Source: Chrysomallon squamiferum | Lineage: Eukaryota; Mollusca; Gastropoda; Neomphalida; Peltospiridae | NCBI GenBank assembly: GCA_012295275.1 | Contig: CM022674.1 | Span: 9,985,792 to 10,049,791 of the forward strand | DNA: 64,000 bases | Reading direction: 5' to 3' | Shown here: positions 1-64,000 of the stretch, in pieces | How positions within the stretch are numbered: position 1 is the first letter of the stretch | Layout of the letters: the number at the start of each line of letters is the position of its first letter | Made by a program: the position numbers and the translations under genes | Notes under the pieces: model-generated | The model's input: the letters and a program-made list of their open reading frames with translations, nothing else | Told to the model about the DNA's origin: nothing | The model's database searches: none

Positions 1-1365
1 CAAATATATTTTTTAGATAAACTGTTTTTAATTCCATACTTTATTTTAGCTTAGTAATGTTAATAGTACAGATTAACATTGTTTTTACAAGGAAATGGTA
101 TATCTTTACAAACTGTTACAAACAAGAGTAAATAACTAAATTTGGTCATACATTAAATCAGCCTAGAAAACATCTACTCTGTGTACTTTCTCTTCATACT
201 AGATCTTCCATGATGTTGAGCAACATATATTTATAGCTAATAAATGAAAGTAATGATAATAAAACATAATGAACTATAAATAATGTTTATTTTATTTTTA
301 TATAATAGTTATGATAGGTAGTGAATGCACCATTTTGAAATGATGAAATCTCCAAATTTGGAACAGTATCAACAGTTTTAATTTATACATATCTAGATTT
401 GCTGATTATAGCTCACTGGACAGACTTGTCTCAAATAAAACAGATTACATTATTACTGGCGATACTACCCCATTCCAGCCAACCTCTGAAAAACAGTTTC
501 TTTTTAATCTACCCTAACTCAAGCAAATGTTAAGTATTTTCTGATGCTAATTTTCAGGAAAGGAAATCACTCAAAATGAAATAAAAGCCAATCACATACT
601 AATAAATGTTTGGCTATTATAGTTGGGTCCCCTGCATTAAAACAGCAGAACAGTGTTAGCCGTGAAATCAGCCCAGTTAAAATTTGTTCATTACATACAC
701 ATTATCAGTGAATTATGAATTTTTGCTAAATGTTTAATGTGACTTATATTATTATCAGGTAGCCCTAATATTTGATTTAATAATGTTATACATGCAAAAT
801 CTGTATATGCAAAAATAGATAATGTAATTCTCAGTACAACCATTTCATTTAAATTTAAATGCATATAGTAGATCAGGAAGTGAAACTGTTGTTGTCAGTG
901 TCACTTTAACTGTCATCACTGTCATAACCATTATCATCATTATTATGTAATTTTGTTAAATCTGTTACCTGAACACTTGGATGCTAACGCACACAGCTGG
1001 CTGTATTTGAGTAACTTTTTTGTTTTCTTTAACAAAAAATGAATAGTATATTTAGTGATTTTTATTATTTTTACTTTTATTCTTACTTTTTTTCTTTTTT
1101 TTTTAGTTCTTTTTTTTATTATTAATGAACATTATAATAAACTAACTCACATAATTGTGTTTACATATAGATAAATGTTTTGTGGCCGCATTCAACTATA
1201 GTATTATAACTGAGTGCATCATTTTTAACTAATGATGCTAACATTGTTATATTTAGAAAATAGTTTTCTTCTCTCATCATATTTATTTACAATAATGGAG
1301 TACATATATTTTAATTATTCATGTTGTAAAAAAAATTACATTTATGTTTGACATACTGTAATGTA
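1..1365. other. AT-rich intergenic DNA, no gene recognised
   Basis: No reading frame with recognisable protein content is visible on either strand. The stretch is AT-rich with short T-runs around 1080-1120. It could hold distal regulatory DNA or the end of a neighbouring gene's non-coding sequence, but nothing in it can be assigned. Confidence 0.6.
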
Positions 1366-1369
1366 TGTG

Positions 1370-2150
1370 AGTAGTAGTTTATTTTTGAAACATTATGTAA
1401 CAGTGTATGTGAGTGGTACTATTTCTGACACACTGTGTAGTACAATGTTGTATGTGTAGTACTATTTATTTCTAACACATAATACAGTGTTGTGTGTATG
1501 GTATTATTTATTTCTGACACTCTGTAATACAATTTTGTATGTGTAGTACTATTTATTTTTGACACTGTAACACAATGTATGTGACTAATACTATTTATTT
1601 CTGACACTGTATTACAGTGTTGTATGTATAGTATTATTTATTTCTGACACTTCATGTAATACAGTGCTGTATGTGTAGTATTTCTGACACTGTTTTAAGA
1701 CAATGTTGTGTGTGTGTAGTTCTATTTATTTCTGACATTAATACAATGTTGTGTGTAGTACTATGTATTTCTGACACTAATACAATGTTGTATGTGTAGT
1801 ACTATTTATTTCTGACACTAATACAATGTTGTATGTGTAGTACTATTTATTTCTGACACTAATACAATGTTGTATGTGTAGTACTATTTATTTCTGACAC
1901 TGTAATACAATGTTGTATGTGTAGTATTTATTTTTGATACACTGTAATAGTGTTGTGTAGTACTATTTATATCTGATGCAGTGTGTACTACAGTGATCTA
2001 TGAGAGTAGTACTATTAATTTTTTATCACTGTGTAATACAGTGTTGTGTGTGAGTAGTACTATTTATTTTTGACACTAATACAATGTATGTGTAGTACTA
2101 TTTATATCTGATACACTGTGTACTACAGAGTTGTGTGTGAGTAGTAGTAT
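1370..2150. repeat. ~41-bp minisatellite
   Basis: Degenerate tandem array of roughly 41-bp units built around GTAGTACTATTTATTTCTGA followed by CAC and a short link containing TAATACAATGTTGTATGT. The best preserved units, between 1740 and 1900, repeat almost exactly every 41 bases. The outer units vary in length through small insertions such as ACTGTAA or CATGT. Short antisense reading frames in the array come from the periodicity and are not genes. Confidence 0.85.
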
Positions 2151-5100
2151 GTATTGTGGCAAGTCTAGGTTGACCTGGTATCAACTGGCAGCAGAGCCAG
2201 CTGGTAAATCATGTTAGATTTGTGTTACCTGGTGTGATCTCATTTACAAAGCGTGTATTGAGGACAGTCAAGTTAGTTTTCACTGTTACAAGTATAAGAC
2301 AGTCAGCTTTATTCTGTTATTAGTGAACACTGTGATGTCTGCATTGGCCTCCATTTATCATCCAATTAATTTGTAACAATCATGTAATCACTTTACACTA
2401 ATCTTATTAATCATCCATATCAGTGGTTCCTTTATATTTGTTCAGCTTTTTGCATTTAACCATTGACATATATATATTTAAACACATGATTTAATATTAT
2501 TGTTTAACTCCTAGCAGCTGATATATTTTTGTGCTTCCATTTATTAATTTACTGTCATTTTACAGTTATTATGTTTTCACTTTATTATCTAGGTTAAAAC
2601 TCATGTTAATCTTTGATTATCATCCAAATAATTATAGTAATTGTAACAGTCACACATATTAGTTTTAGTTTATTATTCATGTTTATCAGTTTTGATTTAT
2701 CATAGATGCATTTTAATAGACTTGAAAATATCTACAAACATGACTGATATTGTAGACCTACCTTTTAATGTATATGAATTATAAATGCGTGAGACTCTGT
2801 GACATATTGCATAATGAACTGACAGCATACTTTGTACAACTGATAGTTAATAAGTAATGTTATTGTGATCACATTTTTATGATGATTTCACAAAAAGGTG
2901 TTTAAAGCTAATTTGTTCTTAGTTGTAGTCTGAACGTCTGGCTGGCTGTCTGTCAGCAGAGAACACACACATTATTTGTTTTACACTTATTAAATGGCAG
3001 GTGCCAGTCACACGCGATTCAATTTGTTCTCTCCATTGCAGAACAATGTATTATTGATTTTGTTTGTTGAGATTATGCTTGGAGAGTCTTGTTACAGAAT
3101 GACACTGTCTTTCTCCAGTTCATACAACAACATGTATCTTGTTAACACATAGTCATACACCTTGTCACTGATAAAACACACACAAATATGAGTATATAAA
3201 CATACATTCAGACACAAATAATCATATTAGTTAAATATTAATGTGACTAACATATACACACACAAATATTGTGTAAAAATATCACAACAGACATTTTACA
3301 ATATTCGTGTTAGTGAAATGTTAGAGTGATTAACATAAATTTCACAAACATATAACTATGCTATGCACACACACACTAAAATACACAAAAATAAACAGAT
3401 TCAAATGAATATAAATATGCACACAAGAAACAGAACTATATAGCTGTGTGATGGTTAATACAAGAGCCTGTTTAACATATTCTTAATGCTAAATGTATTT
3501 CTGTTGAGAATGATGACACCAGGTAAATGACACTTGTAATATGTTACAAAGGTTATTCTGCTCCCAGTAATATGCTGACATTAACACTTAGCTGTATTAT
3601 TTAGAAAATATTCACTACAGCTGAAAAAAACAGATCATTGTGTGTCTGTGTGTGAGTGTGTGTGTGTGTCTTTATTCATCCTACAATCACTACAAATAGT
3701 GCCACAATAAGATGACTGTTTAAATTCAAATTTCTCTATTTTCAGTCTTGACCAAATGACATTGAACAATGTAATAAGTGAATGCCCACAGAAATGTATA
3801 GATAACAAATAAAAAACAAAACATCTTTAACCAAAACAAAGCACATTCATATCCATTAAAGATAAACATTTGAATAAATTATAAGTATATTATTTTTGTT
3901 ATTATTGTTGTTGTTGCTGCTGTTTTGTTTTTTTTTCTTCTTGGTAGATAGTTATATGAATTGATATTAGTGTTTTTATAATAGCAGACTCATTGCTATT
4001 GGCTACTCATACCAGCAAGGCATCTTTTCTTTTCTTTTTTTCTTAGGATGGGAACACATATAAATACATGACTGTTTAGTTAATATAAAATTTATACACA
4101 CACATACATACGTAATATTCTTGTTTTTGTTTTATTTTTTCAGCTCTTTTAATGTAGTTTATAATATTTGTTTTTATTATTTTTTATTTTTTTGTTTTTT
4201 TTATGATATCAAAGATAATCTTTATATTAATCCATACAAATTACTGAAGCACATAATACAGAGCAGAAAATTATTATTTTATTACTTTATTATTTACCTG
4301 TCACGACAGTCATATAGGAAGTTGTGCAATACACTTACTTAAAGATAAAAGAACAGTTGGCAGGCATCAGTGTGTGACGGATGGTCACTTGGTACAGTAA
4401 ACACAGGCTTACATGGGCTAACATTGATGATTTCTCCATGTCTAACACAAGGACATCCCTGTGTCCTGCTGTTCAGTGTATTTCCTACTTGTTTACACTT
4501 TATTGACAGAGAATTCAGTTTTTACTTGGCTCATGTTGTATGTTTGTAAAAGGTGTAAACAGCAGATTGTTCATGGTAAACATTTCTATTGTTTTGTGTC
4601 CATTGCGTATTGGTAATATATAAATATTATAACTGTCGGCTGTTGGGTTATGGTTAAACTGTAGTTTTGATGTGATTTGGGTTCATTATTGGATAACTAA
4701 GGTTAATCTAGTAACCATTATAAAATATATGACATGTACTTTAAAAAAGTTTTGCATTACAGCATGTTTTTTAAAATTATTAGTTGAATAGGCAGATATT
4801 TTATTGCAGCTTGTCACAGCTGTGGTTGTAGTTGTGATTGTAAAAACTGTGTAATATATACTGCATAGATCAGAGTTGTCAGAACATGTCTTTCTGACAT
4901 CCATTAATACAAACCCAGTTCTGTCTCTTTCTTTATCATTGTTTTAAATTTTTATTTTAATTTTATTACAGATAGAAATGCACGCACACATACACACACA
5001 GACACACATATACAGGTCACAGTGTGTTTTGTGTTGGTTTTTAATAAAAATCATAATATATTTATATTGCATAGTAATAATTAATCTTAAAAATTATGTG

Positions 5101-6318
5101 ATGTTTAAGTTTAATAAACATTTTAAATAATTCAGTGTTGATTCTTATTGGAAGAACCTGTCAAATTAGTACATTTGTAAACTGTTGTTTATTTGTTTAT
5201 TTGTTTGTTTTGTGTTTGTGTTTTGTTTTTGCTGTTTATTTTATTTATTTATTTTTGTTTTTATTTTTATTTTTATTATTTGTTTTGTTGTTGTTGTTAT
5301 TTGGGGATAGGTTGGTGGATATTGTTAATAGGTTTAAGGTACAATTTTATCTCTTTGTTTTACATGTTTAGGTTTTGATACAAATGAGTTGGGGCAGCAT
5401 TGTAATAAAATATGGGTGAACTAAATGAATGTGACTCACAGTGACATTATATTAGATATCAGTGAGGTGTGTGTTTCAGGCCAGTGAGTAGATTGTAGTT
5501 TCATGCTATAGGGCAATTAGCCATACCTAATCTTCTGTACAGTCTTTTCACTCTGGTTGTTCCTTTACCCTCCCAATCCGTTTGTCAACAGCACTTGTTA
5601 AATTTCAATAAGCTTTTATTTTTGTTGTTTGTGCATTGACCTTTGACCTATGCCATTGTTTGTCTCACTTGAGTAGTTAAGGTGAAAAAGTTAGACATAA
5701 AAATTTGAAGGTGCTCATATGTTACATTAGTACTGTTGCACTGAGGTTCTCAATTACTGGAGAAATATACTCTGTCTCTGCAGTCATGTGTTAATCAAGT
5801 TTTGTGTGTGAATGTTAGGTTTATAGTCAGTATAATTACTCTTATTAATTTGTGTAGATGGGCCGCCTTGTGAGTGTGTAAGAGTTTTATACATGTGTGT
5901 GTGAGTGTTTATTTTATTTTACTTATTTTTCATTCTCATTTTTGTGTGTACGTGTATTCCTTAATATGTGCATGAATGTACATCTGTGTATGCATGTGTA
6001 TTTTCACCATACAGAGATCATACTAAGTGTAGACAGAAGAAATATATCAATCATAATATCAGGTAGTTTTAATTTCTTTTTAATATATTCAAAAATATTT
6101 TTATATTTCTTTAATTATGTATATTTATATATATGTACATATTTTTTTTTTCTTCCTGAAGGCTAGAAACGCAGCTGCTAGTTTTCACTGTGATTGTTCT
6201 AAGGAAATAGACTATGGAATAATGTGATGGTCAAGTTACAGCGGGGAGACTTTCTCCTCTTTGAAATGTCTTGTGCAATACACACTCACAGCAGCATCTG
6301 TTCAGAGGCAGATAAACA
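2151..6318. other. Upstream flank of the Pax gene, no coding exon recognised
   Basis: About 4.2 kb with only low-complexity reading frames rich in Phe, Leu and Tyr from T-rich runs. CA/TG-rich microsatellite tracts occur around 3180-3440, 3640-3670 and 4980-5010. It may contain non-coding first exons and promoter elements of the Pax gene that begins coding at 6319. No TATA box or initiator can be assigned with confidence in sequence this AT-rich. Confidence 0.5.
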
Positions 6319-9300
6319 ATGCCAGCAGAATCGCAGCTTATACAGATAAAACTGGAAGCCACAGATGAGAATGAGGCTGGCAAAGATAGCATAACAAAGG
6401 GAGATAAATGTAATGAGACAGAATCTTCTGAAGTTGAAACATCTTCTGTGAAAAGTGTCAGTGAGACAGACAGTGTTAATGTCAATGGGAAGTCTACAGG
6501 TTCGAATGATGCCACTGGAAATGATGGAAAAGCTTCAAGTGAAAAGTCAGCTGATGAAGTTACATCAACTTCTACTTTTACGTCAAATGGAAATTCACAG
6601 GTTCACTATTTAATCTTTAATCTAAAAAAAAAAAAAAAATCTATTCATGGATAAATTAACTTTAATATCAGCTTCAGCACAGTATTTTTCTCATGAAAAT
6701 AACACATAGATTATGTTGTTTATTTTATTTTACTTTTATTTATTTATTTTTTTATTTGAAAGATTATCACCTCCCAACAGTCATTGGTTATACCACAACC
6801 ATATCTACATTTCCTACAGCAGACGATGTTTCAGTCACAACTACTACAGCAGCATCAGAATATGATCAACTCTGTGGACATGACTGCACGACTTGCAGAG
6901 CAAGCTGATGAGGTAATGACACTGTTGTTTAAATTTCTTTGTTATCATGATATCATTTCATAATGAGACTGTAACAGATTTAAATTATTTCATACACGGG
7001 TAATTAAACTGTTACAGATTTAAATTTTCCTAATATCATGAATAATTTCATACACAGAACAGATAAGGTAATGAAATTGTTATAGATTAACAGTTTTCTT
7101 TTATATCATTTTATACATATACCTGATGTATTAACGTGATCTATAATTTGTTTGATGTGTCAGTTATACTTTCATTTCTAAATTAACAAGTGATATCTTG
7201 ATAAAAGGGTAAAATGACATGCCACAGTGTTTTATTTTCAGTCTTTGTTAATTGTAAATGTAGATCTCCTTATTAAATACAAAAAAATTTTGTATCACAC
7301 AAAACAAGGATCAGAGTAAGAATTAGAGGTAATGTCTAGCACTGTTGTTAACATCAAAAATGAAACAAATATATGTCAAAAAAACCAACAGAGGTCACAT
7401 AAATATACTCTTGAGACTGCTTGTAAGAAATGTTATTTTTCAAACACTTATTTCTGTTTGTGCAGCATGGAGAGATGGCGTTTCCCCATCGTGAACATGG
7501 ACACCAGACAAGCGGTGCGGAGGTCACGGCAGCAGAAATTGTCTCGGATGACAGCATGGAATTTGAAGATGGCTTGCTCACTGATGATGAACTGGAAGAT
7601 ATGATGAAAAGAAAAAATGATGGAAGAATCAGACATTCTGGTATTCAGTATTTTGTCTCAGTTAAAATCCTTTTCTGTAATTACCTACTGTAAGATACTT
7701 CTCTGTAGTTAACTAATGTAAAATACTTTTCTATAATTACCACAGTAATATACATCTATATAGTTAACTACTGTAATTTACTTTTATATAATTAACTACA
7801 TTTTACACGCTTTAACATGCAAAGACTTTATTTCTGTAATTAACAGACTTCTCTGTTATTCACTGCAACAGACATGTGTAAATAATATATAATTCTTTAT
7901 AGATAACATCTCATTATATAAGTCATTGTTATAGACAGTTTGAGTAATACATTCCAAAGATTTCTCTTTAAGTAATTCAGTGGAACTGACTTTACTATGA
8001 TTGGTACACTGGTACCGACTTCTCTGTAAATAACACAGTAAAGTGAGACAGACAGACGGACACAGAAAACACTTCTCAAAGAAAAGGCAGTTAACACATT
8101 GTAATTCATTTTCATTTCTTATCTGACATTATAAACCATATTTTCAACAACAAACATATCTTCGTTATTGATAGCATCTTAAAAAAATAACATGAAGAGC
8201 ATTTCACAGCATACTAATTTTCCAGTGGTAATTGTTGATTGTAAATTGTCTTACTTTATAAAACTATGTTACTTTTATCTCTGGCATTTCAAGCAATGCC
8301 AATTTCTGTTGTAGGTGGTAGAAATGTCAATCAGTATGGACGAGAGTTCACCAATGGCCGACCACTTCCAGACCATCTTCGTGTTCAGATTCTGCAGTTA
8401 GCACTGCAGGGAATTCGTCCGTGTGAAATTAGCAGACAGCTACAAGTGTCACATGGATGTGTGAGCAAAATTCTTAACAGGTAAATACCATGGCAGTATA
8501 CACATGTGGTTGTTATTTCGTTTCTGAATTTTAGCTTTTTCTTAACTTTTCTATTGAAATTAAAAAGCAGATTTATAGGAATTGTATTATATTTTTTATA
8601 TGCACTGTTGATTATGAAAAAGAAATATTAAGAAAATATATATATGTTTTAATATTTATTTACTTTATTTATGTACTTTTTATTTTTAATTTTTAATTTT
8701 TAAGTTATTTATTATCTTTTTAACAGAAATATTATATATTTACAGAATTGTAGTGAGAGTGAAATTATTTATAAACTGCCTGCCTGTTAAAAAGGTTAAA
8801 CAAACTATTACTTGATAAACATTAATGATGTTTATTCATTTGGAATAATTAATATTTGGCTACTTTCAACACAAAATAATCATAAAATAAACTCTACACT
8901 AATGAAATTTATTAAATAAATATTGGCAGTTCATTTTTAATTATTATTTCTGCAAAGTTTGTTGTTTAGATATGTATTGTAAGAGATTACCTGTTTAGTA
9001 TTAAAGTAGACACTAATAGTTAATGGCTTACAGACTGAGACACTAATCACTGACTTAATTTAATATTTTAAGATATCGAAAGACTGGCAGTATTAACCCA
9101 GGACAAATAGGGGGGAGCAAACCAAAGGTTACCACCCCTGACGTGGTCACCCGGGTGCGCCAGTACAAGACAGAAAACCCACAGATGTTTGCCTGGGAGA
9201 TCCGACACAAGTTAGTGATCTACTACTTTACCAAATTAGATAGAAATTGCTATCTACATTATACATCTCTCTTCATAACTGTCTAATGCAAGTTACTTGT

Positions 9301-12300
9301 TACTATTATCTTTAACACTTTTGATGAATCAATTAAAAATACTGCCTGATGCATGTAAAGTTTTGTTTCGACTAGTCTGCTAACTAACATGATATACATT
9401 ATTTTTCTTTTATAACCTAAAAAAAAAACAGAAGAAAAGAAAGAGATTGACTACTTTCTTGTCATGCCAGATATTCCATTAAATTTCAGAATCAAATTAA
9501 CATGTCACTTTAATATGAGATGCAGATTCACAGATACATGCGTGTGAGAAGTAATGAATATTTATTTGCTATTCTTTAAATAATTATTAATGCAGTTCAA
9601 AATAATTCAAAGGCATTGATAGATAATTAATAACAACATCTTGGTGTTTTATTTTAGACTGATACAAGATGGCATTTGTACAGAGAAAAGCATTCCCAGC
9701 ATCAGTTCTATAAACAGAATAATCCGAGACAAAGCCATGTTACATCGCCGTGGTTTCAACTGTAGCTTTGATGATGAGGTTAGTATAGGAACCAACAAGT
9801 CATTATGAGTAACAGTGCCTGAAGAAGTAAAATATACTTTTTTCAAGTTGATCAGAATCCCTCAGACTTGACAGTATTTAAATTTGTGCATTACTACTGT
9901 AGAATAAAAAAAGATGTAAGTAAAATTAGAGTTTCATTCTATTATAAAGGCATTAATAGTGAGTGTGCTTTATAAGTGAAATAGAAAAAGGTTAGAAGGC
10001 ATGCCAGTATAAGCATAGGAATACGGTAACATTTCAGAAAAATGAAAAAGTGACAAGTAAACTTTGTATTTGAAATTGAAATAAATGACATTATAAATAC
10101 AGTTCCATTGGAATAAAAAAAATTCTTCTTTCATTAATGAAAATGTTTATTTATAATCAAAGTAAATAATCTTTATCAGGTTACAAAAATTTAATTAAAC
10201 AAAAGAACTGGAAAGGGCAGTAAGTTTCTTTAAATTTTTATATGAATTTCTGCCCAGAATACACTACAGGTACACATGACAACATGCTTTTATACTTTTA
10301 CATGTTAAATTACTTTTTTTTTTCTTCTTTTTTTTTTTGTATATGTATTTTTTTTATTTTAATGATAGGGATGATTAAGCACTTGCTGGTAGGTAATCAG
10401 AAAGTGTGTGTATTTTCAGACAACACTAAGTGAAGATTACACTATGGACCCTGAAGCGATGCAGCAACTCGTGGCACAGATGAGTGCAGCAGGAAGTCTG
10501 CCCAGACTGAGTTCCAGTCCTAAAGAATGTAAGGATGAAAGTCCAGGCTATCTGTCTCAGCCCACAGCCGATGTGTTACCAGTTGTGCCAAAGTCACCAA
10601 CCTTACCATTAGTAGACACAACATCAACATCAGCAGCAGCAGTAACTACATTGTCTGTAGTGACATCTCATGTAGCAACACCTCCTGTGTCTTTGACTGC
10701 ATATGCAGTACCACAAACCACCACCAGTGTTGACGTGTCCACCCATCGCCTGGAACAACTAGCCTATCTAAGTCAACTCCAGTCACAGGCAGTTGTCACA
10801 GAGAATTACCTTGGTGAGAAAGTTAATGTACAGAACACAGAATCAACTGTTTCTTCAAACAAGGAGTGTGAGAGTAAGAAAGATGACATCAAGAAATCAC
10901 CTGATTCTTCATCAAAGACTTACAATGGAAAGGGCAGACTGCAGGCAGTAATTTCACAGCTGTCCATGGCACAGGAAACGTCCACTGCTGAAGGTGCTCC
11001 AGTGACTAGTTCAACCAAGGACTGTGACAGCACAGACAAAGAGGACAGCACCCCAGTGTGCAGCCACAACCTGAGTCCAGCCAACATTGCTGAAACACTG
11101 ATGAGTTTATCACGACAGTCAGACATCTCCACTCTGTCACCTGTCTCTTCCCACCCTGTGTCATCCACATCCACCTCAAAACCCATTGCCTCTCCCAGCA
11201 AACAGTCTCCTAAATCATCACCTCATTCCCAGGCTGGAGGTAAGTTAAAGATATCAAGACATCATATCAAGAAAGAGTTGCCTGCAGAGGGTCAGGTTAA
11301 TGTTCGTACAGCCAAGCGCTTTGTCACATCCCCACATATACCTGGTGCAGCAGTCGTCAATGCTTTTCCTATGGCCTATGACAAAATGACAAACCTATAT
11401 GATTACACACTGCCTGATCGAGGTCTGGGCACTGCAACAGCTACCGCAACTGCAATTCATTTTCAGGCAGTGCCACCATCCGGTGTGATGATGGGTTATT
11501 TTCCACTAGCTAGTCCTGGCTGGACACTGCCCACTCCAATTATAGGAGCCACTGAGGCAGGGGAAATAACTACAGGTGGTCCTCTAGATTTGTCATCTAG
11601 TAAAGAGCTGTTATCAGTTAATACAAACTCAGAGAGTACAAGTCCTGTCACTCAGAAAGCAGTTAGTGAAAAAGAAGGAGAGATTTCAGCAGCTAAGTCT
11701 AGTGAATCAGTGAAAGAAAAAATGAAGCAGAAAAACAAAATTAATTCTTCTAAAGAAGAAAGTAATATGTTGTCAAGTAAGCCTAAATATTCCAAAAATG
11801 TCTTACTATTTGGAGAACAAGAGATTGAGATAATAGCTGTAGAGAAGAACAAGTGGATTGTACGGAATGAGTCTGAGTTGTACAATGTTGTTCAGAAAGA
11901 GAGTAGTAAACAGCAGACTAACTCATCTGATTCTGCTAAACAGTATACTGAGACAGAAAACACCCTTCAACAAGAAAGTAACAAATCATTGCTGTCACCC
12001 ACACTCAAAGTGTCTTCTAACGATGGTGTTTCAGTGCCAACATCAGACGTGACAAACAAACGACTTTCAGACTCTGCTCTCCCATTTGTATCTAGTGCTA
12101 AACTTCCAAAAGTGTGTCTGGTTGATGGTGAACAGGAAAGTAAAGGAAGAGGCTGTACCGCAGGATGTTTTCCTTCTCCAGCACCAGCTTTGATTCCTGG
12201 ACCGGTGATGCCTGGTTTGGAAAGATCTCTTGAGGAATCGCATGAACTAAATGTTGTAAGTGAAAATCAAGTACATCAAAAGTGTCCAGTTCTTCAGAAA

Positions 12301-12324
12301 ATGCTTAAAAATGTTTGTACTTGA
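6319..12324 (+). CDS. Pax: Pax-family transcription factor, paired domain only (no homeodomain); possibly Pax-beta type
   Basis: Seven coding exons join in frame: 6319-6600, 6781-6912, 7466-7640, 8315-8480, 9073-9210, 9658-9778 and 10420-12324, totalling 2919 nt or 972 residues. All junctions are GT/AG. An in-frame TAA lies 6 nt before the ATG, which supports this start. The N-terminal region is Ser/Glu-rich, followed by a Gln-rich exon and an acidic exon. The paired domain spans residues ~197-323: the PAI half is in exon 4 ([36 protein letters not shown]) and the RED half in exons 5-6 ([34 protein letters not shown]). These are the DNA-binding helices of Pax proteins. No homeodomain or octapeptide is visible. 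The 635-codon last exon is Ser/Thr-rich and carries PLDLS at ~726-730, a CtBP-binding type motif. RED residues resemble Pax2/5/8, but [11 protein letters not shown] replaces the usual VNQLGGVF.NG, which suggests a divergent lophotrochozoan class such as Pax-beta. Pax identity is certain; the class is inferred. Confidence 0.93.
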
Positions 12325-12633
12325 AAACAAACATTTTCAGATTTAGTCAAGATGATCATCAGAGTTCTGTCATAACTTAATCATGTCTCACCATTTGAGA
12401 CAAAAACTTTTAAAATTTTCATCTTTTACATTGTTGTGATTATTTGACACGAGATGGGTTTTTCAAATGCAGTTCATTTTGGTTGACAATCATACGATTG
12501 TAATTTAAGTTATGAAAACACTTTGTGTTGTTTATCATCAAACATTAACTTGTTAGATTATATGTCCACTGAGCTGTGTTTTTCATTGTTTTAAAAATTG
12601 ACTGTTGTATTTCCATAAATTTGAAATCCATGG

Positions 12634-12636
<3 letters not shown>

Positions 12637-12678
<42 letters not shown>
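12637..12678. repeat. (TG)n microsatellite
   Basis: Uninterrupted TG dinucleotide run of about 42 bases in the Pax 3' flank, roughly 310 bases after the stop codon. It is probably transcribed within the 3' UTR. Confidence 0.95.
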
Positions 12679-12680
<2 letters not shown>

Positions 12681-12886
12681 ATATTTACATATACATTTAC
12701 ATGGCTGCCAATTTCATCTGAAATTTTTCCTACTTTTATCATTGAATATTTCACTAGTATAGGCACATGCACATGCCGTGTTCCTTGCTTTATGAATTAA
12801 TAATATATTATCTACACTTTTTTCATTTAAAGCAAATTATCTAGTACCAGATGAAATAAGAAATTTTCTAAAATTTTCAAATTTAT

Positions 12887-12892
12887 AATAAA
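12887..12892 (+). other. Candidate poly(A) signal for Pax
   Basis: AATAAA about 560 nt past the Pax stop. The motif also arises by chance in DNA this AT-rich, and another copy lies at 13797-13802, so the real 3' end is uncertain. Confidence 0.3.
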
Positions 12893-14211
12893 TATTATTT
12901 TATATTATGTTATTTCAGAACTCACAAATGAAAATGGAATTTAATAATAATGCAACTATCAACATTTAAATATTTAGATATCAAATTATCTGATTTTTTG
13001 CATTATATTGAAAAACAATTATTCATAAAATAGTAATTTTCTTAGAACTTCCTTTTTTAATTTTATTTTTTCATGGTGTCTTTGTTCTTTTCTTTTCTTT
13101 ATTTCTCAAAGTTAGTTTAAATTCAATAATTTATTGTTTTATTTGGTAATTTACTATTAAGACTGCAATTCAGTTAAAGAAAATAATTTGTGGTAAACTT
13201 AAAAAAAGTGATCATTTCAAATCCATTTTCTTGAAAGATAATGTTAGATAACAACATTAAGATATACATCAACATTATTAATCTATGTTAATATAGATTT
13301 AAATACTAATTCTGTTAAATTAATAATTTACTGAAATTATAGAAGCCAAATTTTTATACTTTGTTAATTGTTCTTGTATTTTAGTGTGTGCCTTGTCCTC
13401 AGAAATCCTAACAACAATTATTTGCTAAATTTTTAATATCATTTATGTGTTTTAATGTTAAAACAAACCACAATTACAGTATTCTCCTTGATACCATAGA
13501 AACCAAACCAAAAATTCTTATATTTATATTGTTATGTTGTTATATCAAATGTACCTGACAATCTGTATCATATGGCTTGTATTTTACATTTTTAATTGAG
13601 GTTAAAAAAAAAAAAAACGAAGTAACTTTAATATTTTGTATTGTCTTAATTTATTCATAAATGTCAGCAGTGAAATGTTAAATGAAAAACCCTCTGCTTC
13701 ACAATACAAGCCAGCTGTTATGGCTTTGTACTACAATCAATAATTAATCCACTTTTTATACAGAAGATCAAAGTGAATTTTTTTTTAAACTGAAAGAATA
13801 AAACTTTTAAAAATGAATTATTTTCTTAATATTTATTGGATATAACTATATATTGATTTGTGTTTGTTTGTATATGTGTCTATATACATATGTGTGTGTG
13901 ACAGAGAGAGTGTGTGTGTATGCATGTGTGAGCATGCTTGTGTAAAATATATTTAGCCAAAATGTTTTTTAACTGGTGAAATCCTTACCTGTCTGTGCCA
14001 TCTTTTATAATTTACAGTGATCTTCTAGTAAATTAGTTTTGTCACATTAATTAAATTATTTGTTTGTTTTGTTTTACTATTTTATATTTGTTGTTTTTTT
14101 ATTAAATACAGTCAGTGTGTATAGCTTTGTTCATAGTGCAATTACATTAAATAGTTGATAAACTTTTGATTATATCCTTTTATATAAATACAAATACCTA
14201 TCTATATGATA

Positions 14212-14213
14212 TA

Positions 14214-14250
<37 letters not shown>
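14212..14250. repeat. (TA)n microsatellite
   Basis: TA dinucleotide run interrupted by a single CATA, in the Pax/ATP13A intergenic region. A similar shorter TA run followed by a T-run is at 14521-14553. Confidence 0.9.
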
Positions 14251-14251
<1 letters not shown>

Positions 14252-14522
14252 TTATATATGTATGTATAAACTGCATTTGTTTCTAGCTTTGATTTTAGTT
14301 TATGTATTTCATTGCAATTGTATGTCATTATATCAAAAATATCAAAAACAAAATTAAAAATTATTTAATAATTATTTCATAATATCCAAACTACTTTGTT
14401 TGATGATTTCAGTTAGTTTTGTGTGCAGCTTGACCATTTCTAATCTGATACCTGCAGACTAATTGATTTTTATAGATGATTAATGCTTATTTAATAAAGA
14501 ATCAATTTAATAAAACAATATA

Positions 14523-14554
<32 letters not shown>

Positions 14555-17500
14555 AAAGAATATATTTACAGTTTATTCAAATGAAACAAAATAAAATTAA
14601 ATGATAAATACTGTTTTGAATTAATAATGACATTAATTATAACTGAATAGATTATATTTCTAATGTCAAAAACAGTGGTGAGAAGTGAAATACTTGAAAT
14701 TGTGCCAGGCAAATCATTTCAGTAATGTGAATCAGTAGGGTTGGTGCAGAGTTGGTCAACTTGTACAGAAAACATATTAGTCTCCAACAAAAACAAAAAG
14801 AAATTTTGTTATTAATGTAATGAAATTTTCCAATAGTGCTATTATTATTTGTTTTGTTTTGTTTAGACTTTAAGTCATTTAACTTGAATATTGTGGCTTT
14901 ACATTCACAATACATATCACTGTTTACCAATGTTCAGAAGCTTTTACCAAAGAAATTGAAATTCCTGAATATATTAAAAATAATAAATAAAGTTTATAAA
15001 AACCATTATGATTGTTAAAATAAATTACAACATTGTCATATTTCATACATTAATTCAGTATGACATAACATAAAACACAATAAGCACCATGTTCTTTTAT
15101 TATTATTTTTTTAAATATGGTTTTTTTTATTTTTATTTTATTTTTATTTTTTCTAGTTTAAAAAACATATAAACATATAATTTTTATATGTAATCAGCAT
15201 TTTAAATATAAATTATATTGTTTAATCAATCTCACAGCTTTAACATGGCAGGACATTTTGAATTGTTTCAGAAAAAATAAAATATGTAAATTTATTAATT
15301 TACGTCACTTAAGTTTTGCCTTAACAGTTTTTAGGTTGTGCAGGTTAAGAGATGTGAATGATTGTTGGTCACAACTGGCTGTAACATGTGCTTTACATTT
15401 TTATTTAAAATAATACAAGTGCTATTTTAAGTTATGAGCTTTATCATATTTTAAATTTTAATTTTGTTACAGTAACTTGACACTAATGTTTTAGAGCTTA
15501 TCTTTAAATTTGATTTTAAAATTATTCAGAAATTAGTTACAGATAATTTTTTACATTTATTATCATTATTTTTTTTCTTCTTTGTTCAGAGAACAGAAAG
15601 GATATTACACATGCAGAAAACAAAAAGATGAAAGGCATTTATTTTCTTTTTTTTTCTTTCTTTTTAAAATAAGCAACAAAAATGCTGTAGAATTTCATAC
15701 TCCAAGATAAAATGAAATGACTGTCTTTATGAAGTAACATGCAGTTGTGATGATAATATTTACAGATTAATTCATCAAAAAGCAATTTACAGTTCAAAAA
15801 TCCAGATGAATTGGCAATAATTAAGGAACCATAGAAAGATTATTTTATTTTGATATTGCAAATTAGCAAACAGCTAAATTTAATGAAACTATCAGTATCA
15901 CTGATTTTTGCAGAGGATCATACTTGTGCTTTATTTAATTTTATTATTATTTAAAAAACCATCAGTATTTGTTTAAAAAAATAGATTGTATTCTGATGTG
16001 TCATTACATTGTTACATGGATGTTATATGCTGTTGAATTTCACAAGAAAAGATATAAAATATGGTTGTGAAAACAATACCTCTGTATTGAAACTACATGT
16101 ATATAGATATTGTTTGTGTATTTGTAATGTTTGTCATTGATTTTTTTCACTGTACATATCAAAAAACAATTTCTCTATTTCTTTACTTAGAACAGAGATA
16201 AAAACTATCAAATAAGAATTCACATAGCTGTTCTCTACAAGATTTTAAAAATAGTTTACTGTTGATGCTCTGTGAGACATTTTTAGTCCCTTCACTCAGA
16301 AGTATGTGAATCCAGCATGTCTGTTCAGTTTTTAACACTTTATGATGATTAAACATGTGCTTATTCCAAGTTAGAAGAAAGAAAGAAATGTAATAAAACA
16401 CTCAGCACATAGTCATCTTTATACAGAGTGAGGTAAAGAAGTAACAAACTTGCTTTTTGTTCTATAATAATTCAATGATATTTTCAGGGAACAAACTTCA
16501 GCTTGCATGTAAATCATCAAACAGTAGTCTTATTTCAAGAGAGTCTGAATAGAGAAATAAATATTTTTTTAAAAGATAAATATTAGCTTTAACTATTTAT
16601 AGGATTTTACATATATGAATCATTAATTTTGATAATTTTCAAGTACATATCCAGTTAGCACCTGTTCTCAGTACTTTGTATGAAAACTCATTATTCGCTT
16701 TCTTCCTACGTACTCCATATATTTTCCTCTTCTTATTTAGTGTTAATGCTTGAAGATAAATAAATAAATTTTGTAAAATTACTCAATTTCAAAAGAAATG
16801 TATTGTTATTATTATTCACTTTAAACTTTTAACTATTAAAATGTGTTTGAACAAACAGTATAAATACATTTTGTTATATAATCCATTATGGTTTGGATGA
16901 CCAATCTTTTCTAATAAAGTCTGACAATAAAATAACAAGTGAATAAGAATAACTGCATTCTTCAAAACAAATATTTTTTTTAAACTCTTTCACTGTCATA
17001 AATGTAAAACTTGTGGCCTCCAATATCTTCATAAGATCCTTGTAATATCTATTTATTAGCAAAGATTGGCAAACAATGAACTGACAAATGTACAAACTGT
17101 ATTCAGCCTGTTTGTAATAAACAAAACTGTTGTAATTGATGTAAAACTTTGAGCCATGATGTACATTTTATTGTCATTGATTCATTATGATTACTAAACC
17201 AAAGAATTCCTGTCACTGCAGGAAGTTTATAATTGCTTTATGAATGAGATATTTATTTTTTAACAAGTGCTTTGGTGGCTTTATGCCTTTCGCAGTGTTG
17301 TTATGTGTACAGTGTGCAACTCTAGATAGATGGAATACCACCAGACAATCAATAAAAACGTAAAACTTTCTTGACTTGAATGTTCTTCTTTTTTGTTAAA
17401 ATACAATTTCTATAATTATTTTAAAAACAAAATTAAAATTTTAGGATTTCTTTGTTTGTTCATTACTATTCCTAATTTTGCAACAGAAGAAACATTTTCA

Positions 17501-20298
17501 GAAATAAATAAGCATTGCCTCAAAAACATGCAGCTTGTACAGGTTCTGAATTGCAAAATAAATAGTGGCTGATAATGTAAACTGTCACACTGGCCGAGTG
17601 ACTGTTTCTTAGTAAAAGTGGCAAACTTTTACTATGAAACAAGTCTCAGACACAGGTTGCATTAAAACTTTTTATATAGGTTTTAAAACAAAATTAAATT
17701 CAAGTTGTACACAAACATGCACAGATAATTTCCTTTCAATTTTTACTTTGAACTGAATAAATAATGAACACAGGATGTCAAAAACAATTTATTTGTGAAT
17801 AGGTTTACAAATAAAAAATGAAAATAAATATCTAAGATAACAAAACACTGAAATTTTCCTATTGTAAATAATATCTCCATAAATATATTCATTTTTAATT
17901 TTCTTTCTAATAATTTATTTCCAATATAAAAAAAAAAAAATCTTACTTGTATTTCTTCTTCTCTAAGTGCAACAACCCATTTGTTAATTTAAAATTTCTA
18001 CAAACCATATTGTTCCCTATCTTATGTATCATCTGATTAAATATTTTAAAAAACGGAAAATGATTAAACTGAATACTGTGTATGTATTTACCACCTGAGT
18101 ATATTGAAAAAATGCACAAGTTTCTTGCAATTCATAAATTTAAATGCATCTAGTTATGTGGATTTTAGTAAGCATCAGAATTAAGCACTATTTATAATTA
18201 TTTTTATAAATCAAATTTCAGAGAAATAATTGTAAAATATTTTAAGTCTAAACCAAAGTTGAGTTTTTATATCTAAATTACAGATTTTGTTTATATCTAA
18301 ACATGCAGTTTCATTTCCCAACTTTTTATAGGTTAAACTGAACTGATAAACAATAGAAAAACAACACAATATCAGTTAAAATGAAAATGCAATATGTGCA
18401 TGGAAATAGAAACATAAATAGTGTAATTGTATAACAGTGCACTAAAAATAAATTAAAAAAGAATTTCAGGAAAAACCCACAACTCACAAATGAAAAAACA
18501 TACATATGTATCAAAAATATAAAAGTATGTGATTCAAATGTCACAAATTGTATTAAAAGAAAAATGGCTGGGGGAAATCGAGATGAGAGAATTTATCCAA
18601 TATTAAATAAATTCTACACAATATAAAATATATTCTCTTGTATAACACACAAATAACATTGTAAAAATTAAATTATTTCTACACTTCTTAAACATTAGCT
18701 TTTCATTGGCTTTCAATGACCTTTTTACAAATAATTTCCAATACAATACATTCAATGTTGATAATTTTTAAAAGCTAATTATAAACTGAAATGACATTAC
18801 AAAAATTATTTGAATAAGGTATGAGTTTTCGTATTTAGCAGTTTTGTTTTTGGTATAATACGTAGTTATAAATTGAAACTCTTGTGGAGAGAAAACCTTT
18901 ATTTTCTTCTTATCTCAAAATCAAAATATCAATATCTTCTGCATTTTATTTTTAAAAGATAATAATTTCAAATATACCACAGATTATCTATCAATATTAG
19001 ACGCAAAAACTGAAGGGATTAAACAGAGAAATGTCAGTAAACTTATACAGAAAAGAAATTTACTTTGTTCATGAAACAGTAATACTAACACAGGAAATAA
19101 CAATCATAACCTGAAATATTTAACTGGAAATATCAAAAAGGAGAGTAAAAAAATAATAATAATAATAACATACAGCTGTAATATAATAGCACCAAGTCTA
19201 CATGCAACTGAATATTTTATCTAAAATGACCCAGACAAATTTCTAAACAAAGTAAAATAAAGATATAGTTAGTTAAAAGCAATATAAAGATGGATAATAC
19301 CAGAAAAGCGAATGACTAAGAACAATATTGTTCAGAGCTCTAGGCGTAAAATTGTTGTGAAAAAGTAACTATTTGTGCTTGGAACCTGTTTTGCAAAACC
19401 ATTTTATTAATTACATAATATACTGCATACAGAATTGAAACTCAAAGGCAGAGTTTGTACAAATCAATTCTGAATGATTTTAAATAATAACAAGTAAGGC
19501 AGTTTATGTCAGTTCCATTTTCCTTCTTAGAAAATATTCTTTGTTAAAGTCATAAAAAGAAAAATTATATCCAAAGTACAAAACAAATTTGAAAATTGCG
19601 AGTCCAAATAAATAAGGCACAATAATTTTGATCTCAAAAACAGTATCAAAATAGAAGATGCCTTATATATTTCTACAAATCACTATTTCTCTGAAATAGA
19701 AAGAGTATTAATCATAAAAATTAGGAAGAAAATAGTGAGATCTTAATGCATAGTTTGTATTTTATGTAAACAAATATTCATACTTTGATAATTTCCAAAT
19801 TTCTTTCTTTTTTTCTCTTGTTGCTGTTGCAGTTGTTCTCAAAAATATATTTCAAAACTTAAATTTTATTAAATACATTTTCAAAAACAACCCTAACCAT
19901 TGTATAAACAGGAAATTGCCAATAGGAGTGTGATTTACATACCCATACACACATAACATGGATATCATGACAAAATATTTCTGAATATCATCATTTACAT
20001 TAAATATACGTTTCTTCTGAGTACCATAATTCATTTTCTCTTATTATATGAAGTCATTTTTCAAAAATGAAGACCGAGTTTTCAGTTGTAAGTTCTGAAT
20101 AACTTTTTTTAAATAAATATTTATATAAATCTTGAAAATTTTTGACAGTAAGATGTCAAGAAATAAAAACAGAGTGAAGGAATTTGTTCAGATTCTAGTG
20201 ATGTATTTTCCCGAAATCTCAATTGTCAGTGTTTCATCAGGATCGACTGCTAGTTTATCTGGAGCTGATGACTGTTGTTCTGTATTCTGATCTTTGTG

Positions 20299-20988
20299 TC
20301 ATTCCAAACTATCTCCTTTTCCTCCAAATGATTTCTGACTACTGCAGTCCTCCTCCATTTCAAGCAGTTCTTCCAAAGCAGCAGGGAAATTGGAATCGCT
20401 GTTTTTAGGAATATGGTGTGAACTGTCAAGCCTCTGAAACATCGTTGCTAGGTTGTAACCAGTGTCTGACACTGGCGGCCAGTTTGGATCTTCTTTGATT
20501 TCATTTTCAATACTTGCATACTTGTACTGAGAGACAGGAAGACAACACCTGACAGTAGTCTGACACCACTCAGCAATGTTTGTGTTATCTAAAATAAACA
20601 TCTGAAAAAAAGAAAGATTGGTTTTAGTAATTACTGAACAGTAACATAACATTATTTTAAGATTTAAGTATAATCCCATATATACAACTCCACAAATACA
20701 CAGCAAACACATAAGCACATAAAATACACACACATGAACAAACATAAACAAACACAATTAAAAAATATGCAACACAAAATAAACAAAATATCCAATACCA
20801 CTAAAAAAATTAAAAGTTAATATTGGACTTACCTCAATCATTACAGATAAGAAAAAGTTGATGGCAGCAACGCCAAGGTATGTTAACCGATAGGTGAGTG
20901 ATGGAAATACTTTAAGCTGAAATGTATAATTTTTAGAATCACCATACTATTATTTTATTTTATAAAATCAATATTTGTCTGTTTAGGT

Positions 20989-21030
<42 letters not shown>

Positions 21031-22107
21031 ATGTGCATGAATGTGTGTGTTGTGTGTGTGTGCATGCGTGCATTTGTGTGTGTATTTTGAATGGATTGAT
21101 CATGAAAGCTCAAGCATAAATAAACCTTGAAATCTCAAAACAGTTTTAATATATATCTGTATGTAAATACCTGTGATTTTAGTGTAACAATAATAAGACT
21201 GAAACAGTACCTTCTGATAAACAGAACAGTATGCAATGAAGAACAAAGAACAAATTATTAATTAATTTACCTCCATAAATGATGCAACAGCTTCAGTAGG
21301 ATACACGGTTAACCAGCTGGATACAGAGAGACATATGATAACATTGGCAATGAAGAAATCTGAAAAATGAGAAAACATTTGTTTAACATGCAACAGTTTC
21401 TTCTTCAAGATTATTATTTGGGGGGGGGGGTTAGTCTTGAAATATTAAACAATCTATTAATCTTTTAAAATACTAATTTTTATTTCAAAATAATTTTAAC
21501 AGAAGGGTTTTATTAAATTTATTATTAATTTAATGTATTTAAATTAAATCACATCAATTAATTCAACAAATAAAATCAGGTTTTTTGGAATAAATTCTTT
21601 CTTTCTGGTAATTCACAGCATAATTTTGCTTACCCTGTTCATATTATCAAGTATTTTATCCAGATCTACAATAATGATAATATAGATGTAAATGTGAAAA
21701 TTTAATTAATTTTTACTCACAGTTAGAAAATATGGTACGTCTAAATGGGGCCCCCTTTGAGAATGCAATAACTAAAATGGTGTATTGGAAAGAAGAAATG
21801 AGGAAGACTGCTGAATTCTCATAGCTTTCATACTCATGATCATTATTGTCATGAAATGGAACAAACCTGAAACAGCCAAAACATTTTTATGGAATAAAAA
21901 AATACTGAAAGTATGTTAATATATATACAAATCTAACTGTTATGTACAATTTCTTAATTGTAAAGTACTGAGTGCATATACATTTATATATATGTATATG
22001 TATAGTGAAAGTTGCAGATACCTAATGTATATGTTTATGTATATGTTTATGTATATGTATATGTATATGTGTGTGTGTGTATGTATGTGTATGTATGTAT
22101 GTATATA

Positions 22108-22150
<43 letters not shown>

Positions 22151-25100
22151 GTATCATCACAGTTATCACATTATCTCAATAGTTGTACATAATGACACTG
22201 TATTTCACTATTAGGAGAATGCATCTTTAAAAGAAATTCTACCTAATTATTAAACTGATGTAATGGTAAATTAAAAAAATAAATTAAAAAAAGAAAGAAA
22301 TCAGCGTAATTAAAACAATGCTAAAGAAAGTATGTGAGAGTTACCAGGGCTGTTTGTACACAGTGACAAAACAGTAGACCTGGCCAGCAATCTGAACAGC
22401 AAGGTGAATAATCAGTGAGAGAATGGGACCAGCAGACAGCAGACTTGTGTTTGGCATCTCCTTCACCAACCTCGGGAATGCTTCTGTTCTACCAACTGTA
22501 ATAAACAGAGAATACACATTATACATATACTTCATTCTGTACACATTACCCACCTACTTCATTCTGTACAAATTACCCACCTACTTCATTCTGTACAAAT
22601 TACCCACCTACTTCATTCTGTACACATTACCCACCTACTTCATTCTGTACACATTATACATGTACTTCATTCTGTACACATTACCCACCTACTTCATTCT
22701 GTACAATTACAGATATTTCATTCTGTACACATTACACAGATATTTCATTCTGTACACATTACACAGATATTTCATTCTGTACGCATTACAGATATTTTAT
22801 TCTGTACAAATTACAGATATTTCATTCTGTACAGGTTACAGATATTTCATTCTGTACACGTTATACAGATATTTTATTCTGTACAAATTACACAGATATT
22901 TCATTCTGTACAAATTACACATATATTTCATTATGTACACATCACAGATATTTCATTCTGTACATGTTACAGATATTTCTCTGTACACGTTATACAGATA
23001 TTTCATTATGTACACATTATACAGATATTTCATTATGTACACATTACACAGATATTTCATTATGTACACATCACAGATATTTCATTCTGTACACATTATA
23101 CACCTACTTCATTCTGTACACATTACCCACCTACTTCATTCTGTACACATTATACATTTCATTCTGTACACATTACACATTTCATTCTGTACACATTATA
23201 CACCTACTTCATTCTGTACACATTATACATGTACTTCATTCTGTACACATTACCCACCTACTTCATTCTGTACAATTACAGATATTTCATTCTGTACACA
23301 TTATACAGATATTTCATTATGTACACATTATACAGATATTTCATTATGTACACATTACACAGATATTTCATTATGTACACATCACAGATATTTCATTCTG
23401 TACACATTATACACCTACTTCATTCTGTACACATTACCCACCTACTTCATTCTGTACACATTATACATTTCATTCTGTACACATTACACATTTCATTCTG
23501 TACACATTATACACCTACTTCATTCTGTACACATTATACAGATATTTCATTCTGTACACATTACACAGATATTTCATTCTTTATACATTACACACCTACT
23601 TCATTCTGTACACATTTTACATCTACTTCATTCTGCACACATACATCTACTTCATGCTGTACATACATCTACTTCATGCTGTACACATACACATTACTTT
23701 CTTGTGTAAACATACCTCTACTTCATTCTATACAAATTATACATCAACTTTTCTCTACTTCTTTCTATATATATTATACATCTACTTCATTCTGTACACT
23801 TTATAGATCTACTTTATGTACATATTATACTCATTCTTTGTGGTTTACTCACAAATATGAAAACAAATCTGTATTATTATTTAAATTATTATCTCTTTTT
23901 TCGTTGTTGTTTTTTTGTTTAACTAATAACTGATATGAACTTACATGTTATACTCAAGCTGGTGATAGTGAACAGGTCAATGTAAAGGAATTCATAATCT
24001 GTAAGATTAGCTCCAATCTGAAAAGAAGAGAACAGACGCAAATATTATAATCAAGAAGAAATTACTCAGTACAAGAAGAGAACAGAAACAAACTGTTATG
24101 ATCAAGAGAAAATTATCCAAAACAACAGTACAGACACAAACTGTGTTATAATCAAGAGATAATTATTACCCAGAACAAATGTACAGACAAAAACTGGGTT
24201 GTGATCAAGAGCTAATTACCCAGTACAAGAGGAGTACAGACACAAACTGTGTTAGACTGTAACTAGCCATGAACTTGAAGATTCCAAACGAAGTTACTAG
24301 TGCACACCTTCCTTCTCTGAAACAAAATAACATACTTAAATTAATTCATACATATAGTTGTACATTTTAATCTATTAAATCTTTGGTAAACTTGGCAACA
24401 AAGTTAAAAAAATCCAATAATAAGAACTGGCATAGTAATTACATAATAAATACATGATGTGTTTCTATTTGTGCATGCCTGCAGTCCTGTATGTGTGATA
24501 TGGTTGATATGGTTAGAAGTACATTCAAGTACAGCAGTGTGTTATTAGAAGTGCTACTAAGAAACAATAACTTACTTGATAACTGTAGGCACACATTCTA
24601 TGGTTGGAACTTTTGAAGTGAAAGGAGATGCTACAGATGCTTCTGCCTCCGATAATGAAATTCCAGCATGAGCCATTTTCAGAGCTCCACAATCATTGGC
24701 ACCATCACCACACATACCAACGTAGTACCTGTTCAAGCATAGATATAATATACAACTCTAACCATTAAATTACATCATTAACCTAGTCTCAGCTTTACAT
24801 TTTACATGAATGAGGATATCAAGAGCTAGACCATCTTAATTATTTTTAGAAAAACTAACAAAAACCAATATAAAAGGAAATAAATAAAAAATGTTTAGAG
24901 ACTTTGTTGTTAACTTAAATGCAATACATTTTTTCTGAATGTTACAAGGATATCCTCAGCTAAGACACACTAATTAATTTTAGATTTAGAAAAACAAGCA
25001 AGTACACATACATGAATAATATTAGAGATGTCTTTTTATGTCAAAGTTATAAGGATACCCACAGACTGGACGTCATACTTTTAGAAAAACAAACAAGAAC

Positions 25101-26736
25101 AGATCTATGAATATTGTTAGAGATGTTTTTATGTTAAAGGTAAACATGTTATATTGTTTATAAATAAAAATTCAAAACATTATATCAAACCCTAAAATCT
25201 GCAAGACTTCCACAAGCTGAGCTTTCTGTTCTGGCCCCATTCGAGCATACACTGTCCCTCTTACCACTATCTGAAATAACATCAGAACTCTGCAATAACA
25301 ACACCATTACATAACACCTGCTCTGTAACAGCATTATTTCATAATAATTTAAATATTCTTTTAATAGTATATGCAGTAACAAAATCAAGTAAAACACTTG
25401 AAATAACAACATCTAATAAAACTTAGAATAACGCTTTGTAATAATTACAGTATCATTTAATAATGCTAACTAATACCATTTAATATTTACAATAACAAAA
25501 TCATTTAATATATTTACAGAATACATTTGCAGTGGTAATATACTTAATTATACTTTAAACAATACATTTTAACATTAATTACCAGAATAACATAAACAAT
25601 AAGTAATTTAATAAACAGACAAATAACAATCAATCAAAATCCAGTATCACTTTCAAACCCTAGGGGTTGTTTTCTTAATTATTATTATTCCTGAAGGGCA
25701 CTCAGCATTGATTGATTCATTTATCTGTTCATTATATTCTTCTAATTGTGAAACAAACTGAGCAGTGTGCTGGGATACAAGGCAGAAGTAACTGGCTAGT
25801 GACTACCTTTGAGAGAACATCTGGCATGTATCGTCTGATCACCTCCCATGACTTGCCAGTCAGGGCAAAGTGAAAGCTTTGACTATCTTCATCAATTCTG
25901 ATTGACATACCAGACTTTAAGAAAATAATTAAAAATTAAATATATTAAAGTCATAATTTTTATTCTCAGAAATCTCAAATGGTATATAGATATATATATA
26001 TCAGCTTCAATTTTTAAAAATATTTATACTGGCATTTGCATTTAATTTTTTTTATAGAGAAAATGAATTAAAATGTTATGAAATATTTTTAGCTAATAGA
26101 GTTTAGATAGATCAACAAGACCTTTTGCCAAGGATTGTTTTTGAGATAACAAACTGAAAGAGTTCTACATACAGAACAGTACTAGATAGAGAGGTTAATT
26201 AAATATCTAAACTACAGCATATTATCTGCCAGTCTTACAGTAAACAATGAACGCTAAACATTGAAAAAAATAGTCTACTGTTTTACAACAGAAGATTGTG
26301 TGTGTGTGTGTGTGTGTGTTGTGTTTTAGTGTAAGAGTTACGACAGAAATCTTAGCAAACCTGATCAGTGTGAGTATAAATATATATGTATATTATACTA
26401 ATATTTTATTTCTTCATAATTACATCAATTTGGTTCTCAACCTGAATTCACTAAGGGAACACCTTGATAAACATGAAGTATTTATGGATATAAATTATGG
26501 CTCACCATAGTGGTAACTTCTTCTACTTTTGATTCACTGTCGTCTGCATACACAAACTCTATCTCAGGTTGAGATTTTGAATCCTGTGGTGGGTACGCCT
26601 GTACCAGAATGATCCTGTCAGTCTTGTCCACCATCCCACACTCTCTGGCCACACTCATAGCAGTTAACATGTTGTCTCCTGATTAAAACACACACATTTT
26701 GAATAACTAACTAATCAACTAACTTATAAATAAATA

Positions 26737-26789
<53 letters not shown>

Positions 26790-26840
26790 TTTCTTACAAT
26801 TTATTTACATTTTGTTTATGTCTACAAACAATCAAACGAT

Positions 26841-26872
<32 letters not shown>

Positions 26873-26881
26873 AATAAATAA

Positions 26882-26927
<46 letters not shown>

Positions 26928-29593
26928 AAAAAAAAAAAAAAAAATTTAAAAAGTATAAAAAAATAAACTGAAAGTAATGATAAAAAAATTCAGAAAATAT
27001 GACAACAGAATAACACACCGGTGACCATCATACTTCTGATGTTAGCCTCTCTAAGAACCTGAATGACAGGTGTAGTTTCCGGCTTCAAACAGTTCTCCAT
27101 GATCAGCAGACCAAGAAAATTCAAGTCTTTTTCCACCTGGTCCCTACAACATGCAGTATGAATATGATGTAATATGCGAAATTCTTTAAAAAATCCAGTT
27201 GCTTAAACATATAAAGCTGTACTCTCTTAAAGTGATTTGTGTCAAAATTTAATACAGAAAGATTAACTTCAGAGATCAGACTGAATTTCCAATTTTTTGT
27301 TTAATTTTTTTTTTATTGTTTGTTTTTTGACAATATTAATAAATATATCATCTTGCAAACATTAAAAAGCTAAGTTTTTACCTTGTAATCCTCTGTGCCT
27401 TCACATAGTTCAGTTTAGGTGACAGTGGCTTCCAGGCAAGGGCAATCACTCTGTAGCCATGCTGTGTGTAACTCATCAACAGTTCGTGGAAGTTGGTCGG
27501 TACTAAAATTGATTGTTACATTATTTAATCTTCATCATAGTAACCTTGTTATGGGTCCTAAAGTATCTCATGTTACTTAGTGTGGTATGAGTGCAATCAA
27601 ATGGATAATATTAGTTAATGAAAAATGTTTTCCTGCTTGCATGTGAGTAATATACAGAATTATTATCATGTTAATTACAAAACAATCAGCACTACTTGTT
27701 TATATCAAACACAACTGCAAAATAATTGTGAAGAGAGAACTGATTAGATATCCTTTAGTTTCCAAAACATACATCTAATGTTTTTCATTATAACTGAAGT
27801 TTGTAACTATTAACATATATTATATATGTATTTGAAAACCAGATTTAGACACAATGAAGAACTGACCTGTTTCTGGTTTTGACAAACTTGAAATCATTTC
27901 AGGCGATCCTTTAACATAGAGATCAAAGTTAGAGGCACCATGTTTTCGGGTGATCACTGACATTCTCTGAAGACTTGAGGAAAATGTGAACTGCCTGACA
28001 ATTCCTATCTCTTCGCCACTGGGCTCCTGCATCACATAACTCTCAACTACAATCCACTCATTTTCTCAATAAAGTATCAATCACAAACATGGAACATTTG
28101 CTTTTTTTGGAGTGTTCATGTTTTTCTTCATTTTATTATTTATTTTTAGAATTAAGTACAAATGGGATTCTGGTTCTATAATGACTTATTTCAGTATGCC
28201 AGAATAACAAATTATTACCACAACAGATTTTACATATTAATTTAACAAATACATTTTCTTTTTGCTTGTTAAGAACATTATTTTTGAATTAAAAATCCAT
28301 ATATAGTTTAATTATTCCATTAACATAATTAACACAATCTCACATCAAACTGTAAAAATAATTTTACATAGAAATCACACTGACAAAAACTAAATTTATA
28401 CAAATATGGTAAAACAAACCTGGCTGTCAATAGAGACTTGTGATGCACTAAACTTTTTGTTTCTGGGATAAACGATGGTGGGAACCATCATGTCAAATCG
28501 TGTTTCCTCCTGTCCTGGTTCTTCCAAAATCTGAGTGAGAACCATATTATTATAAGAACAGAAATGTGTATATCTGAAGTATCAATATTAAGAATACACA
28601 AAGAGGTACAATTAATATTTAACATTTTAAATATCGGTATTTTGGGGAATAACAATATATGAGAGATTCTCTGCTAGAAGCAGATGCTATACTTTTATGA
28701 GCAACCAACTAGGAATCTTTTACATGCATCACCAGAGCTATTTTAACTGTCCAGAATTTTACATATATAAAAACTTAAGTACCAAATTCTTCTTGCTTTG
28801 CCATACTGTCATGTCTGAAAGGTCAGTTGCCACCAACCCCTCCTGGATCACAGATGCTTACGAACAAAAAGGGTTGACTTTTTATAAATATTTTTAAGAA
28901 GAATGATGAATGTTGTGGTGGATGAATATATAAATGTAAATAAGAATAAATTATTTATAGTCTGATGAATGGATAAAAATGTAAATAACAATAACCTGTT
29001 TCTCCTGTTTTTTTAAAAGCAAATTAACGAAATTTAGAGTGTGAAGAGATGTCACCTAGCACCTACCCAGTCTACTGATTCAAACATAACCAGATCAAGA
29101 GGGTCTCCCAACAGTTTTCCTTCAATCTTGGTCAAAGAATGGCAAGTTACCATAGCATACAGAAGAGGACCAGGTGGTATGAGCCTTATATTTCTAACTT
29201 GTTCCTGAAATCTAATATAATTTTTAATTTATCTACTGTTACATTACAAAATAATTCTTGGATAACATTCTAACAATAATAATATTAGTAAGTATGAATT
29301 TATGAAATGTTTTCAAACTGGAGAAATAAATAGGAAAATGCAGTATTCTGCTTTTTATTTAAAAATAAAAGTTACTATATATCCAAGAAAAAGGACAATG
29401 TGTTTGGACAGGAGTGGTCTTTCTGAATAACTAGTTTATCAGTTTAAAACACACATATAAAAACCAATGTTTTTTCTAACTAGTTACCTCTGGTTGTTCA
29501 CTGGCACAACTCCCTGCATGTCAAGACCTTCTTCTGTCAGTGTTCCTGTCTGTTTATCAACCAAATCAAAACTTTCATTAAACAAAATTCTTA

Positions 29594-29655
<62 letters not shown>

Positions 29656-32206
29656 TTCTTATTGTTATTGTTATTATACAAGTGTCTAGTTATGGTCCTG
29701 GAGTTTTTAATTATCCATAATATTTTATTTGTTGTGAACAGTATTCCAACAAATTTTGTGCGATATGTTTCTATTTGAAATGTATCATTGAAAATGCCAT
29801 GAATACAAATCTTCCCATTCATTTAGTCTTGATGTGCTTAAATTACAAGGGTTACGTTTTAAAACTTATGAATGAAAATATTAAATGCAGACAGTAATTA
29901 AAACATATAGTACAATTCTAAATACTGAAGTAATAAATTGCTTCAGATGTAACAACCTTATCAAAACAAACTGCGTTAATGCTGCCACAGATGTTGATGC
30001 TGCGAGGGCTGATGCAGTATATTTTTAGTTTCTTCAGTCGACTCTGAGCAAAGACAATGCCGACAGCTAGAGCTGCAGGTAAGGCCGGTGGGACGGCAAT
30101 GGTAACCAGATCCATGGCACGCAGCACTATCTCCCCTGCACTCTCTCCAGACTGCACCTAAAATAACGTTTTCAGAAATGTGTATATTATTAGATTATTA
30201 ACACAAATACAAGTACTTCTGCCCTCTAACTGGTAGTTATCAAACTATAACACGTTGAGAACTTTGTCCAAACACTGAATTATGTTCTCAACATACCACT
30301 ACAGGACATGAGGCAAAAATTATGTCCATTTATGTTTCTGCTGTTTGTTTTATCAATCTGATGATAAACATACATTAAAAAAACACACCATTGAACATTT
30401 ATACATTTTTACAAATTCTACATGCATATGACAATCATACGGAAAATGCATTTGATTTTAAAATAATAAATTGCAGGAACTATAATGTAGATTATGTGAA
30501 TATCCTGTCACATCCAAAGTATTTTTAATGACATGATTTTTTAAATTAATTCTATAATAGACAACTAATAATGTTAGTTACTTGAAAAAATAGATTTGTT
30601 TTAATAGTAATCAGAAAAAATTTCAATTGCTGTAAGATTATATACATCCATGTTGAGCATTTTATTACATTACCATGATGACTACTGTGTAGATAAATCC
30701 AAGAGAAGCAATGAAAGCCAAAATACAAATAAAAAAGTAGGTTTGTCGATTGAAGCGGAAATCCACTGGTTTTGGATACAAAATGGATCGGACAAGATCT
30801 CCTTTAGATGTGGAAAAACCTGAAAAAATTTATCTTTGACAGACACAAACAACAGAGTAGATAGAGGAATCAATGCATACAAATTAAAATAAGAGTAAAA
30901 CAACATTCTTATAATATAAAATAATGCTGGTGACATATTTTTTTCTTTTAATATAAACTTATTAATTAAAACAGTGTAAAACAATTTTGAAACTAAGACC
31001 TTTCTGATAAAGGAAAACACTTTATAGTGTAAACTTATTGATTAAGATTTAAATCATTTTGAAAATAAAACATTTGTATTAAAACAGTAAATCTACTACA
31101 GTAATGTAAACTGATTCTACTAATGAAAAATCTAATTAAATTACTTACCAGTTCTCAACACAACAGCTCTAACTTTGCAGTTTCCATAGTAACGTGTTTG
31201 AATGACATTAGTTCCAGAAAAGAGGATATTTTTGGAATGTTGTTTTAGATCAAACATAATTTCTTTATGGTCCCCAGTGATCAGTGGATTAGGTAGAGGT
31301 GTTTTAGTAACAGGAACACTCTCACCTGAAAAACAAACCAAAAAAAGGTAACAATTGTTTTAAATGACTCTTAAAGAAAATGTATTGTTAAAAAATCATC
31401 AAATGGTAAAAAAAAAAATTAAATTAAAATAACGTTATGCCTTTTTTATTTTTTTATTCCTGATCAATTTTCAAATGATGTTGCTGAACATTATATACAT
31501 ACATATGTATGTGTATGTATATAAAAATCTTAGTTTTGGGGGTATCTGTACACATTAAACCTTTATTATTAGTTTGTAACTTCATTAGTAAAGAAAAAAA
31601 ATAACTAAAGCCATCAAAAACAATCTGAAAGGAAAAGATGCAGGTTTTGACATCACTGACCTGTGAGTGAACTCTCGTTGACTATGCAGTTGCCACTGAT
31701 GAGAACAGCGTCACACTGCATCAGACAGCCATGAGAGGGAATCTCTACAACATCACCAGGAACAAGGTCCTCGGATGAAATGCTGTCATATTCTTAACAA
31801 AAATAATTTTTGAAAATGTACTAGACAAATGTTTAGAAAAAGAAATTTAAAACTGCTTAATAAAAATTGCTATATAATTAAATGAAATGTATTCAGAATA
31901 CAAAATAATTAGGTAAAACAAAAACATTCTGAAATTGTTTACAAAAAGTAATTCATAACAAAAAAGTTCAAACAGTAATAAACAAAATGAAAAATGCTGT
32001 AACAGCCACCATTATACTGTCTTTTAATCAGTTACAAAATGTCAAACTTCTTCAAATTATTTAAAATAATTTTTTTATACTCTTCAAAATAAATGTTTAC
32101 CAAGAAATATTTCACTTGTTTATTCTGGAGTTTATAGCAGACAATCAAACAGAAATACAATTAGTGGTTAAAATATGATTGTTGCTTGCATATGAAAAGT
32201 ATATTA

Positions 32207-32244
<38 letters not shown>

Positions 32245-35200
32245 TAGTGTCTATAATGTCTAAATAGTATTTAAATTTGAAATATATTCTGACTGAAATG
32301 TTATTTGTCTGTAGGATAATGCACGTTTGAACAAGGAAATTAATCAGTGCCGTTGTAGTATATTGTATAAAAGAAAATGAAAAAAAAAAAAATTGTTTAC
32401 CATCAGGGTTTCCACGACATACTGTGACAATAGATGATAATGATGTGGTGTTTCTTAAAGCTCTTTGCATCTAAAATAAACAAGAAAATGTTTTAAAAGT
32501 TGTTTTAATATTGTTTTGATGATTCAAACACGATACAGCATCACTTTCATTAATTAAATTTTATTTCTCTTGTGTTTTCTTCAAAATAAAAATACACACA
32601 TATGGCTGTAGCTACTGAGGCAAATGCCTCATACTGAAATTGAACATTTCTTTTTTTAAACAAAGATTTTATTTAAAAACTATGAAATATAAATCTCTAC
32701 TGATATCCACTGAATTAATTTATTGGTTTATGCCCCCAGACCCCTTGCCCCCATCTTTTTCACTCAGTGTTCAAGTGTTTCTGCCTCATTTCAAAACAAG
32801 TCTAGATACAGCCATGATATATTTTATACATACATACATACATTCATGTGATGTTTACGTGTATGTGTTTTTGTGTTTGTGTGAATGCATACATATTTAT
32901 AGATCATATGATGAATTTTAAATGCTGAAAAATAAATATATTCGTACTTTTCTGGTTTGATAGATGGTAACAATGACTGATAATGATGAAATTGCAAGAA
33001 TACAGGAGGCGTATATTATATATTCATCTGCAAACCACACACACATGCTGAACACTTGGAAGACGTAAAATGGAGACAGTGCCTGGCAAATATAAAGTTT
33101 GTAATATTATTAAACATTTTAGTGTACAGCTTACAAATGTGTAAAGAGAGTTAATGTTTTTATTAAATACTTTATATTAAATACATCAGACAGATGTCAA
33201 TATAAAAATTAAACGACAGATTGTATTATCAACAATCTTTAATTCTATTCACTGCTAAATTTTTTGAAAGAAAAATAAGGCTCTAGAGTTGATGACACTT
33301 TACTGATTCATGAGTAATGAAGATGATAAGTCTGAGGACAGAGATGATGAAAACAATACATTTAAGTACATTAAACAAAAATTTTACCTCTTTAAAAAGT
33401 AATACCAATATTGAAGTTACATGCACTCTGATAGAATTTAACCCATAGAGCAAACGTCTGAAAAATTAAAAAACATGCTCATAATTATTAAAAATGTTAT
33501 TTATTATCTTTTTATACAATAATTTCATTAAAAAACAAAGTTGAAAATTTGTTTTCTGGGGTTTTTTATCTTCAAAATCAATGATTATAAGCAGATAATA
33601 GATTTTAGAAAGTAACAGACAACATTATAATGTTTGTTCCTGTATTGTAATAGAGTCAGTATGACCACATTAACATACAAACCGTCTTTCCTGCTGTCTG
33701 TAAGTAAGGCCTCTAAGTTTGTGAAAATAAGAACAAGGATAGTCAACTTCCAATCCCCTGAAAATAAAGAAATTAATATTATAATAACCATGTTAAAAAG
33801 GTCAAATTACCTATCAAAACAGAAGAGCTAATAAAAATGTATGAAATGAAAATTAATTTTGCTCCTTGTTAAGGGGTAACCACAAAAATCAACCTGTTAT
33901 TGATGCTGTTATGGACATGTTTAAATAAACTGTGAAAAATAACAATCAAGAATTTAAACTGTAAAAGAATACATTTACTTTATACGGCCTCTTGAAATTC
34001 CTGCTTCATGTTAAGGGTGTGCAAAACTCCAGTGAAACAAGTTAAAAATAAATCCTGTACTCATTTAAAGATTCAATTTTCTGAATATGTCTGCTAAAGT
34101 AATTTTTATTTCCAGTAAAAGTTGCAGATACCTAATTTATCTCAGTTGAATCATCCAATCTGTGATCAGTAACAAGGATAAATACAGTTGGTAACTTTGT
34201 TTCCATTTTTCTCAGACCATGTATTAAACCACTGTTTAGGTTTTATGCTAGTTATGCAATATTTGAAGCTAGGTATTATTTCATGTTTCATTTTGAACTA
34301 AATAAATAAATTCCATTTTGTTTTGTTTCATTCTGAAAGTTTAAAAATCAATTTTGCACATCCTTAGACCATCTAAAAAAAGTCAACTAAAATGGTTAAT
34401 TCCGTAATTCACACACTGATTGTTTAAAAATGAACTTCATTATTATTTCTTTTTTTTTTAAATCCATGTTTAATCAAATATAACAAATTATATTCTGTCC
34501 TGGTCCACTACCTGAGCTTGACAAAGTGATCTTTTTCTACATCCCATATGTATTTTACTTTCTTCACAATAAAGTACTGATGGACTAAATCATTCTTCTA
34601 AAAAAAAAATTATAAAAATTATAAATATTATAAAGAATTAAATAAATAAGATAAGTTATATTTAATGTTCAAAATTTAACTAGTGAAAATATAAAACATC
34701 ATTTGAATTGTGAAAAATATATTAAAACTAACTATACTGTCAATTTCTGTTACATCTGTATAGTATATTTGCAAAATTATTTTTATGTAAAATCATTTGA
34801 AAATGTCAAATTTGGTAACAACTGACTGATAAAAAACACAATAAAACAAGATGTTTATTATAATAATCATTTACAACAAAGAAATGTAAATTAAATTTTT
34901 TTTAAAATTGATAGGTCTTTGTTACCAAAATTTATCTCATCTCTCTTTCTTTCTCTGTAGGGCACAGGTAGAAAGAGTAGCATTTATTTCATATTACCTA
35001 TCTTCAAGACAGCAGAACTGACAAGGTCTAAAAAGTGTCATTTGTATTGTTTATTAGCATTAAAACGTGTTGTTTTTATTTGTTTTTTGGCAGTAAAAAG
35101 TGTTGTTTGTATTTGTTTAGTGGCAGTAAAAAATGTTGTTTGTATTTGCAGTAAAAAGTGATGTTTGTATTTGTTTATTAGCACAAAAGTGATGCTTTTA

Positions 35201-38200
35201 TTTATATACTGGCAGTAAAAACTGATGTTTGTATTTGTTAGCTCTAAAAAGTGATGTTTGTATTGTTTATTAGCTCTAAAAAGTGATGTTTGTATTTGTT
35301 TATTAGCTCTAAAAAGTGATGTCTGTATTTGTTTATTAGCTCTAAAAAGTGATGTTTGTATTGTTTATTAGCTCTAAAAAGTGATGTCTGTATTTGTTTA
35401 CTGGCAGTAAAAAGTGATGTTTGTGTTGTTTATTAGCTCTAAAAAGTGATGTCTGTATTTGTTTACTGGCAGTAAAAAGTAATGTTTGTATTTGTTAGCT
35501 CTAAAAAGTGATGTTTGTATTGTTTATTAGCTCTAAAAAGTGATGTCTGTATTTGTTTATTAGCTCTAAAAAGTGATGTTTGTATTGTTTATTAGCTCTA
35601 AAAAGTGATGTCTGTATTTGTTAGCTCTAAAAAGTGATGTTTGTGTTTGTTTATTAGCTCTAAAAAGTGATGTTTGTATTTGTTAGCTCTAAAAAGTGAT
35701 GTTTGTATTGTTTATTAGCTCTAAAAACTGATGTTTGTATTTGTTAGCTCTAAAAAGTGATGTTTGTATTGTTTATTAGCTCTAAAAAGTGATGTCTGTA
35801 TTTGTTTACTGGCAGTAAAAAGTGATGTTTGTGTTGTTTATTAGCTCTAAAAAGTGATGTTTGTATTTGTTTATTAGCTCTAAAAAGTGATGTCTGTATT
35901 TGTTTACTGGCAGTAAAAACTGATGTTTGTATTGTTTATTAGCTCTAAGAAGTGATGTCTGTATTTGTTTACTGGCAGTAAAAAGTGATGTTTGTGTTGT
36001 TTATTAGCTCTAAAAAGTGATGTCTGTATTTGTTTATTAGCTCTAAAAAGTGATGTCTGTATTTGTTTATTAGCTCTAAAAAGTGATGTCTGTATTTGTT
36101 TATTAGCTCTAAAAAGTGATGTCTGTATTTGTTTATTAGCTCTAAAAAGTGATGTCTGTATTTGTTTATTAGCTCTAAAAAGTGATGTTTGTGTTGTTTA
36201 TTAGCTCTAAAAAGTGATGTTTGTATTTGTTTATTAGCTCTAAAAAGTGATGTCTGTATTTGTTTACTGGCAGTAAAAACTGATGTTTGTGTTGTTTATT
36301 AGCTCTAAAAAGTGATGTCTGTATTTGTTTATTAGCTCTAAAAAGTGATGTCTGTATTTGTTTATTAGCTCTAAAAAGTGATGTCTGTATTTGTTTATTA
36401 GCTCTAAAAAGTGATGTCTGTATTTGTTTATTAGCTCTAAAAAGTGATGTCTGTATTTGTTTACTGGCAGTAAAAAGTGATGTTTGTGTTGTTTATTAGC
36501 TCTAAAAAGTGATGTTTGTATTTGTTTATTAGCTCTAAAAAGTGATGTCTGTATTTGTTTACTGGCAGTAAAAACTGATGTTTGTATTGTTTATTAGCTC
36601 TAAAAAGTGATGTCTGTATTTGTTTACTGGCAGTAAAAACTGATGTTTGTGTTGTTTATTAGCTCTAAAAAGTGATGTCTGTATTTGTTTATTAGCTCTA
36701 AAAAGTGATGTCTGTATTTGTTTATTAGCTCTAAAAAGTGATGTTTGTATTTGTTTATTAGCTCTAAAAAGTGATGTCTGTATTTGTTTACTGGCAGTAA
36801 AAACTGATGTTTGTATTTGTTTATTAGCTCTAAAAAGTGATGTTTGTGTTTATTAGCTCTAAAAAGTGATGTCTGTATTTGTTTACTGGCAGTAAAAAGT
36901 GATGTTTGTGTTTATTAGCTCTAAAAAGTGATGTCTGTATTTGTTTACTGGCAGTAAAAAGTGATGTTTGTGTTGTTTATTAGCTCTAAAAAGTGATGTC
37001 TGTATTTGTTTACTGGCAGTAAAAACTGATGTTTGTATTTGTTTATTAGCTCTAAAAAGTGATGTCTGTATTTGTTTACTGGCAGTAAAAAGTGATGTTT
37101 GTGTTGTTTATTAGCTCTAAAAAGTGATGTTTGTATTTGTTTATTAGCTCTAAAAAGTGATGTCTGTATTTGTTTACTGGCAGTAAAAACTGATGTTTGT
37201 ATTGTTTATTAGCTCTAAAAAAGTGATGTCTGTATTTGTTTACTGGCAGTAAAAGTGATGTTTTTGTGTGATGTTGTATTTTATTAGCTCTAAAAAGTGA
37301 TGTCTGTATTTGTTTATTAGCTCTAAAAAGTGATGTCTGTATTTGTTTATTAGCTCTAAAAAGTGATGTCTGTATTTGTTTATTAGCTCTAAAAAGTGAT
37401 GTCTGTATTTGTTTATTAGCTCTAAAAAGTGATGTCTGTATTTGTTTATTAGCTCTAAAAAGTGATGTTTGTATTTGTTTATTAGCTCTAAAAAAAGTTG
37501 ATGTTTAAAAGTGATGTTTATTTGTTTATTAGCTCTAAAAAGTGATGTCTGTATTTGTTTACTGGCAGTAAAAACTGATGTTTGTGTTGTTTATTAGCTC
37601 TAAAAAGTGATGTCTGTATTTGTTTATTAGCTCTAAAAAGTGATGTCTGTATTTGTTTATTAGCTCTAAAAAGTGATGTCTGTATTTGTTTATTAGCTCA
37701 AAAAAGTGATGTCTGTATTTGTTTATTAGCTCTAAAAAGTGATGTCTGTATTTGTTTACTGGCAGTAAAAAGTGATGTTTGTGTTGTTTATTAGCTCTAA
37801 AAAGTGATGTTTGTATTTGTTTATTAGCTCTAAAAAGTGATGTCTGTATTTGTTTACTGGCAGTAAAAACTGATGTTTGTATTGTTTATTAGCTCTAAAA
37901 AGTGATGTCTGTATTTGTTTACTGGCAGTAAAAACTGATGTTTGTGTTGTTTATTAGCTCTAAAAAGTGATGTCTGTATTTGTTTATTAGCTCTAAAAAG
38001 TGATGTCTGTATTTGTTTATTAGCTCTAAAAAGTGATGTTTGTATTTGTTTATTAGCTCTAAAAAGTGATGTCTGTATTTGTTTACTGGCAGTAAAAACT
38101 GATGTTTGTATTTGTTAGCTCTAAAAAGTGATGTCTGTATTTGTTTATTAGCTCTAAAAAGTGATGTCTGTATTTGTTTATTAGCTCTAAAAAGTGATGT

Positions 38201-40745
38201 TTGTATTGTTTATTAGCTCTAAAAAGTGATGTTTGTGTTTATTAGCTCTAAAAAGTGATGTCTGTATTTGTTTACTGGCAGTAAAAAGTGATGTTTGTGT
38301 TTATTAGCTCTAAAAAGTGATGTCTGTATTTGTTTACTGGCAGTAAAAAGTGATGTTTGTATTGTTTATTAGCTCTAAAAAGTGATGTCTGTATTTGTTT
38401 ACTGGCAGTAAAAAGTGATGTTTGTGTTTATTAGCTCTAAAAAGTGATGTTTGTATTTGTTTATTAGCTCTAAAAAGTGATGTCTGTATTTGTTTACTGG
38501 CAGTAAAAAGTGATGTTTGTATTGTTTATTAGCTCTAAAAAGTGATGTCTGTATTTGTTTACTGGCAGTAAAAAGTGATGTTTGTGTTTATTAGCTCTAA
38601 AAAGTGATGTTTGTGTTTATTAGCTCTAAAAAGTGATGTCTGTATTTGTTTACTGGCAGTAAAAAGTGATGTTTGTATTGTTTATTAGCTCTAAAAAGTG
38701 ATGTCTGTATTTGTTTACTGGCAGTAAAAAGTGATGTTTGTGTTTATTAGCTCTAAAAAGTGATGTCTGTATTTGTTTACTGGCAGTAAAAAGTGATGTT
38801 TGTGTTTATTAGCTCTAAAAAGTGATGTCTGTATTTGTTTACTGGCAGTAAAGTGATGTTTGTATTGTTTATTTGTGCTAAAAAGTGATGTCTGTATTTG
38901 TTTACTGGCAGTAAAGTGATGTTTGTATTGTTTATTTGTGCTAAAAAGTCCCACACACGGGCTGCCACACAAAGGTGCAGTCTGCCCTCCCATTCCTGCA
39001 CAGGAGAAACACTATATACAGACACACATATACACAAAAAAAAGAAAATAAATAAATAAATAAATCTGTTTACAAACCTCAATTCTTTCAAGCTGAGTTT
39101 CCATCATTTTATATTCACTGACTTTTGTTTGAAAGGTTTTGTCACTGAAAAAGACATCAGAGATCTACTGAATAAATGTTTATAGAATAATTAACTCGCA
39201 TCTCTGTTTCCCTGAGGCATCAAAACATTATTAATTTTATCCTACCTATAACTAGAAGGCTGCTGGTTCAATGCCTCACAGAGGCAATACTGTCATTTGG
39301 TATGCAAAACACATGGAATTATATGCCATGTAAGTGATTATAATAATAATAATAAATTTATATTGGTCTAACAAGATTGTTTACATATTACTGAAATAAT
39401 TACTCTAAAGTTTGAAACCATCATAATTTTGTATCAAATCTCAGTTAACTCAAATGTGTCTAAGCCAGAAAGTACTATTAAATTATCAACCACTAAAATA
39501 GCAATATTCCCTCACTTGAACACAAATTTTAATAAGATATAAATTCTGTGTTTGTCTATGTGTGTGTGTGAGCACAGAACAATTTTATATATAATTTATA
39601 TAATTTAAAACATATTTTCAACATATTACATTATATTAAATGAATTTTTCTATTTGATAAAAATAAATTTAAAATATCTAGACAATCAATGAAAGCTGGC
39701 TGTGTGGAAAATTTCATTTATTACTTAAATTACTGAAATGTTACTTAATAGCTAATATGATGAACAATAAGATCTTTTATTTGAATTTTTTTTTAAATGT
39801 AGTATGTTTTAAGTGCTGAATGATCTATTTTGCTAAATGAGTTTTAACATTGTTTATTATTTTCATTAAATTGCAATTACCTAATTTCTGATTGCATGTT
39901 CTCCACTTTTGCAACAAACCACTCTTTGTATTGATCCTGAAAACATTAAAAACTGGTTGTAGATGCAAAGACACAGAGTTGATAATCACATTATGTTTTT
40001 AAATGACTGTAACAGACATGTAAATTACAATAATCATTTGTTGTTTTGTTTATTATTTTTGATAAAAAGTCACTTTTATGATTCTAACTTGAGAACAGAG
40101 CAAAAACAAGTAAGCTAAAATTATTTTTACAATACCATACATTTTAGATACCTTTTTGACTTTTTAAAATTTGAATGTGTCAAACAAAAAAATAAAAATT
40201 CATGATCCATCAAAAACATTTACATAAAATTTAAAATTTATCATCTATTAAAATAGAAGCAATGACATTTTTCATTACTTTAAAATAATCTGTGGTCTTC
40301 TATTTAATATAAATGAAAAAAACAAAAAAATTCACCTGCAGTAGAACCAGTTTAGCCTGGTCAAGGCTGCATCTGTCATATGTGAGTTTGATAAGGAGAT
40401 GGGGAAGCCAGTACAAAAACAGTCGGAGAAATCCAACAGTCAGATATGTGAAAATCCACAAAACTATCTGTTTTCTTCTGTTTGGTTTGTATCCCCAGAT
40501 TTCCTATCATAAGAGGAACAAATAAAACATTAAGGCAACTTTATAAATCAACAATGACATTTTGTTTAAGAAAGTCTACAGTGCTGCACTGTATTAATCT
40601 ACATCAGTATTAGAACTTGCTCCCCCCCTCAGATTTTATGGAATGAACAATTAAATTCACAAACCATCTGATCATCATCTCTTGGGTTCACGTACAAATG
40701 ACCTGGTTTAAGTGGAGGTGGTCCAGTTTTAACTACCTTATCCAT
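20299..40745 (-). CDS. ATP13A: P5B-type cation-transporting ATPase (ATP13A2/3 group, polyamine exporter family)
   Basis: Thirty coding exons join without a frame break into 1214 residues, the usual family size. Exons (high to low): 40745-40665, 40503-40336, 39936-39881, 39144-39078, 34597-34512, 33757-33683, 33457-33388, 33082-32948, 32470-32401, 31792-31661, 31325-31149, 30819-30674, 30157-29957, 29549-29488, 29211-29067, 28530-28420, 28026-27867, 27502-27382, 27143-27019, 26678-26506, 25914-25807, 25270-25191, 24728-24576, 24316-24220, 24017-23945, 22495-22345, 21866-21721, 21359-21271, 20916-20833, 20601-20299. Visible motifs are TGES (actuator loop, ~313-316), PPALP in the membrane segment (~444-448, the P5B signature), DKTGTLTE (phosphorylated Asp ~487), KGSPE (nucleotide domain, ~633) and GDGAND (~857-862). 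An N-terminal hydrophobic segment sits at exon 40503-40336, and paired membrane segments lie in the last six exons. Known P5B ATPases sit in late endosomes/lysosomes and move polyamines from the lumen to the cytosol. The subtype within ATP13A2-5 is not resolved here. The start is discussed separately. Confidence 0.95.
20994..21064. repeat. (TG)n microsatellite in an ATP13A intron
   Basis: TG-rich run with CATG interruptions between the exons at 21271-21359 and 20833-20916. Confidence 0.95.
21984..22151. repeat. Compound TATG/TG/TA microsatellite in an ATP13A intron
   Basis: Mixed (GTATAT)n, (TG)n, (GTAT)n and (TA)n run between exons 22345-22495 and 21721-21866. The Met/Tyr/Val-repeat reading frame across it is an artefact of the repeat. 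Confidence 0.9.
22505..23830. repeat. ~27-bp minisatellite filling an ATP13A intron
   Basis: About 1.3 kb of tandem units of roughly 27 bp, each with TTCATTCTGTACACATTA and then a variable 8-10 bases (CCCACCTAC, CACAGATAT or ATACATGTA). It occupies most of the intron between exons 24017-23945 and 22495-22345. A longer period is superimposed: a block ending in ATCACAGAT recurs at 23070 and 23381, about 311 bp apart. Because 27 is divisible by 3, the array leaves reading frames of up to 428 codons open on the + strand. They are antisense to the gene and entirely repeat-derived. Confidence 0.93.
24018..24219 (-). repeat. Intron made of tandem copies of the upstream exon's 3' end
   Basis: The 202-nt intron after exon 24316-24220 is about four degenerate ~51-nt copies of the last ~35 exon bases plus the first ~15 intron bases. 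The landmark ATCAAG recurs on the + strand at 24050, 24101, 24151 and 24204 (periods 51, 50 and 53). Copies of the donor region read CTGGGTAATA, TTGGATAATT and CTGAGTAATT. The last copy carries the true acceptor TTCTTTTCAG. Confidence 0.85.
26741..26944. repeat. (TAA)n plus long poly(A) in an ATP13A intron
   Basis: (TAA)n at 26741-26789 and 26840-26864, then (AAAT)n and about 60 nearly uninterrupted A, between exons 27143-27019 and 26678-26506. On the transcript strand this is a poly(U)/UUA tract. The poly-Phe reading frame across it is an artefact. Confidence 0.93.
29597..29654. repeat. (ATT)n microsatellite between ATP13A exons
   Basis: ATT trinucleotide run of about 58 bases in the intron that splits the phosphorylation motif, close to the acceptor of exon 29549-29488. 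It produces artefactual poly-Leu and poly-Asn frames on the two strands. Confidence 0.95.
35030..38948. repeat. 3.9-kb minisatellite of 32-33-bp units in an ATP13A intron
   Basis: Roughly 120 tandem units fill most of the 4.5-kb intron between exons 39144-39078 and 34597-34512. Two monomer types alternate, both followed by AAGTGATGT and then CTGTATTTG or TTGTATTG. Type A contains TTTATTAGCTCTAAA and type B the perfect palindrome TTTACTGGCAGTAAA. Type A runs of five or six units punctuated by type B recur, and blocks starting near 36287 and 36647 recur near 37582 and 37932, so there is higher-order structure of ~1.29 kb. Thirty-three-bp units stay open as 11-residue peptide repeats, but they are intronic and broken by 32-bp units. 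Confidence 0.95.
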
Positions 40746-40794
40746 TTTCTGCCCATGAGAACCTGCAGATAAAAATTCATCATTATATGCTTTC
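40665..40794 (-). other. ATP13A first long coding exon with tandem splice acceptors
   Basis: On the transcript strand the sequence is TTTATACAG followed by GAAAG, giving acceptors just before 40794 and just before 40789. The in-frame Met at 40745 starts the conserved N-terminus. Upstream codons (AYNDEFLSAGSHGQK) are open but have no ATG of their own in this exon. Using the inner acceptor puts them in frame with the ATG at 42324; using the outer one makes the first exon untranslated or part of an upstream short frame. Confidence 0.5.
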
Positions 40795-42311
40795 CTGTAT
40801 AAAGTAAATAGAGTATTAATTAAAAAGAAAAAGATATATATGTGTGTGAGTGTGTGTGTGTGTGTCAAAACCTTGTCACTGGATACTGTAGTGCAGACAT
40901 TTCAGTTTTATCTCCATAAAACAGAAGAAATCTTTGTACATATATTGCCTATATATGCTTGCCAACAGCCACACACACAAACAACAAGTATGTTAGCAAA
41001 TATCAGGATTTAAAATCACTTCAGTTTCAACCTTCACAAAATAAAAATGAAATAGTGTAAGGTTAATCTTCAAATTGACTGTGAAGTTAGAACAAAGTTC
41101 TTTTTACAATAACATGAATATATGAATATACTAATTAGCTTGTTTATTGTTGTAGTTTTTTTTTTTTTTTTTGGAACTCAATATTTTTAATGCTAGATAG
41201 AGATAAAAAGATCATATAAAAATGCAAACAAATTTTTCCTTCTTGTGATACTGGTGTAAACAAATGATGTTTGTTGTCACTGAAATAAGTCTAGGCTGTC
41301 TAGTGGTGAGTGCTGACATACTTTTAGAAAATATATATATCTTTTACTTATATTACATTTTATTTTATTTATATAACCTCATTTTATAAAACTGAATGAC
41401 AAAGCAGTGTATTTTTTCAAAAACAGATAAGCTCCACCCACTAGTCCTGTTTTAGTTACATAGACCTTTTTTATTTACACCAGTAGCATTCGTAGCTAGC
41501 TACTTGTGTCAGCAATGACAAGAAGTAAATAACTGGATAATTTTACAAGTATGGCATAGTAATGTCAAAGTGACTGTTTTGTAACTGCAATAGACATTAA
41601 AAAAAAAATTCAAAACAAATAAAAATAAATCAATTGTTTTTAAAATGCATATATAAATACTGAACAAAAACTTTGCTAACAAACTGTAGACAAACTGTAA
41701 CTGTAAGACTATGAATATTGGTAGTACCTCGATTTAAATAGTCATTATATTCATAATATTGCTAATTGAAATTTAAGTAATAATTTGTTTTTATTATTTT
41801 AATATATATTTATAATAATTATATTGATTTATTTGTAAGAAAACATGATGGAACAATCTGATGGCACATTCATTTACCTTATACTACGAAATGTAACAGG
41901 AGGAGGGTATAATGATAATTACAATGATAGTACGCGAGTCCGTAAGTGGGCCAATCCTCTATCCCTACATTATCTATTTTTAGACTGTCGAAAACAGCAT
42001 GTAATTTACCTCAGTTCTTGTGTTACTCTTAACTTAATAACACAAATAAAATTAAAATAGCATAACAATCCTATTTTGTTTTATATAATCATCGTAATCA
42101 TTATGATTATTACGCAACATTACAGAATATGTATTTGGTAACATTTTCGCGTGGCCATGCCACATGCGATGAATGAGTAGAGACATTCACGCTGTATTGT
42201 TACTAGACAAATATCATTACATGGCTGTTTAATCACTTAACTACGTATAAATAAAAATATGTTTACACGTATAAAGATGTGTAAGTAAACAAAACGTTTA
42301 TATTCCAATAC

Positions 42312-42324
42312 CTCGGTTTCCCAT
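42312..42324 (-). other. Probable first exon end of ATP13A (MGNR...)
   Basis: ATG at 42324-42322 begins ATGGGAAACCGAG, immediately followed by a GTATTG donor at 42311. Spliced to the inner acceptor (exon start 40789) it gives an in-frame start MGNRAYNDEF and a 1233-residue protein. Spliced to the outer acceptor (40794) it instead opens a short frame ending soon after the main ATG, and translation would begin at 40745. The exon assignment is inferred from the ATG-plus-donor pattern only. Confidence 0.4.
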
Positions 42325-43654
42325 TTTCGTCAAGTTCTTTTCTCCCTGGATTACACAGCGTGCGTCAACTTCCCTCCATCACACTCCGTATTACAACTAG
42401 TTAGTTTGACCTTTTGACATAGCTAACCACCAGTCAGTTTGCATGTTTTGTTGCCTCATTCCAAAAATTGGTATCCTTTAATAATAATAATAATTAAAAA
42501 CAATATATGTACCGGTGTTTACTTACTACCAGTTAGTGATGGCCATTAAATATTATTCAGTCACTTTTTTCACGCTCTATGATTCATAATAGTAGTAACC
42601 TGCAGATTTTAACAACTAACATAATAGTAACAGTAATAACAATAAAATGAAATTATAATATATATATATAACGCTAATCCCATTACAATTTTTTATAGTC
42701 TCATCAATAACTGTTTTTCCTTTAGAAAATTATTTTGTTCACAAATATTTGTAAAAAAACAAATAATAATAATAATAATTAATTCATTTTAGAAGAATCA
42801 TAAAATGTGTTTGTTAGCAATTTACATTAGCTGATTAAATAACTGGACAGTTATGTATTTATTTTAATTAATTTGTTTGTTTGTTAGTAGTAGTAGTAGT
42901 AGTAGTAGAAAAAGGCTATATTTTTTGTTTTGTTGTTGTTGTTTCTTTTTTTTACATATTTTTATCATATATATTTAAACGCTCCCCATCATCACTGCAA
43001 AAATAGAACCAAAAATTCGAACTACTGTCCAGTTAATATTAAAAATAAAATAAGATTCCATACTTCTAAGTTATATACAGCAATGTAAATATGGATGTAC
43101 GCAGGGGAAAGGCGTTTTTAGTTTTCAATTTATTTCCAATTTCCATAGTAGCATAGAGTCAGACACCTTTAGCTAGCCTCTGTCAGGCTTCTAGCAAATA
43201 AAGTCAACTAGTTTATTAGACGATAGGTATAAATAATAATAAATAATAATAGATAAAAAAAATATATAAATAATAATAGATAACAGTTAAATAGTATATT
43301 GTTCAACACATTTGCCAAGTAACAAAATTATTTTTAATTCTTATTTTTAATTTAATTTTAACTCCCCTCAGTTTCTTAAAACTCATTCCCATTCACTAAC
43401 TGTACCTATTATATTTATATAATATTTATATATTTGTTTGTTGAGACAAATTGTTTCGTCATTATACCATGTAGCATTATCTGAAGTTAAATTTAAAGTT
43501 CCGTCTGCTGTAGAAAGTTCAACCAAAGAAAGCTTTAATGAGCATCAGTAAATTAAGAATGCATTCTGTTATTATTAGTATTTAATTATTTTTTGATAGG
43601 TTATTATTATCATTTATTTATTTATTTATTTATTTATATTTTAGATATTATTAT

Positions 43655-43691
<37 letters not shown>

Positions 43692-44350
43692 GTGTGGAAG
43701 GAAATAGTATATCCATAGTGTTGCTATTTTCGACAGTCATTTAAAACAGCTATCTTTTTTGGTTTCTTTTGTTTCTTTTTCTTTTCTTTATTTCTTTATT
43801 TATTTTTAATTTATTGAATTTCCACAGTAAGAAATTCAGACTCGTCCAGTTTCCAAAATGTTGCACGAGACACCCCCCTATTATTATTGTTGTTGTTGTT
43901 GTTGTTTCAATGACTCTTGTTCATTAAATTGGTATCTGTACTTAAAGAATGAACAAAATAAATGAGGGTTTGTGTGTGTTTTATTATTATTATTACACTT
44001 TACTGAATAATAAAATAATAATACAAATGACAAAATTCAAATGCTGTAGAATTACAATTCAAGCAGACTTGCAATACCAATTTTACAGTATTACTAACTT
44101 TACAAATGAACATAGAAACAATCTATTTTTTTGTTTATAATATTCTGTTTTACTGTAATGTATATATTTTTTATCATTGTTTCCAATAATATTATAATGC
44201 GCTGAGTGAAAATATGTTTGCCGTTGTTGTTATCATTATTCCAAGCAACCATTCTTATTACATTTGTTGCGCATTACTGGAACCAGTCTACAATATTTGT
44301 CAAAAGTCAAGCACGTTTGTACATTTGATATTCGTTTATTCCAAATAAAA
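42325..44350. other. Divergent intergenic region between ATP13A and MRPL20
   Basis: About 2 kb separating two genes that start in opposite directions. It should contain both promoters. It holds AT-rich simple sequence: (TA)n near 42657-42671, an AGT run at 42889-42909, a T-run at 43651-43688 and TTTA repeats nearby. A CATGCCACATGCG-containing, less AT-rich patch lies at 42150-42175, just inside ATP13A's first intron. No additional coding exon was recognised. Confidence 0.5.
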
Positions 44351-47300
44351 ATGGTGTTTTTAACAGTCCCTTGCATGATCAGAAGCGGTGGCCCGCCTAG
44401 ATACTGGAAGCGTGCGATGTACAGACGAATTACATGGGTATGGTTTGACAACATTATTTTATAATTATATTAATTTCATTCTGAAGAATCGAGAAAATAA
44501 GACTTGTAATTCACTAATTCAGTAATTGTATTAAAAGTGGTTCGTACTTGATTATGTCATAACCATGTGTGTTAAAATAAAACCTACATCGCAAGTTAGA
44601 TTATGTATTGTAAATAATCTTAGAATTAACTATTTAATAACTTTAAATCGATACAAAGATGTCGAAATATTTATTTTTAATTATTATTATGTAATATAAA
44701 ATGTTAATGTAAGTTTTTAATCAGTATTTTGCAGCGTTTTGTTTTTGTTTTACTGATAGAACAGATGAAGAATCTGTATAATTCCACTTTTATGTAACTT
44801 ATTAAGTTAACACACTGACACTGGAAGTTATGCCATGACCGAAGTATTATAGTATAAGCAAAGAAACTGAAACAAATTTAGTGAAGATTATAGCTTTTTA
44901 ATTTGGCATCAATTATTTTTTTTATTTTTTTTAAATAAATAAATAAACGAGATTATAATAAAAAGCAATGTGCCTTTTGAAAAATAAAATAGTGCTCATA
45001 TAAGATGAGATTGCAGCTAAATATTAACTAGTGCTTGAATTATATTATTTTGTAAAGATATATTTGGCATCCAGTAATTTGAAGAATAATTTTCTTAATA
45101 ACATTTTAAATGTGATGAGAAGGATACAAGCATTAAATATGTCAAATATGTTTTATGATTTTTTCTCATTAACGGTAACTTGAAAATTCAAGCTGTTTTT
45201 ATTTCAGCATTACTTTGGTAGAAAAAGGAACTGCTATGGTATTGCAATTAGATATGCTCGTCGAGCATTACGTTTCTCAAGTGAAGCACGTAATCTGAAG
45301 AAAAGAAATATGAAATCGGTAATGCATTTATTTTATAATTTTAGTTTAAATTTAACTGAAATTTTGTGTTGAGATAAGATTAACCATGCTAATATTTTTA
45401 TTTTTATGCAAAATGCATTAAGTCACATAAAACAAGTTTGGTGTTTATTTTGAGGGCTTCAAGAAACATTGTTTTTTTTAAATTATTAAGTTTATTAATT
45501 TGTTTATAATCAGGTTTCTAAAAAATAAAGTAATTGACTTCTTACATTTATTTTACATTAAGTTGATGAGTTGTTAAAAAAAAAAATTGTCATTTTTTTC
45601 AAGCTGTGGGAGACAAGGATCTCAGCTGCATGTAATGAACATGGTCTTTCCTTTGATGACTTCATGATCTCTCTTGCCCAGGTAACATCCAGAGATGATT
45701 AATTCTTTTAAATATATAACTAATTACCTACTATATGTTCTTTATCTAAAATAAATTATCTTTTTAATCCAGGGGTCTACAAAGTGGTTGATATCATCTA
45801 TCAGGAGGTAATGAAAAAAACTTTTATATTGTCAGACGTGGAGCAGTCAGTTTAAATTCAAACTTTTGGAATTATGTAAATATTGTTAATAAGTAAACAA
45901 ACATCATGCTTATATGCATTCCAGTGTTCCTATCTGGTTGACTGTTGAAAATCTTAATACTGAAGAAGCTGGTAATTATAACAAGTAATTAATCAAACGC
46001 AGAAAATATTACTACTCGTATAAAAAATTATAACCCTATCTATCCTGTTAGAGATATTGAGTATTCAGTTAGCTCTTGGAAAAGAAATGTAACACATTTT
46101 ATTACATTTTTCTTCATTAGAAGAATTGTGATCACCAATAGAGGAAAAGCATTTATTAAAAGGTCAATAAAAGATAGCACTTAATATGTTCATCTGAACT
46201 TATAATCAAATATTTTCTTATCATCTTAATTGTAATATTTCTAATCATTAGATGTCATTAATTTATTTTCAAAGTAACAAATTCATTACAACAAAACTAA
46301 TGTGGTTGTCCTAGAAACATCTGGCATGTCAGCCTTTTTCTCATACTTTGTGTAAAGTCTTATTAGTTTATAGCAGGTTTATATTAAGGTTAACAACTGC
46401 TAGTTTAACTTAATATAATTATATATATATATATTATATAAATATATGTAACAAAGTAGTTGATTTCTGCCTATAATACCTTTACAAAGATAAACACAAT
46501 TTAAAAAATATATAAATAAATAAAAGAAATAGAAAAAAATTATTAACCAAATTAAAACTGTTTAACAGTTGATTTAAATGTTTTAAATGACTGTACACTA
46601 ATGCTGAAATGTTTGGTTTATTGTCCACAGTGAAAAAAATTTCATTTTCTGCAAACAGGACAAACGGAGATTTAAATGTTTTAAATGACTATACACTAAT
46701 GCTGAAATGTTAATTTTTTCATTGTGGACAATAAACCATTCTTTTTCTGCAAACAGGACAAACAGAGAGCAGTACTAATATTTGTAAGATAAGTGATACA
46801 GTAATGTTTTAAGGGGTTTTTATATGCATAGAATTATATATGTTCCAAATTCAAAATTTCTGACACAAATTGTTTTCAAGCTTCTGCCTAAAAAGGATAG
46901 TATGAAAATAAGCCTTGATTAAAAAAACAAAGTTTAACAGTATTTGCAGTTTTTTATGGTTATAGGGTTGGTGTTATGTATTATCATTATTATGTTTTCT
47001 TTGTATAACAATGTGTTTGCAAAGAACCTGAAACATCAGAAAGAGATTTTTTTTTGTTAATGTTTTATAAAGGGTTGTGTCAAAAACTAAAAAATAATTT
47101 TGTTTCTTCAAATTTTGAAATATTTCAGACAGCATTTCCCTTAAAAAAAGAAATGCCCCTTGAATACCTGGTAATGGTTTACGTATAATTTTGTAATATT
47201 TTGTTTATATTTCAGTCAAACATTGTTTTAAACAGAAAGGTTTTGGCAGACATAGCAATATATGAACCTAGGTCTTTTCAGGTAATATTTCAGTATTTAT

Positions 47301-47599
47301 TTCAATGCAGTTCATTCACTAAGCCGTTGTCTGTAGAAATAATAATGAACAATGAAGAACTAGTCCAGTTTTCATTCTCTTTTTCATCATCTTTAAGCAA
47401 ATTTTTATGCATCTTCTAACTTTGCATTTTTTTTTTAAATATATATTTTTTTAATCATCAACTTTTTCAGAGTTTGTGTGAATTTTCTAAGAAAAGAGCA
47501 CATGAAATTGGACTTGAAGCAGCAACATTACCACCTCCAACTGGTGTCATAACCCGTGGAATGTTTCTAGAGGAGAAATCAAAAAGCCAGCCAAAGTAG
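44351..47599 (+). CDS. MRPL20: Mitochondrial large ribosomal subunit protein bL20m
   Basis: Five coding exons, 44351-44437, 45208-45318, 45604-45681, 47216-47281 and 47471-47599, are all phase 0 with GT/AG junctions. They join into 156 residues, close to the ~149 of the vertebrate protein. The start MVFLT matches the family's usual N-terminus; an in-frame ATG 87 bases upstream (44264) would add 29 residues and looks less likely. Recognisable blocks are FGRKRNCYGIAIR in exon 2, NLKKRNMKSLWETRISAA across exons 2-3, and LNRKVLADIAIYEP in exon 4. bL20m is an early-assembling, rRNA-binding protein of the mitochondrial 39S subunit, and the basic N-terminal segment fits import into the matrix. The C-terminal tail after the conserved core is lineage-specific. 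It is head-to-head with ATP13A and has no functional link to it that the sequence shows. Confidence 0.95.
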
Positions 47600-47784
47600 T
47601 TTTAATTTACGATTAGCAGAACATTTCAGAGTAGATTAAATAACACTGAGCATCATTACTTACAAAAACATCTATTTTGTTGTACAAACACAGAATCATA
47701 AGACAGTGTTTATCAATTTTTGTGGGATGAATTTATGTTATTGTTTTTAAAATAACACAGAACAAATATACTGTGTATAATCAC

Positions 47785-47790
47785 AATAAA
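47785..47790 (+). other. Candidate poly(A) signal for MRPL20
   Basis: AATAAA 186 nt past the MRPL20 stop, a normal distance for a short 3' UTR. It is the first AATAAA I see after the stop. Confidence 0.5.
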
Positions 47791-47799
47791 CAATGGAAG

Positions 47800-48700
47800 T
47801 TGAGAATTTAGTGTAATAATTTATTGGTATGAAATATTTTTAACAGCAGAATCTGAGATGGGTAAAAGTAGTTATTTGTTTTGAGTTTTAAAATTAAAAG
47901 CTCTGTATAGGAATAATTAAATATAGGACATTTTTCCCCATAAATATGAAAAAAAATCAATCTGGTATAAAGAGAAGCAGTATTAACATGCTATATTATG
48001 TAATTACATGACTTTCATTTTATTCTTTGGCTTAAACCATTTCCCAAAATAAGATGATTATAAATATTTTTGAGTTATACTTTCAGATTTATCTATCTTC
48101 GATTTTGAACTGGGGGGGGGTTGGTTTTTTCTCTCTGTAGGAAGGAACTGCTATGTAAATGACCATGATTGTTTCCATTATATTATTGTATGTCATGGGT
48201 AATAATGCTGGCAAAATATTGACACACACAAAACAATAACCATTGCACTGCCAGATTTTGCAGATACCAGAAACCAGTGTGAATAATATAAAAAAAAAAA
48301 AAAAAAAAAATCAGGGTTAGCTTTCAAAGTGGACTGTGATGATTTGAATGGTGGAACTATCAAATAAATGGCAATTTGATGAGCTGTTAGACAATAAATG
48401 ATTCGCCCATTTTAATAATGTGTGAGACAGCTGGACTAATCAACAGTTCATCCATCCCTACAATGAATTGAATTAGAATTCTGTTTGTTTTGTTTAATAT
48501 GAACAACAAACAAAAAATATTTATTTAATATTTGTTCTTATTTTATCGTTTCAGTCTTGTATACAGAAACAATATGATGTCAAGATTCTATACATGTAAA
48601 CATTAGTATTCTGATAAAATATCTATAGTTAGCCAATGTGTTTAATGAAACATACTTTTGCATTAAATACAAGATTATCTGTCTTCATCACACTTCGTAT
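47800..48700. other. Tail-to-tail spacer between MRPL20 and RHIM-death copy 1
   Basis: No coding content was recognised. It contains a G-run at 48112-48120 and an A-run at 48291-48310. From about 48540 rightwards it matches the sequence below copies 2 and 3 (for example ATAAAATATCTATAGTTAGC), so it is the 3' flank of the duplicated unit. Confidence 0.6.
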
Positions 48701-51119
48701 TCATGGGTTTGGTTTTAAATATTTCCACAGATGTTTCAGACCGGTTCTTTCCAAGTTAAAAAACAGCTTGGACACAGTTGGATCAGAGCATTTCTGTTTC
48801 CAGTGGCAAAGTAGTTGAAAAATAACCTCCTCCATCCCTCCTGCCGTGTAACTTTCATCAAATATTTTGTCCAGTGCTTCTCTTGAAATGCCAAGAAATC
48901 TTACTGAAAAAGAAAACAGTTTTGTTAGTATATCATACGCTACAAAATTGATTTAAAACAAAAAACATATCGCTTATTGGATGTCAAACAAAATGCTGAT
49001 TATTTTGTTTATAAAAATTCAAAAATTAATTATAGCACAGTGTAAAGAGGTGTGCAAAAAAAAAAAGTACCACAATTTATTAAAATTAAAATCTGTATCT
49101 CAAATTTTTTTTAACAAGATGGACAATCCTTTTTCAATGCGAGCATGACACAAGACTATCTCATCTTTCCTGCAATGCCTGTAGTAAGACTGCCAATCAC
49201 CCAGGTGGCTTGACAGAATATACCAGTAAATGTGATGTTTAAAATCATTGTAAGGCACACCAACCTCGACATGAGACAAATCTAAAGCAGACTTGGCAGA
49301 AGAATCTGCTTCTTCATTGCCGCTGATGCTAACCTGAATGGTTATCCAACAAAAAACTATATTTTTATTGGCAATATGTAACATGACATGCTTTTCTATT
49401 CCCAAGTAAGGAATGCTCCAACCTCATGGTAAAGAATTAAGACATGAAAGTGGGTCTATGAAAATAATAATTCTGGATGCAAAGGTATGTTTAATTTCTT
49501 CCAGGCTTTAAGAACTTCTGAATTTCATCAGTTACAACTGATGCCTAATCAGGCAACCTCATTGAGAAAGTTATGTCTGACGGAAAAACTGTAGCACAAG
49601 CTACAGAACTCCCATTCCACAATCCATCTGTATAAGCTATAAAATAATTAAAATGTTTTATTGTACGATTGGAAGCAAATCGTTTAAGTAATATTTGTTA
49701 AGAGTTATATTAGTTATTAAGACTGCATCATCTATTTCATTAAATTCATACACTCTACATAAACATCATTATCTCATTCCATTATGTGTCTCATCATCTA
49801 TATTAATGGGGGTTTTTCAGTCAAAAATATATTCAATATCAGCTGAAATATTAATAAAACTTCAAAGCCTCAATTTTGAAATTGGCTGTAATTTAATATC
49901 TTACTCAGTAATCTCCAAGGGTCACCAACATTTCGTGCAACATCTTTCAACTGGTCAACACTGACTTCTTCATTAGAGTCTGAAAATAAAGAAATTAGAT
50001 ACAGAAAATAATAATATTTTTATATTTAATCTTTTTATTTACACGCAGATCAGCTGTAAAAATCAGTCCAGCCCCTCATTATTTAGATGATGTTTCTAAA
50101 AAATGGATCCTCATGATAGTAAGTCAATAGAGGCTTTAAAAGATATGCTATATATGTATAAACTAGAATCTAGTTATCTGGTGGTTGTGGGAGCCTTCTA
50201 ATGTACCCAGACCTAAATCAGGTATAATCAGAGCTAGAAAGAAGGCAAAAATATAAATAGGATGTCAAAATTATAACATATGAGAAAATACTTATGACAT
50301 GTTAATACCCTTTCAAAACCAAACCACTTGCACTCAAATAAAGTAATTCTTACCACGCACAGACTGAATATCCTCCTCTTCTGGTGAATCACTGTCATCA
50401 CTATCATCACTGTCATAATCCTCTCCTGATGCATACATGATATTATGATTTCCAATCTGAATTTGTCGATTACCTTGTATCAAATACAAGTTATTTACTT
50501 GATCTGAAAACGTAAAATGTATATATAATTCAGAATATATAAAATATATTTAAATTTTAAAAATCAAACATTAAAAGAAGGAAGAAATGTTTTTTTAAAC
50601 AATTTTATAAAAATATGGCATCGTACATATGTTAAAAACATTATAAAAAGCAAATCTACTCCTAACATACTAAGAAATATTAAAAAAACAAAACAAAAAA
50701 AAACTTACTTCCAAACTTAAATTTCTGGCCTGCATCTAAAATTATAAAGGTAATATTTACAAAAATATGATGTTTCATAATTATTTTATAATTAACCATT
50801 CAAAATGAAGAACTTGTAAAATTATTTTATTACATATTTATTTTCAAACACTTTTTAAAAACCTAACAGTGGCATGTTTTGTAGCATTCTTGAAGGTTGT
50901 CAGTAATTGTGAGAAAATATCTTTTTGAATCAAGCTAAATTACTAATTAATAATTTGGGGGGGGGGGTCTTCAGACATGACATAATTAAAAAAAGAAGAT
51001 AAAAAAGATACTTACTGTGTCCAGTTTGAAATCGTTGCCATTCATCTGAAATTATTTCAACACATATAAGATTTTCTTAGATCGTTTTCTTTATTTTTCT
51101 TCATTATTATTATTATTAT

Positions 51120-51162
<43 letters not shown>

Positions 51163-51240
51163 TTTACCTGGTATTTTTGAAACAGTTTTTTGTAATATTT
51201 CTTTTGGAATTAAGGAATTACTTTCCTGCCTGTCAGCCAT
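48701..51240 (-). CDS. RHIM-plus-death-domain adaptor, copy 1 (RIPK1/IMD-like, kinase-less)
   Basis: Six exons (51240-51168, 51045-51016, 50735-50709, 50503-50354, 49979-49905, 48903-48701), all introns phase 1, give 185 residues. Residues ~45-68 contain I-Q-I-G at 58-61 followed by N64 and M66. This fits the RIP homotypic interaction motif consensus (I/V)Q(I/L/V)G..N.(M/L/I), the amyloid-forming core of RIPK1/RIPK3-type proteins. Next comes an acidic stretch (DYDSDDSDDSDSPEEED, ~74-90). Residues ~97-182 form a death domain: SVDQLKDVARNVG, PWRLLIRFLGISREALDKI, EEVIFQLLCHWKQK, TVSKLFFNLERTGLKHLWKYL. There is no kinase, signal peptide or membrane segment, so it should act in the cytosol, recruiting death-domain partners and polymerising through the RHIM. 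In-frame TGA lies just before the ATG, and the ATG follows a polypyrimidine tract plus CAG, so an upstream non-coding exon is likely. The role is inferred from the domains. Confidence 0.85.
49085..49650 (-). mobile_element. Relic of a non-LTR retrotransposon RNase H domain in intron 5 of copy 1
   Basis: On the - strand, decayed coding sequence reads AYTDGLWNGSSVACATVF, then SVVTDEIQ, then RIIIFTDPLSCL, then FCWITIQVSISGNEEADSSA and WQSYY. This is the order of the RNase H catalytic blocks (YTDG, E, FTD, GNE.AD) found at the end of non-LTR retrotransposon polyproteins. Stops and frameshifts interrupt it, so it is a dead fragment. Homologous fragments lie in the same intron of the other two copies. 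Confidence 0.75.
50947..50971. repeat. G-run in intron 2 of RHIM-death copy 1
   Basis: TTTGG followed by a run of G before TCTTCAGACATG. It is preserved at 57422-57434 in copy 2 and shows how recent that duplication is. Confidence 0.7.
51118..51164. repeat. (AGT)n microsatellite beside exon 1 of copy 1
   Basis: (ATT)n then (AGT)n immediately downstream of the exon 1 donor. On the transcript strand it is (ACT)n about 4 nt into the intron. The equivalent tract in copy 2 is at 57571-57629; copy 3 lacks it. Confidence 0.9.
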
Positions 51241-51294
51241 CTGTCAAAAAAAAAAAAAATAATAATAAACAAATTTAAAATTAAAATTAAAAAT

Positions 51295-51325
<31 letters not shown>

Positions 51326-51757
51326 TGAGTTAGCAACTTATGCTATCAAAATGTATTTTAAACACTGTAAAGATTCGAAATTTTTGTATTGATTTTTTTG
51401 TTTTTGTTGTTATTGTTGTTGTTGTTAACTGTAATTCGTAATAATACTAATAGCTCGGTTACTCCGGATACACTTAACCTAATAACTACTTTTTCATTTT
51501 CATTTTAATTTATCCTTATTGGCCACAGATATTCGCTTCTGTACTACATTTTTGTAAAAGTTAGGTTTGATTATAACCTACAGTATATAGTATTAAAATA
51601 TTAACTTCCTTCGAATCCTTGTATACAGAAATAAAACGAATCAAAACGTTTTGGGAATTTTTATAATTCATTAAATTGAATTACCATGTGATCTAATAGA
51701 TATCTAATTTACATTCTTCATTTACAAAACAGAACATCTGCCTAACAAATATCAAAC

Positions 51758-51900
51758 CTGAACAACAACAATTTGCAAACCTTTCCCGAAACTGAAACTG
51801 ATGTAAATAACTTATATCTGTAACAGCGGAAGACTGGTAGCGTCACCCTCTTACGAACAAACGACTGGCGGGAATTTTGACTGGTTGATAATTGCTTTAA
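51758..51900 (-). promoter_or_regulatory. Predicted 5' non-coding exon and promoter-proximal region of copy 1
   Basis: A TTGTTCAG|GTTTGA donor at 51758/51757 pairs with the acceptor at the ATG of 51240, giving an untranslated first exon with no upstream ATG over the ~90 bases I checked. Within or just upstream of it lie GAAACTGAAACT (51788-51799), matching the IRF/ISRE core in inverse orientation, and GGGAATTTTG (51870-51879), a partial kappa-B-like sequence. Both recur at the same positions in copy 2. Exon and factor assignments are inference. Confidence 0.4.
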
Positions 51901-52249
51901 TTAACTAGAGAAAAAGTAGGTGATCCAAAATATTAGATAGTTTCCAAGCAGCGACGCGCGATTTCCATTTATTAGTGTGTATTTCTCTGATATGGCCTGC
52001 CGGTGTCCACTTCGATATTTTTATATGGTCAGTCATATCTGTGATTCATTGACCAAGTCGAATAAAAAATATAATAAAATATTTCTAGGCGTTTTTTAAA
52101 ATGTTTTACGATACGATATATTTAACACACTTATTTACATATTTATTTGGCCGTTAATTTATTCTTTGTCTGTTTAGATACAGCTTTCATTTTCGTACCA
52201 TACATCACTGTTGGAGATATGCCTCAGTTGTAGATGATTTTTATCGATT

Positions 52250-52434
52250 ATTTTTCTGTAGTTTCATTGTTAGAAATTTATGTTTGATAATAAGTTACCT
52301 TTCTGTAGTTCTTTCCCTCTATGATGATTGTCATCTTTGCGTTCCTCCGAGCTCTGGGTAGTTGTATACACCTTAGCATGGCAAACAATGACCACGCCCA
52401 TCTTTCTGCCTCGGGAGTCCAGAATTGTTTGTTT

Positions 52435-52465
<31 letters not shown>

Positions 52466-52556
52466 AATGTGAAGAAACACGCTTTAAAAAAAAAAAAAAA
52501 AAAAAAAAAAATTCGACATGCTCAATGAATCTATGGAATTTATTTATTTTAGTGGG

Positions 52557-52587
<31 letters not shown>

Positions 52588-54540
52588 TCCTTGAGATTGT
52601 CCAATGATGCCTACCACGAAAAGAATTCAAAACATGTATGTATGTATGTATGTATGTGTAAAGTGCTGGGGGGAGCAAGGTAAGCGGATCTCGTGAAACC
52701 GATTGGTTGTATAATATACATACGTAATATATATCCCTGTCCAAAAAATAACAAACAAGACGGGGTTTTCAATTAAAGGACTTTAATATTAGTTAATTCC
52801 TGGTATAGCAATGTTAACATTTACAATATGGTAAGCCTGGCGTCTCCAAGGAGGACAAACTCAGTTTACCAGGTTCATAAAACAAATCACAATAAAAATT
52901 CTACATTTACAAAACTTAAAACATCAAACCAATGCAAAAATCCTGATGTTTAGATAAAAAGAAAATAATTACAAATAAATATATTTAACAACCATATAAT
53001 CAAATACATAATATTTAAATGCAGTTCGATAAAATCAAATCTGAGAATTCAATTACACGCATTTTAGTATTAATCTCAACCGTTGAAGTTCAATCACTCC
53101 TAACTGATATCAGTTTCACCCCATCCCAAGTGTTAAATGTAATCTTAATCAAAAGCAAATAACTTCAGCAAAGGTTCTGTTCTCTTTTGCAGGAAAGGAT
53201 TAACCTCTAGCTAACGCCAGATTAGTCGGTGTGATTTCATGTTTATCTGTTTCTCGCACTTGGACACCTGGCGTACTAATACTAATCTATCTATTATCAT
53301 TTCTACCATATATGTTAACTAGAACTAATTACATTATATAAAAGTCTCTATAAAAATCCTTTATGCATATATACATGAACTTCCTGTAATTGTTCTTTAT
53401 ATTTGGTTATACTGATAACTCAGAAATTCAAAGAAAAGAATAACTGTTATGATAAAGATACATTTACGAGCACATGTAAATTAACAATAACATATCAATA
53501 TAAAACCTATGCATATCAATATAAAACTGTAACTTTAACTTATGTAAGTAGTGATGTCAGTAACACTTACCCAACACGACCGGTGTCGCCACATGAACAG
53601 AAATAATACGTATCAGCTGTATTTACTTTTAAATACATTTCCAAACCCCATTAAATTGTTATAAATTGTAACCACTGTTACTTAAAGTTATGCCAAGTCA
53701 TTTAATAAATTGTGAACTAGTATATTCAAAATAAATGAAAGTCCACAGGTAAAATATAATTATCGTCTTATCTTTAATATGACATATCTTAATTATCCCT
53801 TTTTAATAGAAATATTAAAATAAAAGCAATAAACTTACATTAATTACTGATCTGTAGCATTTATGTGAAACCAAATATACAAATGCTTATCTTGACTAAC
53901 AGTTGTATAAAGGTCCTGTAATGTCCACGGCCAAAGTGCAATGTTTTGGTCTCGGACAATTCTCCCCTTAAATTCCAGACAGCAGTTGCTATATTTGGTC
54001 ACGTCACATGACCATACAGTCCCCAGTGCTAACGAAAGCTCCCACTAATTACTTTTAAAACATTATATTCTGACCTTTAGGCTACAATGGCTATCATTTC
54101 TCTTTTCTACACATGTATGAATCTATGAATGTAACGGGGTATGTACGAGGTACAGAGTCAAGGAGAGTATATTTGTGATGAATAAAATAATTATTATATT
54201 CTAAGTCAATCAAGACGGAGTTTCAAATCAAAACCAATGACAGAGAGATTAATGTATAAAAACTATTTTTATTATAATCTGATGTCTCCAAAAGGGCCAA
54301 ACTTACCTTCACTAACAACCGATATTTTTGTCATGTCAATAAATACATTGGTTCCCAGTGCAAACGCTCTCAACAGGATGCAGTAATCGTAATTCATCTA
54401 CTAGCACTTAACTCAGATTACTTTATAAACGAATAAACAGTAAATACTGACCTGTCTAGAATGGAAAATAATTATTTTTATTTCTCTCTTCTACAGATAT
54501 AAGGAAAATAACTGAACTAATGGATCGGGTTTTTTTTTTT
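52250..54540. other. Spacer between RHIM-death units 1 and 2, with dispersed-repeat fragments
   Basis: No coding exon. It contains (TTTA)n and paired A/T runs (52433-52585), (GTAT)n at 52637-52658, and two versions of an unclassified repeat (around 52750-52900 and 54120-54310). Each has a CGGAG/CGGGGTTTTC-type start followed by a (C/T)TG(A/G)(C/T)GTCTCCAA block. A third version is at 59690-59900. The region at 54330-54480 matches 60060-60190, upstream of unit 3's tail. Confidence 0.5.
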
Positions 54541-55574
54541 GGTGGGGGTTTCTTGTACTCTTTTTGAATATTTTCTTCTATTGTTTTTAGGTCTTTGTTT
54601 TTCTTCGCTGATTATTATTTTTTCATTATTTATTTTTCTACTTATTTATTTATTATTATTGTTGTTGTTGTTGTTGTTATTATTATTAATTTTATTATTA
54701 TTATTATTATTATTTTCTTATTCTTGTTTTTTCACATTACAAATTTAGTGGAGTTTTATTTTTATTTATTTATTTCTATTATTTTATTTTATTTTATTTG
54801 TTTTTATAACACAACAACAAAATATCAACAAGCAAGACAGCAGTTTGAGTTATTTATTTATATACAGAACATATTTTATAATAATATAAAATAAACGCAA
54901 CTAAATTATTTACAGTTTCGCGGAAATCTGAGTTAAAATAGATTAAATATATATTAAACAATATGCCTTTAATGACACAGATTCCTCTACCTGATTATGA
55001 TATGAGAAATACAAGGGAGAAAACTATCTTAACATATCCCGCTGCCACATGCTTATCAAAGCAAGGCCAATGTTTCACGTTTTCCCCCGTGACCTCCCGT
55101 TTTCTTCTTTGAGCACCTCGACTCAACACCCGAAGCCCGTATACATTAGATTCCTGTGAATGTCAGTGAAAACCGAGAATCAAAGAGCCATGCGGGTGAA
55201 CAAATTTTAACGCTTTCTTAGTTTGTCACACAAAACTCGACCTACCTTGGCCGCTAATTAACTTGACGTTAAAATTTAAAAACTGCCTATAAAAAGTTTG
55301 TCATCGACTATTTTACTGTAAAGGGGTCAACATAATTTTATTATCTGCACACATCGAAAGTTAAACACAGTTTATTAACTGATCATAATTACTAATATAT
55401 ATTTATTTAATTTTCTCTTTTCGATTTTATATACAGAAACTTGATAACGTCAACATTATATATATACATATACAAATTAGTAATCTGATAAAATATCTAT
55501 AGTTAGCAAATGTGTCTAATGAAACACACTTTTGCATTAAATACAAGATTATCTGTCTTCATCACACTTCGTAT

Positions 55575-57591
55575 TCATGGGTTTGGTTTTAAATATTTCC
55601 ACAGATGTTTCAGACCGGTTCTTTCCAAGTTAAAAAACAGCTTGGACACAGTTGGATCAGAGCATTTCTGTTTCCAGTGGCAAAGTAGTTGAAAAATAAC
55701 CTCCTCCATCCCTCCAGTCTCGTAACTTTCATCAAATATTTTGTCCAGTGCTTCTCTTGAAATGCCAAGAAATCTTACTGAAAAAGAAAACAGTTTTGTT
55801 AGAATATCATACGCTATCAAACTGATTTACAATAATCAATTGATGAATATTTATGAACTCAGCACAAAAACACATCGACTATTGGATGCCAAACAAAGGT
55901 AAATACAACAAAATTCAAAAATTAATTATAGCACAGTGTAAAGAGCTGTGCAAAAATAAAAGTACCACAGTTTATTAAAATTAAAATTCTGTATCTCAAA
56001 GGTGGATAATCCTTCTTCTATGCGAGCACGACAGACGATTATCTCATCCTTTCTGCAAAGCCTGTAGTAAGACTGCCAATCACCCAGGTGGCTTGCCAGA
56101 ATATACCAGTAAATGTGATGTGTAAAATCATTGTAAGGCACACCAACCTCGACATGAGACAAATCTAAAGCAGACTTGGCAGCAGAATCTGCCTTTTCAT
56201 TGCCCCTGATGCTAACCTGACTGGTTATCCAACAAAAAACTATATTTTTACTGGCACTGGATAACATGACACACTTTTGTATCATCATCCCAATTAATGA
56301 ATGCACCAATCTCATGTCGTAAAGTATTAAGACATGAAAGTCTCAATTCTGAAATTGGCTGTAATTTACTATCTTACTCAGTAATCTCCAAGGATCACCA
56401 ACATTTCGTGCAACATCCTTCAACTGGTCAACACTGACTTCTTCATGAGAGTCTGAAAATAAAGAAATTAGATACAGAAAATAATAATATTTATATATTT
56501 AATCTTTTTATTTACACGCAGATCAGCTGTAAAAATCAGTCCAGCCCCTCATTATTTAGATGATCTTTCTAAAAAATGGATCCTCATGATAGTAAGTCAA
56601 TAGAGGCTTTAAAAGATATGCTATATATGTATAAACTAGAATCTAGTTATCTGGTGGTTGTGGAGAGCCTTCTAATGTACCCAGACCTAAATCAGGTATA
56701 ATCAGAGCTAGAAAGAAGGCAAAAATATAAATAGGATGTCAAAATTATAACATATGAGAAAATACTTATGACATGTTAATACCCTTTCAAAACCAAACCA
56801 CTTGTACTCAAATAAAGTAATTCTTACCACGCACAGACTGAATATCCTCCTCTTCTGGTGAATCACTGTCATCACTATCATCACTGTCATAATCCTCTCC
56901 TGATGCATACATGATATTATGATTTCCAATCTGAATTTGTCGATTACCTTGTATCAAATACAAGTTATTTACTTGATCTGAAAACGTAAAATATATATGT
57001 AATTCAGAATATATAAAATATATTTAAATTTCAAAAATCAAACATTAAAAGAAGGAAGAAATGTTTTTTTAAACAATTTTATAAAAATATGGCATCGTAC
57101 ATATGTTAAAAACATTATAAAGAGCAAATCTACTCCTAACATACTTAGAAATATTAAAAAAAAATACAAACTTACTTCCAAACTTAAATTTCTGGCCTGC
57201 ATCTAAAATTAAAAAGGTAGTATTTACAAAAATATGATGTTTCATAATTATTTAATAATTAACCATTCAAAACGAAGAAATTGTTAAGTTAATTTATTAC
57301 ATATTTATTTTCAAGCACTTTTGAAAAACCTAATATTGGCATGTTTTGTAGCATTCTTGAAGGTTGTCAGTAGTTGTGAGAAAATATCTTTTTGAATCAA
57401 GCTAAATTACTAATTAATAATTTGGGGGGGGGGTCTTCAGACATGACATAATTAAAAAAAGAAGATAAAAAAGATACTTACTGTGTCCAGTTTGAAATCG
57501 TTGCCATTCATCTGAAATTATTTCAACACATATAAGATTTTCTTAGATCGTTTTCTTTATTTTTCTTCATTATTATTATTATTATTATTAT

Positions 57592-57628
<37 letters not shown>

Positions 57629-57706
57629 TTTACCTGGTATTTTTGAAACAGTTTTTTGTAATATTTCTTTTGGAATTAAGGAATTACTTTCCTGCCTGTC
57701 AGCCAT
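55575..57706 (-). CDS. RHIM-plus-death-domain adaptor, copy 2
   Basis: Six exons (57706-57634, 57511-57482, 57202-57176, 56977-56828, 56452-56378, 55777-55575) have exactly the exon lengths of copy 1 (73, 30, 27, 150, 75, 203), giving 185 residues. The RHIM core IQIG..N.M and death domain are intact. Visible differences from copy 1 are few: SHEE for SNEE at the start of exon 5 and SYETGG for SYTAGG in the death domain. Introns are also near-identical, so this is a recent tandem duplicate. Intron 5 is shorter because ~420 bases present in copy 1 (about 49450-49868) are missing. The upstream region repeats copy 1's promoter elements and is then partly duplicated again. The inferred role is as for copy 1; whether both are expressed cannot be seen. 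Confidence 0.85.
55996..56335 (-). mobile_element. RNase H relic in intron 5 of copy 2 (truncated)
   Basis: Carries only the C-terminal part of the relic seen in copy 1 (FCWITSQVSIRGNEKAD, then VGVPYNDF and GDWQSYY). The N-terminal RNase H blocks were lost in a deletion whose left edge is at GACATGAAAG near 56336. The longest open stretch is 129 codons but has no intact domain, so it is not counted as a gene. Confidence 0.75.
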
Positions 57707-58299
57707 CTGTCAAAAAAAAAATAATAATAATAAACAAATTTAAAATTAAAATTAAAAATATTTAAAAAAAAAAAAAAAAAAAAAAGAGTTAGCAACTTGT
57801 GCTATCAAAATGTATTTTAAACACTGTAAAGATTCGAAATTTTTGTATTGATTTTTTTGTTTTTGTTGTTATTGTTGTTGTTGTTAACTATAATTCGTAA
57901 TAATACTAATAGCTCGGTTACTCCGGATACACTTAACCTAATAACTACTTTTTCATTTTCATTTTAATTTATCCTTATTGGCCACAGATATTCGCTTCTG
58001 TACTACATTTTTGTAAAAGTTAGGTTTGATTATAACCTACAGTATATAGTATTAAAATATTAACTTCCTTCGAATCCTTGTATACAGAAATAAAACGAAT
58101 CAAAACGTTTTGGGAATTTTTATAATTCATTAAATTGAATTACCATGTGATCTAATAGATATCTAATTTACATTCTTCATTTACAAAACAGAACATCTGC
58201 CTAACAAATATCAAACCTGAACAACAACAATATGCAAACCTTTTCCGAAACTGAAACTGATGTAAATAACTTATATCTGTAACAGCGGAAGACTGGTAG

Positions 58300-58534
58300 C
58301 GTCACCCTCTTACGAACAAACGACTGGCGGGAATTTTGACTGGTTGATAATTGCTTTCATTAACTAGAGAAAAAGTAGGTGATCCAAAATATTAGATAGT
58401 TTCCAAGCAGCGACGCGCGATTTCCATTTATTAGTGTGTATTTCTCTGATATGGCCTGCCGGTGTCCACTTCGATCGATTTATATGGTCAGTCACATCTG
58501 TGATTCATTGACCAAGTCGAATAAAAAATATACC
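58300..58534. repeat. Upstream-region repeat, first part in unit 2
   Basis: Nearly identical to 59073-59305 and to 51838-52075. It includes GTCACCCTCTTACGAACAAA, the GCGGGAATTTTGAC block and GCAGCGACGCGCGATTTCC. This is the segment interrupted by the 58535-59072 insert. Confidence 0.85.
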
Positions 58535-59072
58535 GTATATACTTGTGTATAAGTCGAATTTTTGGGAGACTATATTAAGGTAATATTTTGGGGGTCGACT
58601 TATACATAGGTAATGCTTTTGTAGCTGTTGCTGAAGAGTCGCCATTTTGACTATTTTTTGCTACGGGATGCATCTAAAATAATCGCGGTCTTTCAGCTTT
58701 TCAAAAATATAATTTTATCGTATAAAAAATTTTGAAAAATTAAATAACAAAACCAATTATGAATGTAAAACATGATATTCTTCCGTTTAATGGCATAAAA
58801 ATACATTTTAAAGCGAGAAAACCGTCAGTACAGCGTTATGCCTTACGGCGTCTTGCAATGATCTAGGAATGCAGACTTCTCTGCCAAATTCCACAAAATA
58901 TCGGTCCTAATTTCATAAACAAAACTCACTTGTGTAATTGTAAAGAATTTGGTGAAATAATATTGCAATCGTCATTAATATCCACTACCGACAAATCGAA
59001 AACAAGAGATACTATTTATGATACCTTTAGGTTATAGCTCGTGTAATACATGCATTTACGTTATTATGGTAC
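58535..59072. mobile_element. Candidate mobile-element insert upstream of copy 2
   Basis: About 540 bases absent from the equivalent place in unit 1. It starts with ACCGTATATACTTGTGTATA and contains an inverted repeat, TATAAGTCGA near 58549 and TCGACTTATA near 58597, about 50 bases apart. No open reading frame of note is present, so if it is a transposon it is non-autonomous. No clear terminal inverted repeats or target-site duplication were found. The flanking 235-bp direct repeat is too long to be a target duplication. Confidence 0.4.
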
Positions 59073-59480
59073 GTCACCCTCTTACGAACAAACGACTGGC
59101 GGGAATTTTGACTGGTTGATAATTGCTTTCATTAACTAGAGAAAAAGTAGGTGATCCAAAATATTAGATAGTTTCCAAGCAGCGACGCGCGATTTCCATT
59201 TATTAGTGTGTATTTCTCTGATATGACCTGCCGGTGTCCACTTCGATATTTTTGTATGGTCAGTCACATCTGTGATTCATTGACCAAGTCGAATAAAAAA
59301 TATAATAAAATATTTCTAGGCGTTTTTTAAAATATTTTACGATACGATATATTTAACACACTTATTTACATATTTATTTGGCCGTTAATTTATTCTTTGT
59401 CTGTTTAGATACAGCTTTCATTTTCGTACCATACATCACTGTTGGAGATATGCCTCAGTTGTAGATGATTTTTATCGATT
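59073..59480. repeat. Upstream-region repeat, second part in unit 2
   Basis: Re-starts the unit-1 upstream sequence at GTCACCCTC and runs on through TTTCTAGGCG and TTGGAGATATGCCTCAGTTG, matching 51840-52247. Unit 2 therefore contains one and a half copies of the presumed promoter region. Confidence 0.85.
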
Positions 59481-60740
59481 ATAATTCCACATAGTCAGTT
59501 AACTGAATTTACTGAAAAGACTTTCTTAATTTTTTTTAATTTTTTTTTCACTTGGAGATTGTCCATGGTAACTATGGAGCCATTAGAGGACAACCACGAC
59601 AACAATTCAAAACATGTATGTATGTATGTATGAATGCTTCTTTGTATGTATGTATGTATAAATGTATGCATGCATGTATGTACGACTGTATGCATATAAC
59701 TTGGGGTGTAGGAGGCACTGAGTCGAGTAGAGTGTATGTGTGACCAATAAAATAATTATCATGTTTTGAGACAAATAAACAACACGGAGTTTCACATTAA
59801 GGACGTTAATAATATGTAACCACCAATAATAGAGAGATTAAAGTATAAAAATAAAAAAGAATGAGTTATCTGGCGTCTTCAAGGAGGACAACTTGACCCA
59901 GGTTCACAAACATATATTTAATTAATACGAAGTATAATTAAAATGTAGTAAAATTAGCACCGAAAACAAACAAAAACAAACCAAAGCAAACCAAACCCAA
60001 CATGATAGTCGCTAACAATGAACTGTCAATACCCTGCTTTCTGATACGTCAGGTGGCCCTTCAGTTCCCAGTGCGAATGCTATCAGTAGGAGGCAGTAAT
60101 CGTAATTTATCTACTAGCATTTACCTCAGATTACTTTATAAACTAATAAACAGTAAATACTGACAGGTCTAGAATGGAAAAAATGATTATTATAGCTCTG
60201 TTCTACTCTTTTTTTAAGGAAAATAGCTAACAGAGGGAGTTTTTCTTGCATTGTTTTTATGTTTATGTTTTTCGTGGATATTGTTCATATATTTATTTAT
60301 TTATTTATTTTATTTTATTTTTATTTTTTAATTGTCGTCTTTCAACTATCAAGTCTCAAATTTAGTGGAGTTTTATTTATTATTATTATTATTTAACAAA
60401 ACAGTAACACATCAACAAACAAGAGGGCAGTTTGAATTATTTATTTATATACAGAACATATTTTGCGATGATATAAAACAAATTAAATTATTATTTGCGC
60501 GAATGTCAGTGAAAACCGGGAATCAAAGAAAAAAGTGAAGCCATGTGAGTAAACAAATTACAAAGCTTTGTTAGTTTGTCGCACAAAACTCGACAATCTT
60601 AGCCCCTAATTAACCCAACTTTACAATTTAAAAACTGCCTTTGAAAGTTCGTCATCGGATGTTATGGATGGTCAAACAGAATTTCACATAACGGCAGTTA
60701 AAGGCAGTTTATTTACTGATTATAATTATTAATACATATT
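59481..60740. other. Spacer between units 2 and 3
   Basis: No coding exon recognised. It contains (GTAT)n tracts at 59614-59690 and the third version of the unclassified GGCGTCT(T/C)CAAGGAGGAC repeat (59770-59900). A segment at 60060-60610 resembles 54340-55260 above unit 1/2, showing that the spacers were duplicated along with the genes. Confidence 0.55.
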
Positions 60741-60945
60741 TATTTAATATATTTGATATTATTTTATCTTTTCGATCTCATATATACAAACTAGATAATC
60801 TCAAGATTATAGATATATAAAAATTAGTATTGTGATAAAACGTCTATAGTTAGCATTGGTAAAAGAAACGTAGCTAACGAAACACAATTTTTTCGTTAAA
60901 CAAAAAAGAGATTATCTGTCTTCGTCACACTTGTTATTCATGAAA

Positions 60946-63497
60946 TCACAGATCTGAGTTTGGTTTCAAATATTTCCATAGATGTTTCAGGTTGGTTCTA
61001 TCCAAATCCGAAAACAGCTTGGATACAGTTGGATCAGGGCCTTTCTTTTTCCAGTAGCAAAGTAGTTGAAAAATGACCTCTTCCAACCCAGCCTTCTGAA
61101 ATTCATCGTAAATTTTGTCCCGTGTATCTGTTGTAATGCCAAGAAATTTTGCTGTAAAAGCAAATCATTTTGTTAGAATAACATAGGTTATCAAACTGCT
61201 ACAAAATAATAATGAATGAATTTTTAAGAACACTTCAGTACAAAAAACATCGGTTGTTAGATGTCAAACAAAATACTGATTATTTTATTTATAAAAATTC
61301 AAAAATTAATTATAGCACAGTGTAAAGAGCTGTGCAAAAATAAAAGTATCACAGTTTATTAAAATCGAAATGATTCCATCACATTTATTTCACAAATATA
61401 TGTCTCTACGATGATCGCACTCCACCCAAAAGTGACGTAGTGTCAGAGTACACTGAAACGGTTCACACTGAGATGGACAATTCTTCTTCAAGGATAAATT
61501 AATGGGTCTAACAAGGATGACCAATGCGAGCTCGACACAAGACTAACTCATCTTTCCTGCAATGCCTATAAGAGGACTGCCAGTCTCACAGTCATTTTGC
61601 CAAATGAAAAGATATTTCGGTAAATTTGATGTTAAAATCATTGTAAGGCACACCAACCTCGACATGAGACAAATCTAAAGCAGACTTGGCAGCAGAATCT
61701 GCCTTTTCATTGCCCCTGATGCCAGTCTAACTGAGTATCCAACAAAAAAATATTTTTTTATTGGCGCTACATAATATGATACGCTTTTATATCATCATCC
61801 CAATTAAGGAATACTCCAACCTCATGGTAAAGAATGAAGACATGAAAGTGGGTCTGTGAAAATAATAATTCTGGATGCAAAGGAATGTGTAATTTCTTCC
61901 AGGGCTTGAAGAACTGCCTGAATTTCGACAGTGAGAACTGATGCTGAATAAGGAAACCTTTTGGAAAAAGTTATGTCTGATGGAAAAACTGTAGCACTTC
62001 TGCATAAGCTATAAATAATTAAAATGTTTTATCGTACGATTTGGAGCAAATCATTTAAATAATATTTGTTACAGTTATGTTAATTATTAACACTGTAATA
62101 CCTATTTTATTAAATTCGTAAAAACCGCATAAAGATCATTATTTCATTCCATTATGGTTCTCATCATCTCTATTAGTGAGGTATTTTAGGTATTTTAGGT
62201 TAAAAAACATATTCAGTATCAGTTGAAATAATAAATAAAAATTCAAAGCCTCAAATTTGAAATTAGCTGTAATTAAATATCTTACCAAGTAATCTCCAAG
62301 GTTCACCAACATTCCGTGCAACCAACCTCAACTGTTGATCACTGACTACTTCATCACAGGCTGAAAATAAAGAAATGAGATAAAGAAAATAGTATTTATG
62401 TTATGTTATTAATCTTTTTATTTACACACAGATCAGCTATAATAATCAGTCCTGTACCTCGTGACTTAGGTGATATTTCTGAAAAAGTAATCCTCATGGT
62501 GGTAAGGCATAAAGTGTGAACAGAGGCATTAGAAGATATATGTATAAATTAGAATCTGGTTATCTAGTAGTAGTTGTGGAGAGACTTCTATCATACCTCC
62601 TAAATCAGGCATAATCAGAGCTAGGAAGAAGGTAACAGTACAAACAGGAGCTCAAAATTATTACATTTGAGGAAATATTTATGAGATGTTAATACTCTTT
62701 GAAAACCTAACCACTTGTACTCAAATAAAGTAATTCTTACCACGCACAGACTGAATATCCTTCTCATCTGCTGAATCACTATCATCAGTGTCAGAATCCC
62801 TTGCTGCTCCATACATTGTATTATGATCTCCTATCTGAAGTTGGTCAACATCTTTTATCAGAAACACGTTATTTACCTGGTCTGAAAACGTGAAATGTAT
62901 GTATAATTCAACATATATAGAATATCTTTAAATTTAATAACAAACATTAAAAGAAGGAAGAAATGTTTTTAACAAATTTATAAAAATTATATGGCTTCAT
63001 ACATATGTAAACAACTTTATAAAGAGTAACCTTACTCCTAACATGCTAAGGATTACTAAAAAAAAACATCAAATATGAAGAAGAAAAAAAAAATTGAAAA
63101 GTTCACATTTACAAAAATATCTGTAACAACTTAAGAAAAAAATTAATTCATAAGAATAATACGTAACATTTAGATTTACTTAATCTTATTCATAAATTTT
63201 ATAACCCTTTTTCAGCTATCAGTATATAAAAACTAAATTAAAAAAAAAAAAAAATACGATACTTACTGTGCCCAGGTTGAAACTGCTTTCCTCCATCTGA
63301 AATAATTTCTACAACATTATAAGATTTTCTTTCAATTTATTCAAGATATTAATTAACTGATTAGGATAACACGAAACAATTATATTTATTTAATTTAAAG
63401 ATACTGCTGAGAGCATTCTTGTCGAAATCAAATATACATTAGTCTTACCTGGTGAGTTTTCTCTAACAACTAAGGCTTTATTTTCAGAGTTTTCCAT
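60946..63497 (-). CDS. RHIM-plus-death-domain adaptor, copy 3 (diverged)
   Basis: Five exons (63497-63449, 63296-63267, 62881-62741, 62360-62286, 61151-60946), again all phase 1, give 166 residues. The N-terminus is different and shorter (MENSENKALVVRENSP). The 27-nt exon 3 of copies 1 and 2 is absent, and the frame is kept because that exon is symmetric. The RHIM core is L-Q-I-G at ~41-44 with N47 and M49, so the first position is Leu instead of Ile/Val. The acidic stretch is shorter (DSDTDDSDSADEKD). The death domain is complete (PWRLLAKFLGI, LEEVIFQLLCYWKKKG, TVSKLFSDLDRTNLKHLWKY) and ends three residues later than in the others. It is an intact older paralogue, perhaps with altered assembly behaviour; that is inference. 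Confidence 0.83.
61370..62010 (-). mobile_element. RNase H relic in intron 5 of copy 3, longest version
   Basis: Carries RFPYSASVLTVEIQAVLQAL, RIIIFTDPLSCLHSL, the GNEKAD block and a further C-terminal piece (LVLCRARIGHP, then CEPFQCTLTLRHFWVECDHR). That last piece is the short Cys/His segment that follows RNase H in many non-LTR retrotransposons. Stops and frameshifts are scattered through it. It sits in the same intron and orientation as in copies 1 and 2. Confidence 0.78.
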
Positions 63498-64000
63498 CTG
63501 TTAAAAAATTAAAATTAAAATCAAAATTAAAAATATTTAAGAATAAACTAAAATAAAATGAAATAAAAAATATGAAATAGCAATTTGGTCATATATTAAA
63601 AATATGTCAGTGTGTTATCAAAATGTATTTTAAAGACTGTAATGATTTGTTTTTGTTATTGTTGTTGTTGTTGTTGTTTTGTGGCTGTCAAAGAAAGAAA
63701 AACAAACAAACAAGCTATAATTCGTAATAATAATAATAACTTGGTTACTCCTGATACTCTGAACCGAACGATAACTACTGAACTTCTTTCTCTTATTTTT
63801 TAAAATCTTTTCATTTTGATTTTTGATTTAACCGTGTTGGCCACAGTTATTCGCTTCTGTAAAAGTTAAGTTTTTGTATGATAATTAACTTCCTTGTATA
63901 TAGAAATAACAGGAATCAAAACGTTTTAGGAATTTATATAAATATTAATATGATTATTTTGAATTATCATGTGATCTATCACATATTTAATTTACAGTCT
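63498..64000. other. Upstream region of copy 3, truncated by the window edge
   Basis: No coding exon. It shares blocks with the 5' intron of copies 1 and 2: TTGGCCACAGTTATTCGCTT (63837-63856) and ATCAAAACGTTTTAGGAATT. The predicted non-coding exon and IRF-like site, if present, would lie just beyond 64000. Confidence 0.6.

Follow-up and report, generated by a model that had tools for sequence, protein, structure and literature searches.

Tandem kinase-less RHIM and death-domain genes in Chrysomallon squamiferum and a suggested amyloid-based immune relay

A 64,000-nucleotide stretch of the Chrysomallon squamiferum genome (the window) was found to carry, on the minus strand between 48701 and 63497, three adjoining genes, each with a predicted product that has a single RHIM core followed by an acidic linker and a C-terminal death domain, and no kinase. 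Elsewhere in the genome, exons encoding nSTAND3-ankyrin (NLR-like) receptors are preceded in phase by RHIM exons, to which they are predicted to be spliced. The tandem cluster, taken together with the presence of the same motif before NLR-like sensors, suggests from sequence an amyloid-based immune relay in an animal, of a kind described so far mainly in fungi and bacteria. It is considered fairly probable that the genes encode functional kinase-less RHIM-death adaptors, comparable to the C-terminal half of RIPK1 or to IMD, which act downstream of NLR-like sensors. We infer that these adaptors form amyloid and have an immune function.

Gene models and extent of the family

The three genes were rebuilt exon by exon from the genomic sequence (Table 1) and encode predicted proteins of 185 aa (gene 1), 185 aa (gene 2), and 166 aa (gene 3). 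Each model begins at an ATG exon, all 14 introns have GT...AG boundaries, no internal stops are present in the reading frames and all internal exon junctions are in phase 1, as calculated from exon lengths. The original prediction of three intact small genes of this domain order was therefore borne out. Its count of six exons per gene holds for genes 1 and 2, with six coding exons each, but not for gene 3, which has five and is missing exon 3. Genes 1 and 2 differ at only 3 of 185 residues and are recent near-copies. A search of a protein database with gene 1 returned 23 candidates, none of them at E<=1. A search of the assembly for mitochondrial COX1, which would have informed on the clade through the mitochondrial code, found no such gene.

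Table 1. Features of the three RHIM-death genes and of the repeated upstream block, in window positions.
Feature	Position	Strand	Basis and remarks
Gene 1 coding exon 1 (start MADRQESNSL...)	51168..51240	-	Splice model; ATG abuts acceptor AG
Gene 1 exon 2	51016..51045	-	Splice model
Gene 1 exon 3 (NAGQKFKFG)	50709..50735	-	Splice model; counterpart not seen in gene 3
Gene 1 RHIM exon and acidic linker	50354..50503	-	Core IQIGNHNIM at 50436-50462; splice model, core pattern, profile
Gene 1 death-domain exon a	49905..49979	-	Splice model, Pfam Death
Gene 1 death-domain exon b and stop	48701..48903	-	Splice model, Pfam Death, PDB match
Gene 2 exon 1	57634..57706	-	Splice model
Gene 2 exon 2	57482..57511	-	Splice model
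Gene 2 exon 3	57176..57202	-	Splice model
Gene 2 RHIM exon and acidic linker	56828..56977	-	Core IQIGNHNIM at 56910-56936; splice model, core pattern
Gene 2 death-domain exon a	56378..56452	-	Splice model, Pfam Death
Gene 2 death-domain exon b and stop	55575..55777	-	Splice model, Pfam Death
Gene 3 exon 1 (MENSENKAL...)	63449..63497	-	Splice model
Gene 3 exon 2	63267..63296	-	Splice model
Gene 3 RHIM exon and acidic linker	62741..62881	-	Core LQIGDHNTM at 62814-62840; splice model, core pattern
Gene 3 death-domain exon a	62286..62360	-	Splice model, Pfam Death
Gene 3 death-domain exon b and stop	60946..61151	-	Splice model, Pfam Death
Candidate promoter/5' leader block	51835..52251	.	0.6-1.0 kb upstream of gene 1 start codon; self-comparison

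Self-comparison also identified a copy of the upstream block at 59067-59482 (98.6%). Partial copies precede gene 2, at 58294-58532, and gene 3, from 64119 on, and the block may function as a promoter or 5' leader. The local tandem expansion that had been predicted is evident from the three adjacent genes and extends further, with the C10 cluster running past the window edge into g5 (partial), g6, g7, and a remnant, and with a second RHIM-death cluster being located on C3.

Evidence for the RHIM and the death domain

The core pattern [IVL]Q[IVL]G..N.M occurs three times in the six frames of the window, compared with no occurrences in 60 first-order Markov simulations, and a looser core search gave window matches confined to the RHIM exons of genes 1-3. 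The Pfam RHIM profile scored genes 1 and 2 at 11.6 bits, below its curated cut-off of 20, and did not match gene 3. Scores elsewhere were likewise all below this cut-off (g6 14.5, C3 15.2, and receptor L032 16.6 bits), g7 was not matched, and a genome scan with the same profile returned 11 matches up to E 10 which did not include the window copies. Because of this, the RHIM call is based on profile tests and a scrambled control. Profile A3, composed of seven RHIMs from the RHIM-death genes of this genome, with rows picked for having the core, matched seven PDB sequences at E<=10, every one from RHIM proteins, with RIPK1 as the top match (E 1.2e-5, 27.8 bits). Matches to the flank-scrambled control were weaker, with RIPK1 at E 0.0048 (19.3 bits), chain B of 12kl at 0.015 and a single RIPK3 chain at 0.64, indicating that much of the profile signal derives from the core used to choose the rows. 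The profile check of the predicted RHIM gave a divided result, falling below the cut-off with Pfam but matching only RHIM chains in the PDB with A3. The latter result indicates that RHIM homology probably reaches beyond the core, with the caveat that the profile rows were chosen for that core.

Genome-wide, the core as a DNA pattern gave 15 matches (five for the backwards control), with 7/15 within the two clusters, namely genes 1-3, g5, g6, and two C3 copies. The core of g7 is degenerate, having its G replaced by N, and fails the pattern. Of the eight matches outside the clusters, three are interrupted by a stop in the core; in the other five the core is open but the extended motif was not recognised by eye, and these may yet include RHIMs. 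Tandem RHIM-like copies at C14:254-276 kb were not counted as RHIMs, the two that were read being decayed (VHLG..ED.L, no donor). No RHIM core was found within the 30 kb examined at a cluster of death domains on C9.

The C-terminal death domain that had been predicted was confirmed by profile, with Pfam Death E-values of 8.7e-7, 8.3e-7, and 7.3e-6 for genes 1, 2, and 3, respectively, each scoring above Pfam's curated threshold of 22.6 bits. The closest PDB sequence to the death domain of gene 1 is RIPK1 (E 2.4e-5), followed by THO complex subunit 1 (0.099) and FADD (0.47). RIPK1 was also matched by the death domain of g6 (E 1.6e-7) and by the C3 composite death domain (E 9.1e-12). Outside C3, single exons matched the C3 death domain at E 0.009 at best, and no kinase-bearing RIPK1 came to light elsewhere in the genome, although one may exist. 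A single-sequence fold of exon b only (67 aa) gave four helices at a pLDDT of 69, and a fold search with this model returned one match (E 9.6), which is not a death domain.

NLR-like receptors and a proposed relay

Among the receptor-type loci, a RHIM exon precedes an nSTAND3-Ank exon in phase at L033 and nSTAND3 in phase at L032, with splicing predicted in both cases. Loci with a RHIM exon ahead of an nSTAND3 exon lie at C10:16.19 Mb and 17.48 Mb. The receptor domains were identified as nSTAND3 (E 8.5e-26) and Ank_2 (E 3e-28). The best PDB match of the receptor RHIM is RIPK3 at E 0.25, which is weak alone, and the QIG core is kept in 6 of the 12 receptor-type RHIM exons read. Identity with the receptor RHIMs amounts to 8-9 of 21 positions for g6 (9/21 with L032) and to 5-7 of 21 for genes 1-3, making cross-templating of the window genes less sure than that of g6. 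With regard to possible downstream partners, a FADD gene consisting of a DED exon and a death exon is present on C15, and tandem DED genes are present on C4.

An amyloid-module reading of these genes is plausible from sequence, with the RHIM-nSTAND3-ankyrin genes as a possible upstream partner. The proposed relay starts from what the sequence shows, namely that each gene encodes a RHIM, an acidic linker, and a death domain and that the family is expanded in tandem on C10, with a second cluster on C3. Judging from the chemistry of the RIPK1 and RIPK3 RHIMs, the motif would polymerise into a cross-beta fibre once nucleated. Nucleation could be provided by the RHIM-nSTAND3-ankyrin receptors, the genes of which are present, as they oligomerise on sensing, and the adaptors themselves may also nucleate. 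Once clustered, the death domains would bring in either FADD and DED proteins or components of NF-kB signalling, and the outcome would be death of the cell or an inflammatory response at the level of transcription.

The receptors possibly template the adaptors, much as happens in the NLR systems of fungi. Fungal NLR amyloid signalosomes (NWD2/HET-S, and PNT1/HELLP with its RHIM-related PP motif), in the portions of the literature consulted, similarly feature a STAND NTPase with repeats and a short N-terminal amyloid-type motif shared with a separate partner; however, that partner is a HeLo-type pore former, whereas here it would be a death-domain adaptor. Further differences are that the NTPase here is nSTAND3, that the repeats are ankyrin and that the receptors and adaptors read are not gene neighbours. 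It is tentatively proposed, as a possibility somewhat short of probable, that the animal possesses a complete amyloid NLR signalosome in which RHIM-nSTAND3-ankyrin sensors RHIM-template the kinase-less RHIM-death adaptors, which signal to FADD/DED. If true, an NLR-like receptor would carry a RHIM in its N-terminal adaptor position, where related motifs occur in fungi and bacteria, and the RIPK1/IMD branch would be linked to the amyloid immunity of fungi. Having the RHIM on NLR-like sensors and on separate death-domain adaptors in one animal would allow common origin and convergence to be told apart directly through cross-seeding. RHIM-death adaptors free of a kinase would further demonstrate that RIPK1's scaffold half is able to act as a signalling unit of its own, a point relevant to how RIPK1 and IMD are related. 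Neither a RHIM-STAND animal protein nor a stand-alone canonical RHIM-death adaptor was found in the part of the literature that was searched.

Relationship to RIPK1 and IMD, and alternative readings

The cluster genes have the order of the C-terminal half of RIPK1, RHIM then death domain, and the death domain and RHIM of RIPK1 are the closest PDB sequences to theirs. They differ in lacking its kinase and long intermediate domain, in being complete at 166-185 aa and in forming a multicopy tandem cluster. A regular-expression search for kinase motifs (not a kinase profile), covering 50 kb of C3 with 200 bases masked and some 60 kb of C10, detected none of the HRD type; a looser motif gave two matches, both on C3, neither resembling a kinase catalytic loop. 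Spiralian RIPK1 (zebra mussel, Lingula) also combines a RHIM with a death domain in invertebrates but, in the part of the report available (PMC12119088), is defined by an N-terminal kinase, which is not seen in the cluster genes. As they have no kinase, the cluster genes are not RIPK1, and the predicted RIPK1-tail-like order without a kinase is upheld by the spliced models, Pfam Death, the PDB matches to RIPK1, and profile A3.

IMD is a small kinase-less adaptor with a cryptic RHIM and an IAP-binding motif exposed at a caspase cleavage site. The cluster genes resemble Drosophila IMD as small kinase-less adaptors with a RHIM-type motif ahead of a death domain, and differ from it in their canonical Q-I-G core, acidic linker, and expanded family. 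That they are orthologues of arthropod IMD, with the PGRP-IMD-FADD pathway retained in the host animal, is considered very improbable, as their closest solved death domain is that of RIPK1, their RHIM is canonical rather than cryptic, and no IAP-binding motif following a caspase site was recognised by eye in the gene 1-3 proteins (both IMD features as commonly described). Membership in IMD is not supported, the genes being not demonstrably IMD, even though the same order without a kinase and the presence of FADD in the genome would suit it. A RHIM-like motif is described for Drosophila Imd in the available part of one source (PMC7885112). A survey of the nemertean Lineus ruber reported an imd gene, which would also favour orthology, but, in the part available (PMC9835746), detected no RHIM.

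It is also unlikely that the short RHIM-death proteins are decoys which cap or poison the RHIM or death-domain polymers of other proteins and thereby damp signalling. Death-fold families are known to include domain-only decoys, and both the lack of any visible catalytic domain and the recent, variable copies would fit such a role. However, genes 1-3, g5, g6, and three C3 pairs all keep both the RHIM and the death domain, an arrangement that would be expected if they bridged signalling partners and not if they capped polymers. In addition, the C-terminus of zebra mussel RIPK1 without its kinase activates rather than blocks NF-kB, in a RHIM-dependent manner in human cells, according to the part of the report available (PMC12119088). 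Decaying RIPK1 tails, that is, functionless copies which lost the kinase, are a distinctly unlikely explanation. Some copies do point this way, g4 (64840-66200, extended coordinates) and the copy at C3:1617-1619 kb being broken and the death exon at C3:1593 kb containing a stop. Nor is dN/dS low, at 0.67 overall between genes 1 and 3 (1.33 over the RHIM and 1.05 over the linker, both short stretches) and 1.41, on ten changes, between gene 2 and the g5 part, so that the selection signal is modest. Standing against decay are the absence of an HRD-type motif from the C3 and C10 regions searched, the integrity of genes 1-3, whose five or six exons run from start codon to stop with their splice sites in place, and Pfam Death matches over the cut-off in g6 and g7.

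RHIM-death gene clusters

Within the genome searched (404.6 Mb in 22 contigs, the window being C10:9985792-10049791), exon-by-exon reading of the minus strand of the window identified three complete genes, each with a RHIM, an acidic linker and a death domain. As originally predicted, these adjacent genes splice to intact proteins in the exon models, with GT...AG borders in 14 of 14 introns, phase 1 at every internal junction and no interrupted frame; splicing is predicted here and throughout. The proposed six-exon structure was found for genes 1 and 2 but not for gene 3, which has five coding exons and no visible counterpart of their nine-residue exon 3. Genes 1 and 2 differ at 3 of 185 residues and share 97% DNA identity across 2.2 kb and 85% across another 1 kb. 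The distance from start codon to the stop of the next gene is 4.3 kb (genes 1 and 2) and 3.2 kb (genes 2 and 3). The intron between the death-domain exons of all three carries a coding remnant resembling, by eye, a non-LTR retrotransposon RNase H; its longest copy had no Pfam matches.

Positions of the features described (unprefixed positions are window coordinates, continued past the window edge for g4-g7)
Feature	Position	Strand	Description
Gene 1	51240-48701	minus	six coding exons, 185 aa
Gene 2	57706-55575	minus	six coding exons, 185 aa
Gene 3	63497-60946	minus	five coding exons, 166 aa
g4	64.8-66.2 kb	minus	remnant
g5	68358-70389	minus	96% identical to gene 1 across 2.4 kb
g6	73065-74.2 kb	minus	core VQIGDSNTM, acidic linker, Death E 5.4e-16
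g7	82.7-84.6 kb	minus	complete-looking gene, degenerate core IQLNINNSI, Death E 1.3e-8
Intronic remnants	49100-49423, 55929-56342, 61522-61849		genes 1, 2 and 3
Minisatellite	35027-38949		3.9 kb, ~121 copies of a 33-base unit
Open frame	10393-12321	plus	643 codons, Ser/Thr/Pro-rich, no Pfam match
L024-L027	C3:1593449-1625382 (1.593-1.626 Mb)		second cluster, RHIM and RIPK1-type death domain
L033	C10:16186000-16192000		RHIM exon in phase 5' of nSTAND3 exon with ankyrin repeats
L032	C10:17474000-17480000		RHIM exon in phase 5' of nSTAND3 exon
L069	C7:4106001-4107345		death-domain exon directly upstream of nSTAND3 exon
L037	C14:254000-276000		tandem array, ~2.47 kb unit
L013, L034	C1:46003606-46003647		top Pfam RHIM match
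L001-L003, L029-L031	C9:5016270-5034485		death-domain cluster, three copies
Tandem DED genes	C4:4.18-5.51 Mb		large expansion
L007	C15		FADD gene

Reading of 36 kb past the window end revealed that the cluster continues on the same strand with four further copies (g4-g7). The first two exons of g5 were not found and Pfam made no RHIM call in g7; genes 1-3 and g5-g7 all have an intron within the death domain, at equivalent positions. The second cluster, on C3, contains six death exons, of which five are full-length and one is broken, and four RHIM exons, whose cores read IQIGNNNEM, IQIGNNNVM, TQIGNNNLM and VQFGNNNVM; a stop interrupts one of the full-length death exons and one of the RHIM exons. 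Three predicted RHIM-death exon pairs appear intact, one having two death exons, and the linker behind the RHIM is basic, unlike the acidic linker of genes 1-3 and g6. A motif (not profile) search detected no HRD-type kinase motif between positions 40 and 100 kb along the C10 stretch or in 50 kb of C3 (200 bases masked); a looser motif matched twice on C3, neither match resembling a kinase catalytic loop.

Homology of the RHIM and death domain

The assignment of residues ~97-182 to a death domain was confirmed by Pfam Death (span 102-177), with 29.4, 29.5 and 26.5 bits for genes 1, 2 and 3 against a cut-off of 22.6. In the PDB, gene 1 matched RIPK1 death domains best (four sequences, E 2.4e-5 to 2.6e-4), followed by THO complex subunit 1 (E 0.099 and 0.11), two designed or unrelated chains and FADD (E 0.47). 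The composite C3 death domain matched RIPK1 (9.1e-12), TRADD (7.5e-7) and FADD (3.4e-4). A single-sequence structure prediction confined to the second death-domain exon (67 aa) gave four helices at pLDDT 69, and the one match of its fold search (E 9.6) was to a protein other than a death domain.

Each gene has the single expected RHIM core: genes 1 and 2 carry IQIGNHNIM, gene 3 LQIGDHNTM. The core pattern occurs three times in six frames of the window and in none of 60 windows simulated to preserve its dinucleotide transitions. Genome-wide, the DNA pattern gave 15 matches versus 5 for the backwards pattern; seven of the 15 lie in the two death-domain clusters and are not independent events, some copies being recent duplicates. 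As genes 1-3 stay under the cut-off of the Pfam RHIM model (22 columns), seven RHIM segments taken from this genome's RHIM-death genes were combined into a profile, which was searched against 177,635 distinct PDB sequences. All seven sequences found at E<=10 come from RHIM proteins: RIPK1 (E 1.2e-5 and 1.4e-5), four RIPK3 sequences (0.018 to 0.32) and the ribonucleotide-reductase-like chain of entry 12kl (0.0064), a viral RHIM protein. Because the segments were picked for carrying the core, a control with scrambled flanks and unchanged core was run, which retained RIPK1 (E 0.0048), the 12kl chain (0.015) and one RIPK3 sequence (0.64), lost the three other RIPK3 sequences, including 7dac, and admitted two unrelated enzymes (E ~4). 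The RIPK1 score fell from 27.8 to 19.3 bits; thus the core supplies the bulk of the signal, the true flanks contributing 8.5 bits toward RIPK1.

RHIM-nSTAND3 receptor candidates

The genome Pfam RHIM scan also flagged C10:16.19 Mb and C10:17.2-17.6 Mb, where short exons of phase 1-1 translate to sequences such as KPTVNIHHCGNVQIGAENKLI in L032 and NPTVNIHDCQHFQIGAENKLI in L033. Both loci have a Ser/Thr/Val-rich start exon (MDDKNESSE...), and the same-strand downstream exon of L033 matches the nSTAND3 NTPase (E 8.5e-26) and ankyrin repeats (3e-28). The frame of L032 meets a stop after ~300 codons, and that of L033 is open to the end of the fetched piece (869 codons translated). These loci are candidate NLR-like amyloid receptors. 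The best PDB matches, though weak, were RIPK3 RHIM chains both for the receptor RHIM exon alone (E 0.25) and for the g6 RHIM alone (E 0.049); a joint profile of nine RHIMs, three from receptors, matched RIPK3 (2.3e-4) and RIPK1 (7e-4), all eight PDB matches being RHIM proteins.

Used as a genome query (E up to 1), the receptor RHIM exon found 28 places (12 on C10, 16 on C14). Among the 12 of these 28 that were read, QIG is kept in six and absent in six, the C14 copies read having HLG, LIG or VIG instead. An nSTAND3 exon lies 3' of the RHIM exon on the same strand at three loci by direct reading (L032, L033 and L067) and at two more by coordinates (C10:17.235 Mb and C14:0.559 Mb). The death exon preceding nSTAND3 on C7 fits a receptor family that exchanges RHIM and death domain as its N-terminal signalling module. 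As 22 of 163 candidates in the nSTAND3 scan were scored, the family is probably larger than the loci listed. The C14 array is made up of RHIM-receptor 5' exons in decay, as judged from the two copies read.

No animal RHIM-STAND protein was found in full-text searches of the literature; novelty is provisional, since most subscription papers lay outside those searches. The present animal genome was the only one searched.

Comparison with known systems and proposed mechanism

One study defines RIPK1 homologues by their kinase (PMC12119088), and because this kinase was not seen, the RHIM-death genes are not RIPK1; the adaptors they encode are predicted to act as the RIPK1 tail does. The original likening to both the RIPK1 tail and IMD holds in part: RIPK1 is the PDB neighbour, and IMD is matched in domain order and size, but its IAP-binding motif was not recognised by eye in the proteins of genes 1-3. 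That motif is specific to IMD. A survey of the nemertean Lineus ruber reported an imd gene and found no RHIM (PMC9835746). The fungal pairs NWD2/HET-S and PNT1/HELLP resemble the proposed receptor-adaptor pair in logic, with a pore former where a death-domain adaptor stands here.

What the sequence shows is the order of the domains, the uninterrupted frames, the homology of both RHIM and death domain, the expansion of the family and the placement of RHIM exons before nSTAND3 exons. It is proposed that the adaptors probably polymerise through their RHIMs, that receptors would template them and that FADD or NF-kB factors would be recruited. The strongest outside support comes from zebra mussel RIPK1, whose kinase-less C-terminus (RHIM and death domain) turns on NF-kB in HEK293T cells in a RHIM-dependent manner (PMC12119088). 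A FADD gene is present, its DED and death exons being 1.3 kb apart. At 21 RHIM positions, genes 1-3 share 5-7 residues with receptor RHIMs and g6 shares 8-9, so that, for contact with the receptors, g6 is the first to be considered.

Between genes 1 and 3, dS is 0.36 and dN/dS 0.67 (death domain 0.59, RHIM stretch 1.33, linker 1.05); dN/dS is 0.32 for genes 1 and 2, 0.75 for gene 1 and g5, and 1.41, from ten changes, for gene 2 and g5. This signal is measurable, not strong, and is compatible with fast-evolving immune adaptors but also with weak constraint.

The C9 death-domain cluster had no RHIM cores in the 30 kb examined. The C1 match, the highest of the Pfam RHIM scan (20.0 bits, at cut-off), had by eye no recognisable partner domain within 6 kb, and its core, LQLGHNNHL, lies within an 80-residue frame.
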